Positions 1 through 43,874 of a stretch of 43,874 nucleotides of DNA are shown here, in pieces. The stretch lies in the NCBI GenBank assembly GCA_903864435.1, contig CAIPFY010000358.1, forward strand, positions 1-43,874, in the 5' to 3' direction. The first letter of the stretch is position 1. Each line of letters begins with the position of its first letter. The stretch is from an uncultured Chloroflexota bacterium. GTDB lineage: Bacteria; Chloroflexota; Anaerolineae; Aggregatilineales; Phototrophicaceae. A program made the translations under genes and the position numbers. A model generated the notes under the pieces. It saw nothing but the letters and a program-made list of their open reading frames with translations, had not been told where the DNA came from and did not search any database.

Positions 1-83
1 TCCATCGCGGCGTAAGCCAGCAGTTGCCCGGCAAACATCACACCCTGACCGCCAAAGCCGGAAATGAGTAGTGCGACCTGCAT
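1..83 (-). CDS. 2-oxoacid:ferredoxin oxidoreductase gamma subunit (5' part only)
   Basis: Only the first 27 or so codons are inside the window; the gene runs off the left edge. The protein starts [20 protein letters not shown], and the G-F-G-G-Q-G-V motif is the usual N-terminus of the gamma subunit of 2-oxoglutarate/2-oxoisovalerate:ferredoxin oxidoreductases. This subunit completes the alpha-beta-delta complex encoded just upstream. The ATG lies a few bases after GGGAGGT, a strong ribosome binding site, and 24 bases after the beta gene, so it should be the last gene of the same operon. Confidence 0.9.
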
Positions 84-107
84 GATTGACCTCCCTGTGT
101 GGGGTGC

Positions 108-887
108 TTAAAGCGCCGCCACTTCCGGCACAACTTTGTAATCCCCTACCGGGTAATAGGGCAGCATATTGGTTTCGAGCCATTCCAGCGCCTTGTCCGG
201 CGCAATTCCCCAGTTGGTCGGGCAAGTGGAGAGCAATTCGACCATGCCGAAGCCTAACCCGGCCTGCTGTACTTTGAGCGCGGTTAGAATGGCTTTTTTC
301 GCTTTACGAATGCTGGCGGGATCGTGCAGCGAACGGCGCACGATGTAGGCCGTGCCATCTAACGAGGACAGTAGCTCGCTCATGCGGATGGGATAGCCGG
401 TGCTGCTCACGCTGCGCCCCTGCGCCGAGGAGGTGGTCTTTTGCCCCACTAGCGTGGTGGGAGCCATCTGCCCGCCGGTCATGCCGTAGACGGCGTTGTT
501 GACGAAAATGGTGGTGATGTGTTCGCCACGCGCTGCGGCGTGCAGAATTTCGCCCGCGCCGATGGACACCAGATCGCCATCGCCCTGATAGGTGATGACC
601 ATGCGATCTGGCAGCACGCGCTTGAGGCCGGTAGCCATTGCCGGGGCGCGGCCATGCGCAGCGACACAGGCATCCACGTTGAAGTAGTCGTAGACGAAGA
701 CCGAACAGCCCACCGGAGCGACCAGCACGGTCTGGGTGCGAATGCCGAGTTCGTCAATCGCTTCAGCCAGCAGGCGGTGTGCAATACCGTGCGTACAGCC
801 GGGGCAGTAGTGGGTATGATGGTCGGTCAGGCATTCGGGGCGCTGGTAGACTGTTTGCATGATAGGCTGCGCGACGACCTGTAACAT
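108..887 (-). CDS. 2-oxoacid:ferredoxin oxidoreductase beta subunit (TPP-binding; KorB/VorA type)
   Basis: Cytoplasmic thiamine-diphosphate subunit that decarboxylates a 2-oxoacid to its acyl-CoA while passing electrons to ferredoxin. The protein of about 259 residues has an early CPGC motif, the TPP/Mg signature GDGD followed about 27 residues later by [11 protein letters not shown], and a typical C-terminal WG(I)AP segment. I place the start at ATG 887, which has GAGGAG eight bases upstream; a GTG at 896 would sit directly on that site. It lies 16 bases after the alpha gene, in the order delta-alpha-beta-gamma. Substrate cannot be fixed from sequence: 2-oxoglutarate and branched-chain 2-oxoacids are both plausible. 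Confidence 0.9.
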
Positions 888-903
888 AATGTTCACTCCT
901 CGC

Positions 904-1971
904 TTAGGCGTGGTGAGCCGCGTGGTTGTAGTGGGTTTCGATGGCCTTTAGCACTTCTTCGGATGAGGGGACGATGCCGCCCATGCGTCCGTAGAATTGC
1001 ACCGGAATTTGGCCGCCTGTGGCGAGGCGCACATCTTCGAGCATTTGCCCCGCGTTCATCTCCACCACCAGACACATTTCGACGCGATCGGCCAGTTCCG
1101 ACAGGCGTTCTTCCGGGAACGGCCAGAGCGTTTGCGGGCGCATCAGCCCGACTTTCAGACCGTTGGCACGGGCGGCTTCGAGGGCGCTATAGGCCACGCG
1201 CCCTGCCGAGCCATACGCGATGACCAGCAGTTGGGCATCGTCGGTGTTGTATTCTTGCCAGCGCGGTTCGGTTTTCTTGATCTTGCGTAGCCGTTTCTGG
1301 ATGGCGATATTGTGCGCTTCTTCGGCTTCGCCACTCATGAATAGCGACGAGATGACGTTGCGCGGACGGTCTTGTGCGCCCCGCAGCGCCCATTCGGGCG
1401 GCGTCTTTCGTGGTTCGGTCATGGGGGGGAGTTCGGCTGGTTCCATCATCTGCCCGATTTGTCCATCAGCAGCGAGGATGACCAAATGGCGGTATTGATC
1501 GGCTAGGTCGAAGGCGAGGGTGGTGAAGTCAATCGCCTCCTGCACCGAGGCGGGGGCGAGGACGATGGGGTGATAATCGCCGTGTCCGGCGGAGCGTGTG
1601 ATCTGAAAATAGTCCCCTTGAGACGGTAGGATGTTCCCCAAGCCCGGCCCGCCGCGCATCATATCTACTACTACGCAGGGCAAGTTTGCGCCAGCGATGT
1701 ACGACAAGCCTTCTTGCATGAGGCTGATGCCGGGACTGGAGGAGGAGGTCATCACCCGCACGCCGGTGCAGGCCGCGCCGTAGACCATGTTGATGGCGGC
1801 AACTTCGCTTTCCGCTTGGAGAAAGACGCGATTTAACTCGTTCATCCTGACCGACAGGTATTCGAGCAATTCCGTTTGTGGGGTGATAGGGTAGCCAAAG
1901 TAGGCTTCGAGGCCGGCACGGACGGCGGCCTCGGCTATGGCGATGTTCCCCTTGAGCAGTTCGCGGGTCAT
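904..1971 (-). CDS. vorB: 2-oxoacid:ferredoxin oxidoreductase alpha subunit (VorB/KorA type)
   Basis: Large subunit, 355 residues, of the ferredoxin-dependent 2-oxoacid oxidoreductase. The N-terminal half carries the pyrimidine-binding domain with [46 protein letters not shown] and MRGGPGLGN. These match, from memory, proteins annotated VorB (3-methyl-2-oxobutanoate dehydrogenase) as well as KorA. The C-terminal half is the transketolase-C-like domain. The reading frame is open for 33 codons further upstream, but ATG 1971 has AGGAGG seven bases before it and overlaps the ferredoxin stop codon by four bases (ATGA), which implies translational coupling. A branched-chain 2-oxoacid substrate would fit the BCAA genes nearby, but that is inference. 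Confidence 0.88.
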
Positions 1972-2234
1972 CGCACCGCCTCCTGAGTTCCATTGTGAGC
2001 CTGTTTGGGGACTGTTTCGCGGTAGACGGTGATGCAAATATCGGGGCAGATGACGGCACAGATGGCACAACCGGTACAGAGTTGTTCGGGGTCAATCAGG
2101 GCGGCAGGATGATAGCCTTTGGCGTTCAGGCAATCGGATGCCATGTGGATTACCTGCTGCGGGCAGACCGTCGAACAAAGCTGGCAACCTTTGCAGCGTT
2201 CCGCGTCTATGGAGATCATCCCGCGTGTCATCAT
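1968..2234 (-). CDS. 2x[4Fe-4S] ferredoxin, delta subunit of the 2-oxoacid oxidoreductase
   Basis: An 88-residue bacterial-type ferredoxin with two complete cluster motifs, [12 protein letters not shown] at about residues 14-25 and [12 protein letters not shown] at about 53-64. It accepts electrons inside the complex and is the first gene of the four-gene operon. Two ATG codons stand in tandem (2234 and 2231); GCAGGAG lies upstream of both. Its stop overlaps the alpha start by four bases. I did not find a convincing promoter in the 151-base divergent gap shared with the GH13 gene. Confidence 0.9.
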
Positions 2235-2385
2235 GCTGCTCCTGCAAACTATTTTTATCTATACCCTAGCGTTAAGACAGGGTTTTTGAACAGTACAAAA
2301 CTTCCTCTCTGTCTATACTGATTGTCATGTTGTAGACACGGTATACTGGAACAGGAATGCGATAGGCGAACAGGTATGGCGAAAA

Positions 2386-4005
2386 ATGGAAGAATTCATT
2401 TTCGGGACGCTGGCAACTGACCAGTTGAAGTTGATGCATCACCGGGCGGCGCGGCGCGGTTTACAACATGCACGGGATGTGGAGCCGCGCAATCCACTCC
2501 CCGGACAGCCGATTACGCTGACGGTATGGGCGGGCGTGAACCTGACGGCGGACGCGGTGGCTTGCTATTACACCACCGATGGGACGCAGCCGGCGGGCAG
2601 CCGGGGCGTGGCGGCGCAGGGACAGGTGGCACGGTTTGAGCCGGCTGGTGTGGAATGGGATACGGCGGCATGGGGCTACCGGCAGCGGTGGACGGTGACG
2701 CTGCCCGCACAGGCGGAAGGCGCGATCGCGCGCTACTGCATCAGCGCATGGAGCGCGGGCGGGGATGAAGTGTATGCCGATTGGCCGCAGGTACGGGCGG
2801 CCTCCGAAGAAGCGGCGGCGGCTTATTTCAATGGCAAACCTGTGCCGGATGATTTGCAGGTGGGCGATCCGTCGCGGCCTCATGTGTTCACGCTGTCGGT
2901 AGACCGCCTGACCCCGCCGACGTGGGCGCGGGATGCCGTGATCTATCATGTGTTCGTGGATCGGTTCTTTCCCGGCGGTGGACGCGATTGGACGCAGACG
3001 GATGATTTGAACGGGTTTTGCGGTGGGACGCTGTGGGGGGTGGCGGAGAAGCTGGACTACATCGTTGATCTGGGGGCAACCTGCATTTGGCTGAGTCCGG
3101 TGTTTTGCAGCGAAACACATCACGGCTACGATGTGGTTGATTACGGGCATGTCGAACCCCGATTGGGCGGGGACGCGGCGCTGAAAGCGTTGGTGCAGGC
3201 GGCTCATAAGCGCGGCCTGCGGGTCATCCTCGATATTGCGCTCAATCATCTATCGCATCACCATCCGTACTTTGTGGATGCCCATAGTAACCCGGATAGC
3301 CCGTACCGCAACTGGTTCATATTTGACGATTCGGAACTGGGCTACCGCAGCTTTTTCGGCGTAGAGTCCATGCCCAAGCTGAATGTGACCACGCCAGCAG
3401 CGCGACAATGGCTGATTGATGTGGGGCGCTACTGGCTGCGGGAGTACGATGTGGATGGCTACCGTCTGGATGTGGCGGACGGGCCGGGGCCGGACTTCTG
3501 GACGGATTTTTACCGCGCTTGCAAGCAGGAGAAGCCGGACAGTTTGTGCTTTGGCGAGGTGGTGGATGCGCCAGATATTCAGCGCGAGTATGTGGGACGG
3601 CTGGATGGGCTGCTTGATTTTCATCTGTGCTACAGCTTGCGGCGGGCATTCGCGCAGGAGCGTATCACCGCAGACGAGTTGGCGCGGTTTATTGAGCGCC
3701 ATACGGCCTATTTCCCACCGGATTTCCTGCTGTTGAGCTTCGTGGACAATCACGATATGGATCGGTTCACGTTCACTGCGAAGGGGCAGGCGGAGGTGCT
3801 GCGGCAGGCGGCGACGATTCAGTTCAGCCTGCCGAACGTCCCCGTCATCTACTACGGGACGGAGATCGGGCTGACGCAGGCGGTGAGCGCGGCGGAAGGC
3901 TTCGGATTACATGTTAATCGCGTGCTGATGCGCTGGGATGCGGTGGATGGCTCGGAGATGTTGACGTTTTACAAAGCGTTGATTCGGGCGCGGCGCGGCA
4001 GCTAA
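2386..4005 (+). CDS. GH13 alpha-amylase family enzyme, neopullulanase/cyclomaltodextrinase type, lacking domain C
   Basis: Predicted to hydrolyse alpha-1,4 (and perhaps alpha-1,6) glucans or cyclodextrins; no signal peptide, so probably cytoplasmic. Residues 1 to about 170 form a beta-rich N-terminal domain, as in CBM34-bearing enzymes. The catalytic barrel starts near AVIYHVFVDRF (185-194). Visible motifs are DIALNH (283-288), GYRLD with nucleophile D362, GE with acid E391, and FVDNHD with D457. MPKLN at 329-333 is the conserved-region-V signature of the neopullulanase subfamily (GH13_20). The protein stops at FYKALIRARRGS, where relatives go on into an all-beta domain C of roughly 80 residues. 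A terminator follows within 30 bases, so domain C has been lost rather than frameshifted within the gap. Confidence 0.9.
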   Translation: MEEFIFGTLATDQLKLMHHRAARRGLQHARDVEPRNPLPGQPITLTVWAGVNLTADAVACYYTTDGTQPAGSRGVAAQGQVARFEPAGVEWDTAAWGYRQRWTVTLPAQAEGAIARYCISAWSAGGDEVYADWPQVRAASEEAAAAYFNGKPVPDDLQVGDPSRPHVFTLSVDRLTPPTWARDAVIYHVFVDRFFPGGGRDWTQTDDLNGFCGGTLWGVAEKLDYIVDLGATCIWLSPVFCSETHHGYDVVDYGHVEPRLGGDAALKALVQAAHKRGLRVILDIALNHLSHHHPYFVDAHSNPDSPYRNWFIFDDSELGYRSFFGVESMPKLNVTTPAARQWLIDVGRYWLREYDVDGYRLDVADGPGPDFWTDFYRACKQEKPDSLCFGEVVDAPDIQREYVGRLDGLLDFHLCYSLRRAFAQERITADELARFIERHTAYFPPDFLLLSFVDNHDMDRFTFTAKGQAEVLRQAATIQFSLPNVPVIYYGTEIGLTQAVSAAEGFGLHVNRVLMRWDAVDGSEMLTFYKALIRARRGS

Positions 4006-4031
4006 CAGGACATCGGAATAAGTAGGAATAC

Positions 4032-4063
4032 AAAGGGACTGGCATATTGACCAGTCCCTTTTG
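4032..4063. terminator. Bidirectional intrinsic terminator between the GH13 gene and iolG
   Basis: An 11-base perfect stem, AAAGGGACTGG with CCAGTCCCTTT, encloses an 8-base loop. T residues follow on the plus strand and on the minus strand, so it can end both convergent transcripts. Confidence 0.9.
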
Positions 4064-4084
4064 TTTGGTGAGAGGTGTGCCGGA

Positions 4085-5095
4085 CTAGCCTATTTCGGAC
4101 AGCTTGACAGGACGGCCTTCCAGATACGACTTCTTGGCAGCCAACCCCATGACGACGGGCGCACGACCATCGGCACCGGTCACGGTGAGGGGCTTGTCGT
4201 TCACCACCGACTCCACGAAGTCACGCAGTTCGGACTCGTAGGAGTAGGTGTAGCGTTCCATGAAGAAGTTCAGCGGCAGATCGCGGCGGACGTTCTGCGC
4301 GGTGCTGATGGTGGCGGCGTTCGGGTACAGGTTGTCAGTCATGATTGCGCCGCCGCTACCGAAGGCTTCCACGCGCTGATCGTAGCCGTAGACCGCCTTA
4401 CGGCTGTTGTCAATGCTGACGGTGACTCCGTTGGCGAACTTCATTACGATGAAAGCGGTATCCACATCACCGGCTTCACCGATGGCGGGGTCAACCTTGA
4501 CACCGGCGACGGTGTAGACTTCCACCGCGTCGCTGCCCGTGAGGAAACGCGCCATGTCGAAGTCATGAATGGTCATGTCGAGGAAGATGCCGCCGGACAC
4601 CTTGATATAGCTGACGGGGGGCGGACCGGGGTCACGGCTGATGATGTGTAACATGTGCAGTTCGCCGATTTCCTGCGAGACGATGGCCTGCCGCACGCGG
4701 GCATAGTTGGGGTCGAAACGGCGGTTGAAGCCGATTTGCAGCTTCACGCCCGCTTTACGCACGCTCTCTAGCGCCTCGTCAATGCGGTTCAGGTCAAAAT
4801 CAATCGGCTTTTCGCAGAAAATGTGCTTGCCGGCTGCCGCTGCTTCACGGATGATCTGCGAGTGGGTGTTGGTGGCGGAGCAAATGGCGACGGCTTGTAC
4901 CGCAGGGTCGGCCAGCAGTTCGCGGTAGTCGGCACTAACTTTGGGGATGTGTAGTTTGGCGGCCACATCCTGCGCGGCGGTAGCCACCACGTCCGCGATG
5001 CCGATGACTTCCGCGCCGGGGATGCGGGTGACAAGGTTTTCCGCGTGTACTTTGCCGATACGTCCCGCGCCAATCACTGCAAATTTCAATGTCAT
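4085..5095 (-). CDS. iolG: Inositol 2-dehydrogenase (IolG family)
   Basis: Oxidises myo-inositol to 2-keto-myo-inositol with NAD+, the first step of inositol catabolism. The 336-residue protein has an N-terminal Rossmann motif GAGRIG (9-14), EKP with K96, and D173/H177 in FLDMTIHDFD. These match the Lys-Asp-His catalytic set of the GFO/IDH/MocA inositol dehydrogenases. It is the last gene of an iolB-iolD-iolG run, 19 bases after iolD, with AAAGG before the ATG. GFO/IDH proteins are hard to separate by substrate; the call rests largely on the iol neighbours. Confidence 0.88.
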   Translation of the reverse strand: MTLKFAVIGAGRIGKVHAENLVTRIPGAEVIGIADVVATAAQDVAAKLHIPKVSADYRELLADPAVQAVAICSATNTHSQIIREAAAAGKHIFCEKPIDFDLNRIDEALESVRKAGVKLQIGFNRRFDPNYARVRQAIVSQEIGELHMLHIISRDPGPPPVSYIKVSGGIFLDMTIHDFDMARFLTGSDAVEVYTVAGVKVDPAIGEAGDVDTAFIVMKFANGVTVSIDNSRKAVYGYDQRVEAFGSGGAIMTDNLYPNAATISTAQNVRRDLPLNFFMERYTYSYESELRDFVESVVNDKPLTVTGADGRAPVVMGLAAKKSYLEGRPVKLSEIG

Positions 5096-5114
5096 GTTTG
5101 CGACCTTTCCTCAG

Positions 5115-6974
5115 TTAGTAGTAACGTTGTTTGTTTCTAGCTTCATCATACTTGCGGCGGGCATCTTGTACAGACGGGTTTTCCGAGACTTCGGCAACCG
5201 CCACATCCCACCATGATTCGTAGCCGCCCACGCGCTGACTGCGGTCAGTTTCGATGAAGATGCACACGGTTTCGGATGAAGCCTGCGCCTGCTGGAGCGC
5301 GGTTGCCAGTTCGTCTTTGTTGGCGGCGCGGATGAGCTTTGCGCCCAGACTGGCGGCGTTCGCGCCCAAGTCCAGCGGCAACGTTTCGCCATCCAACTGA
5401 CCGGAGTCGGTGCGGAAGCGGTATTTGGTGCCGAAGCCGTCGCTGCCAACCGATTTCGATAGGCCGCCGATGCTGGCGTAGCCGTGATTATCCAGAATGA
5501 TAATCACCAGCTTCACGCCTTCCTGTACGGCGGTCACGATTTCGGAGGACATCATCAGGTAGGAAGCGTCTCCCACCATGACATAGACTTCGCGGGCAGG
5601 GTCGGCCATTTTTGCGCCTAGCCCACCAGCAATCTCATAGCCCATTGTGGAGTAGCCGTATTCCAGATGGTAGCCGCCGGGGCTGCGGGTGCGCCACAGT
5701 TTATGCAAGTCACCGGGGAGGCTGCCCGCCGCGCACAGCACAATGTCGTTGGGGCGCGAGAGGGTGTTGACCGCGCCGATGACCACGCCCTGACTCATGA
5801 GGGGGCCGTGTTCCAGATCATAGATGCGCTGCACTTCGGCATCCCAGTCGGCATTGAAGGCGGCGGCACGGGTGCGGTATTCGCTGGCGACTTCGTAGCC
5901 TGCAATGAGCGTGCTGAGTTCATCTAGAATGGCACGGGCGTCGCCCACCAGCGGCAGCGCGTGATGTTTGTAGGCATCGAACTCCGCCACGTTGATGTTG
6001 ATGAACTTGAGGTTAGGATTCTGGAAGGCAGTTTTGGAGGCGGTGGTGAAATCGCTGTAGCGCGTTCCAATGCCGATAATCAGGTCGGCTTCACGGGCGA
6101 TGATATTGGCTCCGGCTGTGCCTGTCGCGCCGATTGCGCCCAGATTCAGCGGGTGGTTATAGGGCAGCGAACCTTTGCCGGCCATCGTTTCGCCCATCGG
6201 AATGCCTGTGCGTTCCACGAAAGCGGCGAGCGCGGCGGTGGCTTCGCTGTACAGCACGCCACCCCCCGCCACGATGATCGGGCGACGACTGGCGCGTATC
6301 CACTCGGCGGCGCGGTTCAGGCTGTCCACATCCGGGCGCGGGCGCGGGATGTGCCAGATGCGCGGTTCGAGGAAATCATCGGGATAGTCGAAGGCCATTG
6401 CCTGTACATCCTGTGGCAGCGACAGAGTGACCGCGCCGGTTTCGGCGGGGGATGTGAGGACGCGCATCACTTCCGGCAAGGCGGTGATGATCTGTTCGGG
6501 GCGGTTGATGCGATCCCAGTAGCGTGATACCGGCTTGAAGCAGTCGTTTACCGAAATATCCTGCGAATGCTCGGATTCAAGCTGTTGCAGCACAGGTGCT
6601 TGTAGGCGCTGGGCGAAAATGTCGCCGGGGAGCAGCAGCACGGGCAAGCGGTTGATGGTGGCGGCAGCTGCGCCAGTGAGCATGTTGGTCGCGCCGGGGC
6701 CAATCGAGGAGGTGCAGGCGAAGGCTTGCAGGCGGTTCTTGACTTTGGCGAAGGCGGCGGCGCTGTGTACCATCGCCTGTTCGTTGCGAACCTGATAGTA
6801 GCGGAAACGATCCGCATACTGCTGTAGCGCCTGCCCGATGCCCGCCACGTTGCCATGACCGAAGATGCCCCAGCAGCCTGCGAAGAACGGTTGCTGATGA
6901 CCGTCACGCTCGACCTGCTGGTTGGAGAGGTAGTGAATGATGGCCTGCGCCATCGTCAAACGGGTTGTTTTCAT
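5115..6974 (-). CDS. iolD: 3D-(3,5/4)-trihydroxycyclohexane-1,2-dione hydrolase
   Basis: Thiamine-diphosphate enzyme that opens the cyclohexane ring to give 5-deoxy-glucuronate. At 619 residues it has the family's normal length. Near the N-terminus GCWGIFGHGNVAG is characteristic of IolD, E65 in VRNEQAMVHSA is the TPP-activating glutamate, and the C-terminal TPP motif runs from GDASY (468) to DNHGYASIGG (495-504). AAGGA precedes the ATG. It follows iolB by 52 bases and precedes iolG by 19. IolC, IolE and an inositol transporter are not in the window, so the rest of the pathway must be elsewhere. Confidence 0.95.
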   Translation of the reverse strand: MKTTRLTMAQAIIHYLSNQQVERDGHQQPFFAGCWGIFGHGNVAGIGQALQQYADRFRYYQVRNEQAMVHSAAAFAKVKNRLQAFACTSSIGPGATNMLTGAAAATINRLPVLLLPGDIFAQRLQAPVLQQLESEHSQDISVNDCFKPVSRYWDRINRPEQIITALPEVMRVLTSPAETGAVTLSLPQDVQAMAFDYPDDFLEPRIWHIPRPRPDVDSLNRAAEWIRASRRPIIVAGGGVLYSEATAALAAFVERTGIPMGETMAGKGSLPYNHPLNLGAIGATGTAGANIIAREADLIIGIGTRYSDFTTASKTAFQNPNLKFININVAEFDAYKHHALPLVGDARAILDELSTLIAGYEVASEYRTRAAAFNADWDAEVQRIYDLEHGPLMSQGVVIGAVNTLSRPNDIVLCAAGSLPGDLHKLWRTRSPGGYHLEYGYSTMGYEIAGGLGAKMADPAREVYVMVGDASYLMMSSEIVTAVQEGVKLVIIILDNHGYASIGGLSKSVGSDGFGTKYRFRTDSGQLDGETLPLDLGANAASLGAKLIRAANKDELATALQQAQASSETVCIFIETDRSQRVGGYESWWDVAVAEVSENPSVQDARRKYDEARNKQRYY

Positions 6975-7026
6975 GAGGATTCCTTCGCGTATGCTCGTAA
7001 AGCGTGCTGAACGGATGCGGGTGCAG

Positions 7027-7893
7027 CTATTTGACGATGGGCAGGCGCGGGTCTAAGCCTGTCCATGTGGATTTGACCCATGCGAAATCGGGGTCGTCCA
7101 CATTGGCGAGGGACTGCGCCGAACCCGCCAGCGCGTTCAGGTAGTAAGTGGTGTAGCCGTAAGCGCCGACGACGGGGTGATAGCCTTCCGGCACGAGGAT
7201 GGTGTCGTGGTCACGCGCCATCATGAGCGCATCAATGCGGCCATCGGTGGTGTATACGCGCTGATAGGCGAAACCTTCGGGGCGGTCAAATTTGTAGAAA
7301 TAGATTTCTTCGAGGTCGGCTTCCAGCAGTTTGCCATCGGCATCCACGCGATGCACATCATGCTTGTGCGGGGGGTAGCTCGACCAGTTGCCACCGGGCG
7401 TATAGACTTCCACCAGCACGAGGCGCTGGCATTCAAACCCCGGCGGTAGGATGCTGTTGATCTGACGCGAGGCGTTGTTGCCGCCACGCAGTTCGACGGC
7501 GCTGGTTTCGGGGGTGACAATGCGGGCGGGAAAATCCTGATCGCTCGGCACCCAAGACGAGGCAATTTCGAGGCCGTCACTGGTGGCTTCAATCTCGAAA
7601 GAGGTGTGGCGCGGCAGGTAAACGGCGTAGGGTTTGCCGGCGAAGACGTTGGGGCGGCGGCCTATGTTAAGGAAGTCCCCGGCACTGCTGCGGATGTGCG
7701 CTGTGCCACCGAGGATGACATGACCGTATTCAAAGTCGCCCGTTTCGGAAGCCCAACGCTGTCCTTTGTTGAAGCGGCGTGCTTCAAAGTTCAGGTATTC
7801 CCACCCCGCCTGCTGCGGCGTGACTGAAGCAAAAACGCCCGTTTCACCTTTGTCCGTTGAACGGAGGAGCATAGTGTCGGCGGTGTAACGCAT
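7027..7893 (-). CDS. iolB: 5-deoxy-glucuronate isomerase
   Basis: Isomerises 5-deoxy-glucuronate to 2-deoxy-5-keto-gluconate, the step after IolD. The bicupin protein of 288 residues shows the second-cupin metal motif PPHKHD (174-179) followed by EEIYFYKF (195-202). I chose ATG 7893, which has AAGGA six bases upstream. An in-frame ATG at 7920 lacks a ribosome site and lies only about seven bases after the start of transcription implied by the TATAAT at 7934-7939. First gene of the iolBDG operon and divergent from argG. Confidence 0.93.
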   Translation of the reverse strand: MRYTADTMLLRSTDKGETGVFASVTPQQAGWEYLNFEARRFNKGQRWASETGDFEYGHVILGGTAHIRSSAGDFLNIGRRPNVFAGKPYAVYLPRHTSFEIEATSDGLEIASSWVPSDQDFPARIVTPETSAVELRGGNNASRQINSILPPGFECQRLVLVEVYTPGGNWSSYPPHKHDVHRVDADGKLLEADLEEIYFYKFDRPEGFAYQRVYTTDGRIDALMMARDHDTILVPEGYHPVVGAYGYTTYYLNALAGSAQSLANVDDPDFAWVKSTWTGLDPRLPIVK

Positions 7894-7933
7894 AGGCGAT
7901 CCTTTTGTGGAATAGGTCATGAAAGATCAAGAG

Positions 7934-7939
7934 ATTATA
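7934..7939 (-). promoter_or_regulatory. Candidate -10 box of the iolBDG promoter
   Basis: Perfect TATAAT on the minus strand, about 40 bases upstream of the preferred iolB ATG. No good -35 box is visible at 16-18 bases, so an activator or extended element may be needed. No inverted repeat clearly marking an IolR-type operator was seen. Confidence 0.5.
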
Positions 7940-7970
7940 GCGCGGGTATGGTTTGTGGTCATTATGGTTC

Positions 7971-7999
7971 TTTGCAGTTTGGCGGCGGTGCTTTATACT
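7971..7999 (+). promoter_or_regulatory. Candidate sigma70-type promoter of argG
   Basis: TTTGCA, 17 bases, then TATACT (7994-7999); four of six and five of six matches to consensus. Transcription would begin near 8006, giving a leader of about 43 bases before the argG ATG. Confidence 0.6.
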
Positions 8000-8048
8000 C
8001 GGTTCCTTAACAAACCCCGATGCCAATCAAGCAAAGTTTGAGGGAATT

Positions 8049-9317
8049 ATGGCTGCACATGCAAATGTCAAGAAAGTCGTTTTGGCCTACAGCGGTGGGC
8101 TGGATACGTCGGTAATTGTCCCGTGGTTGAAGAACAATTATCCGGGATGCGAAGTGATTTGCTTCTGCGCTGATCTGGGGCAGGAGGAAGAACTGGAAGG
8201 TTTGGAGGAGAAGGCAATTAAGTCGGGCGCGAGCAAGCTGTATATCCGCGATTTGCGCGAAGAATTCCTGACGGATTTCGTGTTCCCGACGATGCAGGCG
8301 GGCGCGGTCTATGAGCGCGAATACCTGCTGGGAACCTCGTTCGCACGGCCTTTGATCGCTAAACACATGGTCGAGATTGCGGAGATTGAAGGCGCGGATG
8401 CGGTAGCGCATGGCGCAACGGGCAAGGGCAACGATCAGGTGCGCTTTGAACTGACGGTGATGGCGCTCAATCCCAAGCTGAAGATTATCGCCCCGTGGCG
8501 CGAGTGGGAAATTCGCAGCCGCGAGGATGCGCTGGCCTACGCTGCCGAGTTCAACGTGCCGGTGACGGCGACTGAAAAGAGCATCTATAGCCGTGACCGC
8601 AACCTGTTCCACCTGTCGCATGAAGGCGGCTTGCTGGAAGACCCCTGGAACGAACCGGAAGAAATGATGTACCAGCTGACGACCGCGCCGGAAAAAGCGC
8701 CGGATCAGCCGGAGTTCGTTGAAGTGGGCTTCGAGAAGGGCGTCCCGGTGACGTTGAACGGCGAGAAGCTACCCGCAGTGGAACTGTTCCGCCGTTTGAA
8801 CAAAGTGGCGGGCAAGCATGGAATCGGGCGGGCGGATATTGTGGAGAATCGTCTGGTCGGCATGAAAAGTCATGGCGTGTACGAGACTCCGGCGGGGACG
8901 TTGCTGCGCCGCGCACATCAGGCGCTGGAATCGATGTGCCTCGATAAGCACACCATGCACTACAAGGATTTTGTGGCGGTGAAGTATGCCGAACTGGTCT
9001 ACAACGGCATGTGGTACACCCGCCTACGCGAGTCGCTGGACGCTTTTATTCAGGTGACGCAAGAACAGGTGACGGGCGTGGTGCGCTTGAAGCTGTACAA
9101 AGGCAACATGATTATGGCGGGTCGCAAGAGTGATTTCAGCCTGTATCGTGAGGATTATGCGTCCTTCGGTGAGGAAAATGTGTATAACCAGAAGGATGCG
9201 GAAGGCTTTATCGCGCTGTTCGGCCTGCCGCTGAAGGTGGAGGCGCTGCTGGCGATTGATGGCGGCGGCAAGAGCCACTACCGCACGCCGGACTATAGCA
9301 AGTTCAAGCGCGACTAG
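8049..9317 (+). CDS. argG: Argininosuccinate synthase
   Basis: Joins citrulline and aspartate with ATP to form argininosuccinate, the penultimate step of arginine synthesis. The 422-residue protein has the N-type ATP-pyrophosphatase loop AYSGGLDTS at 13-21, [14 protein letters not shown] for citrulline/ATP contact, and [17 protein letters not shown] further on, all diagnostic of ArgG. The frame is open upstream to 7953, but ATG 8049 follows GAGGGA and gives the standard N-terminus. A strong terminator lies 10 bases past the stop, so argG may be transcribed apart from argH. Confidence 0.97.
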
Positions 9318-9327
9318 CTGGATTGTG

Positions 9328-9355
9328 AACCCCTCTCAGGTCGAGAGGGGTTTTT
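9328..9355 (+). terminator. Intrinsic terminator after argG
   Basis: Ten-base stem AACCCCTCTC / GAGAGGGGTT with loop AGGTC and a T run to 9355. It separates argG from argH. Confidence 0.92.
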
Positions 9356-9419
9356 CAGCTGTGTCATTATCGCATAGTCATATCACCGGATTATGGATTG
9401 CCGGTAGGAAGCGGACAGC

Positions 9420-10793
9420 ATGACTCTGTGGGGTGGGCGATTTGCCGAACCATCGGATGCGGATTTGCGGGCATTGAACGACAGCATTGATTTCGACAAA
9501 CGCATGTATGCCGAGGACATCGCGGGCAGCATTGCCTATGCACGGGCGATTGCGAACGCAGGCATCATCACAGCCGCCGAAGCCGCTACGCTGGTAGAAG
9601 GGCTACGGCAAGTGCTTGCCGAGTTCGAGGCGGGGACATTTGTGCTACAAGTGGCGGACGAGGATATTCATACGGCTGTCGAACGGCGGCTGACCGAACT
9701 GGTGGGGGCGGTGGGCGGCAAGTTGCACACCGGTCGCAGTCGTAACGATCAGGTGGCAACGGATTTCCGGTTGTGGGTGGCTGGCGCGATTGACCGCACG
9801 GACGCGCTGCTGCGGGCGTTGCAAGAGGCGCTGATCGCCAAAGCCGAACCGAATCTTGAAACGCTGATGCCCGGTTATACGCATGTGCAGCCGGCGCAGC
9901 CGATTACCGTCGCGCACTGGCTGATGAGCTTTTTCTGGATGCTGGCGCGTGACCGCAGCCGCTTGCAGGATGCCAAGCGGCGCTTGCTGGTGTCGCCGCT
10001 GGGGGCGGGGGCGCTGGCGGGCACTCCGTTTGCGGTGGATCGGGCGGCGCTGGCGGCGGAACTGGGATTCACATCGGTCAGCCAGAATAGTCTGGACGCG
10101 GTGAGTGACCGCGATTTTGCGGCGGAACTGCTGTTTTGCCTCGCACTGGCGGGGACGCACCTCAGCCGGTTGGCGGAAGATGTGATTTTCTACAGCAACC
10201 CGCTGTTCGGGTTTATCACGCTGAATGATCGTTACAGCACGGGTTCGAGCCTGATGCCGCAGAAGCGCAACGCTGACCCGATGGAACTGGCGCGGGGGAA
10301 GGCGGGGCGCTTGATCGGACGGCTGACGGGATTCCTGACGACGCTGAAGGGGCTGCCGAGTACCTACAACAAAGACCTTCAGGAAGATAAGGAATCGGTC
10401 TTTGATTCGGTGGATACGCTGGATCGGTTGCTACCCGTTATCATCGCCATCGTGGACACACTAAATTTGAACCCTGACCGGATGCGGGCGGCACTGGGCG
10501 AGGATATGCTGGCGACGGATATGGCGGACTATCTGGTGCGGAAGGGGCTACCGTTCCGACAGGCGCATCATGTGGTGGGGCAGGTGGTACGGTTGGCGGC
10601 ACAGGAAGGCGTGGTGATGTCCGCGCTGCCGTTGGAACGGTTGCAGGCGCTCTCGCCATTGTTCAGTGATGATGTGCAGTCCGTGTTTGACTTTGGCGCG
10701 TCGGTGGCGCGTCGGCAGGCGGTGGGGGGGACAGCGCCGGAGGCAGTGCGGGTGCAGATTGAGGCGGCGCGGGCGTGGTTAGGCGCACAATAG
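9420..10793 (+). CDS. argH: Argininosuccinate lyase
   Basis: Cleaves argininosuccinate to arginine and fumarate. The 457-residue protein starts with MTLWGGRF, has the HTGRSRNDQVATD loop and the fumarase/aspartase superfamily signature GSSLMPQKRN at 275-284, whose serine is the catalytic base. AGGAAG lies upstream of the ATG. It is separated from argG by 102 bases that include a terminator, so read-through or an unseen promoter must drive it. The N-acetylglutamate-synthase-fused C-terminal extension found in some species is absent. Confidence 0.97.
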   Translation: MTLWGGRFAEPSDADLRALNDSIDFDKRMYAEDIAGSIAYARAIANAGIITAAEAATLVEGLRQVLAEFEAGTFVLQVADEDIHTAVERRLTELVGAVGGKLHTGRSRNDQVATDFRLWVAGAIDRTDALLRALQEALIAKAEPNLETLMPGYTHVQPAQPITVAHWLMSFFWMLARDRSRLQDAKRRLLVSPLGAGALAGTPFAVDRAALAAELGFTSVSQNSLDAVSDRDFAAELLFCLALAGTHLSRLAEDVIFYSNPLFGFITLNDRYSTGSSLMPQKRNADPMELARGKAGRLIGRLTGFLTTLKGLPSTYNKDLQEDKESVFDSVDTLDRLLPVIIAIVDTLNLNPDRMRAALGEDMLATDMADYLVRKGLPFRQAHHVVGQVVRLAAQEGVVMSALPLERLQALSPLFSDDVQSVFDFGASVARRQAVGGTAPEAVRVQIEAARAWLGAQ

Positions 10794-10804
10794 GATGAAT
10801 TGTT

Positions 10805-10848
10805 GTGCAAGTTGCTTAATTGTGTTCGGCAACCTGCACGAACTTTTC
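10805..10848 (+). terminator. Possible weak terminator after argH
   Basis: GTGCAAGTTGC (10805-10815) pairs with GCAACCTGCAC (10829-10839) with one mismatch, followed by GAACTTTT. The short T tract makes it a weak candidate. It ends the argH transcript just before the ilv leader promoter. Confidence 0.45.
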
Positions 10849-10866
10849 AAACCTATCCGCTGTTCC

Positions 10867-10895
10867 TTGACAACTTCCATGATCGTCGTTACGCT
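10867..10895 (+). promoter_or_regulatory. Candidate promoter of the ilv-leu leader
   Basis: Perfect -35 box TTGACA (10867-10872), exactly 17 bases, then TACGCT (10890-10895) as a poor -10. Transcription would begin near 10902, about 29 bases before the leader peptide GTG. Confidence 0.6.
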
Positions 10896-10930
10896 ATCTT
10901 CCATTGAGTTTGTTCAAGGTTTTACAAATC

Positions 10931-10999
10931 GTGCATTCCGTTCGCAACCTCGTACTTAGCCTGATTAGCATTGTAATCCTCCTTACGGGTGGGTTATAA
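10931..10999 (+). CDS. ilv-leu leader peptide, 22 codons, rich in Leu/Ile/Val
   Basis: Short frame GTG to TAA. Residues 7-18 read LVLSLISIVILL, and 12 of the 22 codons encode branched-chain residues: six Leu, three Ile and three Val. AAGG lies 11 bases before the GTG. It is followed immediately by a competing antiterminator/terminator pair and then by ilvE. This is the layout of ribosome-stalling attenuation known from enterobacterial ilv and leu operons. Shortage of any of the three charged tRNAs would stall the ribosome within the run and favour read-through. No homology to a named leader is claimed; the call rests on composition, position and the paired RNA structures. Confidence 0.8.
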   Translation: MHSVRNLVLSLISIVILLTGGL

Positions 11000-11000
11000 C

Positions 11001-11065
11001 GGCTTGGGCGGTTGCGGACAGTCAAATGTTAAGCACAAAGCCCCCAAGCTGGGGGCTTTTTGTTT
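11001..11065 (+). terminator. ilv-leu attenuator: antiterminator plus intrinsic terminator 1
   Basis: Terminator: AAAGCCCCC (11037-11045), loop AAGCT, GGGGGCTTT (11051-11059), then more T. Antiterminator: GGCTTGGG (11001-11008) can pair with CCCAAGCT (11043-11050), which takes up part of the terminator 5' arm and all of its loop. The 11001 arm begins one base after the leader stop codon at 10997-10999, so a ribosome finishing the peptide would cover it and let the terminator form, while one stalled at the Leu/Ile/Val run would leave it free. Confidence 0.8.
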
Positions 11066-11080
11066 GAGGGTGAATCCGGT

Positions 11081-11209
11081 ATGTGTACACAGTGGGCAAC
11101 AACTTTTAACCAGCGCCGCGCCAGTCGAATGACGCAGACGATGGCCTGTGCCATGCCTGCTTACCCTCAGTACCATTTATGGACTGAAGAAGCGCCTTCC
11201 ACCGCCTAA
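11081..11209 (+). CDS. Possible second leader ORF, 42 codons
   Basis: ATG 11081 to TAA 11207-11209, with GAGGGTG about eight bases upstream. It fills the space between terminator 1 and terminator 2. The predicted peptide (starts MCTQWATTF, ends EEAPSTA) is not rich in branched-chain residues, resembles nothing I know, and may not be translated. Its stop codon lies in the loop of terminator 2, seven bases past that hairpin's 5' arm, so a ribosome terminating here would mask that arm and prevent termination. Function is unproven. Confidence 0.3.
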   Translation: MCTQWATTFNQRRASRMTQTMACAMPAYPQYHLWTEEAPSTA

Positions 11210-11245
11210 CTGTTTGTTGGGCAATTGACCGGAAGGCGTTTTTTT
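11193..11245 (+). terminator. Terminator 2 directly upstream of ilvE
   Basis: CGCCTTCC (11193-11200) pairs with GGAAGGCG (11231-11238), followed by seven T. A smaller inner stem, GCCTAAC with GTTGGGC, can form inside the loop. It sits between the attenuator and the ilvE ribosome site GAGGAG, so transcripts that escape terminator 1 must also pass it. Confidence 0.82.
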
Positions 11246-11270
11246 ATTTTGAGCGATGAGGAGAAACAGT

Positions 11271-12191
11271 ATGACGGCTGAGTGGATATGGAAGAATGGT
11301 GAACTGGTGGCGTGGCAGGATGCCACCGTGCATGTTACGGCACATGCGCTGCACTATGGTTCGAGCGTGTTTGAGGGGGTACGGGCGTATGCCACGCCGC
11401 AGGGGCCGGCGCTGTTCCGGTTGGAACCGCACACCCGCCGCCTGCTGAATTCCGCGAAGATCGCCCGGATGCAGGTTCCCTATACTGCCGAACAGATTAA
11501 TGAGGCCATTATTGAAACCATCCGCCGGAATGGACACGAGTCCTGCTATGTGCGTCCGCTGCTGTATCGCGGGGCGAAAAAGCTGGGCGTGGAAGGCCGT
11601 GAAAACCCCACCGAACTCGTGATTATCACGATGGAATGGGGTCGCTATCTGGGCGCGGAAGCGATTGAGCAGGGCGTGGATGTTCAGGTGAGTTCGTGGC
11701 GGCGCATGGCACCGGATACGGGCGCGTCGCTGGCGAAGATCGGCGGTCAGTATGTGAATAGCCAGCTTATCAGCATGGAAGCGCATGATAACGGCTTTAG
11801 TGAAGGTATCGCGCTGGATTATTCCGGCTCTGTGAGCGAAGGCGCGGGCGAAAATATTTTTGTGGTTCTGAACGGTGTGGTGTATACGCCGGGTGTGGGA
11901 TCGTCTGTCCTGATGGGCATCACGCGGGATAGTGTGATTACGCTGCTGAAGGAACAGGGGCGCGACGTGCGCTTCGAGACGATTTCACGCGATATGCTGT
12001 ACATCGCGGATGAAATCTTCATGACCGGAACTGCCGCCGAGATTACGCCGGTGCGTTCGGTAGATCGGCTGCCGGTGGGCGCAGGTAAGCGAGGCCCGGT
12101 GACGACTGCGGTTCAGGAAGAATTCTTTGCGCTTACGTCCGGTCAGAAATCGGATCGTCATGGTTGGCTGACGCCGGTGCGTCCGGCATAG
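11271..12191 (+). CDS. ilvE: Branched-chain amino acid aminotransferase
   Basis: PLP fold-type IV enzyme that performs the last transamination to Leu, Ile and Val. The 306-residue protein has HALHYGSSVFEGVRAY near 25-40, the PLP lysine K156 in SLAKIGGQYVNS, and the conserved EGAGENIF and MTGTAAEITPV stretches of IlvE. ATG 11271 has GAGGAG seven bases upstream; a frame start at 11256 would overlap that site. It is the first structural gene of the supercluster, behind the attenuated leader, and is followed 50 bases later by ilvB. Confidence 0.96.
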   Translation: MTAEWIWKNGELVAWQDATVHVTAHALHYGSSVFEGVRAYATPQGPALFRLEPHTRRLLNSAKIARMQVPYTAEQINEAIIETIRRNGHESCYVRPLLYRGAKKLGVEGRENPTELVIITMEWGRYLGAEAIEQGVDVQVSSWRRMAPDTGASLAKIGGQYVNSQLISMEAHDNGFSEGIALDYSGSVSEGAGENIFVVLNGVVYTPGVGSSVLMGITRDSVITLLKEQGRDVRFETISRDMLYIADEIFMTGTAAEITPVRSVDRLPVGAGKRGPVTTAVQEEFFALTSGQKSDRHGWLTPVRPA

Positions 12192-12241
12192 CCGAAATGG
12201 GAACTCAAATCGTTCATTGAACGGTAGAAGGAGCTTTGCGA

Positions 12242-13945
12242 ATGTTACTCAGTGGTTCAGAAATCGTGATGGAATGCCTGCTGCGGGAAGGCGTGGATGT
12301 TATTTTCGGTTATCCGGGTGGCGCGATCCTGCCCACTTATGATGCGATGACCAAATACCCGCAAATCCGGCACGTTCTGGTGCGCCATGAGCAGGGTGCG
12401 GCGCACATGGCAGATGGTTATGCACGGGCGACCGGGCGCGTGGGCGTGGCGATTGCCACCAGCGGCCCCGGCGCGACCAATTTGGTGACGGGTATCGCCA
12501 CCGCCATGATGGACTCGTCGCCGATGGTGTGCATCACGGGTCAGGTGCCGCGTGGCACGATTGGTTCGGATGCGTTTCAGGAGTGCGACATTACCGGTAT
12601 CACCATTCCGGTGACGAAGCACAACTATCTGGTGGCTGATGTGCGTGAACTGCCGCATATTATGCGCGAGGCGTTCCATATCGCCCGCACAGGCCGTCCG
12701 GGGCCGGTGTTAATTGACATTCCGAAAGATGTGCAGAACGAGAAGATTGAATTTGTGTATCCAGAAGGCGAAATCAAGCTGCCGGGATACCGTCCGCCCT
12801 CAATCGCTTCGGATGAAGAACTGTCGGCGGCGCTGGAACTGATCCGCAACGCAAAACGCCCGATGATTCTGGCTGGACATGGCATTATGATGTCCGGTGC
12901 GTCGCAGGAATTGCGCGAACTTTCGGAACGGGCGCAGATTCCGGTGAGCCTGACGCTGCTGGGCAAAGGCGCGATGCCGGAAAACCACCCGCTGGTGGTT
13001 GGCATGATGGGGATGCACGGCGCGGCGGCCTGCAACTATGGTATTCAGGAAGCCGACCTGCTGATTGCGCTGGGGATGCGTTTTGATGACCGTGAGACCG
13101 GCAACGTCAAGACCTATTCGCCCAACTCCAAGAAGATACACATTGATATTGATCCCTCCGAGATCAACAAGAACATCAGCGTGGATGTGGGGATCGCCGG
13201 TGATTTGCGGATGGTTCTCTCGCAGATGCTACCTTCAGTTCCTAGCCAGCAGCATCCCGAATGGATTGCGCGCATCCGCGATTGGCAGGAAGACGGCGAC
13301 GAGCGCGACATTGTGCATCATGAAACGACCGGTAAACTGCTGGGCGCGCAGGTGATTAACGACCTGTGGAAGGCGACCGGCGGTGATGCGCTGACCGTGA
13401 GCGACGTGGGACAGCACCAGATGTTGGAAGCGCAGTATTACCCGCACCAGCGTCCGCACACCATGCTCACCAGCGGCGGCCTCGGCACGATGGGCTTTGG
13501 CCTGCCAGCGGCTATCGGCGCGAAGTTTGGCAAGCCGGACGAAGAAGTGTGGGCGATTGTGGGCGATGGTGGTTTCCAGATGACGATGTGCGAACTGGCG
13601 ACTGCCAAGCAGGAAAATGTGAAAGTGAACATCGTCATCCTGAACAATGAATATCTGGGTATGGTGCGCCAGTGGCAGGAGTTCTTCTACGAGGAACGGT
13701 ACCATGCCACGCCGATGTTCAGCCCGGATTTCGTGAAACTGGCGGCTGCTTATGACATTCCGGCGATGCGTGTGACAAGCCGTGACCAGATTGAGGAATC
13801 GGTGAAGTTTGCCCGCAGTCATGAAGGCCCGGTTTTGATCGAGTATGTGATCGAGAAGGAAGAAATTGTGTATCCGATGGTTCCGGCAGGTGCGGATCTG
13901 CACGCGATGCTGCGGCGTCCGAAGCCGGGTGAAGGGACGAAATAA
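12242..13945 (+). CDS. ilvB: Acetolactate synthase, large catalytic subunit
   Basis: TPP/FAD enzyme that condenses two pyruvates to acetolactate, or pyruvate with 2-oxobutyrate to acetohydroxybutyrate. The 568-residue protein carries VIFGYPGGAILP (about 20-31), the TPP glutamate E50 in VRHEQGAAHMADGYARA, and the TPP/Mg motif from GDGG (441) to NNEYLGMVRQWQ (468 on). ATG 12242 has AAGGAG eight bases upstream; a TTG six bases earlier is too close to that site. The small subunit follows after two bases, consistent with an obligate pair. Confidence 0.97.
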   Translation: MLLSGSEIVMECLLREGVDVIFGYPGGAILPTYDAMTKYPQIRHVLVRHEQGAAHMADGYARATGRVGVAIATSGPGATNLVTGIATAMMDSSPMVCITGQVPRGTIGSDAFQECDITGITIPVTKHNYLVADVRELPHIMREAFHIARTGRPGPVLIDIPKDVQNEKIEFVYPEGEIKLPGYRPPSIASDEELSAALELIRNAKRPMILAGHGIMMSGASQELRELSERAQIPVSLTLLGKGAMPENHPLVVGMMGMHGAAACNYGIQEADLLIALGMRFDDRETGNVKTYSPNSKKIHIDIDPSEINKNISVDVGIAGDLRMVLSQMLPSVPSQQHPEWIARIRDWQEDGDERDIVHHETTGKLLGAQVINDLWKATGGDALTVSDVGQHQMLEAQYYPHQRPHTMLTSGGLGTMGFGLPAAIGAKFGKPDEEVWAIVGDGGFQMTMCELATAKQENVKVNIVILNNEYLGMVRQWQEFFYEERYHATPMFSPDFVKLAAAYDIPAMRVTSRDQIEESVKFARSHEGPVLIEYVIEKEEIVYPMVPAGADLHAMLRRPKPGEGTK

Positions 13946-13947
13946 TC

Positions 13948-14517
13948 ATGCCCAATAGCCTGAAGCAAACTCTAGTGGCACTGGTGGAGAACAAGCCGGG
14001 CGTGTTGAACCGCGTTGCCAGCCTGCTGCGCCGCCGTAATTTCAACGTGGACAGCCTGACAGTGGGGCGCACGCACAGCCCGCATATCTCGCGCATGACG
14101 ATTGTGGTGGATGCGGAGAAGGCGAACGGATGGCGTATTGCCTCCAATTTGGTCAAGCTGGTGAATGTGATTGATGTGAAGCTGGTTTCGGAAGAGCCGC
14201 ATATCAGCCGCGATATGGCGCTGATTAAGGTGCGGACAGACGATACCGATTCGCGCAATAATGTGACGCTGATCTGCGAACGCTATCCGGCGCGTATTGT
14301 GGACATCGGCATGAAGGTGGCGATTGTGGAAATTGCCGCGCAGGAAGACATTGTGGAAGCTCTGATTCACGAACTGGAACCGATTGGGATCGTGGAGATG
14401 GTGCGTACCGGCGTGGTAGCGATGGGGCGTGGCGTTCGTATTCTGGATGCGGAAGATTACGAACCGCTGATGAATACGCCGAACCCCAACGGCGATTATC
14501 AGGTGTATGGAGTTTAA
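13948..14517 (+). CDS. ilvN: Acetolactate synthase, small regulatory subunit
   Basis: ACT-domain partner of IlvB that boosts activity and confers feedback inhibition, typically by valine. The 189-residue length is that of a full IlvH/IlvN type. The N-terminal ACT domain reads LVENKPGVLNRVASLLRRRNFNVDSLTVG, given here from residue 11, with the effector-site glycine and following loop intact; a second ACT-like domain starts near residue 85 (ALIKVRTDD). The start ATG follows the ilvB stop by two bases, so translational coupling is likely. Confidence 0.95.
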   Translation: MPNSLKQTLVALVENKPGVLNRVASLLRRRNFNVDSLTVGRTHSPHISRMTIVVDAEKANGWRIASNLVKLVNVIDVKLVSEEPHISRDMALIKVRTDDTDSRNNVTLICERYPARIVDIGMKVAIVEIAAQEDIVEALIHELEPIGIVEMVRTGVVAMGRGVRILDAEDYEPLMNTPNPNGDYQVYGV

Positions 14518-14612
14518 CCCGTGCGGGCGTGAATGCCCCCGGTTGAAACTAAGGCAGTCATTCAACAAGAGATGGGCTGAGCGCCCCTGTATCATTGGAG
14601 CAAAAGAGAGAT

Positions 14613-15635
14613 ATGGCAACGTTGTATTACGATAAAGACGCGGATCTGTCGCTGCTGAACGGCAAGACGATTGCTGTGATCGGCTATGGCAGTCAGGGAC
14701 ACGCCCATGCGCTGAACGCGAAGGACAGCGGCATGAAGGTCATTGTGGGCCTGCATGCGGGCAGCAAGAGCGCCGAAAAAGCGAAGGCGGATGGGCTGGA
14801 AGTGTTTTCGGTAGCGGATGCGACCAAGCAGGCTGATGTGGTGATGGTACTCATCCCGGACACCAAGCAAGCCTCGGTATACGCTTCGGACATTGGCCCG
14901 AACCTGAAGGACGGGGCGATGCTGATGTTCGCGCACGGCTTCAACATTCACTTTGGCGAGATTAAGCCGCCGACGACAGTGGATGTGACGATGGTCGCGC
15001 CCAAGTCGCCCGGCCACCGCGTCCGCGAAGTGTTCAAGGAAGGCGCGGGTACGCCCGGTCTGGTGGCGGTTCAGCAGGATGCGAGTGGCAAGGCGAAGGC
15101 GCTGGCGCTGGCGTATGCGTGTGCCATCGGTTGCACCCGTGCCGGCGTGATCGAAACCACGTTCAAGGAAGAAACTGAAACCGACCTGTTCGGCGAACAG
15201 ACCATCCTGTGCGGCGGCGTGACGGCGCTGGTACGTGCGGCGTTTGAAACGCTGGTGAAGGCTGGCTATCAGCCGGAAGTGGCCTATTTCGAGTGCATGC
15301 ACGAACTGAAGCTGATCGTTGACCTGATGTATCAGGGCGGCCTGAGCTACATGTGGTACAGCGTGAGCGATACCGCTGAATATGGCGGGTATGTGGTTGG
15401 TGATCTGGTCGAGGGGCTGGTGAAGGAAGAATTCCAGGGCGTTCTGACCCGCATTCAGGATGGCACGTTCGCCCGTGAATGGATTGGCGAGAACAAGAAT
15501 GGTCGCCCGAACTTCACCCCGCGTCGCCAGAAGGAACAGACTCTGCTGATCGAAACGGTCGGCGCTGATCTGCGTGACATGATGACGTTCCTGAATGCCA
15601 AGCGCATTAAGCAGGATTTGCACAGCGGCGGGTAG
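14613..15635 (+). CDS. ilvC: Ketol-acid reductoisomerase (class I)
   Basis: Isomerises and reduces acetolactate or acetohydroxybutyrate to the dihydroxy acid using NAD(P)H and Mg2+. The 340-residue protein has [17 protein letters not shown] at 24-40, HGFNIHFG for the active site, and the metal-binding D190 and E194 in [14 protein letters not shown]. These define the short class I enzyme. ATG 14613 gives the standard [14 protein letters not shown]-terminus; a TTG 18 bases earlier is less likely. The next pathway enzyme, dihydroxy-acid dehydratase (ilvD), is not in the window. Confidence 0.97.
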
Positions 15636-15674
15636 TGGTTTCGATTGGTTCAACCCGAGAAAGGGGGTGATCGT

Positions 15675-15773
15675 ATGCCTGAAGATGATCTTAGCGACCT
15701 TCAGTCTCATCCGTTTTGTCGTGCGTTGATGTCTCAACAGGAAGGATCACCCAAAAATGTCTGCACAGATTGA
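15675..15773 (+). CDS. Possible small ORF (32 codons) overlapping the leuA start
   Basis: ATG 15675 to TGA 15771-15773; the last 17 bases overlap leuA in another frame. Its ribosome site, AGAAAGGGGGTGATC, is one mismatch from the full complement of a typical 16S rRNA 3' end and is far stronger than that of leuA. GGGTGATC (15665-15672) within that site can pair with GATCACCC (15745-15752) just before the leuA ATG. The peptide (starts [10 protein letters not shown]) has only three Leu and resembles nothing I recognise. It may act in cis, coupling leuA translation to its own. Confidence 0.4.
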
Positions 15774-17373
15774 TCACAACCGTGTATTTGTTTTTGATAC
15801 CACGCTGCGCGACGGAGAACAAAGCCCCGGCGCGACACTAACGAGCGCCGAAAAGCTGGAAATCGCCCGACAGTTAGCGCGGTTGGGCGTGGACATCATC
15901 GAAGCCGGTTTCCCGGCTGCTTCCCCGGACGATCTGGCGGCGGTGCAGCGCATCGCCCGCGAGGTGGGTACGGCGGATGGGCCGGTGATCTGCGGGTTGG
16001 CGCGTGCGGTGGAGCGCGATATTCGGACTTGCTGGGAAGGCGTGAAGGATGCGGCGAAACCGCGCATTCACACCTTCCTCGGCACGTCGGATATTCACCT
16101 GAAGTATCAGACGGGAATCACCCGCGAACAGGCGTTGGATGTTATCCGCAAGTCGGTCACACTGGCGCGTAGCCTGTGTCCCGATGTGGAATTCAGCCCG
16201 ATGGACGCGGGGCGTACCGATCCGCAGTTTCTGGTTGAAGTGTGTGCGCTGGCAGTCGAATGCGGCGCGACCACGCTCAACATCCCCGATACGGTGGGTT
16301 ATGTGACTCCGGCGGAGTGGGGTGAAACGATCGCCAGCCTGATCGCTGAAACCCCCGGCGCGGGGCCAGGCAGCGGCGTGGTCTGGTCGGTACACTGCCA
16401 TAATGATCTCGGTCTGGCGACGGCAAACTCGCTGGCTGGCATCATGGGCGGGGCGCGGCAGGTGGAAGTGACGATCAACGGGATTGGCGAACGCGCCGGC
16501 AACACCAGCCTCGAAGAAGTGGTGATGGCGCTACAGACTCGCTCGAAATACTATGATCTGCACACCCAGATCAATACCCGCGAAATCATGAAAACTAGCC
16601 GACTGGTGAGCAACTACACTGGCATGAACGTTCAGCCTAACAAGGCGGTCGTGGGTGCAAATGCTTTTGCTCATGAAGCCGGTATCCATCAGGACGGGGT
16701 GCTGAAGAACGCCAGCACGTATGAGATTATGACCCCCGACAGTGTGGGGTTGACCCAGAGCCGTCTGGTGCTGGGCAAGCACAGCGGACGCCACGCTTTG
16801 AAAGCCCGTTTGAGTGAGCTGGGCTACAACGTGGAAGGGGATGCGCTTAATCAGGTGTTCGCCCGTTTCAAGGACTTGGCAGATGCCAAGAAAACGGTCA
16901 CGGATGCCGATCTGGAAGCGTTAATTGCGGACGAATTTCATGGGCCGGAAGACCTGTACAGCCTTGAAGCGGTACAAGTGACGTGCGGTACAATGGGGAT
17001 GCCCACCGCAACGGCAAGACTGCACCACACCAGCACTGGCGAAACCTTCGTGTATGCCGCAGTGGGGACGGGGCCGGTGGATGCTTGCTATAAAGCGGTG
17101 GATGCCATTGTGAAAGCGCCGAACACGCTGATCGAATACAGCGTCCACAGCGTCACCGAAGGCATTGACGCGCTGGGTGAGGTAACGGTACGTATCTCGC
17201 CGAGCGCCGATGATAAGCGTTCGTTTGGCGGGTATGGCGCAGATCGAGATGTGGTGGTCGCCAGCGTGAAAGCGTATCTGGCGGCTGTGAATCGCATGGT
17301 TGCAGTGATGGGGCTGGCCGGACAGAAGCCCGAAGGGGATTCGGCTACGGTTGGCGTTCAGCACGCGGAATAA
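15757..17373 (+). CDS. leuA: 2-isopropylmalate synthase
   Basis: Condenses 2-oxoisovalerate with acetyl-CoA, the committed step of leucine synthesis. The 538-residue protein opens with [21 protein letters not shown] (catalytic TIM barrel), has the metal-binding HCHND at 213-217 and [13 protein letters not shown]. It ends with the C-terminal LeuA regulatory domain (from about residue 400) that usually binds leucine, so feedback inhibition is expected. AGGAAGG lies upstream of the ATG but with wide spacing, so the overlapping upstream frame may help initiation. Distinct from the CimA paralogue 3.8 kb downstream. Confidence 0.96.
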
Positions 17374-17389
17374 TTTGACGTTGTGTTCG

Positions 17390-17418
17390 CCGGGGGCGCT
17401 GCAAAAAGTGACCCCCGG
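17390..17418 (+). other. Stem-loop between leuA and leuC
   Basis: CCGGGGG (17390-17396) pairs with CCCCCGG (17412-17418) across a 15-base loop. No T tract follows, so it is not a normal terminator; it may stabilise mRNA ends between leuA and leuC. Confidence 0.5.
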
Positions 17419-17451
17419 TGTTCGTGATAGCCGATATGGGATAAGGATCGT

Positions 17452-18894
17452 ATGTCAACACAAGTATCTAGCAGCAGCCCACGCACGTTGTTCGACAAGG
17501 TGTGGAGCAATCATATTGTTCGTCCACAGACACCGGATACTCCGGCTGTGCTGTACATTGACCTGCATCTGGTTCATGAAGTTACGTCTCCGCAGGCGTT
17601 TTCGGTGCTGCGCGAACGCGGCCTGAAGGTGCGCCGTCCGGATCGCACGATGGCGACGATGGATCACAGCACGCCGACGACGCCGCGCAACGCTGAAGGC
17701 ATCATTCCGGTGACGGATGCGATGGCTTCGGCGCAGTTGGATGTGATGCGCAAAAACTGCGCGGACTTTGGTATCCCACTTTATGATCTGGGAACCGCGA
17801 AACAAGGCATCGTGCATGTGATCGGGCCGGAGCAGGGGTTCACCCAGCCGGGTATGACGATTGTGTGCGGCGACAGCCATACCAGCACGCACGGCGCGTT
17901 CGGTGCGCTGGCTTTTGGCATCGGCACAAGTGAAGTGTCACATGTGCTGGCAACCCAGTGCTTGCTCCAGAATCGCCCGCAGACGATGGCGGTGCGCGTA
18001 GATGGTCGCTTGCGCGCGGGCGTGACTGCGAAGGACATCATTCTGGCGATCATCGCCAAGATTGGTGTGGGCGGCGGCACGGGCTATGTGTTCGAGTATA
18101 TGGGCGAGGCGATCCGTGCGTTGAGCATGGAAGGCCGTATGACCATTTGCAATATGTCTATCGAAGGTGGCGCACGGGCGGGTATGGTCGCTCCTGATGA
18201 TATCACCTTCAACTACGTGGCAGGCCGTCCGGCTGCGCCGAAGGGTGCAGATTGGGATCAGGCGGTAGCCGCATGGCGCACGCTGCCCACTGACGAGGGT
18301 GCGACCTTCGACAACGAAGTGGTGTTGGACGCGAATACGTTGACGCCGATGATTACCTACGGGACAAATCCCGGCATGGGCATGGCGATCAATGCGAATG
18401 TGCCTGACCCCGATAAACTGAGCGATGTGAGTCAGAAGATGGCGCTGGATAAGGCGCTGAAGTATATGGCGCTGCAACCCGGTCAGAAACTGCTGGGCAA
18501 GCCGGTGGATGTGGTGTTCATCGGAAGCTGCACCAATTCGCGCATCACCGATTTGCGGGAAGCCGCCAAGTTCATTCAGGGGCGCAAGGTGGCTGATAAT
18601 GTGCGCGTGATGGTGGTTCCGGGTTCGCAACTGGTGAAGGTGCAGGCCGAAGCCGAAGGGCTGGACAAGATTTTCCGCGAGGCGGGTGCGGAATGGCGCG
18701 AGGCCGGATGCTCGATGTGCATCGCCATGAACGGCGATCAGCTTCAGCCGGGGCAGTACGCGGTGAGTACCAGCAACCGCAACTTTGAAGGCCGGCAGGG
18801 TAAGGGTGGACGCACGTTCCTCGCCAGCCCGCTGACCGCCGCAGCCACAGCCGTGACGGGGGTTATCACTGACCCGCGAGAGATGGTGAACTAA
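17452..18894 (+). CDS. leuC: 3-isopropylmalate/citramalate dehydratase, large subunit
   Basis: Aconitase-family subunit with a [4Fe-4S] cluster, isomerising 2- to 3-isopropylmalate, and very likely citramalate to methylmalate for the CimA route. The 480-residue protein has [31 protein letters not shown] and cluster ligands C360 (GSCTNSR), C420 and C423 (CSMC). Its small subunit starts one base after the stop. The length matches the bacterial LeuC type rather than the shorter archaeal HacA type. Confidence 0.96.
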
Positions 18895-18895
18895 G

Positions 18896-19504
18896 ATGGA
18901 ACCGATCAAGACATTTTCTGGAACGATGGTTCCGCTGCCGAACAATGATATTGACACCGACCAGATCATTCCGGCGCGTTACCTGAAAGTGACCGATAAG
19001 AACGGTCTGGGCGCGGCCTGCTTCTCGGACTGGCGTTATAACTCCGATGGATCGCCCAAGCCGGAATTTCCGCTGAATCAGCCGCAGTATCAAGGCGCGG
19101 CGGTACTGATTGGCGGGCACAACTTCGGGTGCGGGAGTTCGCGTGAACATGCGCCGTGGGCGCTGGTGGGCGCGGGCTTTAAGGCCGTTGTGAGTACCTA
19201 TTTTGCCGACATCTTCAATGGCAACGCACTGAAGAATGGTCTGCTGCCGATTGTGGTGGATGCCGAAACCCATCAGCAGTTGATTAGTTTGTCGTCGGAA
19301 GACCCCAATGCAGAGGTTAGCGTGAATCTGGAAGATCAGACGCTGACTCTGCCGGATGGTCGCGCTGTGAAATTCCCTGTTGACCCGTTCTCGCGCTACT
19401 GCCTGTTGAACGGTGTGGATCAGCTGGGATTTCTCTTTGGCCTTGATAGCACAATCAACCAGTATGAACAAGCAAATCCGGCGCGTGTGATGACATCCGC
19501 CTGA
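18896..19504 (+). CDS. leuD: 3-isopropylmalate/citramalate dehydratase, small subunit
   Basis: Swivelling-domain partner of LeuC. The 202-residue protein shows NNDIDTDQIIPARYLK near the N-terminus and the substrate loop GHNFGCGSSREHAPWAL in the middle, both hallmarks of LeuD. Its ATG is one base past the leuC stop, so the two subunits should be made together. cimA follows after 15 bases with AAGGAG. Confidence 0.96.
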   Translation: MEPIKTFSGTMVPLPNNDIDTDQIIPARYLKVTDKNGLGAACFSDWRYNSDGSPKPEFPLNQPQYQGAAVLIGGHNFGCGSSREHAPWALVGAGFKAVVSTYFADIFNGNALKNGLLPIVVDAETHQQLISLSSEDPNAEVSVNLEDQTLTLPDGRAVKFPVDPFSRYCLLNGVDQLGFLFGLDSTINQYEQANPARVMTSA

Positions 19505-19519
19505 TAAGGAGCTGTACTC

Positions 19520-21109
19520 ATGAATGTTGCCATCTACGATACCACTCTGCGTGATGGCACGCAGCGCGAGGGCATCTCGCTCTCGGTTGCCGACAAGATC
19601 AAGATCGCTAAGTTGCTCGATCAGTTCGGCGTTGCTTACATCGAAGGCGGTTGGCCGGGGTCAAACCCGAAGGATGCCGCTTTTTTCGAGGCGGCCAAAA
19701 CCCTTGACTTGCAGCACGCCAAGATTGCGGCTTTCGGTTCCACCTGCCGGAAGGAAAGCGACCCGGCTAGTGACCCGAACATCATGGCGCTGGTAGATGC
19801 GCAGACGCCGGTGGTGACGGTGGTGGGCAAGACTTCGATGCTGCACGTCAAAGATGTGCTGCAAACTACCCCTGAAGAAAACCTGCGTATGATCCGCGAG
19901 AGTTTGCGTTACCTGAAAAGCCTCGGCAAAGAAGTCATCTACGATGCCGAACACTTTTTTGACGGGATCAAGCTGGACATGGAATACGCGCTGGATACCA
20001 TCGAAGCGGCGGTAGAAGGCGGCGCGGATTCGGTTGTGCTGTGCGATACCAACGGCGGTTCGCTGCCGTGGGAAATCACACATTTCGTCAACGCGGTGAA
20101 GGACTCTTTCCCGTCTGTGTCCATCGGTATTCACACGCATAACGATGGCGAGCTGGCGGTGGCGAACACGCTGGCGGCAGTACAGGCCGGTGCGACGCAG
20201 GTGCAGGGGACGATCAACGGGTACGGGGAACGCTGCGGGAATGCCAATTTGTGCAGTATCATCCCTGATCTTGAACTGAAGATGGGCTACAAATGCTTGC
20301 CGGAACCGGCTCATTTGCGGCATCTGACCACACTTTCGCGCACAGTGGCGGAGATTGCCAACCTGTCGCCGGATAACCATCTGGCGTATGTGGGCAAGAG
20401 CGCCTTTGCGCATAAGGGCGGCATTCATGTGGCGGCCATTCGCCGGAATGTGGATAGTTACCAGCATATTGACCCGTCGCGGGTGGGCAATGAGATGCGT
20501 GTGCTGGTTTCCGACCTGTCGGGGCAGGGCAACCTGTTGAGCAAGGCGGAAGAATTCGGGATGGATGTTTCCCGTGATGAGGCGCTGCGCGTGCTGGACG
20601 AGGTGAAGCGGTTGGAAAATGAAGGCTTCGTGTTTGAAGGCGCAGAGGCTTCGGTGGCGATTCGCTTGCATCGTTCCAAACCGGGTTATAAGCCGATTTT
20701 CAGCCTGATTGATTTCACGGTGATGGTGGCTGAACGGGATGGGCATCAGGTGTCGCAGGCGATGGTGAAGTTGGATGTGGAAGGCGACATCGTGCATACC
20801 GCTGCGGAAGGGAACGGGCCGGTGAACGCGCTCGATCTCGCGCTGCGGAAGGCGCTGCTGCCGCGTTACCCGCAACTGGCGGATTTCCAACTGGCGGATT
20901 ACAAGGTGCGTATCCCCGATGGCAACAACGGCACGGCGGCGACCACGCGGGTTTTGATTGACACGCAGATGGGGACGCAGCGTTGGAGTACAGTCGGTGC
21001 TGGCACGAATATCATCCAGTCTAGCTGGTTGGCGCTGGTCGATTCGGTGGAATACGGGATTGCGCTAGGTAAGCCCGAACCGATAGCTGACGCAGGGGCT
21101 TCCGACTAG
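19520..21109 (+). CDS. cimA: (R)-citramalate synthase
   Basis: Condenses pyruvate and acetyl-CoA to citramalate, which LeuCD and LeuB turn into 2-oxobutyrate for isoleucine without threonine deaminase. The 529-residue protein has YDTTLRDGTQREGISLS at the N-terminus, where the TQ-REG variant and IEGGWPGSNPKD separate CimA/LeuA2 from true LeuA. HTHND is the metal site, and a C-terminal LeuA-type regulatory domain is present. The location between leuD and leuB fits a shared enzyme set. Homocitrate synthase is excluded by the neighbourhood and by these motifs. Confidence 0.93.
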   Translation: MNVAIYDTTLRDGTQREGISLSVADKIKIAKLLDQFGVAYIEGGWPGSNPKDAAFFEAAKTLDLQHAKIAAFGSTCRKESDPASDPNIMALVDAQTPVVTVVGKTSMLHVKDVLQTTPEENLRMIRESLRYLKSLGKEVIYDAEHFFDGIKLDMEYALDTIEAAVEGGADSVVLCDTNGGSLPWEITHFVNAVKDSFPSVSIGIHTHNDGELAVANTLAAVQAGATQVQGTINGYGERCGNANLCSIIPDLELKMGYKCLPEPAHLRHLTTLSRTVAEIANLSPDNHLAYVGKSAFAHKGGIHVAAIRRNVDSYQHIDPSRVGNEMRVLVSDLSGQGNLLSKAEEFGMDVSRDEALRVLDEVKRLENEGFVFEGAEASVAIRLHRSKPGYKPIFSLIDFTVMVAERDGHQVSQAMVKLDVEGDIVHTAAEGNGPVNALDLALRKALLPRYPQLADFQLADYKVRIPDGNNGTAATTRVLIDTQMGTQRWSTVGAGTNIIQSSWLALVDSVEYGIALGKPEPIADAGASD

Positions 21110-21163
21110 CATGTTTTGAGGGTGGCGTGAGAAAAGCCACGCGCACACCCATTCAGGATCATT

Positions 21164-21190
21164 ACGGGCTGGTCTACTCCAGCCCGTTTT
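21164..21190 (+). terminator. Intrinsic terminator between cimA and leuB
   Basis: ACGGGCTGG (21164-21172), loop TCTACT, CCAGCCCGT (21179-21187) and T to 21190. A weaker stem, GGGTGGCGTG with CCACGC and CACCC, precedes it (about 21120-21150). leuB, 19 bases away, would therefore be reached only by read-through. A 22-codon GTG frame (21127-21195) crosses this hairpin and stops on the leuB ribosome site. Confidence 0.8.
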
Positions 21191-21208
21191 CATGAGGAGA
21201 ATGCAGAG

Positions 21209-22270
21209 ATGAAAGCTACGATTACCGTATTGCCGGGTGACGGCATCGGCCCGGAAGTAACCTCACAGGCGGTGGAGGTTCTTTCAAAGGTCGCGTCCAA
21301 GTTCGGGCATGAGTTCGCCTTTAACGAGGCGCTGATGGGCGGTTGCGCGATTGACCAGACGGGCAGCGCGTTGCCGGATGAAACCATTCGCACGGCTGAA
21401 AGCAGCGATGCGATTCTGCTGGGCGCGGTGGGTGGGCCGAAGTGGTCAGACCCGACGGCGAAGGTGCGCCCGGAGGATGGGCTGCTCAAGATTCGCAAGC
21501 ATTTTGACCTGTTCGCCAACCTGCGTCCGGTGAAAGCGTATCCGGCGCTGGCACAGCACACCCCTCTGCGGCCTGACCTGCTGGAGAATGTGGATATGCT
21601 GTTCGTGCGCGAACTGACCGGTGGGATTTACTTTGGCCCGCGTCAGGAGCAGGGCGATGGCGATAGCGCCTATGATACCGAGCTGTACACCACGCCGGAG
21701 GTGGAACGTGTGGCGCATGTGGCCTTCCGCGCTGCACAGGGGCGGCGCGGTAAGTTAGCATCGGTGGATAAGGCGAACGTGATGGCGAGTATGCGCCTGT
21801 GGCGGCGCACGGTGGTGCGTGTTCATGAGGATTATCAGGATGTGGCGCTAGAGCATGTGCTGGTGGATGCCTGCGCGATGTACCTGATGACCCGTCCGGC
21901 GAGTTTCGATGTGCTGGTTGCCCCGAATATGTTCGGTGACATCCTGAGCGACGAGGCGTCGGTGCTGGCGGGTTCGCTGGGGATGCTGCCCTCGGCTTCG
22001 CTGGGTTCGGCTAAGTTCGGCCTGTATGAGCCGATTCACGGTTCAGCGCCGGACATTGCCGGACAGGGCAAGGCCAACCCGACAGGCACGATTTTGAGCG
22101 CGGCGCTGCTGCTGCGCTACAGCCTCGGACTGGAACAGGAAGCGCAGGCGGTGGAACGGGCTGTCGAAGCGGCGCTGGCTTCGGGCGCACGCACAGCGGA
22201 TATTGCGCCGCGTGGTGGCAGTTTCACCAGCACTACCGAGTTCACGCAGACGATTCTGGGCGCACTCTAG
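21209..22270 (+). CDS. leuB: 3-isopropylmalate dehydrogenase
   Basis: NAD-dependent oxidative decarboxylation of 3-isopropylmalate, and probably of 3-methylmalate made by the CimA route. The 353-residue protein begins [21 protein letters not shown], has the [12 protein letters not shown] substrate loop with R and E conserved, [12 protein letters not shown] with the Mg-binding aspartates, and [14 protein letters not shown] for NAD binding. GAGGAG is nine bases upstream. It closes the BCAA supercluster and is followed by a hairpin. Confidence 0.96.
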
Positions 22271-22286
22271 GCGCTCTGTGTTTGAC

Positions 22287-22320
22287 AGCCCGCTTTCTCT
22301 TTCATCGGGGAAAGCGGGCT
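22287..22320. other. Hairpin between convergent leuB and the Clp-N/kinase gene
   Basis: AGCCCGCTTTC (22287-22297) pairs perfectly with GAAAGCGGGCT (22310-22320). Neither strand has a T run after it, so it may act as a Rho-assisted or mRNA-end hairpin for both converging genes. Confidence 0.55.
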
Positions 22321-22331
22321 ACCCCGCGAGT

Positions 22332-24362
22332 TTAGAGTTTCTTATCGCGCCGTTTATCGCGCAGGGTGAAGTTTTCTTCATCGGAGAGTAGTTCGGTTTT
22401 GGGTGGCGTCAAACCGGGGACGCTGAATACGAAGCGGTCGGTCATTGGCACCGATGGATCGGCGGAGGGTTTTTCGCCTGACGGATTTTCTTGATTGAGT
22501 ACTTCATGGATTGCCAAGCCAGAGAGCAGGAACATCAATCGCCGCCCACCGAGCGGCATGGATTTCCATGTGATCGCCCGCAGGGCGCAGAGCGCAACCG
22601 CAATAAAATATTCCGACCAGTCATCAGGGGTGGTCAGGCATTCGCGGGCAATATCCCGGATGGTGCTGACGGTGGACATGGCGGAGAGCAGGCTGATGTT
22701 TTCGAGGGGCATGGGCTGCCGGTTGCTGATGGCGGCCACGCAAGCGAGTATTTGGCGGGCGATGTCCCAGCGAACGCCTGCCAGCGGCATAACGCCATCG
22801 CCGAGCATACTGATTTCCAGCGATGCCCAATCGAACAGGGTATGACCATCACGGGTTTGCCCGAAGTCAATCAGCCATAGGCTCTGGTTCGGGCCGGCGA
22901 TAATATTCCCCAAGTGCATATCCCCGTGAATTTTGCTCATTGAGCCGTTGACATAGCGTTCCAACATGTCCTCGTAAAGCAGGATGGGGTTGGGGAGTTG
23001 AAGATCACCACAGGGGATGGTGCGGGCGCTGAAATCGAAATCTGGTTCGAGTTCGACCATTGCATCAGCCATCATTTCGAGGCGCGTTTTCCAGACCTTG
23101 CCTACAACGCGGTCGAGCGTTTGCCCGCGATAGTAGGTTTGCTTCTCGAAATTGCAACCGCGCACATCAATTCGGTAGGCGCGTTTGTCGGCTTCGGCAC
23201 CGTATCCGGCAGCGAGTTTGAGTACGCCATTGTCGCGGTCAATGCGCTGCACGACAAAATTTTCGATCACAATCGGGTCGCCGCACTGAAGGAATTTCAT
23301 TTTGGTGTTCAGGCGGGCGCGATTGACCGGAACGCGCAGCGAGAACGGGTTCGCCGGAAGTTCTTCCGGTTCACACACATCAATCGTTAATACGGGCGGC
23401 ATCAGCCAATCATATTCTTGCCACGCTTGAAAGCGGTAGGGGCGCTTTTGCTGCCACCATGCGCGGCGAAATTGTTCATATAGTTCGCGGTGAAGCATGC
23501 CGCCCAAGCCGCCCGTGCCGAGCATCTGGACACGGGTGCGCAGATCGAGAGGCGGTGCGCCGCCACTGGCGACGAGCGTGTACTTGAGGCCAGCCAAGCG
23601 CGAGGATTCGGGGGCGACGGGGCGATCTTCCAAGCGGGCGGTTTGCAGGGGCAGCGCCATTTTAACAAAGGACTCGTAACGCTGGTATTCGTCTAAAATA
23701 TTGTCGGACTGATCTATTTTGACTACTACTGCCGAATCTTCGCGGCCATCGGCCTGAATGGGCGTGACGACCAGAATCAGGGCGTTGCGGAATCCGGTTA
23801 AGCGGCGGTCTACCCGGATGCGGGTGTATTCGTTGAAGATGCGGCGCAGCACGAAAAGCTGTTCACCGTCAATGGACTCGTGCGGATCGAATAGGTCGCC
23901 AAATTCCACGCGAATATCCAGCGGTTGCGAGTCGCGGATGGGGGTGTAGGTTTGGGCGCTTTTGATGAGCTTTTCGATGTCCACATTCAGGCGCTTCAGC
24001 ACACGAATGGGCAGGCTGTCGCGTTCGGCAAGAATGGCGGACAGGATTTCACGTTCGGTGCTTTCGGGGAGTTCGGCATCGGCGGCGAGGTCATTGGCGA
24101 TGTCGAGGATAATCAGTGTGCGCGGGGTGTAAGGAATGCCCACCCATAGGCGCTGTGCGGTTCCTTTTTCAGCGCGGCGGCGCACTGCGTCCATGACGTA
24201 TTCGGCATGAAGCCCCTGTTCTTCGAGCAAACTGGCTGTAATGCCCCCCCGAATTTGAAGCATGGCGATGAACAGATGCTCAACGCCCAGATAGTGATGT
24301 TGTAGCTGTACTGATTCTTGCCGTGCATTTGCGAGAATATCGCGGATCGGGATGAGTGCCAT
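22332..24362 (-). CDS. Clp-N repeat domain fused to an APH/kinase-like phosphotransferase
   Basis: A 676-residue protein of unknown role. Residues about 5-67 and 78-137 look like the two helical repeats of the Clp N-domain, the substrate/adaptor-binding part of ClpA/B/C (ILANARQESVQLQHHYLGVEHL is cut here at residue 30; the second begins near YTPRTLIILDIAN). No AAA+ module follows. Instead residues about 190-620 resemble an aminoglycoside-phosphotransferase-like kinase: VVVKI with K215, HGDMHLGN with catalytic D481 and N486, and LIDFG with metal-binding D499. All key kinase residues are present, so it is probably active. The C-terminal 50 residues look disordered. The FHA gene ends three bases upstream. 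Substrate unknown; it could phosphorylate a small molecule or proteins recognised by the Clp-N part. Confidence 0.75.
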   Translation of the reverse strand: MALIPIRDILANARQESVQLQHHYLGVEHLFIAMLQIRGGITASLLEEQGLHAEYVMDAVRRRAEKGTAQRLWVGIPYTPRTLIILDIANDLAADAELPESTEREILSAILAERDSLPIRVLKRLNVDIEKLIKSAQTYTPIRDSQPLDIRVEFGDLFDPHESIDGEQLFVLRRIFNEYTRIRVDRRLTGFRNALILVVTPIQADGREDSAVVVKIDQSDNILDEYQRYESFVKMALPLQTARLEDRPVAPESSRLAGLKYTLVASGGAPPLDLRTRVQMLGTGGLGGMLHRELYEQFRRAWWQQKRPYRFQAWQEYDWLMPPVLTIDVCEPEELPANPFSLRVPVNRARLNTKMKFLQCGDPIVIENFVVQRIDRDNGVLKLAAGYGAEADKRAYRIDVRGCNFEKQTYYRGQTLDRVVGKVWKTRLEMMADAMVELEPDFDFSARTIPCGDLQLPNPILLYEDMLERYVNGSMSKIHGDMHLGNIIAGPNQSLWLIDFGQTRDGHTLFDWASLEISMLGDGVMPLAGVRWDIARQILACVAAISNRQPMPLENISLLSAMSTVSTIRDIARECLTTPDDWSEYFIAVALCALRAITWKSMPLGGRRLMFLLSGLAIHEVLNQENPSGEKPSADPSVPMTDRFVFSVPGLTPPKTELLSDEENFTLRDKRRDKKL

Positions 24363-24365
24363 AGC

Positions 24366-24731
24366 TTACGTTAATGTGCTTTCGTTTTGAATACGCATCC
24401 ATGTGTGTCCGACACGGAACATTTCACCCGGTTCGATGGGGATGGTTCCTGTGACGCGGGCATCCTCATCTCCGGCTTCGACGAATGTGCCATTGGTGCT
24501 TTTCAGGTCTTGCAGCCACCAGCGTTCCTGTTCCCAGCGCAGATAGGCGTGCAGACGGCTCACAAAGCTGTCGTTGCGAAGGCAGAGATCACTATCTTCC
24601 CGACGTCCGATGCTGATGAGCCAACGATTGGCTTCGGTTTCCCACTGACCGTCACTGTTGTCTGTGCGGTAGTGCAGTTGCAGGCCATCATCCACACCGC
24701 TCATAATCATCAGATCGAGCATCAGCTTCAA
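24366..24731 (-). CDS. Small FHA-domain protein
   Basis: A 121-residue protein that is almost entirely one forkhead-associated domain, which binds phosphothreonine. The signature is complete: SIGRREDSDLCL, VSRLHAYLRW and DLKSTNGTFVEAG, in that order from about residue 40. No membrane segment is seen. The start is a TTG at 24731 with GGGAG nine bases upstream; ATG 24722 is an alternative. It is the first gene of a two-gene operon, three bases before the Clp-N/kinase gene. The pairing suggests phospho-dependent recruitment, but partners are unknown. Confidence 0.85.
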   Translation of the reverse strand: MKLMLDLMIMSGVDDGLQLHYRTDNSDGQWETEANRWLISIGRREDSDLCLRNDSFVSRLHAYLRWEQERWWLQDLKSTNGTFVEAGDEDARVTGTIPIEPGEMFRVGHTWMRIQNESTLT

Positions 24732-24766
24732 AACGTATCACTCCCGGCTCATTTTGCTTACAGGTT

Positions 24767-24772
24767 ATTATA
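24767..24772 (-). promoter_or_regulatory. Candidate -10 box of the FHA/Clp-N-kinase operon
   Basis: Perfect TATAAT on the minus strand, about 36 bases before the FHA start. The -35 region is weak. It is divergent from the SAM riboswitch promoter at 24796-24824. Confidence 0.5.
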
Positions 24773-24795
24773 CTCGAAAATCGGCTTCCAATGGC

Positions 24796-24824
24796 TTGCC
24801 CTTTGCACGAATGTGTGCTACTAT
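24796..24824 (+). promoter_or_regulatory. Candidate promoter of the SAM riboswitch transcript
   Basis: TTGCCC, 17 bases, then TACTAT (24819-24824); four of six matches in each box. Transcription would start near 24831, shortly before the aptamer. Confidence 0.55.
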
Positions 24825-24846
24825 CCTCAATAATTGCATATCTTCA

Positions 24847-24949
24847 CTCTTATGAAGAGCGGTTGAGGGAACGGCCCTTTGAAACCGCGGCAACCTCCAC
24901 TTTGTGGGAAGGTGCCAAGTCCGTCGGCAGTATTGCTGGCAGATAAGAG
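24847..24949 (+). ncRNA. SAM-I (S-box) riboswitch aptamer
   Basis: P1 is CTCTTAT (24847-24853) with ATAAGAG (24943-24949). Between them are the S-box landmarks GAAGAGCGGTTGAGGG, GGCCC-TTTGAAACCGCGGCAACC and GGTGCCAAGTCC in the expected order, so the core binds S-adenosylmethionine. Two terminators follow, so SAM should switch transcription off. It controls the cystathionine gamma-synthase gene. The CGCCTGA / TCAGGTG stem downstream of P1, extended by AGAG/CTCT, may be part of the antiterminator, but the exact switch is not resolved. Confidence 0.95.
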
Positions 24950-24987
24950 CGAACGCCTGAAATGTTTGACACTCAGGTGCGCACTCT

Positions 24988-25012
24988 AAGACTTCAAGCC
25001 GAAGTCTTTTTT
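24988..25012 (+). terminator. Riboswitch terminator 1
   Basis: AAGACTTC, loop AAGCC, GAAGTCTT, then further T to 25012. It lies 38 bases past the aptamer and is the likely SAM-controlled terminator. Confidence 0.88.
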
Positions 25013-25026
25013 GTTAGCAGACTCCG

Positions 25027-25057
25027 ACCCGATGTGATAAGCCGCATCGGGTTTTTT
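25027..25057 (+). terminator. Riboswitch terminator 2
   Basis: ACCCGATGTG (25027-25036), loop ATAAGC, CGCATCGGGT (25043-25052), then T to 25057. It is a second strong terminator 14 bases after the first and just before the AGGAGG of the next gene. Confidence 0.85.
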
Positions 25058-25089
25058 ATTGTGAGGTCTTGTTCACAGGAGGAAATGCG

Positions 25090-26340
25090 GTGACTCTACA
25101 TGATCTGGATAAGCACCTAGGCAATCTCTCGGATGACCCATCAGCGAACAAAGAACCGGGTGGCAGCACCCGTTCGGTGCATGGTGGAACCAAGCGCCGC
25201 AAGGCTTTCAACAGTTTGAATACGCCGATTGTCCAAACGGCTACCTACACGTTTGGCGATACGCAAGAACTGATTGACTTCATGGAGCGCAAGACGTGGG
25301 GCGATGGCGACGACCGTGAAGAATACGGGCGCTATGGAAACCCGACAGTCTCGGCGGTGGAACGTAAGCTGGCGGCGCTGGATGCGGGTGAGGATGCGGT
25401 GCTGTACGCTTCGGGCATGGCGGCGGTCACTTCGATTCTGCTGTCCATTCTGCCGTCGGGCGCACATATCATCATGACGGATGACTGTTACCGGCGCACA
25501 CGGCAGTTTGCGCTGACGTTTCTGAAACGCTTCGGCATCGAAACGACGGTTGTGCCGATGGGCGATTATGACGCGATGGAAGCGGCGATCATCCCCAAAA
25601 AGACGCGCTTCATCATCTCCGAAAGCCCGACCAACCCGTACCTGCGCGTGGCTGATCTGGAGCGCATCGGGCGCATCGGCAAGAAGCATCGTGTTCTGAC
25701 GCTGATTGACAGCACGTTCGCCACACCCATCAACCAGCGCCCGCTGGAATGGGGGATTGATTTCGTGGTGCATAGCGCGACCAAGTACCTGTCCGGTCAC
25801 AATGACCTGCTGGCCGGCGTGGTGGTGGGGAAGGGCGACCGGATTAAGGCGCTGCGGGATGCGCGTGGCGTGCTGGGCGGGATTGTTGACCCGCAGAACG
25901 CTTACCTGCTGGATCGGGGTATTAAGACGCTGGGTGTGCGCGTAGATCAGCAGAACCGTACCGCGCTGGCGGTGGCACGTTTCCTCGAATCGCATTTGCA
26001 CATCGAACGGGTGTGGTATCCCGGTTTGCCCTCGCACCCGGAATACCGGATTGCAGCGGCGCAGATGACCGGATTCGGCGGCGTGGTGAGCTTCGAGGTG
26101 GCGGGCGATCTGAAGGCGACCAGCAAGTTCATTGATCGGCTGAAGATTCCGTATATCGCGCCGAGTCTGGGCGGGGTGGAAAGCCTGATCGAGCAGCCCG
26201 CGCTGATGAGCTACTACGAAAAGACCACCGAGGAACGTCTGGCACTGGGCATCAAGGATAATCTGGTGCGATTTGCGATTGGCATCGAAGATACCGACGA
26301 TATTCTGAACGATCTGGATCAGGCGCTGTCGGTGGTCTAG
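25090..26340 (+). CDS. metB: Cystathionine gamma-synthase, plant-like (Cys/Met PLP family)
   Basis: PLP enzyme expected to join cysteine with an activated homoserine to give cystathionine for methionine synthesis. The 416-residue protein has SVHGGTKRRKAF, the RYGNPT motif, DSTFATPINQ, and the PLP lysine K232 in HSATKYLSGHND. Long stretches near the end (PGLPSHPEYRIA, KIPYIAPSLGGVESL, ALGIKDNLVRFAIG) recall plant cystathionine gamma-synthase, which uses O-phosphohomoserine. The start is GTG 25090, seven bases after AGGAGG. Regulation by the SAM riboswitch supports a methionine role over cystathionine gamma-lyase. An O-acetylhomoserine sulfhydrylase remains possible. Confidence 0.85.
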   Translation: MTLHDLDKHLGNLSDDPSANKEPGGSTRSVHGGTKRRKAFNSLNTPIVQTATYTFGDTQELIDFMERKTWGDGDDREEYGRYGNPTVSAVERKLAALDAGEDAVLYASGMAAVTSILLSILPSGAHIIMTDDCYRRTRQFALTFLKRFGIETTVVPMGDYDAMEAAIIPKKTRFIISESPTNPYLRVADLERIGRIGKKHRVLTLIDSTFATPINQRPLEWGIDFVVHSATKYLSGHNDLLAGVVVGKGDRIKALRDARGVLGGIVDPQNAYLLDRGIKTLGVRVDQQNRTALAVARFLESHLHIERVWYPGLPSHPEYRIAAAQMTGFGGVVSFEVAGDLKATSKFIDRLKIPYIAPSLGGVESLIEQPALMSYYEKTTEERLALGIKDNLVRFAIGIEDTDDILNDLDQALSVV

Positions 26341-26365
26341 CGCAGTTCAGACTTTTCCATGCAGC

Positions 26366-26394
26366 AAAACAGGGGCCGAGCGCCCCTGTTTTTT
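26366..26394. terminator. Bidirectional terminator between metB and thrC
   Basis: AAAACAGGGGC pairs with GCCCCTGTTTT over a 5-base loop, with a T run on the plus strand and the matching run on the minus strand. It ends both convergent genes. Confidence 0.92.
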
Positions 26395-26415
26395 ATTGTT
26401 GCGTGGGAATGCGGG

Positions 26416-27708
<1,293 letters not shown>

Positions 27709-27762
27709 TCGTATTTGCACCCAAGATGTTCCGTTCACGACGCGCCGCAAGGATAACAACTT

Positions 27763-28710
27763 ATGACGATGAATACCAGAGCAGAGGCATTTGCCCCGGC
27801 TACAGTGGCAAACCTCGGCGTTGGGTTCGACATTTTAGGACTGGCAATCAGTGAACCGGGCGACACAGTGCGCGTGGAATGGACGGATGCGCCCGGCGCT
27901 CATGTGGCGCGTATCGAAGGAGATGGCGGCCTGCTACCGCTTGATCCCGAAAAGAACACGGCCTGCGTTGCGGCAAACAGCGTGCTGAATCTGTTAGATG
28001 TGAAGCAGGGGGTTTCGATTACCCTGTTGAAAGGGCTGCCGCTGGCGAGCGGGCTGGGCAGCAGTTCGGCAAGCGCGGTGGCGGCGGCGCTGGCGGTGAA
28101 TGCGCTGTGCGGTTCGCCACTTTCGACGATGGAACTTCTGCCCGCCGCGCTGGATGGCGAGGCGGCTGTGAGTGGTCGCCATGCGGATAATGTCGCGCCG
28201 TGCCTGTTCGGGGGGATTACGCTGGTGACGGGGATCGAGGCGGATGATATTCATCGGTTGCCCATCCCGGAGGCGCTCTATCTGGCACTGGTGACACCGG
28301 ATGTTCCGGTTCCAACGGCGCTGGCGCGTTCGGTGCTGCCGGATTCGATTTCCCTGCGGGATATGGTGGCACAAACGGGCGGGGTGGCGCGTGTGGTGGA
28401 TGCGTTGTATCGCGGTGATGTGGCGGCGCTGGCCTGCGCAATGGAGTCTGATCGGGTGGTGGAACCGGCGCGGGCGCATTTGATGCCAATGCTGGTGGAG
28501 ATGCGGGCTGTGGCACGTTCCGCCGGGGCGCTGGGGCTGGTCATTAGCGGTGCGGGGCCAACGCTGTGCGCCATTTGTGATGCGGCGAAAACTGCCGAAC
28601 GGGTGGCCGGAGCGATGCAGGCCGCCTACGAGCAGGCCGGTATTGCTGCCGTGAGTAGGCATACGCGGGTGAGCGAAACTGGTGCGAAAGTTTTGCAAAT
28701 TGACGCATAA
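27763..28710 (+). CDS. thrB: Homoserine kinase
   Basis: GHMP-family kinase that makes O-phosphohomoserine, the substrate of threonine synthase and possibly of the plant-like cystathionine gamma-synthase here. The 315-residue protein has FAPATVANLGVGFDILGLA at the N-terminus, the ATP-binding PLASGLGSSSASAVAAA at about 93-109 and a C-terminal ISGAGPTLCAI motif. AAGGA lies nine bases before the ATG. It diverges from thrC with only 54 bases between the chosen starts. Confidence 0.95.
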   Translation: MTMNTRAEAFAPATVANLGVGFDILGLAISEPGDTVRVEWTDAPGAHVARIEGDGGLLPLDPEKNTACVAANSVLNLLDVKQGVSITLLKGLPLASGLGSSSASAVAAALAVNALCGSPLSTMELLPAALDGEAAVSGRHADNVAPCLFGGITLVTGIEADDIHRLPIPEALYLALVTPDVPVPTALARSVLPDSISLRDMVAQTGGVARVVDALYRGDVAALACAMESDRVVEPARAHLMPMLVEMRAVARSAGALGLVISGAGPTLCAICDAAKTAERVAGAMQAAYEQAGIAAVSRHTRVSETGAKVLQIDA

Positions 28711-28738
28711 GTATCTTATGATAGTGCCGTGCGGTTCG

Positions 28739-28767
28739 TTGACACCCCTGCGGGCTGTCTGTATAAT
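28739..28767 (+). promoter_or_regulatory. Full-consensus sigma70-type promoter of the polyprenyl synthase gene
   Basis: TTGACA (28739-28744), exactly 17 bases, TATAAT (28762-28767). Both hexamers are perfect. Transcription would start near 28774, about 41 bases before the ATG. Confidence 0.9.
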
Positions 28768-28814
28768 AAATTTAGATTGTTCTGAAAGTAACAAACGATA
28801 CTGAGGGATCCCCG

Positions 28815-29738
28815 ATGACCAATTCCGAGGCCATGCAGGCGGTAGATAACATCATGCTGTCGGTGGTCAACAGCGATGTGAAAACCCTCCGCGATGCCAG
28901 TAAACACATTTTGGATGCAGGCGGGAAGCGCATTCGCCCACGCCTGCTTGTGACCGTTTATCAGGCGCTCGGTGGAACCGATTATGAGTATGCAGCGCCC
29001 GTGGCTGCGGCTGTGGAATTGGTACATACGGCCAGCGTGGTGCATGATGACATTAACGATCATGGCGTTGTTCGGCGCGGTCGCCCTTCGGTGAACGCGA
29101 TCTGGGGACGCACGTTTGCCTTGCTAACGGGCGACTTTTTGTTCACCAAAGTGTACGAGTTGATGGCGCCTTATCAAGATTTGAATATTGATCTGGCGGC
29201 GGCGACGGTGGCGCTGGTGGAAGGCGAAACCATGCAGGCGGCGGCGGTGAAAGAGAATAATTTCACCCGTGAAGTGTATACCGAGATTATCGCCCGTAAG
29301 ACGGCGGCGCTGTTCCGTTCGGCGGCGACGCTGGGCGCGAAACTGGCGGGCGCGAGTAATGAAGTGATTGACGCGGTGGGGGTGTACGGCTTCAACGTCG
29401 GCCTCGCCTTCCAGATCATTGATGACATTCTCGATTTGACGGCTGATTCCGAACAGCTGGGCAAAACATCCGGCATTGACCTGTCGCAGGGGCGCGGTTA
29501 TGCCGCTGCTTACGGCGGAAACGGGCAGGCGGGTGTGGCGGTGGCGGTGGCGGATGATGGCGATCCGATGAAGAAGATCAAAGAACGTATCCTGCGCGGG
29601 GACGCGATTAACGAAGCCTATGAACAGGCGCGAAACCTTCGGGATATGGCGGTGGGGGCGCTGGTGGTATTGCCGGATAGCGCCGCCAAGCGTGAATTGA
29701 TCGAGATCGCACGGGTGGTTGTGGATCGAGATCGCTAG
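28815..29738 (+). CDS. Polyprenyl (all-trans) diphosphate synthase
   Basis: Class I prenyltransferase that extends isoprenoid chains for quinones or carotenoids. The 307-residue protein has both aspartate-rich Mg sites: DDIND at 78-82 within VVHDDINDHGVVRRGRPS, and DDILD at 203-207 within LAFQIIDDILDLTAD, plus GGKRIRPRL for diphosphate binding. Product length cannot be read by eye; the HTASVVHDD context fits medium/long chains such as octaprenyl or heptaprenyl. The segment after the second site (GYAAAYGGNGQAG) departs from the usual GK-TLPLI motif. It stands alone behind a perfect promoter and a terminator. Confidence 0.92.
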   Translation: MTNSEAMQAVDNIMLSVVNSDVKTLRDASKHILDAGGKRIRPRLLVTVYQALGGTDYEYAAPVAAAVELVHTASVVHDDINDHGVVRRGRPSVNAIWGRTFALLTGDFLFTKVYELMAPYQDLNIDLAAATVALVEGETMQAAAVKENNFTREVYTEIIARKTAALFRSAATLGAKLAGASNEVIDAVGVYGFNVGLAFQIIDDILDLTADSEQLGKTSGIDLSQGRGYAAAYGGNGQAGVAVAVADDGDPMKKIKERILRGDAINEAYEQARNLRDMAVGALVVLPDSAAKRELIEIARVVVDRDR

Positions 29739-29762
29739 AATTCGGATTGAGATGAACGCAAG

Positions 29763-29787
29763 ACCCGGCATCCTTCGCCGGGTTTTT
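29763..29787 (+). terminator. Terminator after the polyprenyl synthase gene
   Basis: ACCCGGC, loop ATCCTTC, GCCGGGT, then T to 29787. It lies directly before the convergent DUF5946 stop codon. Confidence 0.88.
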
Positions 29788-29789
29788 GT

Positions 29790-30245
29790 TTAGAGTTCGC
29801 CCGCGTTTCGCAGCGCGGTCAGGATACTGGTTGACCACGCCTGCACACGATCCACATAGCCTGCCGAGCCACCTGCCACCACTTGCGGCGCATGGGTTGT
29901 CCAGTGTACCGGATGCGCGTATGTGCCGAAGCCTGCGCTAACGCTCCCCCGTATCGGCCATGTGCGTTCCTTCAGGCTGGCGCGTGCTTCTTCGCGCACG
30001 TGTTCGGGGGTGGCACCGCTCTCGAAGGCCACCAGCAGGTCTAGCGCATGGCGGAGTCCCTGCGGGGAATATAACTGCGGGTGCTGAAGGTGGTAGCACA
30101 GGACGCTCAGATGATGCACGGAACCTGCGCCATTTTCATCCGAAAATTCCCAGACTAGCATCTGGTGAAAGGCAGACTCGCAAGTCCAGCCTTCGACCTG
30201 CACCGCGCCACATATTTCGCAGGCGGCTGCCAATGGATCGTTCAT
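29790..30245 (-). CDS. DUF5946-type small putative zinc-binding protein
   Basis: A 151-residue protein of unknown function. It has CEICG (C9, C12), then C22, and a Cys/His-rich stretch GSVHHLSVLCYHLQHPQLYSPQGL at 41 on (shown to residue 60), a likely metal site. The C-terminal half carries YAHPVHWT and DRVQAWSTSIL. I associate this pattern with DUF5946 proteins from memory. ATG 30245 has AAAGGA about 11 bases upstream; the frame stays open much further, but that part lies antisense to nnr and looks like shadow sequence. It diverges from nnr. Confidence 0.7.
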   Translation of the reverse strand: MNDPLAAACEICGAVQVEGWTCESAFHQMLVWEFSDENGAGSVHHLSVLCYHLQHPQLYSPQGLRHALDLLVAFESGATPEHVREEARASLKERTWPIRGSVSAGFGTYAHPVHWTTHAPQVVAGGSAGYVDRVQAWSTSILTALRNAGEL

Positions 30246-30316
30246 GCCCGTTTGTTTCCTTTTGTGCGCTTGTGCGTTACGTTTTAGCATAGTCCTGATC
30301 GAGCGAAAGAGCGAAC

Positions 30317-31927
30317 ATGCTGCCAATTTTGAATGTGAACCAGATTCGTAATCGTGAAGCGGTTGCGGATTCGTCCGGCCTGCCGTATGCGGAGATGATG
30401 CAGCGGGCGGGGCGGGCGCTGGCCGCACGGACGCTGACCTACTTGAGTGCGATTGACCAACCGCGTGTGACGGTTCTGGTGGGCGCGGGTAACAACGGCG
30501 GCGATGGGCTGGTGGCGGCGCGGGTGTTGGCGCAGGAGAACGGGGTGCGGGTGCGCTGTTACCTGCTGAAAGCACGCCCCGACGATCTTTTGGTGGAGAC
30601 AGCCCGCAAGGTAGGGGTGCTGGTTGCGCTGGCCGCTGATGACCGTGATGGGCGAGTGCTGCGAAATATGGTCGCCAGCGCGGATGTGGTGCTGGATGCG
30701 CTGTTCGGGATCGGCGTGAAGTTGCCGCTGCGCGAGGATGCCGCGAAGGTGCTGCGACAGGTACATGCCGCGCTGCGGGAACAATCCCAACCGGAAGGGG
30801 CACAGGAACGCTTGATTCTGCCCGATCAGCCTGCGCCTTCAGGCTGGCGGCGGCCTATTGTGATCGCGGTGGATTGCCCTAGCGGGCTAGATTGTGACAA
30901 CGGGCAACTGGATGTCGGGGCGCTACCGGCGGATGAAACCGTAACTTTTATTAGCGCCAAGCCGGGGTTGTTTTTGTTTCCGGGGGCGGCGGCGGTGGGG
31001 CGGTTGTCGGTGGCAACGCTAGGCGTTTCAGTGCCGCTGGCTGCTGAGATGGTATTCCCGATGCTGGTGGATGCGGATGCGGCGCGGGCGCGGTTGCCAG
31101 AGCGCCCTGTTAATTCGAGCAAAGGGACATTTGGCAAGGCGATGGTGGTTGCGGGCTGTGAGCGATACGTTGGGGCGGTGGGGCTGGCCTCGATGTCGGC
31201 GTACCGGGTCGGCGCGGGATTGGTGACGGCGGTAGCACCGGCGGCGCTGGTGGCGGCGCTCAGTGGGACGGTGGCTGAACCGACATGGTTGCCGCTGGCG
31301 GGGGATGGTGCGCTGCGCGCGGATACCGTGCGGCAGGGATTGCCGGGGTATACGGCGGCGCTGATCGGCCCCGGACTGGGGACTGCGCCGGAAGCGCGTG
31401 ATCTGGTCTACGGGCTGCTAGGTGAAGGACGGGAGGCGCTGCCGCCGTTGATTCTGGATGCAGACGCGCTGAACCTGTTGAGCGTCACGCCGGAATGGTG
31501 GCGGTTGCTGCCGCCGGAGACGATTCTGACTCCGCATCCCGGCGAGATGGGGCGGTTGTGCGGGTTGACGACAGAAGCGGTACAGGCGGATCGGTGGGGG
31601 ATTGCGGCACGCAAGGCGGCTGAATGGCAGGCGATTGTGGTGCTGAAGGGGGCGCATACGGTTATCGCTGCGCCGGATGGTCGGCTGGCGGTGCTGCCGT
31701 TCAAAACGGATGCGCTGGCGAAGGCTGGCACCGGCGATGTGTTGGCGGGGATGGTGGTGGGCTTAAGGGCGCAGGGCAGTACAGCGTTTGATGCGGCGGT
31801 GGCGGCGGCCTATTTGCACGGTTTGGCCGGCGAACTGGCGGCGGCGCAGGTGGGCAGCAGGCGTGCGGTAGTGGCGCGAAATGTGCGCGACCAGATTGGC
31901 GCGGCGCTGCGGGCGGTTAGTCGTTAA
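30317..31927 (+). CDS. nnr: Bifunctional NAD(P)H-hydrate repair enzyme (epimerase + dehydratase)
   Basis: Repairs hydrated NAD(P)H: the N-terminal YjeF domain epimerises R- and S-NAD(P)HX and the C-terminal domain dehydrates the S form with ADP or ATP. The 536-residue protein is full length for the fused type. The N-domain (1 to about 240) has GNNGGDG at 58-64 and VDCPSGLD; the C-domain has SSKGTFGKAMVVAG, TPHPGEMGRL and KAGTGDVLAG at 469-478. The 3' end overlaps the convergent YtxH gene by 11 bases. Confidence 0.95.
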   Translation: MLPILNVNQIRNREAVADSSGLPYAEMMQRAGRALAARTLTYLSAIDQPRVTVLVGAGNNGGDGLVAARVLAQENGVRVRCYLLKARPDDLLVETARKVGVLVALAADDRDGRVLRNMVASADVVLDALFGIGVKLPLREDAAKVLRQVHAALREQSQPEGAQERLILPDQPAPSGWRRPIVIAVDCPSGLDCDNGQLDVGALPADETVTFISAKPGLFLFPGAAAVGRLSVATLGVSVPLAAEMVFPMLVDADAARARLPERPVNSSKGTFGKAMVVAGCERYVGAVGLASMSAYRVGAGLVTAVAPAALVAALSGTVAEPTWLPLAGDGALRADTVRQGLPGYTAALIGPGLGTAPEARDLVYGLLGEGREALPPLILDADALNLLSVTPEWWRLLPPETILTPHPGEMGRLCGLTTEAVQADRWGIAARKAAEWQAIVVLKGAHTVIAAPDGRLAVLPFKTDALAKAGTGDVLAGMVVGLRAQGSTAFDAAVAAAYLHGLAGELAAAQVGSRRAVVARNVRDQIGAALRAVSR

Positions 31928-32162
31928 GTCCGAGTTCGCTGCGACGGCGGCGGGCGGCGGCTTTGCCTTCGGCGATGCTTTCGGCGATGGGGTCTGCTGG
32001 AACCGCAAGTTCGAGTTTGTCGCGTACCTGTTCGCCAGCCTGCGTGATCTGCTGACGGACTTGTTGCCCGCTGCGGGGTGCTTTGAACAACGTCAGCACG
32101 CCGCCAACTACCAGACCGATCACAAACCCTGCGACCAGAGTGCCTCTATCCAGACGATCCAT
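31917..32162 (-). CDS. YtxH-like small membrane protein
   Basis: An 81-residue protein with one N-terminal membrane segment (about residues 8-27, VAGFVIGLVVGGVLTLF) followed by KAPRSGQQVRQQI and a charged helical tail, the YtxH/gas-vesicle-like pattern. Function is unknown; relatives are linked to general stress. Its start overlaps the end of the preceding membrane-protein gene by 17 bases and its stop overlaps the nnr 3' end by 11 bases. GGGGGAC precedes the ATG. Confidence 0.78.
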   Translation of the reverse strand: MDRLDRGTLVAGFVIGLVVGGVLTLFKAPRSGQQVRQQITQAGEQVRDKLELAVPADPIAESIAEGKAAARRRRSELGLND

Positions 32163-32676
32163 TTTGTCCCCCGGAGGTTTTGTCTTTCGGTTCGGTATGA
32201 CGGATGGCGCGGCGAATGCCCCCCATCTCGCGCATGAATACGCGGGCGCCTGCGAGGAAGGCTTTGGTGCGAATGATAGGCTGGGTGACGTTTTCGCCCA
32301 CGAACGAAACGGTTGCACGGGCTTCATTGACGGTGGCCTGCGCGTTTTGCAGGACGGGTTTGGATTCGCTGTTGAGCAGGTTGATAAGGCGGGCAGCTTG
32401 CACTACCAGCACGGCTAATGCCCCGATGATGAGGATGGCTTCCAACCCCATCACAATGAGGAAAATGTCGCGGATAATCTGGATGCGAGAGGCGGTCACT
32501 TCGGTGCTGCCGAACAGCGCGAACAGCAGACCAATGATGAACGTGATGACGATCACACCGCCCAGTACCGACGCACTGATGACGGTGACACGCTGTATGC
32601 TCATGCCTTCCGGCGCAGGTTCGGCTTGAGTAGCGGTGGGAGCAGGGAGGGCGGTGGGAGTGGGTTCTGGTGGCAT
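32146..32676 (-). CDS. Two-pass membrane protein of unknown function
   Basis: A 176-residue protein. Residues 1-24 are rich in Pro, Thr and Ala; membrane segments lie at about 30-56 and 70-95. The rest is a soluble helix (QNAQATVNEARATVSFVGENV) that resembles the amphipathic helices of DUF948-like proteins, and a charged tail. GAGGATCACC precedes the ATG. It is the middle gene of a three-gene membrane operon, nine bases after the upstream gene and overlapping ytxH. No enzymatic motif is seen. Confidence 0.75.
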   Translation of the reverse strand: MPPEPTPTALPAPTATQAEPAPEGMSIQRVTVISASVLGGVIVITFIIGLLFALFGSTEVTASRIQIIRDIFLIVMGLEAILIIGALAVLVVQAARLINLLNSESKPVLQNAQATVNEARATVSFVGENVTQPIIRTKAFLAGARVFMREMGGIRRAIRHTEPKDKTSGGQNGSSG

Positions 32677-32685
32677 GGTGATCCT

Positions 32686-32967
32686 CTAGGTTCGCGTTCG
32701 CGGGTATCCCCGGCGTTCACTGGTTAGGAAGCGGGCGACCCCTAATGTGAAAAGGGCGCCGATGGCTGCGCTAAAGATGTGGAGTGTGCCTATATTCAGG
32801 ATATTGATGTTCATCAAGATGCCTGTGGCGTGTCCTGCTCCGAAGCCGATCCACCCGGCGAGCAGATATAGCGCCAGTTTACGCGCATCGCCCCCAACGA
32901 TCAGGTGAAAGACTGCGCCAAACAGAGTCGCCAGGATGAAAGCAAAGGTGGTAATGGGGTCTGGCAC
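32686..32967 (-). CDS. Small three-pass membrane protein
   Basis: A 93-residue hydrophobic protein with segments at about 5-26, 31-51 and 59-81 and a basic C-terminus. It is not assigned to a family. The start is GTG 32967 and there is no recognisable ribosome site before it. The sequence between it and the SRPBCC gene carries a palindrome at 32979-32998 that overlaps a possible minus-strand -10 box. It begins the membrane operon that ends with ytxH. Confidence 0.7.
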   Translation of the reverse strand: MPDPITTFAFILATLFGAVFHLIVGGDARKLALYLLAGWIGFGAGHATGILMNINILNIGTLHIFSAAIGALFTLGVARFLTSERRGYPRTRT

Positions 32968-32978
32968 GTTCGTTATTT

Positions 32979-32998
32979 ATTGGTCAATTATGACCAAT
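32979..32998. promoter_or_regulatory. Palindromic operator-like site between divergent genes
   Basis: ATTGGTCA, spacer ATTA, TGACCAAT: a perfect 8-base inverted repeat. On the minus strand CATAAT, a likely -10, lies within it, with TTTACC 17 bases upstream as -35. A bound protein would block transcription of the membrane operon and could affect the divergent SRPBCC gene. Confidence 0.6.
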
Positions 32999-33087
32999 CC
33001 CTTAACTATGGTAAAATTAATGCACACTTCTGTAAGAGTGTAGCATAAACTGAGTTTTTTACACGACGTAAAGCATGAGCTGCGCCG

Positions 33088-34038
33088 ATGAATATTCTTG
33101 ACCACCGCATTTTGATTCCGAAATCACCCGACACTGTATGGGCTTTTATTAGCGATTTGTCCCATAACCCGTCATGGCAGACAGATTGCACCGCCGTTTC
33201 GTTTGTGTCGCCACGCCATACCGGTGCAGGCGTCCGTATCCGGTCTACACAGCCGAATGGACGCGATTATCTGGTGGAGATGACCGCGTGGTATGAGGGG
33301 CTAGGCTACGAGTATCATCTCGTGGATGGTGCGCCTTTTAAGGAGGCACGGGGACGGGTACGCCTTCAAGAAATTCCCGAAGGCACTATTGTCCAATGGA
33401 CGTTTACGTATGATGTTGGCGGTTTTTTGAGTGGTGTGCGTAATGCGGTAAGCCTGAAGCGGCAGCTCGAAGGCGTCATGATTGACAGCCTGCGCAAGCT
33501 GTGGAAGGTGTTGCAGCAAACTGCGGAACCGCACCGCGAGGCGAAATCGTTGATGCGCGATGCACCGGACTATGAAGCCCGGATGCAGTACAAGCCGCGC
33601 CACCCTTCGGCGAAGGCAGAAGCGAATACGTCCCACCCTGCCGAGAGACCGGGTTCAGAGCCGACCTTTATGCCGCCGCCCGCATCCATTATGGATGAGC
33701 CGCCCATTCTGGAAGATGACACTCGTCCGCGTGTTCCGGTTGCAGTTCCGGCTGAACCCCTATTCGCGCCGGAACCCGTTTTGCCAATCGTAGCCGGATT
33801 GCCGGTGACGCCTGCGGAATCGGATTCGCTGGTGGAAACGACAGCCGAACCGGCGTTTCTGGCGCCAGAAACGCCTGTGCCGCCGAAAGTGAGTGTGGAA
33901 GAAGCGGTGCCTGCGCTCACGGAAACGGCGCGTTTGGACAGCAAACCCGAACCTTTGCCTGTGCAACCTGAATCCGAAGCTAAACGTGATGTGGCGGAAG
34001 TTCCGGTGGCGCTGCTGCTGCCCAAAGAGGAGCTTTAA
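33088..34038 (+). CDS. SRPBCC (START-like) protein with a Pro/Glu-rich tail, interrupted by an in-frame stop
   Basis: Residues 1 to about 150 form an SRPBCC/polyketide-cyclase-like fold (DHRILIPKSPDTVWAFISDL at the N-terminus, then VEMTAWYEGLGYEYHLVDG and a terminal helix near VMIDSLRKLWKVLQQ). Such domains bind hydrophobic ligands. Residues 150-316 are low-complexity Pro/Glu/Val sequence, probably disordered. The frame stops at TAA 34036-34038 but continues open in the same frame to 34425 with the same composition. The gene may therefore be a nonsense-truncated longer protein of about 445 residues. Confidence 0.75.
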   Translation: MNILDHRILIPKSPDTVWAFISDLSHNPSWQTDCTAVSFVSPRHTGAGVRIRSTQPNGRDYLVEMTAWYEGLGYEYHLVDGAPFKEARGRVRLQEIPEGTIVQWTFTYDVGGFLSGVRNAVSLKRQLEGVMIDSLRKLWKVLQQTAEPHREAKSLMRDAPDYEARMQYKPRHPSAKAEANTSHPAERPGSEPTFMPPPASIMDEPPILEDDTRPRVPVAVPAEPLFAPEPVLPIVAGLPVTPAESDSLVETTAEPAFLAPETPVPPKVSVEEAVPALTETARLDSKPEPLPVQPESEAKRDVAEVPVALLLPKEEL

Positions 34039-34062
34039 CGGCTGGATACCCGTGAGATCAGC

Positions 34063-34425
34063 GTGTTTGATTTGTTCGGGGTGCCAAAGCCTAGCGTGAC
34101 GCAAACTGCTGCGCGAGTGATCGTGCCGCCAGAACCGGTGGTTCCAGAAGTGCCTCCGGTGGTGGTTGAGCCGGAAATAGTGTCTATCGAGGTGGAATCG
34201 GCAGAGGAGTCGCCCGCGCCGATTGATATTCATACCACAATCACGCATGAAGTTCCGGTGGTGACGGAACTGCTGCCTGAGACTTTGAATATGGCGGCGC
34301 CTGTTGTGCTGCCAGATGAGGCGGTGGCAGTGCTGCCGGTGACGGACAAGAGCCTGCGCTACAATCGTATCGGGCTGCGGTTGCGGCTGCGACGCAAGCA
34401 GATTCGTATCCGCTGGCCGGGGTAA
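34063..34425 (+). CDS. Same-frame continuation of the SRPBCC gene after the TAA, or separate small ORF
   Basis: GTG 34063 opens a 120-codon frame, in register with the upstream gene; the codons between the TAA and this GTG read RLDTREIS. The product repeats the Pro/Glu/Val-rich tail (VIVPPEPVVPEVPP) and ends in a basic segment, LRLRLRRKQIRIRWPG. No good ribosome site precedes it. The simplest reading is that it is the C-terminal third of the upstream gene, cut off by a nonsense codon; stop read-through, re-initiation or sequencing error remain possible. Confidence 0.5.
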   Translation: MFDLFGVPKPSVTQTAARVIVPPEPVVPEVPPVVVEPEIVSIEVESAEESPAPIDIHTTITHEVPVVTELLPETLNMAAPVVLPDEAVAVLPVTDKSLRYNRIGLRLRLRRKQIRIRWPG

Positions 34426-34433
34426 TCGGCAGC

Positions 34434-34757
34434 TTATTTTTCTGTCGGAATGGTGTCCGGTAGGATAATTTGCGCGGCGTAGTCCGGGGCAAAGCTGCGC
34501 ACAAGTACCCCGCAGCAGGCCGTGAGTTGTTCTTGATTCAGCGTGTAGTAGCGGAAACGGCCTTCTTCGCGCACATTCACCAAGCCCACTTCTTCCAGCT
34601 TCTTGAGATGGTGGCTGACGGTGGGCTGGTTGACTTTACCTTCCATCTTGTCCACCAGATCATTGACACTCAGCCAGACGCAGCACAGGTGCGCCATGAT
34701 TTCCTGACGGGTTTCATCGGCAAGGGCTTTGGCAAAACGTACAGGGTTGGTGTTCAT
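34434..34757 (-). CDS. ArsR-family winged-helix repressor
   Basis: A 107-residue DNA-binding regulator. It has the family layout: ALADETRQEIMAHL, a short helix-turn-helix with VNQPTVSHHLKKLEEVGLV, and the wing VREEGRFRYYTLN. Cysteine pairs at HLCCVW, where ArsR/SmtB sensors carry the ELCVCD metal motif, and at TACCGV near the C-terminus suggest metal or thiol sensing. ATG 34757 gives the expected N-terminus; the frame open upstream runs into the tRNA. A possible self-operator lies 12 bases upstream. No metal exporter is adjacent, so its target is unknown. Confidence 0.88.
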   Translation of the reverse strand: MNTNPVRFAKALADETRQEIMAHLCCVWLSVNDLVDKMEGKVNQPTVSHHLKKLEEVGLVNVREEGRFRYYTLNQEQLTACCGVLVRSFAPDYAAQIILPDTIPTEK

Positions 34758-34768
34758 AACCCTAATCC

Positions 34769-34786
34769 TATTGATAATCGTCAATA
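34769..34786 (-). promoter_or_regulatory. Candidate ArsR self-operator in its promoter
   Basis: TATTGA, spacer TAATCG, TCAATA: a perfect 6-base inverted repeat next to a minus-strand TTGACA (34787-34792). The location between the -35 and the gene is where ArsR repressors bind. No good -10 was found. Confidence 0.5.
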
Positions 34787-34856
34787 TGTCAAGGTGACTT
34801 GAACGAGGTGAACCTTCGTGGAAGGGTTTGCAACGCTTGCGGATAGGAGATGGAAA

Positions 34857-34882
34857 ACAAAAAGTGCCCACATGGGACACTT
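34857..34882 (-). terminator. Terminator after tRNA-His
   Basis: On the minus strand AAGTG, bulged T, CCC pairs with GGG, CACTT around loop ATGT and leads into TTTTTG. It lies about 17 bases past the tRNA 3' end and before the arsR promoter. Confidence 0.7.
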
Positions 34883-34898
34883 CGTCTGTTTTTAGGTG

Positions 34899-34973
34899 GG
34901 TGGCTAGTGGGATTTGAACCCACGGCCTTCTGGGCCACAACCAGACGCTCTAACCAGCTGAGCTATAGCCACC
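34899..34973 (-). tRNA. tRNA-His (anticodon GTG)
   Basis: A full cloverleaf on the minus strand. The acceptor GTGGCTA/TAGCCAC is extended by the G(-1):C73 pair that is the hallmark of tRNA-His. The D arm contains AGCTCAGCTGGTTAGAGC, the anticodon loop TTGTGGC gives GTG, and the T arm has GTGGGTTCAAATCCCAC. The 3' CCA is not encoded. Confidence 0.97.
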
Positions 34974-35014
34974 ATATCAATACACGGGAGTATAGCATGG
35001 CAGTTTGGTGAAAT

Positions 35015-35692
35015 CTAGACCTTTTTGCGGGCGACGATAATCTGCGCCACACTGCGCGGACAGGCTACGTTGTGCATCTCTAGCGCGAATCCTGCTGGCG
35101 CAAAGTAGCGATCTATATCCTGCGATTCGGGCAGGGTAGGTTGGGCGGTGCGGTTCTCGCGCTGCCCGGTGATCCGGTACAGCCATTCAATCCCGCTGCT
35201 GATGACATCGCCCCCGGTTAAGATGCCGTTGGTGACGATCACCAGATGCCCGTCTGGGCGCAGAACACGGTGAATTTCGTGTAATGTTTCGGGGGCGATG
35301 ATGAAATTGGTCGGGAAGGTGCTGACGACTGCCCCGAAAGCGGCATCTGGAAACGGAAGGTGCTGCGCCATGCCGCATGTGAGGCGGACGGGTTGCCCTG
35401 CACGGCGCAGTTTCGCGCTGGCGATTCGCCCCATGTAAGGCGAGAGATCGTAGCCGATGGATTGGAAGCCTGCATCGTGCAAGTCAAGCTGAAGGTTGCC
35501 TGTGCCATGCGCCAGTTCCAGCACCCACCCGCTGACACCTGCTAGATGCGGGAGTGCGGCCTGCTGCCAGCAGCGCCATGCGCCGAGGGAGACGGCGCTG
35601 CTGACGAGATTGTAGGTGAAAGCCATTTCGTTATAGAGAAGGCGGAAGCCGAAACCGACGATCTTCCACCACAAGCGGCGAAGGTTATCCAC
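35015..35692 (-). CDS. Class I SAM-dependent methyltransferase
   Basis: A 225-residue Rossmann methyltransferase. Motif I is VLELAHGTGN (57-66), followed by GYDLSPYMGRIA, HLPFPDAAFGAVVSTFP (motif IV region) and LRPDGHLVIVTNG, the order seen in Methyltransf_11/25 proteins. An N-terminal hydrophobic stretch (about 8-20) may associate with membrane. GTG 35692 follows GAGG by seven bases and overlaps the GDPD gene by eight. The substrate is unknown; neighbours suggest a lipid or small molecule. Confidence 0.85.
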   Translation of the reverse strand: MDNLRRLWWKIVGFGFRLLYNEMAFTYNLVSSAVSLGAWRCWQQAALPHLAGVSGWVLELAHGTGNLQLDLHDAGFQSIGYDLSPYMGRIASAKLRRAGQPVRLTCGMAQHLPFPDAAFGAVVSTFPTNFIIAPETLHEIHRVLRPDGHLVIVTNGILTGGDVISSGIEWLYRITGQRENRTAQPTLPESQDIDRYFAPAGFALEMHNVACPRSVAQIIVARKKV

Positions 35693-36434
35693 GCAGCGCC
35701 TCGACCATCAGGTCGGGCTTATCGGTGATAACGGCATCTACCCCTAGCGCCTTGAGTTCACGGGCGCGTAGGGGATCGTTGACCGTCCATGTATTCACAC
35801 GCCAACCTGCTGCGCGGGCTGCGGTCATATAGGCCGCGTCAATCTGGCTGTAGTGGGGGTGACGAGCTTCGTGTGGCAGCGCGTCCATGATTTCTGGAAG
35901 GAAGGTGTAATCGGGCGCATACAAATAGCCAATCGGCACTTCTGGCGCGATCTGGCGGAAGCGGCGCAGCGCCAGCGGATTGAACGAGGAGACGATCACT
36001 TTGCCAGCCATATTGTGCCGGCGGATGGTGTCGGCGGTGATTTGTTCAACGCCATCGGTGTTTTCGGTTTCGGATTTAATTTCCACGTTGATGATGGAGA
36101 AGCGATGACCGACATGCTCGAAAACTTCATCCAGCGTGGGGATGCGGGTTCCGGCGAAGGTTGGTTTGAATTTGATACCCGCATCAAGAGTCTTGAGTTC
36201 GGCTAGAGTCATCTCCCGAACGAGGCCAATGCCGTTGGTGGTATGGTCAACAGTAAAGTCATGCAAGACGATGAGCGCACCATCTTTGCTCAGGTGAACA
36301 TCGAGTTCGATGCCATCTGCGCCCTGATCGGCGGCGAGTTCAAAGGCGGGCAGGGTATTCATGGGGGCATAGGCGCTGGCGCCACGATGACCCAGAATGC
36401 GTGTTTCGCCCGGATACAGTTGATCTAATGACAT
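35685..36434 (-). CDS. Glycerophosphodiester phosphodiesterase
   Basis: Hydrolyses glycerophosphodiesters to glycerol 3-phosphate and an alcohol. The 249-residue cytoplasmic protein has all GDPD active-site parts: GHRGAS with H16 and R17, GIELDVHLSKDG with E43 and D45, and H58 in VLHD; NVEIKSE follows. No signal peptide is seen. AAAGGAC precedes the ATG. It lies 15 bases after the sugar kinase and overlaps the methyltransferase gene by eight bases, so all are probably co-transcribed. UgpQ is the closest known role. Confidence 0.93.
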   Translation of the reverse strand: MSLDQLYPGETRILGHRGASAYAPMNTLPAFELAADQGADGIELDVHLSKDGALIVLHDFTVDHTTNGIGLVREMTLAELKTLDAGIKFKPTFAGTRIPTLDEVFEHVGHRFSIINVEIKSETENTDGVEQITADTIRRHNMAGKVIVSSFNPLALRRFRQIAPEVPIGYLYAPDYTFLPEIMDALPHEARHPHYSQIDAAYMTAARAAGWRVNTWTVNDPLRARELKALGVDAVITDKPDLMVEALRG

Positions 36435-36449
36435 GGTTCGTCCTTTGGG

Positions 36450-37445
36450 TTACGGTGTTTTTGAGGGAGGGCTGGTTCGCTCTAGCGCCTGTTTAGCCGA
36501 TGCGATCAGTCTTTCGCGCAGGCTGGCATAGGGTGTGTTGACCTGTTCCATCGCCAGCAACACGGCACCCACGACTGGTGGGGCGTTTAAGGGCACCAGC
36601 CGCGCACCGGGGGCGACCTTCTGGATGCACTCGCGCATGGTGTCGGCGATTAACGGGCTGCCTTTGTAGAGACTGCCTGTGAGAACCACCTCAAACGTTT
36701 GATTTTCCAGTGCTAACTGATGGATTACCCCGATTGCCATACCTGCTAGTTCGCATCCCATCCAGCAAATGGCTTCAATCGCGCAGGTATCACCTTCGGC
36801 AGCGGCTTCAAAAACCACATGCGCGGCATGTGCGTTTATGCGGTAACGATCTCTCGCCAGACCTTCAAGCAAATCCACGACATTTTGTGCGTTCAGATAG
36901 TGCAGGAATTTCTCGGTGAGGAGCGTTTGCGGCCCGCGTTTGCACCATGCTTTCGAGACTGCTTCCAGCCCGCGTTGAGCGAGGTCTAGGCCACCGCCGT
37001 GTTCGCCCGACCAGACGCCCGTTCCTGCTACCCGGCCTTCCCGCCCCTGCGAATCGCGTCCACGACAGTTGTTGCCGGTGCCAGCGACGACGCTCACGCC
37101 CCATCCTGTGCTGGAGCCAGCGATTAGACCGATTACGGCATCGTTGACGAAGGCGAACGGGGTGATGTTCAAACTGGCGACGACTTCGTGGTGCGGGGCA
37201 TAGTCCTGCGGCCAATCGAAGCCGGCGATGCCCAGACCGAGCGCCCGAATCTGCTGAGCCTGCAAACCGGCACTTTGAAGCGCAGCGGATGTGATGTCGT
37301 GCAGAACGGCGCGTAACCCCTCGTAGCCGATTACTTCCTGATTGCCCGTGCCAGCAGCGCCGATTCCAACGGCGTTGCCTTGCTCATCGGCGATGAGGGC
37401 GTGGCTTTTCGTTCCGCCAATGTCGATTCCTAAGAAGTAGTTCAT
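36450..37445 (-). CDS. BadF/BadG-family sugar kinase (N-acetylglucosamine kinase-like)
   Basis: ASKHA-fold ATPase of 331 residues: phosphate-1 motif GIDIGGTKSHALIAD (6-20), GIAGFDWPQ, VNDAVIGLIAG and AGTGNNCRGRDSQGREGRVAG. This pattern is that of the BadF/N-acetylglucosamine-kinase group, which phosphorylate amino sugars. Its ATG overlaps the ChbG-like stop by four bases (ATGA), which ties it to chitobiose-type sugars. GlcNAc, glucosamine or a disaccharide are possible substrates. Confidence 0.82.
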   Translation of the reverse strand: MNYFLGIDIGGTKSHALIADEQGNAVGIGAAGTGNQEVIGYEGLRAVLHDITSAALQSAGLQAQQIRALGLGIAGFDWPQDYAPHHEVVASLNITPFAFVNDAVIGLIAGSSTGWGVSVVAGTGNNCRGRDSQGREGRVAGTGVWSGEHGGGLDLAQRGLEAVSKAWCKRGPQTLLTEKFLHYLNAQNVVDLLEGLARDRYRINAHAAHVVFEAAAEGDTCAIEAICWMGCELAGMAIGVIHQLALENQTFEVVLTGSLYKGSPLIADTMRECIQKVAPGARLVPLNAPPVVGAVLLAMEQVNTPYASLRERLIASAKQALERTSPPSKTP

Positions 37446-38347
37446 GACATACTCTGGCGCATGAGATCGCGCAGTACTGTATTGCTGATGAGTTGAATGC
37501 CGGTGTTGTGGATGTGGTCACGCAGTTCCGGGCTGAGGAAGGCGTGATAGTCGGCGACGCGGCTGGGCCAGTCGGGGCACATGGTGCGAAGTTCGGGCGT
37601 ATCGTGAGCAGGATGCAGGAAGAAATGGGTGATGGTTCCCGGTTGGCGGGCATCCAGCTCGGCTTTGGCCTGTGCGACTCGTTCTTCAGGGGTGTCCAGT
37701 GGCAGCCCCATGACATCATCCAGCAAGGGGACGCCCATTTCTTCCAGTCGTTCGACGGTTTCGCTGATGTGACGGCCTTCGTTTGGAAAGTGTTCCCATT
37801 CGGTGAAGCCGAAACGCTGCGCCCGCAGGAGAATCGAGGGCGGGAGGCGGTATTCCAGCGCCAGTTCGATGTAACTTTCGGCGAACAAGGGGTGCCCGAT
37901 GGCTCCCATATGGCTGTCTATGTGGGTCACATCCACACCGGCGGCGAGTGCCCGCTCGATTTGCGCCCGCATCTCGGCTTTTCCGGCTTCTGGCGTGGCT
38001 GCGGCGTACAGGCCGTTGTGTCGGCGGTGAAAATAGCCTTCGTCGTCAATCAGGCCGGTTGTGCGGTCTTGGGTGGAAATGGGCGCCCAGCGGCAGGTAG
38101 ACCATTCGCTGTTTAGCGTGAGGTGGACGCCCATATCCACAGAGGGATGTTCGCGGCAGTAGGTGGCTGTCTGCGGGAACCATGCGCAGGGCACCATGAC
38201 GGCTGTCGAGGTCACGAGGCCAAAGTCCAGCAGGTCAATGACGGCAGGCAAGACACACTGGGCGCTGCCAGCGTCATCAATGTGCAGGATAACGGCACGG
38301 TCATGGTCATCCAGCCCTAGACGACGCAGCACAGGATTTGGTTTCAT
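37442..38347 (-). CDS. ChbG/YdjC-family carbohydrate deacetylase
   Basis: Mg2+-dependent deacetylase family that removes one acetyl group from chitobiose-type oligosaccharides. The 301-residue protein has LHIDDAG (D24, D25), GVHLTLNSEW with H75, and THIDSHMG with H142/H146, the metal and catalytic positions. GGGGGAG precedes the ATG. It lies between a GH4 enzyme and an amino-sugar kinase; E. coli also places ChbG next to the GH4 enzyme ChbF. HpnK-type hopanoid deacetylation is the alternative and has no support nearby. Confidence 0.88.
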   Translation of the reverse strand: MKPNPVLRRLGLDDHDRAVILHIDDAGSAQCVLPAVIDLLDFGLVTSTAVMVPCAWFPQTATYCREHPSVDMGVHLTLNSEWSTCRWAPISTQDRTTGLIDDEGYFHRRHNGLYAAATPEAGKAEMRAQIERALAAGVDVTHIDSHMGAIGHPLFAESYIELALEYRLPPSILLRAQRFGFTEWEHFPNEGRHISETVERLEEMGVPLLDDVMGLPLDTPEERVAQAKAELDARQPGTITHFFLHPAHDTPELRTMCPDWPSRVADYHAFLSPELRDHIHNTGIQLISNTVLRDLMRQSMS

Positions 38348-38418
38348 TGCATTGTTCTCCCCCGTTAGATGCGCAGCGTAAAACGCTCAACGCGAATTTG
38401 AAAATAAGAAGCGGTAGG

Positions 38419-39699
38419 CTATTCCATGAATTGCGGTAGATAGGCTTTGTTGGTATGCAGCAAATCCTCCAGCACAGCCTGTACTTTGTCAGCCGATGGG
38501 CCGAGCGGGTGCGCCAGCAGTGCTTGATAAGCGGCGTTGCGATCTCCGTATACGGCGGCTTGTACGGTGAGCAGTTCGTAGGATTTGATTTGCGCGATTA
38601 GCCCGAAACAGGCGGGCGGCAGTGGTGGCGCGGGCAGGGGGTGGATGCCGCTGGCGTCCACGCGGCAGGGCATTTCCAGCACCCAATCGGCAGGCCAGCC
38701 TGCGACCGCGCCGCGATGGGGCACGTTGACTTCATGCGTTTCGCCCATGTCGTTGTAGTGCGCGTTTAGAATCTGGGTGGCGACAGTGGAGTAGTAAGCC
38801 CCGCCGCGCTGCATCAGCCCTTCGGGCGGGGTGGTGCGATCCGGTTCGGCGTACTGTTTGAACAGCCCTTCCTCGATTCGCATCACATCTTCGGCGCGTG
38901 ACGGCGGCCATGACTTTTGCGACTCGAACTTGCGGGCGGTGTAGTAGAAATACTGCAAATAGTAGTTGGGGATCATGCGCAGCGATTCCAGCAGCGGCAC
39001 GTCCCAGTCGGGGTGGTCGGACTGCTGCATTTCCTCGATCACGCTTTCCAGCACACGCGGCCACACATCTTCGCCATCTACAGTTAGGCCACGATGCCAT
39101 GTCAGGTGGTTTAAGCCCAGTGTGTCCAGCCGTACCCGCGATACATCCACATCAATACCCAGACGGCGGAGCATGTTCATTTTGGTGCCGATAGGGACGT
39201 TACACACGCCAACCGAGGGCACATCGGGCGCATGACGCGCTAAGGCTTCGGTGACGAGTCCGGCGGGGTTGGTGAAATTCACCAGCAGCGCACCGGGGGC
39301 AAGTTCACGCATGTCGGCGGCGAGTCTGAGGATGACGGGGATGGTGCGAAGGGCTTTTGCCATGCCGCCAACGCCGGTTGTTTCCTGTCCGATCAACCCG
39401 TGACGCAGGCCGAGGTATTCATCCTCGCGCCGCGCTGCCATCCAGCCCACGCGAAGCTGGGTGGTGACGTAGGATGCGCCGCGCACGGCTTCGCGCTGGT
39501 CGGTGGTCAGATGCACACGGAAAGGTGCGCCAGCGGCTTCGACCATGCGTTGCGCGAATTTGCCAACGATTTCAAGACGTTCCGGCAGCACATCCATCAG
39601 CCACAGGTCAGTGACCGGGAAGGAGTCGGTACGTGCCAGAAAGCCGTTAATAAGTTCCGGGGTGTAGGAAGAACCGCCCCCGATGACTGCTACTTTCAT
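38419..39699 (-). CDS. GH4 family 6-phospho-beta-glucosidase-like enzyme
   Basis: NAD+- and Mn2+-dependent glycosidase with an oxidation/elimination mechanism. The 426-residue protein has the Rossmann motif VIGGGSSYTPELI (5-17), NFTNPAG (141-147), the Mn ligand C166 in VGVCNVP and NHLTW (197-201, ligand H198). This set fits ChbF/BglA-type phospho-beta-glucosidases. ATG 39699 has GAGG nine bases upstream; a TTG five codons earlier is less likely. It leads the chbG-like and kinase genes (71-base gap) behind a good promoter. Confidence 0.9.
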   Translation of the reverse strand: MKVAVIGGGSSYTPELINGFLARTDSFPVTDLWLMDVLPERLEIVGKFAQRMVEAAGAPFRVHLTTDQREAVRGASYVTTQLRVGWMAARREDEYLGLRHGLIGQETTGVGGMAKALRTIPVILRLAADMRELAPGALLVNFTNPAGLVTEALARHAPDVPSVGVCNVPIGTKMNMLRRLGIDVDVSRVRLDTLGLNHLTWHRGLTVDGEDVWPRVLESVIEEMQQSDHPDWDVPLLESLRMIPNYYLQYFYYTARKFESQKSWPPSRAEDVMRIEEGLFKQYAEPDRTTPPEGLMQRGGAYYSTVATQILNAHYNDMGETHEVNVPHRGAVAGWPADWVLEMPCRVDASGIHPLPAPPLPPACFGLIAQIKSYELLTVQAAVYGDRNAAYQALLAHPLGPSADKVQAVLEDLLHTNKAYLPQFME

Positions 39700-39771
39700 G
39701 CCGCGTAACCTCAATTCGTCTAAGACGCCCCGCCCGATGTGCGAGGGAACCTGTTTTGATACCTATTGTAG

Positions 39772-39800
39772 ATTATCGCCAAGTCTGTTTGTGCTGCCAA
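39772..39800 (-). promoter_or_regulatory. Promoter of the GH4-chbG-kinase operon
   Basis: On the minus strand TTGGCA (39795-39800), 17 bases, GATAAT (39772-39777); five of six matches in each box. Transcription would start near 39765. Confidence 0.72.
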
Positions 39801-39813
39801 TATCTGTTGATGA

Positions 39814-39854
39814 CCCCGATTCGCACAATCGGATGCTGGTTGCGCGAATCGGGG
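39814..39854. other. Perfect 11-base inverted repeat between GH51 and GH4 genes
   Basis: CCCCGATTCGC (39814-39824) and GCGAATCGGGG (39844-39854), 19 bases apart. It follows the GH51 stop and lies just upstream of the GH4 -35 box. It has no T tail, so it may be a regulator site for the sugar operon or a hairpin ending the GH51 mRNA. Confidence 0.55.
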
Positions 39855-39874
39855 GCAGTGGGCGAACCTGTGAT

Positions 39875-41371
39875 TTATGCGAACTGAATGGTTGCCATCG
39901 AATGCGGGGGCAGTTCCACCCGCCACAATTCGCTGCCATCTGCGCCTACGTTGAAGGGCGTCAGTTTTACACTGTCGGGATGATGGGCGCTGTTGATGGC
40001 GCGGGGCGAATCGCCTATGAGCAGGTTAGCGCTGACAACCTGACGGGAACCCGGCACATGCAGCGTTATGCTGGCTGGTTGGTCATAATGACGATTGATG
40101 AGCGTAACGACTAGACCGTTATGTGAGGCGGAAGCCGTTCCCGTGACGGCGCTGATCGGTTTTTCGCCGCCGGGCAGCGATACGCTGTCGGTCACTTCAA
40201 CAGGCAGGGCGGACGCACCGAGGTGGGGCGTGTGCAGTTGCAGCGCGTAGTAGGTCGGCGTGACCCACATGGCCGCGCCATCGGTCATGACGGGGGCGTG
40301 CAGCACGTTGACGATCTGGGCGAGGTTGGCAAGCGTAAGCACATTACACTGGTGATGGAAGCCTTCCAGCGCGATAGCGGCGGCCAGCGCATCGCGGAGG
40401 GTTCCGGCCTGTTCGTAGGTGATGGGTTCGCGGTGGAGGTCGTTGTTCGGCCCCCAGGGACGCCCTTCGGGATGCCATACGCCCCATTCGTCCAGCGCGA
40501 TGCCGACGCGGTGGGTGCTATTTCCCAGCGAGTCGCGGATGTAGCCTGCGGTTCGCTGAACGAAATCTTCGGTGGCATGAGCTTCGGCCAGCAGCGTGTA
40601 ATACTGAGCTTCGGTGAAATCCCGTTCAGGGCCACCTTCGATCCAGTAACGATGAATTGAGAAGTGATCCACCATCCCTAGATACCGCTGATTCGTCTGT
40701 AAGAACTGCTGATTCCATGCGTCATCATGCCCGCAGGCGACCATCTGGATTGTCGTATCCACATGGCGCAGCATGGTGGCATAGCGGCGGTACTCACGGG
40801 CATAGCTTTCGGCATCATAACTGCCGCCGCAGCCCCAGTTTTCGTTCCCTACACCCCATAAGGTGACGCCGAAGGGCTGTTTGGAACCATTCGCGGCGCG
40901 TTCGGCGGCCAGCGTGGTGTTCAGTGAGGCGTTGCAGTATTCCACCCAGTCGCATAATTCCTGTGGCGAACCGCTGCCCATGTTGCCTGCCAGATAGGGT
41001 TCTGCGCCGAGCAAACGGCATAGGGCGATAAATTCATGTGTGCCGAGCGCGTTGTCATCTTCGACGGTTAGGCCACAGGACAGACCTAAGCGGCGCACCC
41101 GTTGGGACGGTTCCCCGATGCCATCCCGCCAGTGGTAGTGATCGGCATAGCAGCCGCCCGGCCAGCGCAGCAGGGGTACGGGCATGGCTTTCAGCGCGTC
41201 CACAACGTCTTTACGGAAACCACCATAGGTGGGGATTGTGGTTTGCTGAGTCCCGACCCACAGCCCATCATAGCAGCAGCGACCGAGATGTTCGGCAAAA
41301 TGACCATAGAGGCGCGGTGAAATTGTTCCTATCGGACTGCCCGTTTGGACGACTAGACGGGTTTCGATCAT
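39875..41371 (-). CDS. GH51 alpha-L-arabinofuranosidase, intracellular
   Basis: Removes terminal arabinofuranose from arabinan or arabinoxylan oligosaccharides. The 498-residue protein shows SPRLYGHFAEHLGRCCYDGLW at about 18-38 (shown from S18), RWPGGCYADHYHWRDGIG, acid/base E177 in GNENWG, and nucleophile E295 in ALDEWGVW, all GH51 hallmarks. No signal peptide. ATG 41371 follows GGAGAAAG; the open frame upstream is not needed. A TATAAT on the minus strand at 41420-41425, about 49 bases before the ATG, is a likely -10 with a weak -35. Confidence 0.94.
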   Translation of the reverse strand: MIETRLVVQTGSPIGTISPRLYGHFAEHLGRCCYDGLWVGTQQTTIPTYGGFRKDVVDALKAMPVPLLRWPGGCYADHYHWRDGIGEPSQRVRRLGLSCGLTVEDDNALGTHEFIALCRLLGAEPYLAGNMGSGSPQELCDWVEYCNASLNTTLAAERAANGSKQPFGVTLWGVGNENWGCGGSYDAESYAREYRRYATMLRHVDTTIQMVACGHDDAWNQQFLQTNQRYLGMVDHFSIHRYWIEGGPERDFTEAQYYTLLAEAHATEDFVQRTAGYIRDSLGNSTHRVGIALDEWGVWHPEGRPWGPNNDLHREPITYEQAGTLRDALAAAIALEGFHHQCNVLTLANLAQIVNVLHAPVMTDGAAMWVTPTYYALQLHTPHLGASALPVEVTDSVSLPGGEKPISAVTGTASASHNGLVVTLINRHYDQPASITLHVPGSRQVVSANLLIGDSPRAINSAHHPDSVKLTPFNVGADGSELWRVELPPHSMATIQFA

Positions 41372-41573
41372 GGGACTTTCTCCAGTGAAGATCAGGAGGA
41401 TAGATGATGCTGCGAATGGATTATAACCATGCGCCGCGAGTTTCTGATAACTATGGGTCATTCCATTTTTGTGCGGGCAATGGTTCATGGTGTGGTAAAC
41501 GATGGACAGACGGTACTATCATGGGAGCTATCCCAACAGCACTTCGCATTCTATTGATAAGGATGATCTATTC

Positions 41574-42719
41574 ATGCCCGCGATGGTTCGTACTGACGCC
41601 TCTAATCCGTTCGCGCACCATACGATGCAGGTGCGCGTGCCTGCGACTGCACGAGAAGTTCTGGTATTGAACCCGGATTATTCGCCTGCTGTGCATATCG
41701 CGCTGGAAGCACTGGCGGCGGCTATCGAAACCGATCAGGTTATGCCGCCACTGGAGGCGACCGCGCCCGATTATGAACTGTGGCGCGAAGCCTGTGCAGC
41801 CCATACCGGACAAACATGGTTGCAAACCGACTGGTTCTATTCGGAAGTCTATTTTTACCGGCTACTGGTGAGCGCGACTCGCTGGTGGGAAACCGGACGC
41901 GATCTGTTTGCGCCGCAGAAAACCGCCGAGTTGAGCAGTCTGGCGCTGTGGCAGCGGTTGGAGGAAGCGTTGGAGCTTCGCGCCAAGCTGCGGGAAGAAC
42001 GCTTGCAGGCGCTTATTCATCTCGACCTGTGGGGCAACCGGATTGATTTGAGTTTCGCGGCTTCGCTGGCGCGGGGAACGGATGGGAGCCACCACGATTT
42101 GCTGGTGGATGACAGCGCGGCAGTCGTGACGCATTTAATGGCACATCCGGGCGGGGAAGTGCATATTGTGGCGGACAATACCGGTACAGAACTGGCGCTT
42201 GATCTGGCCTTGTGCGATGCGCTGCTGGATGAAGCGGGGACGCAAGTGATTTTTCATGTGAAGGTGCATCCGATGTTCGTGAGTGATGCGCTGCCTTCGG
42301 ACTGGTTCACGCTGGTGCGGCAGATGACGGCGCGGGGCGGAGAGACGGCGGCGCTGGCCTCGCGGTTGCTGGCGGCTTTCGATGCGGGGCGGGTGCGGGT
42401 GATCCCGAACGGGTTCTGGAATAGTAGCTACCCGCTGTCTGGCCTGACGCCGGTCATGCGAGATGTGTTTTCGCGGGCGGCGCTGGTCGTTCTGAAGGGT
42501 GATTTGAACTATCGGCGCATGGTGGGTGATGTTTTGTGGCCTGTGACGACTCCGTTCCGGGATGTGGTGAGGTTTATGCCTGCGCCGCTGCTGGCGATGC
42601 GGACGCTGAAAAGCGAATTGCTGGTGGGGCTGGCGGCGGGACAGGCCGAGGCGCTGGCTGCCGAAGATGCTAAGTGGCAGACGAACGGCAAGCGGGGCGT
42701 GATCCAGTTTCGGGCGTGA
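41574..42719 (+). CDS. ARMT1/DUF89-family metal-dependent phosphatase-like protein
   Basis: A 381-residue protein of the DUF89 damage-control phosphatase family. Its three signature blocks are complete: ADNTGTELALDLAL with D201, N202 and E206; HVKVHPMFVSD at 228-238; and LKGDLNYRRMVGD with K308, D310 and N312. These hold the metal and phosphate in characterised members. Such enzymes remove phosphate from damaged or excess sugar phosphates. ATG 41574 follows AAGGATGA. It converges with the crtI-like gene, 14 bases apart. Methyltransferase activity once claimed for ARMT1 is not supported by any motif here. Confidence 0.88.
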   Translation: MPAMVRTDASNPFAHHTMQVRVPATAREVLVLNPDYSPAVHIALEALAAAIETDQVMPPLEATAPDYELWREACAAHTGQTWLQTDWFYSEVYFYRLLVSATRWWETGRDLFAPQKTAELSSLALWQRLEEALELRAKLREERLQALIHLDLWGNRIDLSFAASLARGTDGSHHDLLVDDSAAVVTHLMAHPGGEVHIVADNTGTELALDLALCDALLDEAGTQVIFHVKVHPMFVSDALPSDWFTLVRQMTARGGETAALASRLLAAFDAGRVRVIPNGFWNSSYPLSGLTPVMRDVFSRAALVVLKGDLNYRRMVGDVLWPVTTPFRDVVRFMPAPLLAMRTLKSELLVGLAAGQAEALAAEDAKWQTNGKRGVIQFRA

Positions 42720-42733
42720 AGTGGAATGACGGG

Positions 42734-43874
42734 CTAGAAGCCGTCGGCTATCAACAGGTCGGCGGCGACTTTGCCGGACAGCGTGACCATTGGCACACCG
42801 CCGCCGGGGTGAGTCGTGCCGCCGACGAAGTACAGGCCGCGCACATCGGCGGCGCGGTTGTGGGGACGGCGAAAGGCGGCGAACGGGTTGTTGGAGGATG
42901 CGCCGTAGAGAGCGCCGCGCCGCGCTCCGGTCAAGCGTTGTAAATCGTGAGGCGTGAGGATGTGTTCGCTGCGAATGTGCGGGCGCACATCCAAGCCGAA
43001 GGTTGCCAGCCGTTCGAGTACCCGATTGCGGTAGCTCGCGGCGTTGCGCTGCCAATCAAAACGCGAGTCAAGCGCGGGGGCGTTGACCAGTACGAACCAG
43101 TTTTCGCAGCCTGCGGGGGCGTCTGCTGTGTCGGTTTTGCTGGTGATGGCTACATAGATCGTGGGATCATCCGGCGGCTGACCCTGCTGGAAGATGGATT
43201 CAAACTCGCGGCGGTAGTCGGATGAGAAGAAGATGTTGTGATGTGCCAACTGCGGGTGCTGGTTTTCCACGCCTAGCAGCAGAATGAACCCCGAACAGGA
43301 GGGTTCGCTGGTTGCAAGCTGACCGGCGCGGCGCTGGTAGGCGGGTGCGGGCAGCAGTCGTTCGTATACGGTGGCGACATCCACATTGGCGATGACCGCC
43401 GCTGCATCCCGCCGCGTTCCGTCTGCCAGTTCGACAGCCTGCGCTTCACCATCGTCCACAATGATCTGACGCACCGGCTGACCGAGATGAATTTTTACGC
43501 CGAGTTCTTCGGCTAAGTGACCTAGCGCACGGGCGATGGCGTAGATGCCGCCGCGTGGATACCACACCCCGCCGTTCAATTCGACATGCGCGATGACATT
43601 GAGCGTGGCCGGCGCCCGGTAAGGGCTGGCTCCGACATAGGTGGCGAAGCGGCCTAGAAGCTGGCGCAGGTGCGGGGAGCGCACAAGGCTGCGAATGGCG
43701 CTGTCCATACTGCGCCATGCGTCCACATGGGGGATGTCCAGCGGGGAAACGCGGGCAAGGCTGGCGAAGGTGGGCGGCTGATCGTAGATGAACACCTGCC
43801 CGGTGATGCGGTGCAGGCGGGCAGCATAAGCCAGATAGGAGAGATACCCTTCGGCATCACGCGGGTGGAGCGCA
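42734..43874 (-). CDS. CrtI-type phytoene desaturase/carotenoid oxidoreductase (C-terminal part)
   Basis: The gene runs off the right edge, so about 380 C-terminal residues are seen and the FAD-binding N-terminus is missing. RFATYVGASPYRAPATLNVI (internal), GGVWYPRGGIYAIARAL and the C-terminal FAD motif GLYFVGGTTHPGGGVPMVTLSGK are typical of CrtI-family desaturases that act on phytoene or a C30 analogue. The reading frame stays open across the edge. Whether it is a desaturase, isomerase or ketolase paralogue cannot be decided from this part. Confidence 0.88.
   Translation of the reverse strand, partial: ALHPRDAEGYLSYLAYAARLHRITGQVFIYDQPPTFASLARVSPLDIPHVDAWRSMDSAIRSLVRSPHLRQLLGRFATYVGASPYRAPATLNVIAHVELNGGVWYPRGGIYAIARALGHLAEELGVKIHLGQPVRQIIVDDGEAQAVELADGTRRDAAAVIANVDVATVYERLLPAPAYQRRAGQLATSEPSCSGFILLLGVENQHPQLAHHNIFFSSDYRREFESIFQQGQPPDDPTIYVAITSKTDTADAPAGCENWFVLVNAPALDSRFDWQRNAASYRNRVLERLATFGLDVRPHIRSEHILTPHDLQRLTGARRGALYGASSNNPFAAFRRPHNRAADVRGLYFVGGTTHPGGGVPMVTLSGKVAADLLIADGF

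Follow-up and report, generated by a model that had tools for sequence, protein, structure and literature searches.

How is the transcription of a cluster of branched-chain amino acid genes controlled by the sequence in front of it? The window, which is the whole 43,874-nucleotide stretch of Chloroflexota DNA that was analysed, carries ilvE at positions 11271–12191 of the plus strand (TIGR01122, 406.8 bits, above the cut-off). This is the first gene of a presumably controlled cluster, and it is followed on the same strand by ilvB, ilvN, ilvC, leuA, leuC, leuD, cimA and leuB (12242–22270, assigned with NCBIfam). Co-transcription of ilvE with the downstream ilv–leu genes is presumed. The upstream gene argH lies on the same strand and ends at 10793. 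The cimA gene (19520–21109; TIGR00977, 691.5 bits) encodes citramalate synthase, and its location inside the ilv–leu cluster implies that isoleucine is probably made from pyruvate.

An initial annotation of this DNA had placed a leader peptide with a mutually exclusive antiterminator and terminator in front of ilvE and had let the regulatory region end at 11065. Comparison with related loci supports the attenuator. The extent given to the region was incomplete, as a second open reading frame, ORF2, and a second terminator, T2, between 11066 and ilvE were overlooked. We propose that two translation-read attenuators of opposite sign quite probably stand in series before ilvE. The anatomy of the region, its conservation, the exclusion of certain codons from one frame and the point at which this exclusion ends are supported by comparing sequences.

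A match to ilvE was found in 97 of the 98 genomes of the family, the genome of the window included, and up to 900 nt upstream of ilvE were read in 90 of them. The eight genomes left out (G010, G020, G021, G022, G023, G041, G045 and G097) had no hit or a partial, more distant or paralogous ilvE. The locus of G097 (L258) contains the leader frame ORF1, and ORF2 and T2 are seen there by eye. The named records nearest to the locus are mostly metagenome-assembled genomes titled Anaerolineae or Chloroflexi. The family loci are related and no tree stands behind the counts given below, which are hence not counts of independent events.

Promoter and Leader Peptide

The putative leader promoter (10867–10895, plus strand) consists of a TTGACA box at 10867–10872 and a −10-like TACGCT box at 10890–10895, spaced by exactly 17 nt. 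A generic promoter scan of the window found no promoter and thus left this pair unreported. The boxes recur in the relatives. TTGAC is present at most 130 nt 5′ of the leader in 88/88 loci; shuffles average 10.6 and never exceed 22. Among the 85 rows of sufficient length, the pattern TANNCT at a distance of 17 nt shows T in 96%, A in 96%, C in 81% and T in 96%.

Downstream of these boxes, the plus-strand frame ORF1 (10931–10999) encodes the leader peptide MHSVRNLVLSLISIVILLTGGL. It starts with GTG and comprises 22 codons followed by the stop. Twelve Leu/Ile/Val codons follow the start, ten of them at residues 7–18; ten such residues in 12 were reached in 1 of 1000 Markov-1 copies of the window's 600 nt. 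A frame of this type, with at least nine Leu/Ile/Val in 12 residues, was found in 88 of the 90 family loci versus 8/1800 controls, which were 20 Markov copies of each of the 90 upstream regions. It is absent from L020, where the contig ends 366 nt upstream, and from L089. The latter locus (genome G095) has ilvE with no branched-chain ORF upstream and is the sole assessable family locus without a leader.

The 88 leaders contain 442 Leu, 383 Ile and 331 Val codons. Counted from the stop, Leu/Ile/Val codons occupy 656 of 704 positions at codons −12 to −5, 49 of 88 at codon −4 and 6 of 88 at each of codons −3 and −2, two positions often taken by Gly, Ser or Asn. The last sense codon is again Leu/Ile/Val in 62/88 leaders, for which the stall model offers no explanation. 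Most of the Leu codons of the leaders (361/442) are CTT or CTC; at the start of ilvE (up to 79 first codons), CTT and CTC make up 16% of the Leu codons and CTG 53%. Elf is said to have described selective charging of isoacceptors in 2003. The CTT/CTC preference could fit such charging, and constraints on the RNA could also cause it.

Antiterminator and First Terminator

The 5′ strand of the antiterminator, GGCTTGGGCGG (11001–11011, plus strand), begins one base past the ORF1 stop and is conserved in position and sequence, with compensatory changes. Its 3′ strand, GCCCCCAAGCT (11040–11050, plus strand), is common to the 5′ arm and the loop of the first intrinsic terminator, T1, so the core GGCTTGGG at 11001–11008 faces CCCAAGCT at 11043–11050 within T1. 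T1 itself (11037–11065, plus strand), recognized by reading the sequence and by a per-locus search, has the form AAAGCCCCC-AAGCT-GGGGGCTTT followed by a T tract.

The family loci were aligned from the ORF1 stop through T1 (alignment A1). A few bases from the ORF1 stop, GGCTTGGG or a variant of it is found; in L025, L027 and L037 the strand lies inside ORF1. The antiterminator helix is paired in 90.9% of the cells. Changes on both sides of a pair occur in 24 cells, a number reached in 0/500 shuffles, and in 6/10 pairs, reached in 4/500 shuffles. All measures drop when the partner strand is slid by one to three columns. Relatedness alone can beat shuffles without any structure, and the variety of the changes therefore weighs more. 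TTTGGG/CCCAAA is found in L007, L046, L047 and L059, TCTTGGG/CCCAAGA in L054 and L081, and GCGGG/CCCGC in L034, L038 and L040.

For the T1 helix in A1, the share of paired cells was matched by 206/500 shuffles and the covariation score by 139/500, while 14/500 shuffles had as many cells changed on both sides; a helix shifted by −1 column scored equally well or better. The T1 counts stay mostly within the shuffles because the T1 arm is misaligned, that is, shifted, in part of the rows. The per-locus search detected a hairpin with a T tract 3′ of the ORF1 stop in 87/88 loci, and L045 has a T1-like hairpin without a T tract. A generic terminator scan found one terminator in the window against a shuffle mean of 1.1, which is no evidence in one sequence.

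A T-box or riboswitch in the leader was considered and rejected. At the gathering score, Rfam matched no amino-acid leader family, T-box or riboswitch there. The weak matches were all below threshold (Phe_leader 24.3 bits vs 55, Trp_leader 23.0 vs 41, Thr_leader 22.6 vs 55), and the T-box model RF00230 was absent. A hairpin at 11066–11168 in the fold of the window was likewise dismissed as an aptamer, as the relatives carry a coding frame there.

The description of this first module in the initial annotation largely stands. The TTGACA box, the 22-codon GTG frame and its 12 branched-chain codons, ten of them at residues 7–18, all hold at their coordinates, and the pairing of the two core strands inside the terminator is read directly from the sequence. 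An antiterminator that excludes the terminator, as annotated, and that is under selection agrees with the 24 cells changed on both sides. A codon run kept in relatives and compensatory changes in both hairpins had been named as support. The run is kept in 88/90 loci. The compensatory changes are borne out for the antiterminator; for T1, the counts in A1 mostly do not exceed the shuffles. The sensing of three amino acids by one peptide fits the mixture of Leu, Ile and Val codons in the leaders, and leader-peptide attenuation before an ilv–leu cluster outside Proteobacteria is supported by the comparison.

Second Reading Frame

Between the ORF1 stop and ilvE lie 246–422 nt in 54 of the 88 loci, namely the window locus and 53 of the other 87, and 92–198 nt in the remaining 34. 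The 34 loci with a short spacer have ORF1 and neither ORF2 nor T2, which implies that the second module is dispensable. Among the 54 loci with a long spacer, ORF2 was called in 52 and a T2 hairpin in 53; L046 (no ORF) and L082 (no T2) are excluded from the ORF2 counts. To pick the frame, its start codon, a ribosome-binding motif, proximity to T1 and overlap with the T2 arm were considered, and its composition was not used. Arm coverage is therefore a condition of the call, and the start codons are predicted (ATG in 49 and GTG in 3 of the 52). A ribosome-binding motif of at least four bases precedes 27/52 ORF2s, a count without a control. In the window, ORF2 (11081–11209, plus strand) encodes MCTQWATTFNQRRASRMTQTMACAMPAYPQYHLWTEEAPSTA, whose 42 codons include one Leu and no Ile or Val.

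Branched-chain residues are scarce in ORF2 generally. Before the T2 arm they account for 87 of 2174 residues (4.0%) over the 52 loci, compared with 22.1% of the 6727 residues in 16 proteins of the window, which served as host reference. The other two frames of the same region contain 452/2145 (21.1%) and 291/2132 (13.6%), and mononucleotide shuffles of the ORF2s gave a mean of 332.5 (sd 14.3, minimum 290 in 500). Relative to the host, Ile (0.09), Val (0.18), Leu (0.24), Gly (0.48) and Lys (0.64) are low, Gln (2.98), Cys (2.70) and His (2.02) are enriched, and Met (1.84), Trp (1.37), Ala (1.16), Tyr (1.14) and Phe (1.09) are not low. Since Met, Trp, Ala and Phe are undepleted, ORF2 avoids branched-chain rather than hydrophobic residues. 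Taken locus by locus, the depletion reaches P below 0.05 in 46/52 ORF2s.

The depletion is common to three groups of ORF2s of unlike make-up. With the last five codons ahead of the T2 arm set aside, Leu/Ile/Val amount to 17/764 in the SPWTE/SAWTE type, 13/762 in the other loci up to L050 and 13/398 in L051 and above. These groups were taken in place of identity clustering, which was discarded after it had merged 47/52 peptides into one cluster, probably through chance alignment of short biased peptides. In the 16 SPWTE-type loci, ORF2 behaves as coding sequence: the entropies at codon positions 1, 2 and 3 are 0.49, 0.44 and 1.12 in the SPWTE block and 0.33, 0.15 and 0.68 in the ALSxIYN block. 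Searches of three ORF2s against Pfam and NCBIfam gave nothing above the cut-off; what remained was a Pfam match at E 0.036 and an NCBIfam match at 0.2.

ORF2 has relatives in two further families of the order, in L153, where T2 is seen by eye, and in L162 and L165. The loci L250, L252, L254, L255 and L256 are very similar to L162 and L165, and some may come from identical genomes; L255 is richer in Val. At the place of T2, no T-run hairpin is visible by eye in L162, L165, L250, L252, L254, L255 and L256. The third locus of the L162/L165 family, L164, shows no leader. The retention of ORF2 without a visible T2 in this family suggests that the SPWTE peptide may have a function of its own, and this persistence of ORF2 relatives is the main result against a role of ORF2 purely in coupling to T2.

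Second Terminator and the Edge of the Exclusion Zone

T2 (11187–11245, plus strand) is a predicted intrinsic terminator. Its 5′ arm (11187–11200) lies in ORF2, its 3′ arm (11231–11244) ends in a T run, and the stop of ORF2 sits in the loop between them in the window. A T2 score of at least 15 was obtained in 52/54 long spacers versus 11/540 shuffles, and a score of at least 20 in 42/54 versus 0/540. The core GCGCTTTCC is often found in the 5′ arm. The T2 finder selects complementary arms, and the pair types therefore provide no independent covariation. In 31 of the 52 loci, the ORF2 stop lies in the T2 loop or at most 7 nt from the 3′ arm, and in the other 21 ORF2 continues farther. Its stop is located 2 to 80 nt upstream of the ilvE start in 45/52 and beyond this start in 7/52, at +4 in five of the seven.

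Two other readings of this module were tried and dropped. T2 is not a mobile or general element, as its exact pattern occurs in 13/98 family genomes and by coordinates lies at the ilvE leader in 11 of these. Neither does ORF2 substitute for a missing protector hairpin. The pairing of the GGCTTGGG strand with upstream RNA, computed for 85/88 loci, is no lower in long-spacer loci (mean 0.48, 53 loci) than in short-spacer loci (0.33, 32 loci).

The position of the few branched-chain codons in ORF2 is informative. Numbered from the T2 arm, codons from −50 and beyond to −31 contain 17/667 Leu/Ile/Val, codons −30 to −21 20/494 and codons −20 to −6 7/776. The proportion is 28/104 at codons −5 and −4, 23/208 at −3 to 0 and 84/306 at +1 to +6. 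The 36 ORF2s outside the SPWTE/SAWTE type have 67 branched-chain residues, of which 41 sit in the last five codons ahead of the arm (permutation mean 10.1; reached in 0/5000). The 16 SPWTE-type ORF2s show no clustering before the arm, with 3/20 in the last five codons (1432/5000 permutations as high). The distance from the A site of a ribosome to its front edge is about 12–13 nt. With the exception of the SPWTE type, the exclusion thus appears to end about five codons (15 nt) before the T2 arm, close to this distance. A ribosome waiting nearer than about five codons would keep T2 open, and a branched-chain codon there would be harmless. Such an edge has no apparent reason if ORF2 merely makes a useful peptide.

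Proposed Mechanism and Alternative Explanations

From these features we infer stalling, termination, readthrough and the logic of a gate. A ribosome lacking charged Leu, Ile or Val tRNA would stall on ORF1 four to five codons or more ahead of the stop. The GGCTTGGG strand would then stay exposed and pair, as the antiterminator, with the 5′ arm of T1, and the polymerase would pass. A ribosome that reaches the ORF1 stop would cover GGCTTGGG and let T1 form; ribosomes are described as covering up to 12 nt downstream of a stop codon in the accessible part of PMC4833913. Past T1, the polymerase would meet T2, which could not form as long as a translating ribosome covers its 5′ arm inside ORF2. Since ORF2 is nearly free of Leu/Ile/Val codons upstream of this arm, the shortage that opens T1 would not close T2. 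Where ORF2 is translated slowly or not at all, either because another amino acid is short or because translation is blocked, T2 would end transcription. The net result would be an operon that is transcribed under shortage of branched-chain amino acids, provided that the remaining translation works. On balance we favour the view that leader RNA and ribosome form a two-input gate, in which a codon-rich ORF is followed by a vetoing ORF that evolved to lack those codons by exclusion and in which the edge of the exclusion zone marks the leading edge of the ribosome.

The switch might instead consist of ORF1 and T1 alone, with ORF2 encoding a small functional protein that is produced during branched-chain shortage and hence avoids Leu/Ile/Val for economy, and T2 lowering the expression of ilvE relative to ORF2. 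At the protein level, the SPWTEAYQ and ALSxIYN motifs appear conserved, with variable third positions, and a low cognate amino acid bias is a subject treated in the literature, as far as the accessible parts of the sources go. The relatives of ORF2 in two other families of the order, in one of them without a visible T2, point in the same direction. We nevertheless consider this explanation unlikely, because unlike, motif-free peptides show the same depletion together with T2, because in the motif-free groups the depletion reaches only to about five codons from the T2 arm, and because the three ORF2s searched had no Pfam or NCBIfam match above the cut-off.

Improbable, in our judgement, is a role of ORF2 as a landing frame that passes ribosomes to ilvE by reinitiation or coupling, with T2 as a secondary feature. 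Reinitiation after leader genes has been proposed in the accessible part of PMC4833913, and the seven ORF2 stops beyond the ilvE start, five of them at +4, would suit it; the 45 stops that lie 2 to 80 nt upstream of this start do not, and the avoidance of Leu/Ile/Val and T2 would be left unexplained. TnaC is of the nascent-peptide arrest type. The conserved W and the C-terminal IYN of the SPWTE-type group recall an arrest sensor of this kind for a free metabolite, yet the other ORF2 peptides share no C-terminal residues by eye, so that such a sensor is very improbable. It is hardly credible that T1 and T2 are ordinary terminators of the transcript of argH, which ends at 10793 on the same strand, and that the ORFs arose by chance. 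The TTGAC box upstream in 88/88 loci, the presence of ORF1 in 88/90 loci versus 8/1800 controls and the covariation of the antiterminator all argue against it. Two attenuators in series stay the preferred reading of this leader.

Occurrence in the Class and Phylum

A covariance model, R1, was built from A1. It matched 76/298 genomes of the class at E 0.01; several of the loci read are hairpins without a leader, so that 76 is not a leader count. From 18 class loci (L104–L121), 14 were read, and L108, L111, L113 and L119 were too short and left out. Clear branched-chain leaders are present in L104 before leuA, in L107 before leuS, in L116 before ilvB, in L109 before a gene resembling ilvD by sight, and in L105. 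The assignments to leuS (L107) and ilvB (L116) are above the NCBIfam cut-offs. The best matches to leuA in L104 and to ilvD in L265, a locus from the wider phylum, are below the curated cut-offs, these genes being cut by the locus end. At E 0.001, R1 gave 14 matches in 201 genomes of the phylum, and nine of these loci were read. Leaders were found in L262, where a gene resembling ilvB comes next, and in L265; L263 resembles a copy of the L262 type on the reverse strand. Outside the family, 3 of 14 ilvE loci have a leader (L153, L162 and L165). Several class and phylum loci contain CTCCTT...AAGGAGC within the leader frame, possibly a pause hairpin.

Further observations concern other genes and other switches. 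In L110, L114 and L121, branched-chain-rich leaders stand before unassigned genes, which suggests that the regulon may reach beyond biosynthesis. In another family, L116, after position 1600, and L105, on the reverse strand, carry a second, T-run hairpin 3′ of a GC-rich stretch behind the leader and T1; no convincing ORF was found in this region of the two loci, and the hairpin is perhaps another kind of second switch. L112 contains at about 1440–1510 a leader-like frame, MVCGWAFSVNGTTTTSSTTCRGR, with a Thr/Ser run followed by a TTGGG/CCCAA switch, possibly a threonine leader. For trpE, which gave a hit in 96 family genomes, no Trp leader was seen in the 30 loci read. The T-box RF00230 was detected upstream of trpE in 4/4 tested loci (L123, L125, L130 and L131; 110–123 bits), and T-boxes at trpE and leader peptides at ilvE thus occur within the same family. 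Elsewhere in the window, a SAM riboswitch (RF00162, 89.5 bits) at 24847–24949 is followed at 25069 by a gene of the cystathionine gamma-synthase/methionine gamma-lyase kind, below the curated cut-offs, and the myo-inositol genes iolG, iolD and iolB lie in a row on the minus strand (4085–7920).

Comparison with Known Systems

The ilv, leu and thr operons of enterobacteria have ribosome-mediated leader-peptide attenuators. Leaders of ilvB and leuS have been predicted in Actinobacteria, according to the accessible part of PMC1262725, so that such a leader outside Proteobacteria is not new in itself. As far as these systems are described there, the locus shares with both the codon run, the terminator, the antiterminator that shares a strand with it and the cognate operon. 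It differs from them in belonging to another phylum, in the antiterminator strand directly after the leader stop and in the second module. The authors of a 2010 survey (PMC2965389, in the part available) knew, ermC aside, of no leader peptide system demonstrated beyond Proteobacteria and Actinobacteria, and they contribute a his case from Firmicutes. Later ilv work exists in Staphylococcus and Listeria, as indicated by partly available sources. The open-licence literature, judged mostly from listings, yielded no case of leader-peptide attenuation in Chloroflexi/Chloroflexota, and, judged from listings, no second leader frame defined by lacking the amino acids of the first. Chloroflexota would thereby join the phyla in which leader-peptide attenuation has been predicted for ilv, leu and leuS genes.

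The ORF1/T1 half is a classical attenuator and ordinary in kind. The ilvBNC operon of C. glutamicum is also a branched-chain operon with a terminator and an antiterminator; in the accessible part of the report it has one attenuator with three hairpins (PMC11857589), whereas an extra ORF and terminator of presumed opposite sign are present here. Leader peptides are usually studied for their abundant codons, and ORF2 is informative for its absent ones.

Among the closest parallels to ORF2/T2 is pyrL of E. coli, which answers UTP; the pyrL type of attenuator involves nucleotide-sensitive polymerase pausing in the leader. Coupled translation of the leader peptide against terminator formation is likewise needed at pyrL/pyrBI, as the accessible part of PMC5021804 describes. 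According to this source, when E. coli lacks EF-P, stalling at polyproline ahead of the pyrL terminator increases termination, although the hairpin of this reporter lowered expression about 18-fold with no stall involved. The available part of PMC4824070 describes almost complete repression of a terminator located several base pairs past the end of a gene. In 52/54 long-spacer loci, an intrinsic terminator has its 5′ arm inside a called ORF, coverage being a condition of the call. Unlike pyrL, ORF2/T2 sits behind another attenuator and has a codon make-up shaped by exclusion. Translation-dependent terminators could be searched for as ORFs that exclude the cognate amino acids until one ribosome footprint before a terminator.

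Two short ORFs and tandem attenuators in one leader mRNA are known from Salmonella mgtCBR, called a singular example in 2012 in the accessible part of PMC3641672, and the leader described here also contains two ORF–terminator pairs. In mgtCBR, as far as this source describes it, both signals raise transcription and act additively, whereas the second attenuator here is predicted to act as a veto and not to respond to the signal that the first one reads. If true, this would be an answer to the problem of keeping a starvation response amino-acid-specific, so that it does not fire when translation fails generally. ORF2/T2, if it works as its anatomy suggests, would then be a new variant, an attenuator that vetoes.
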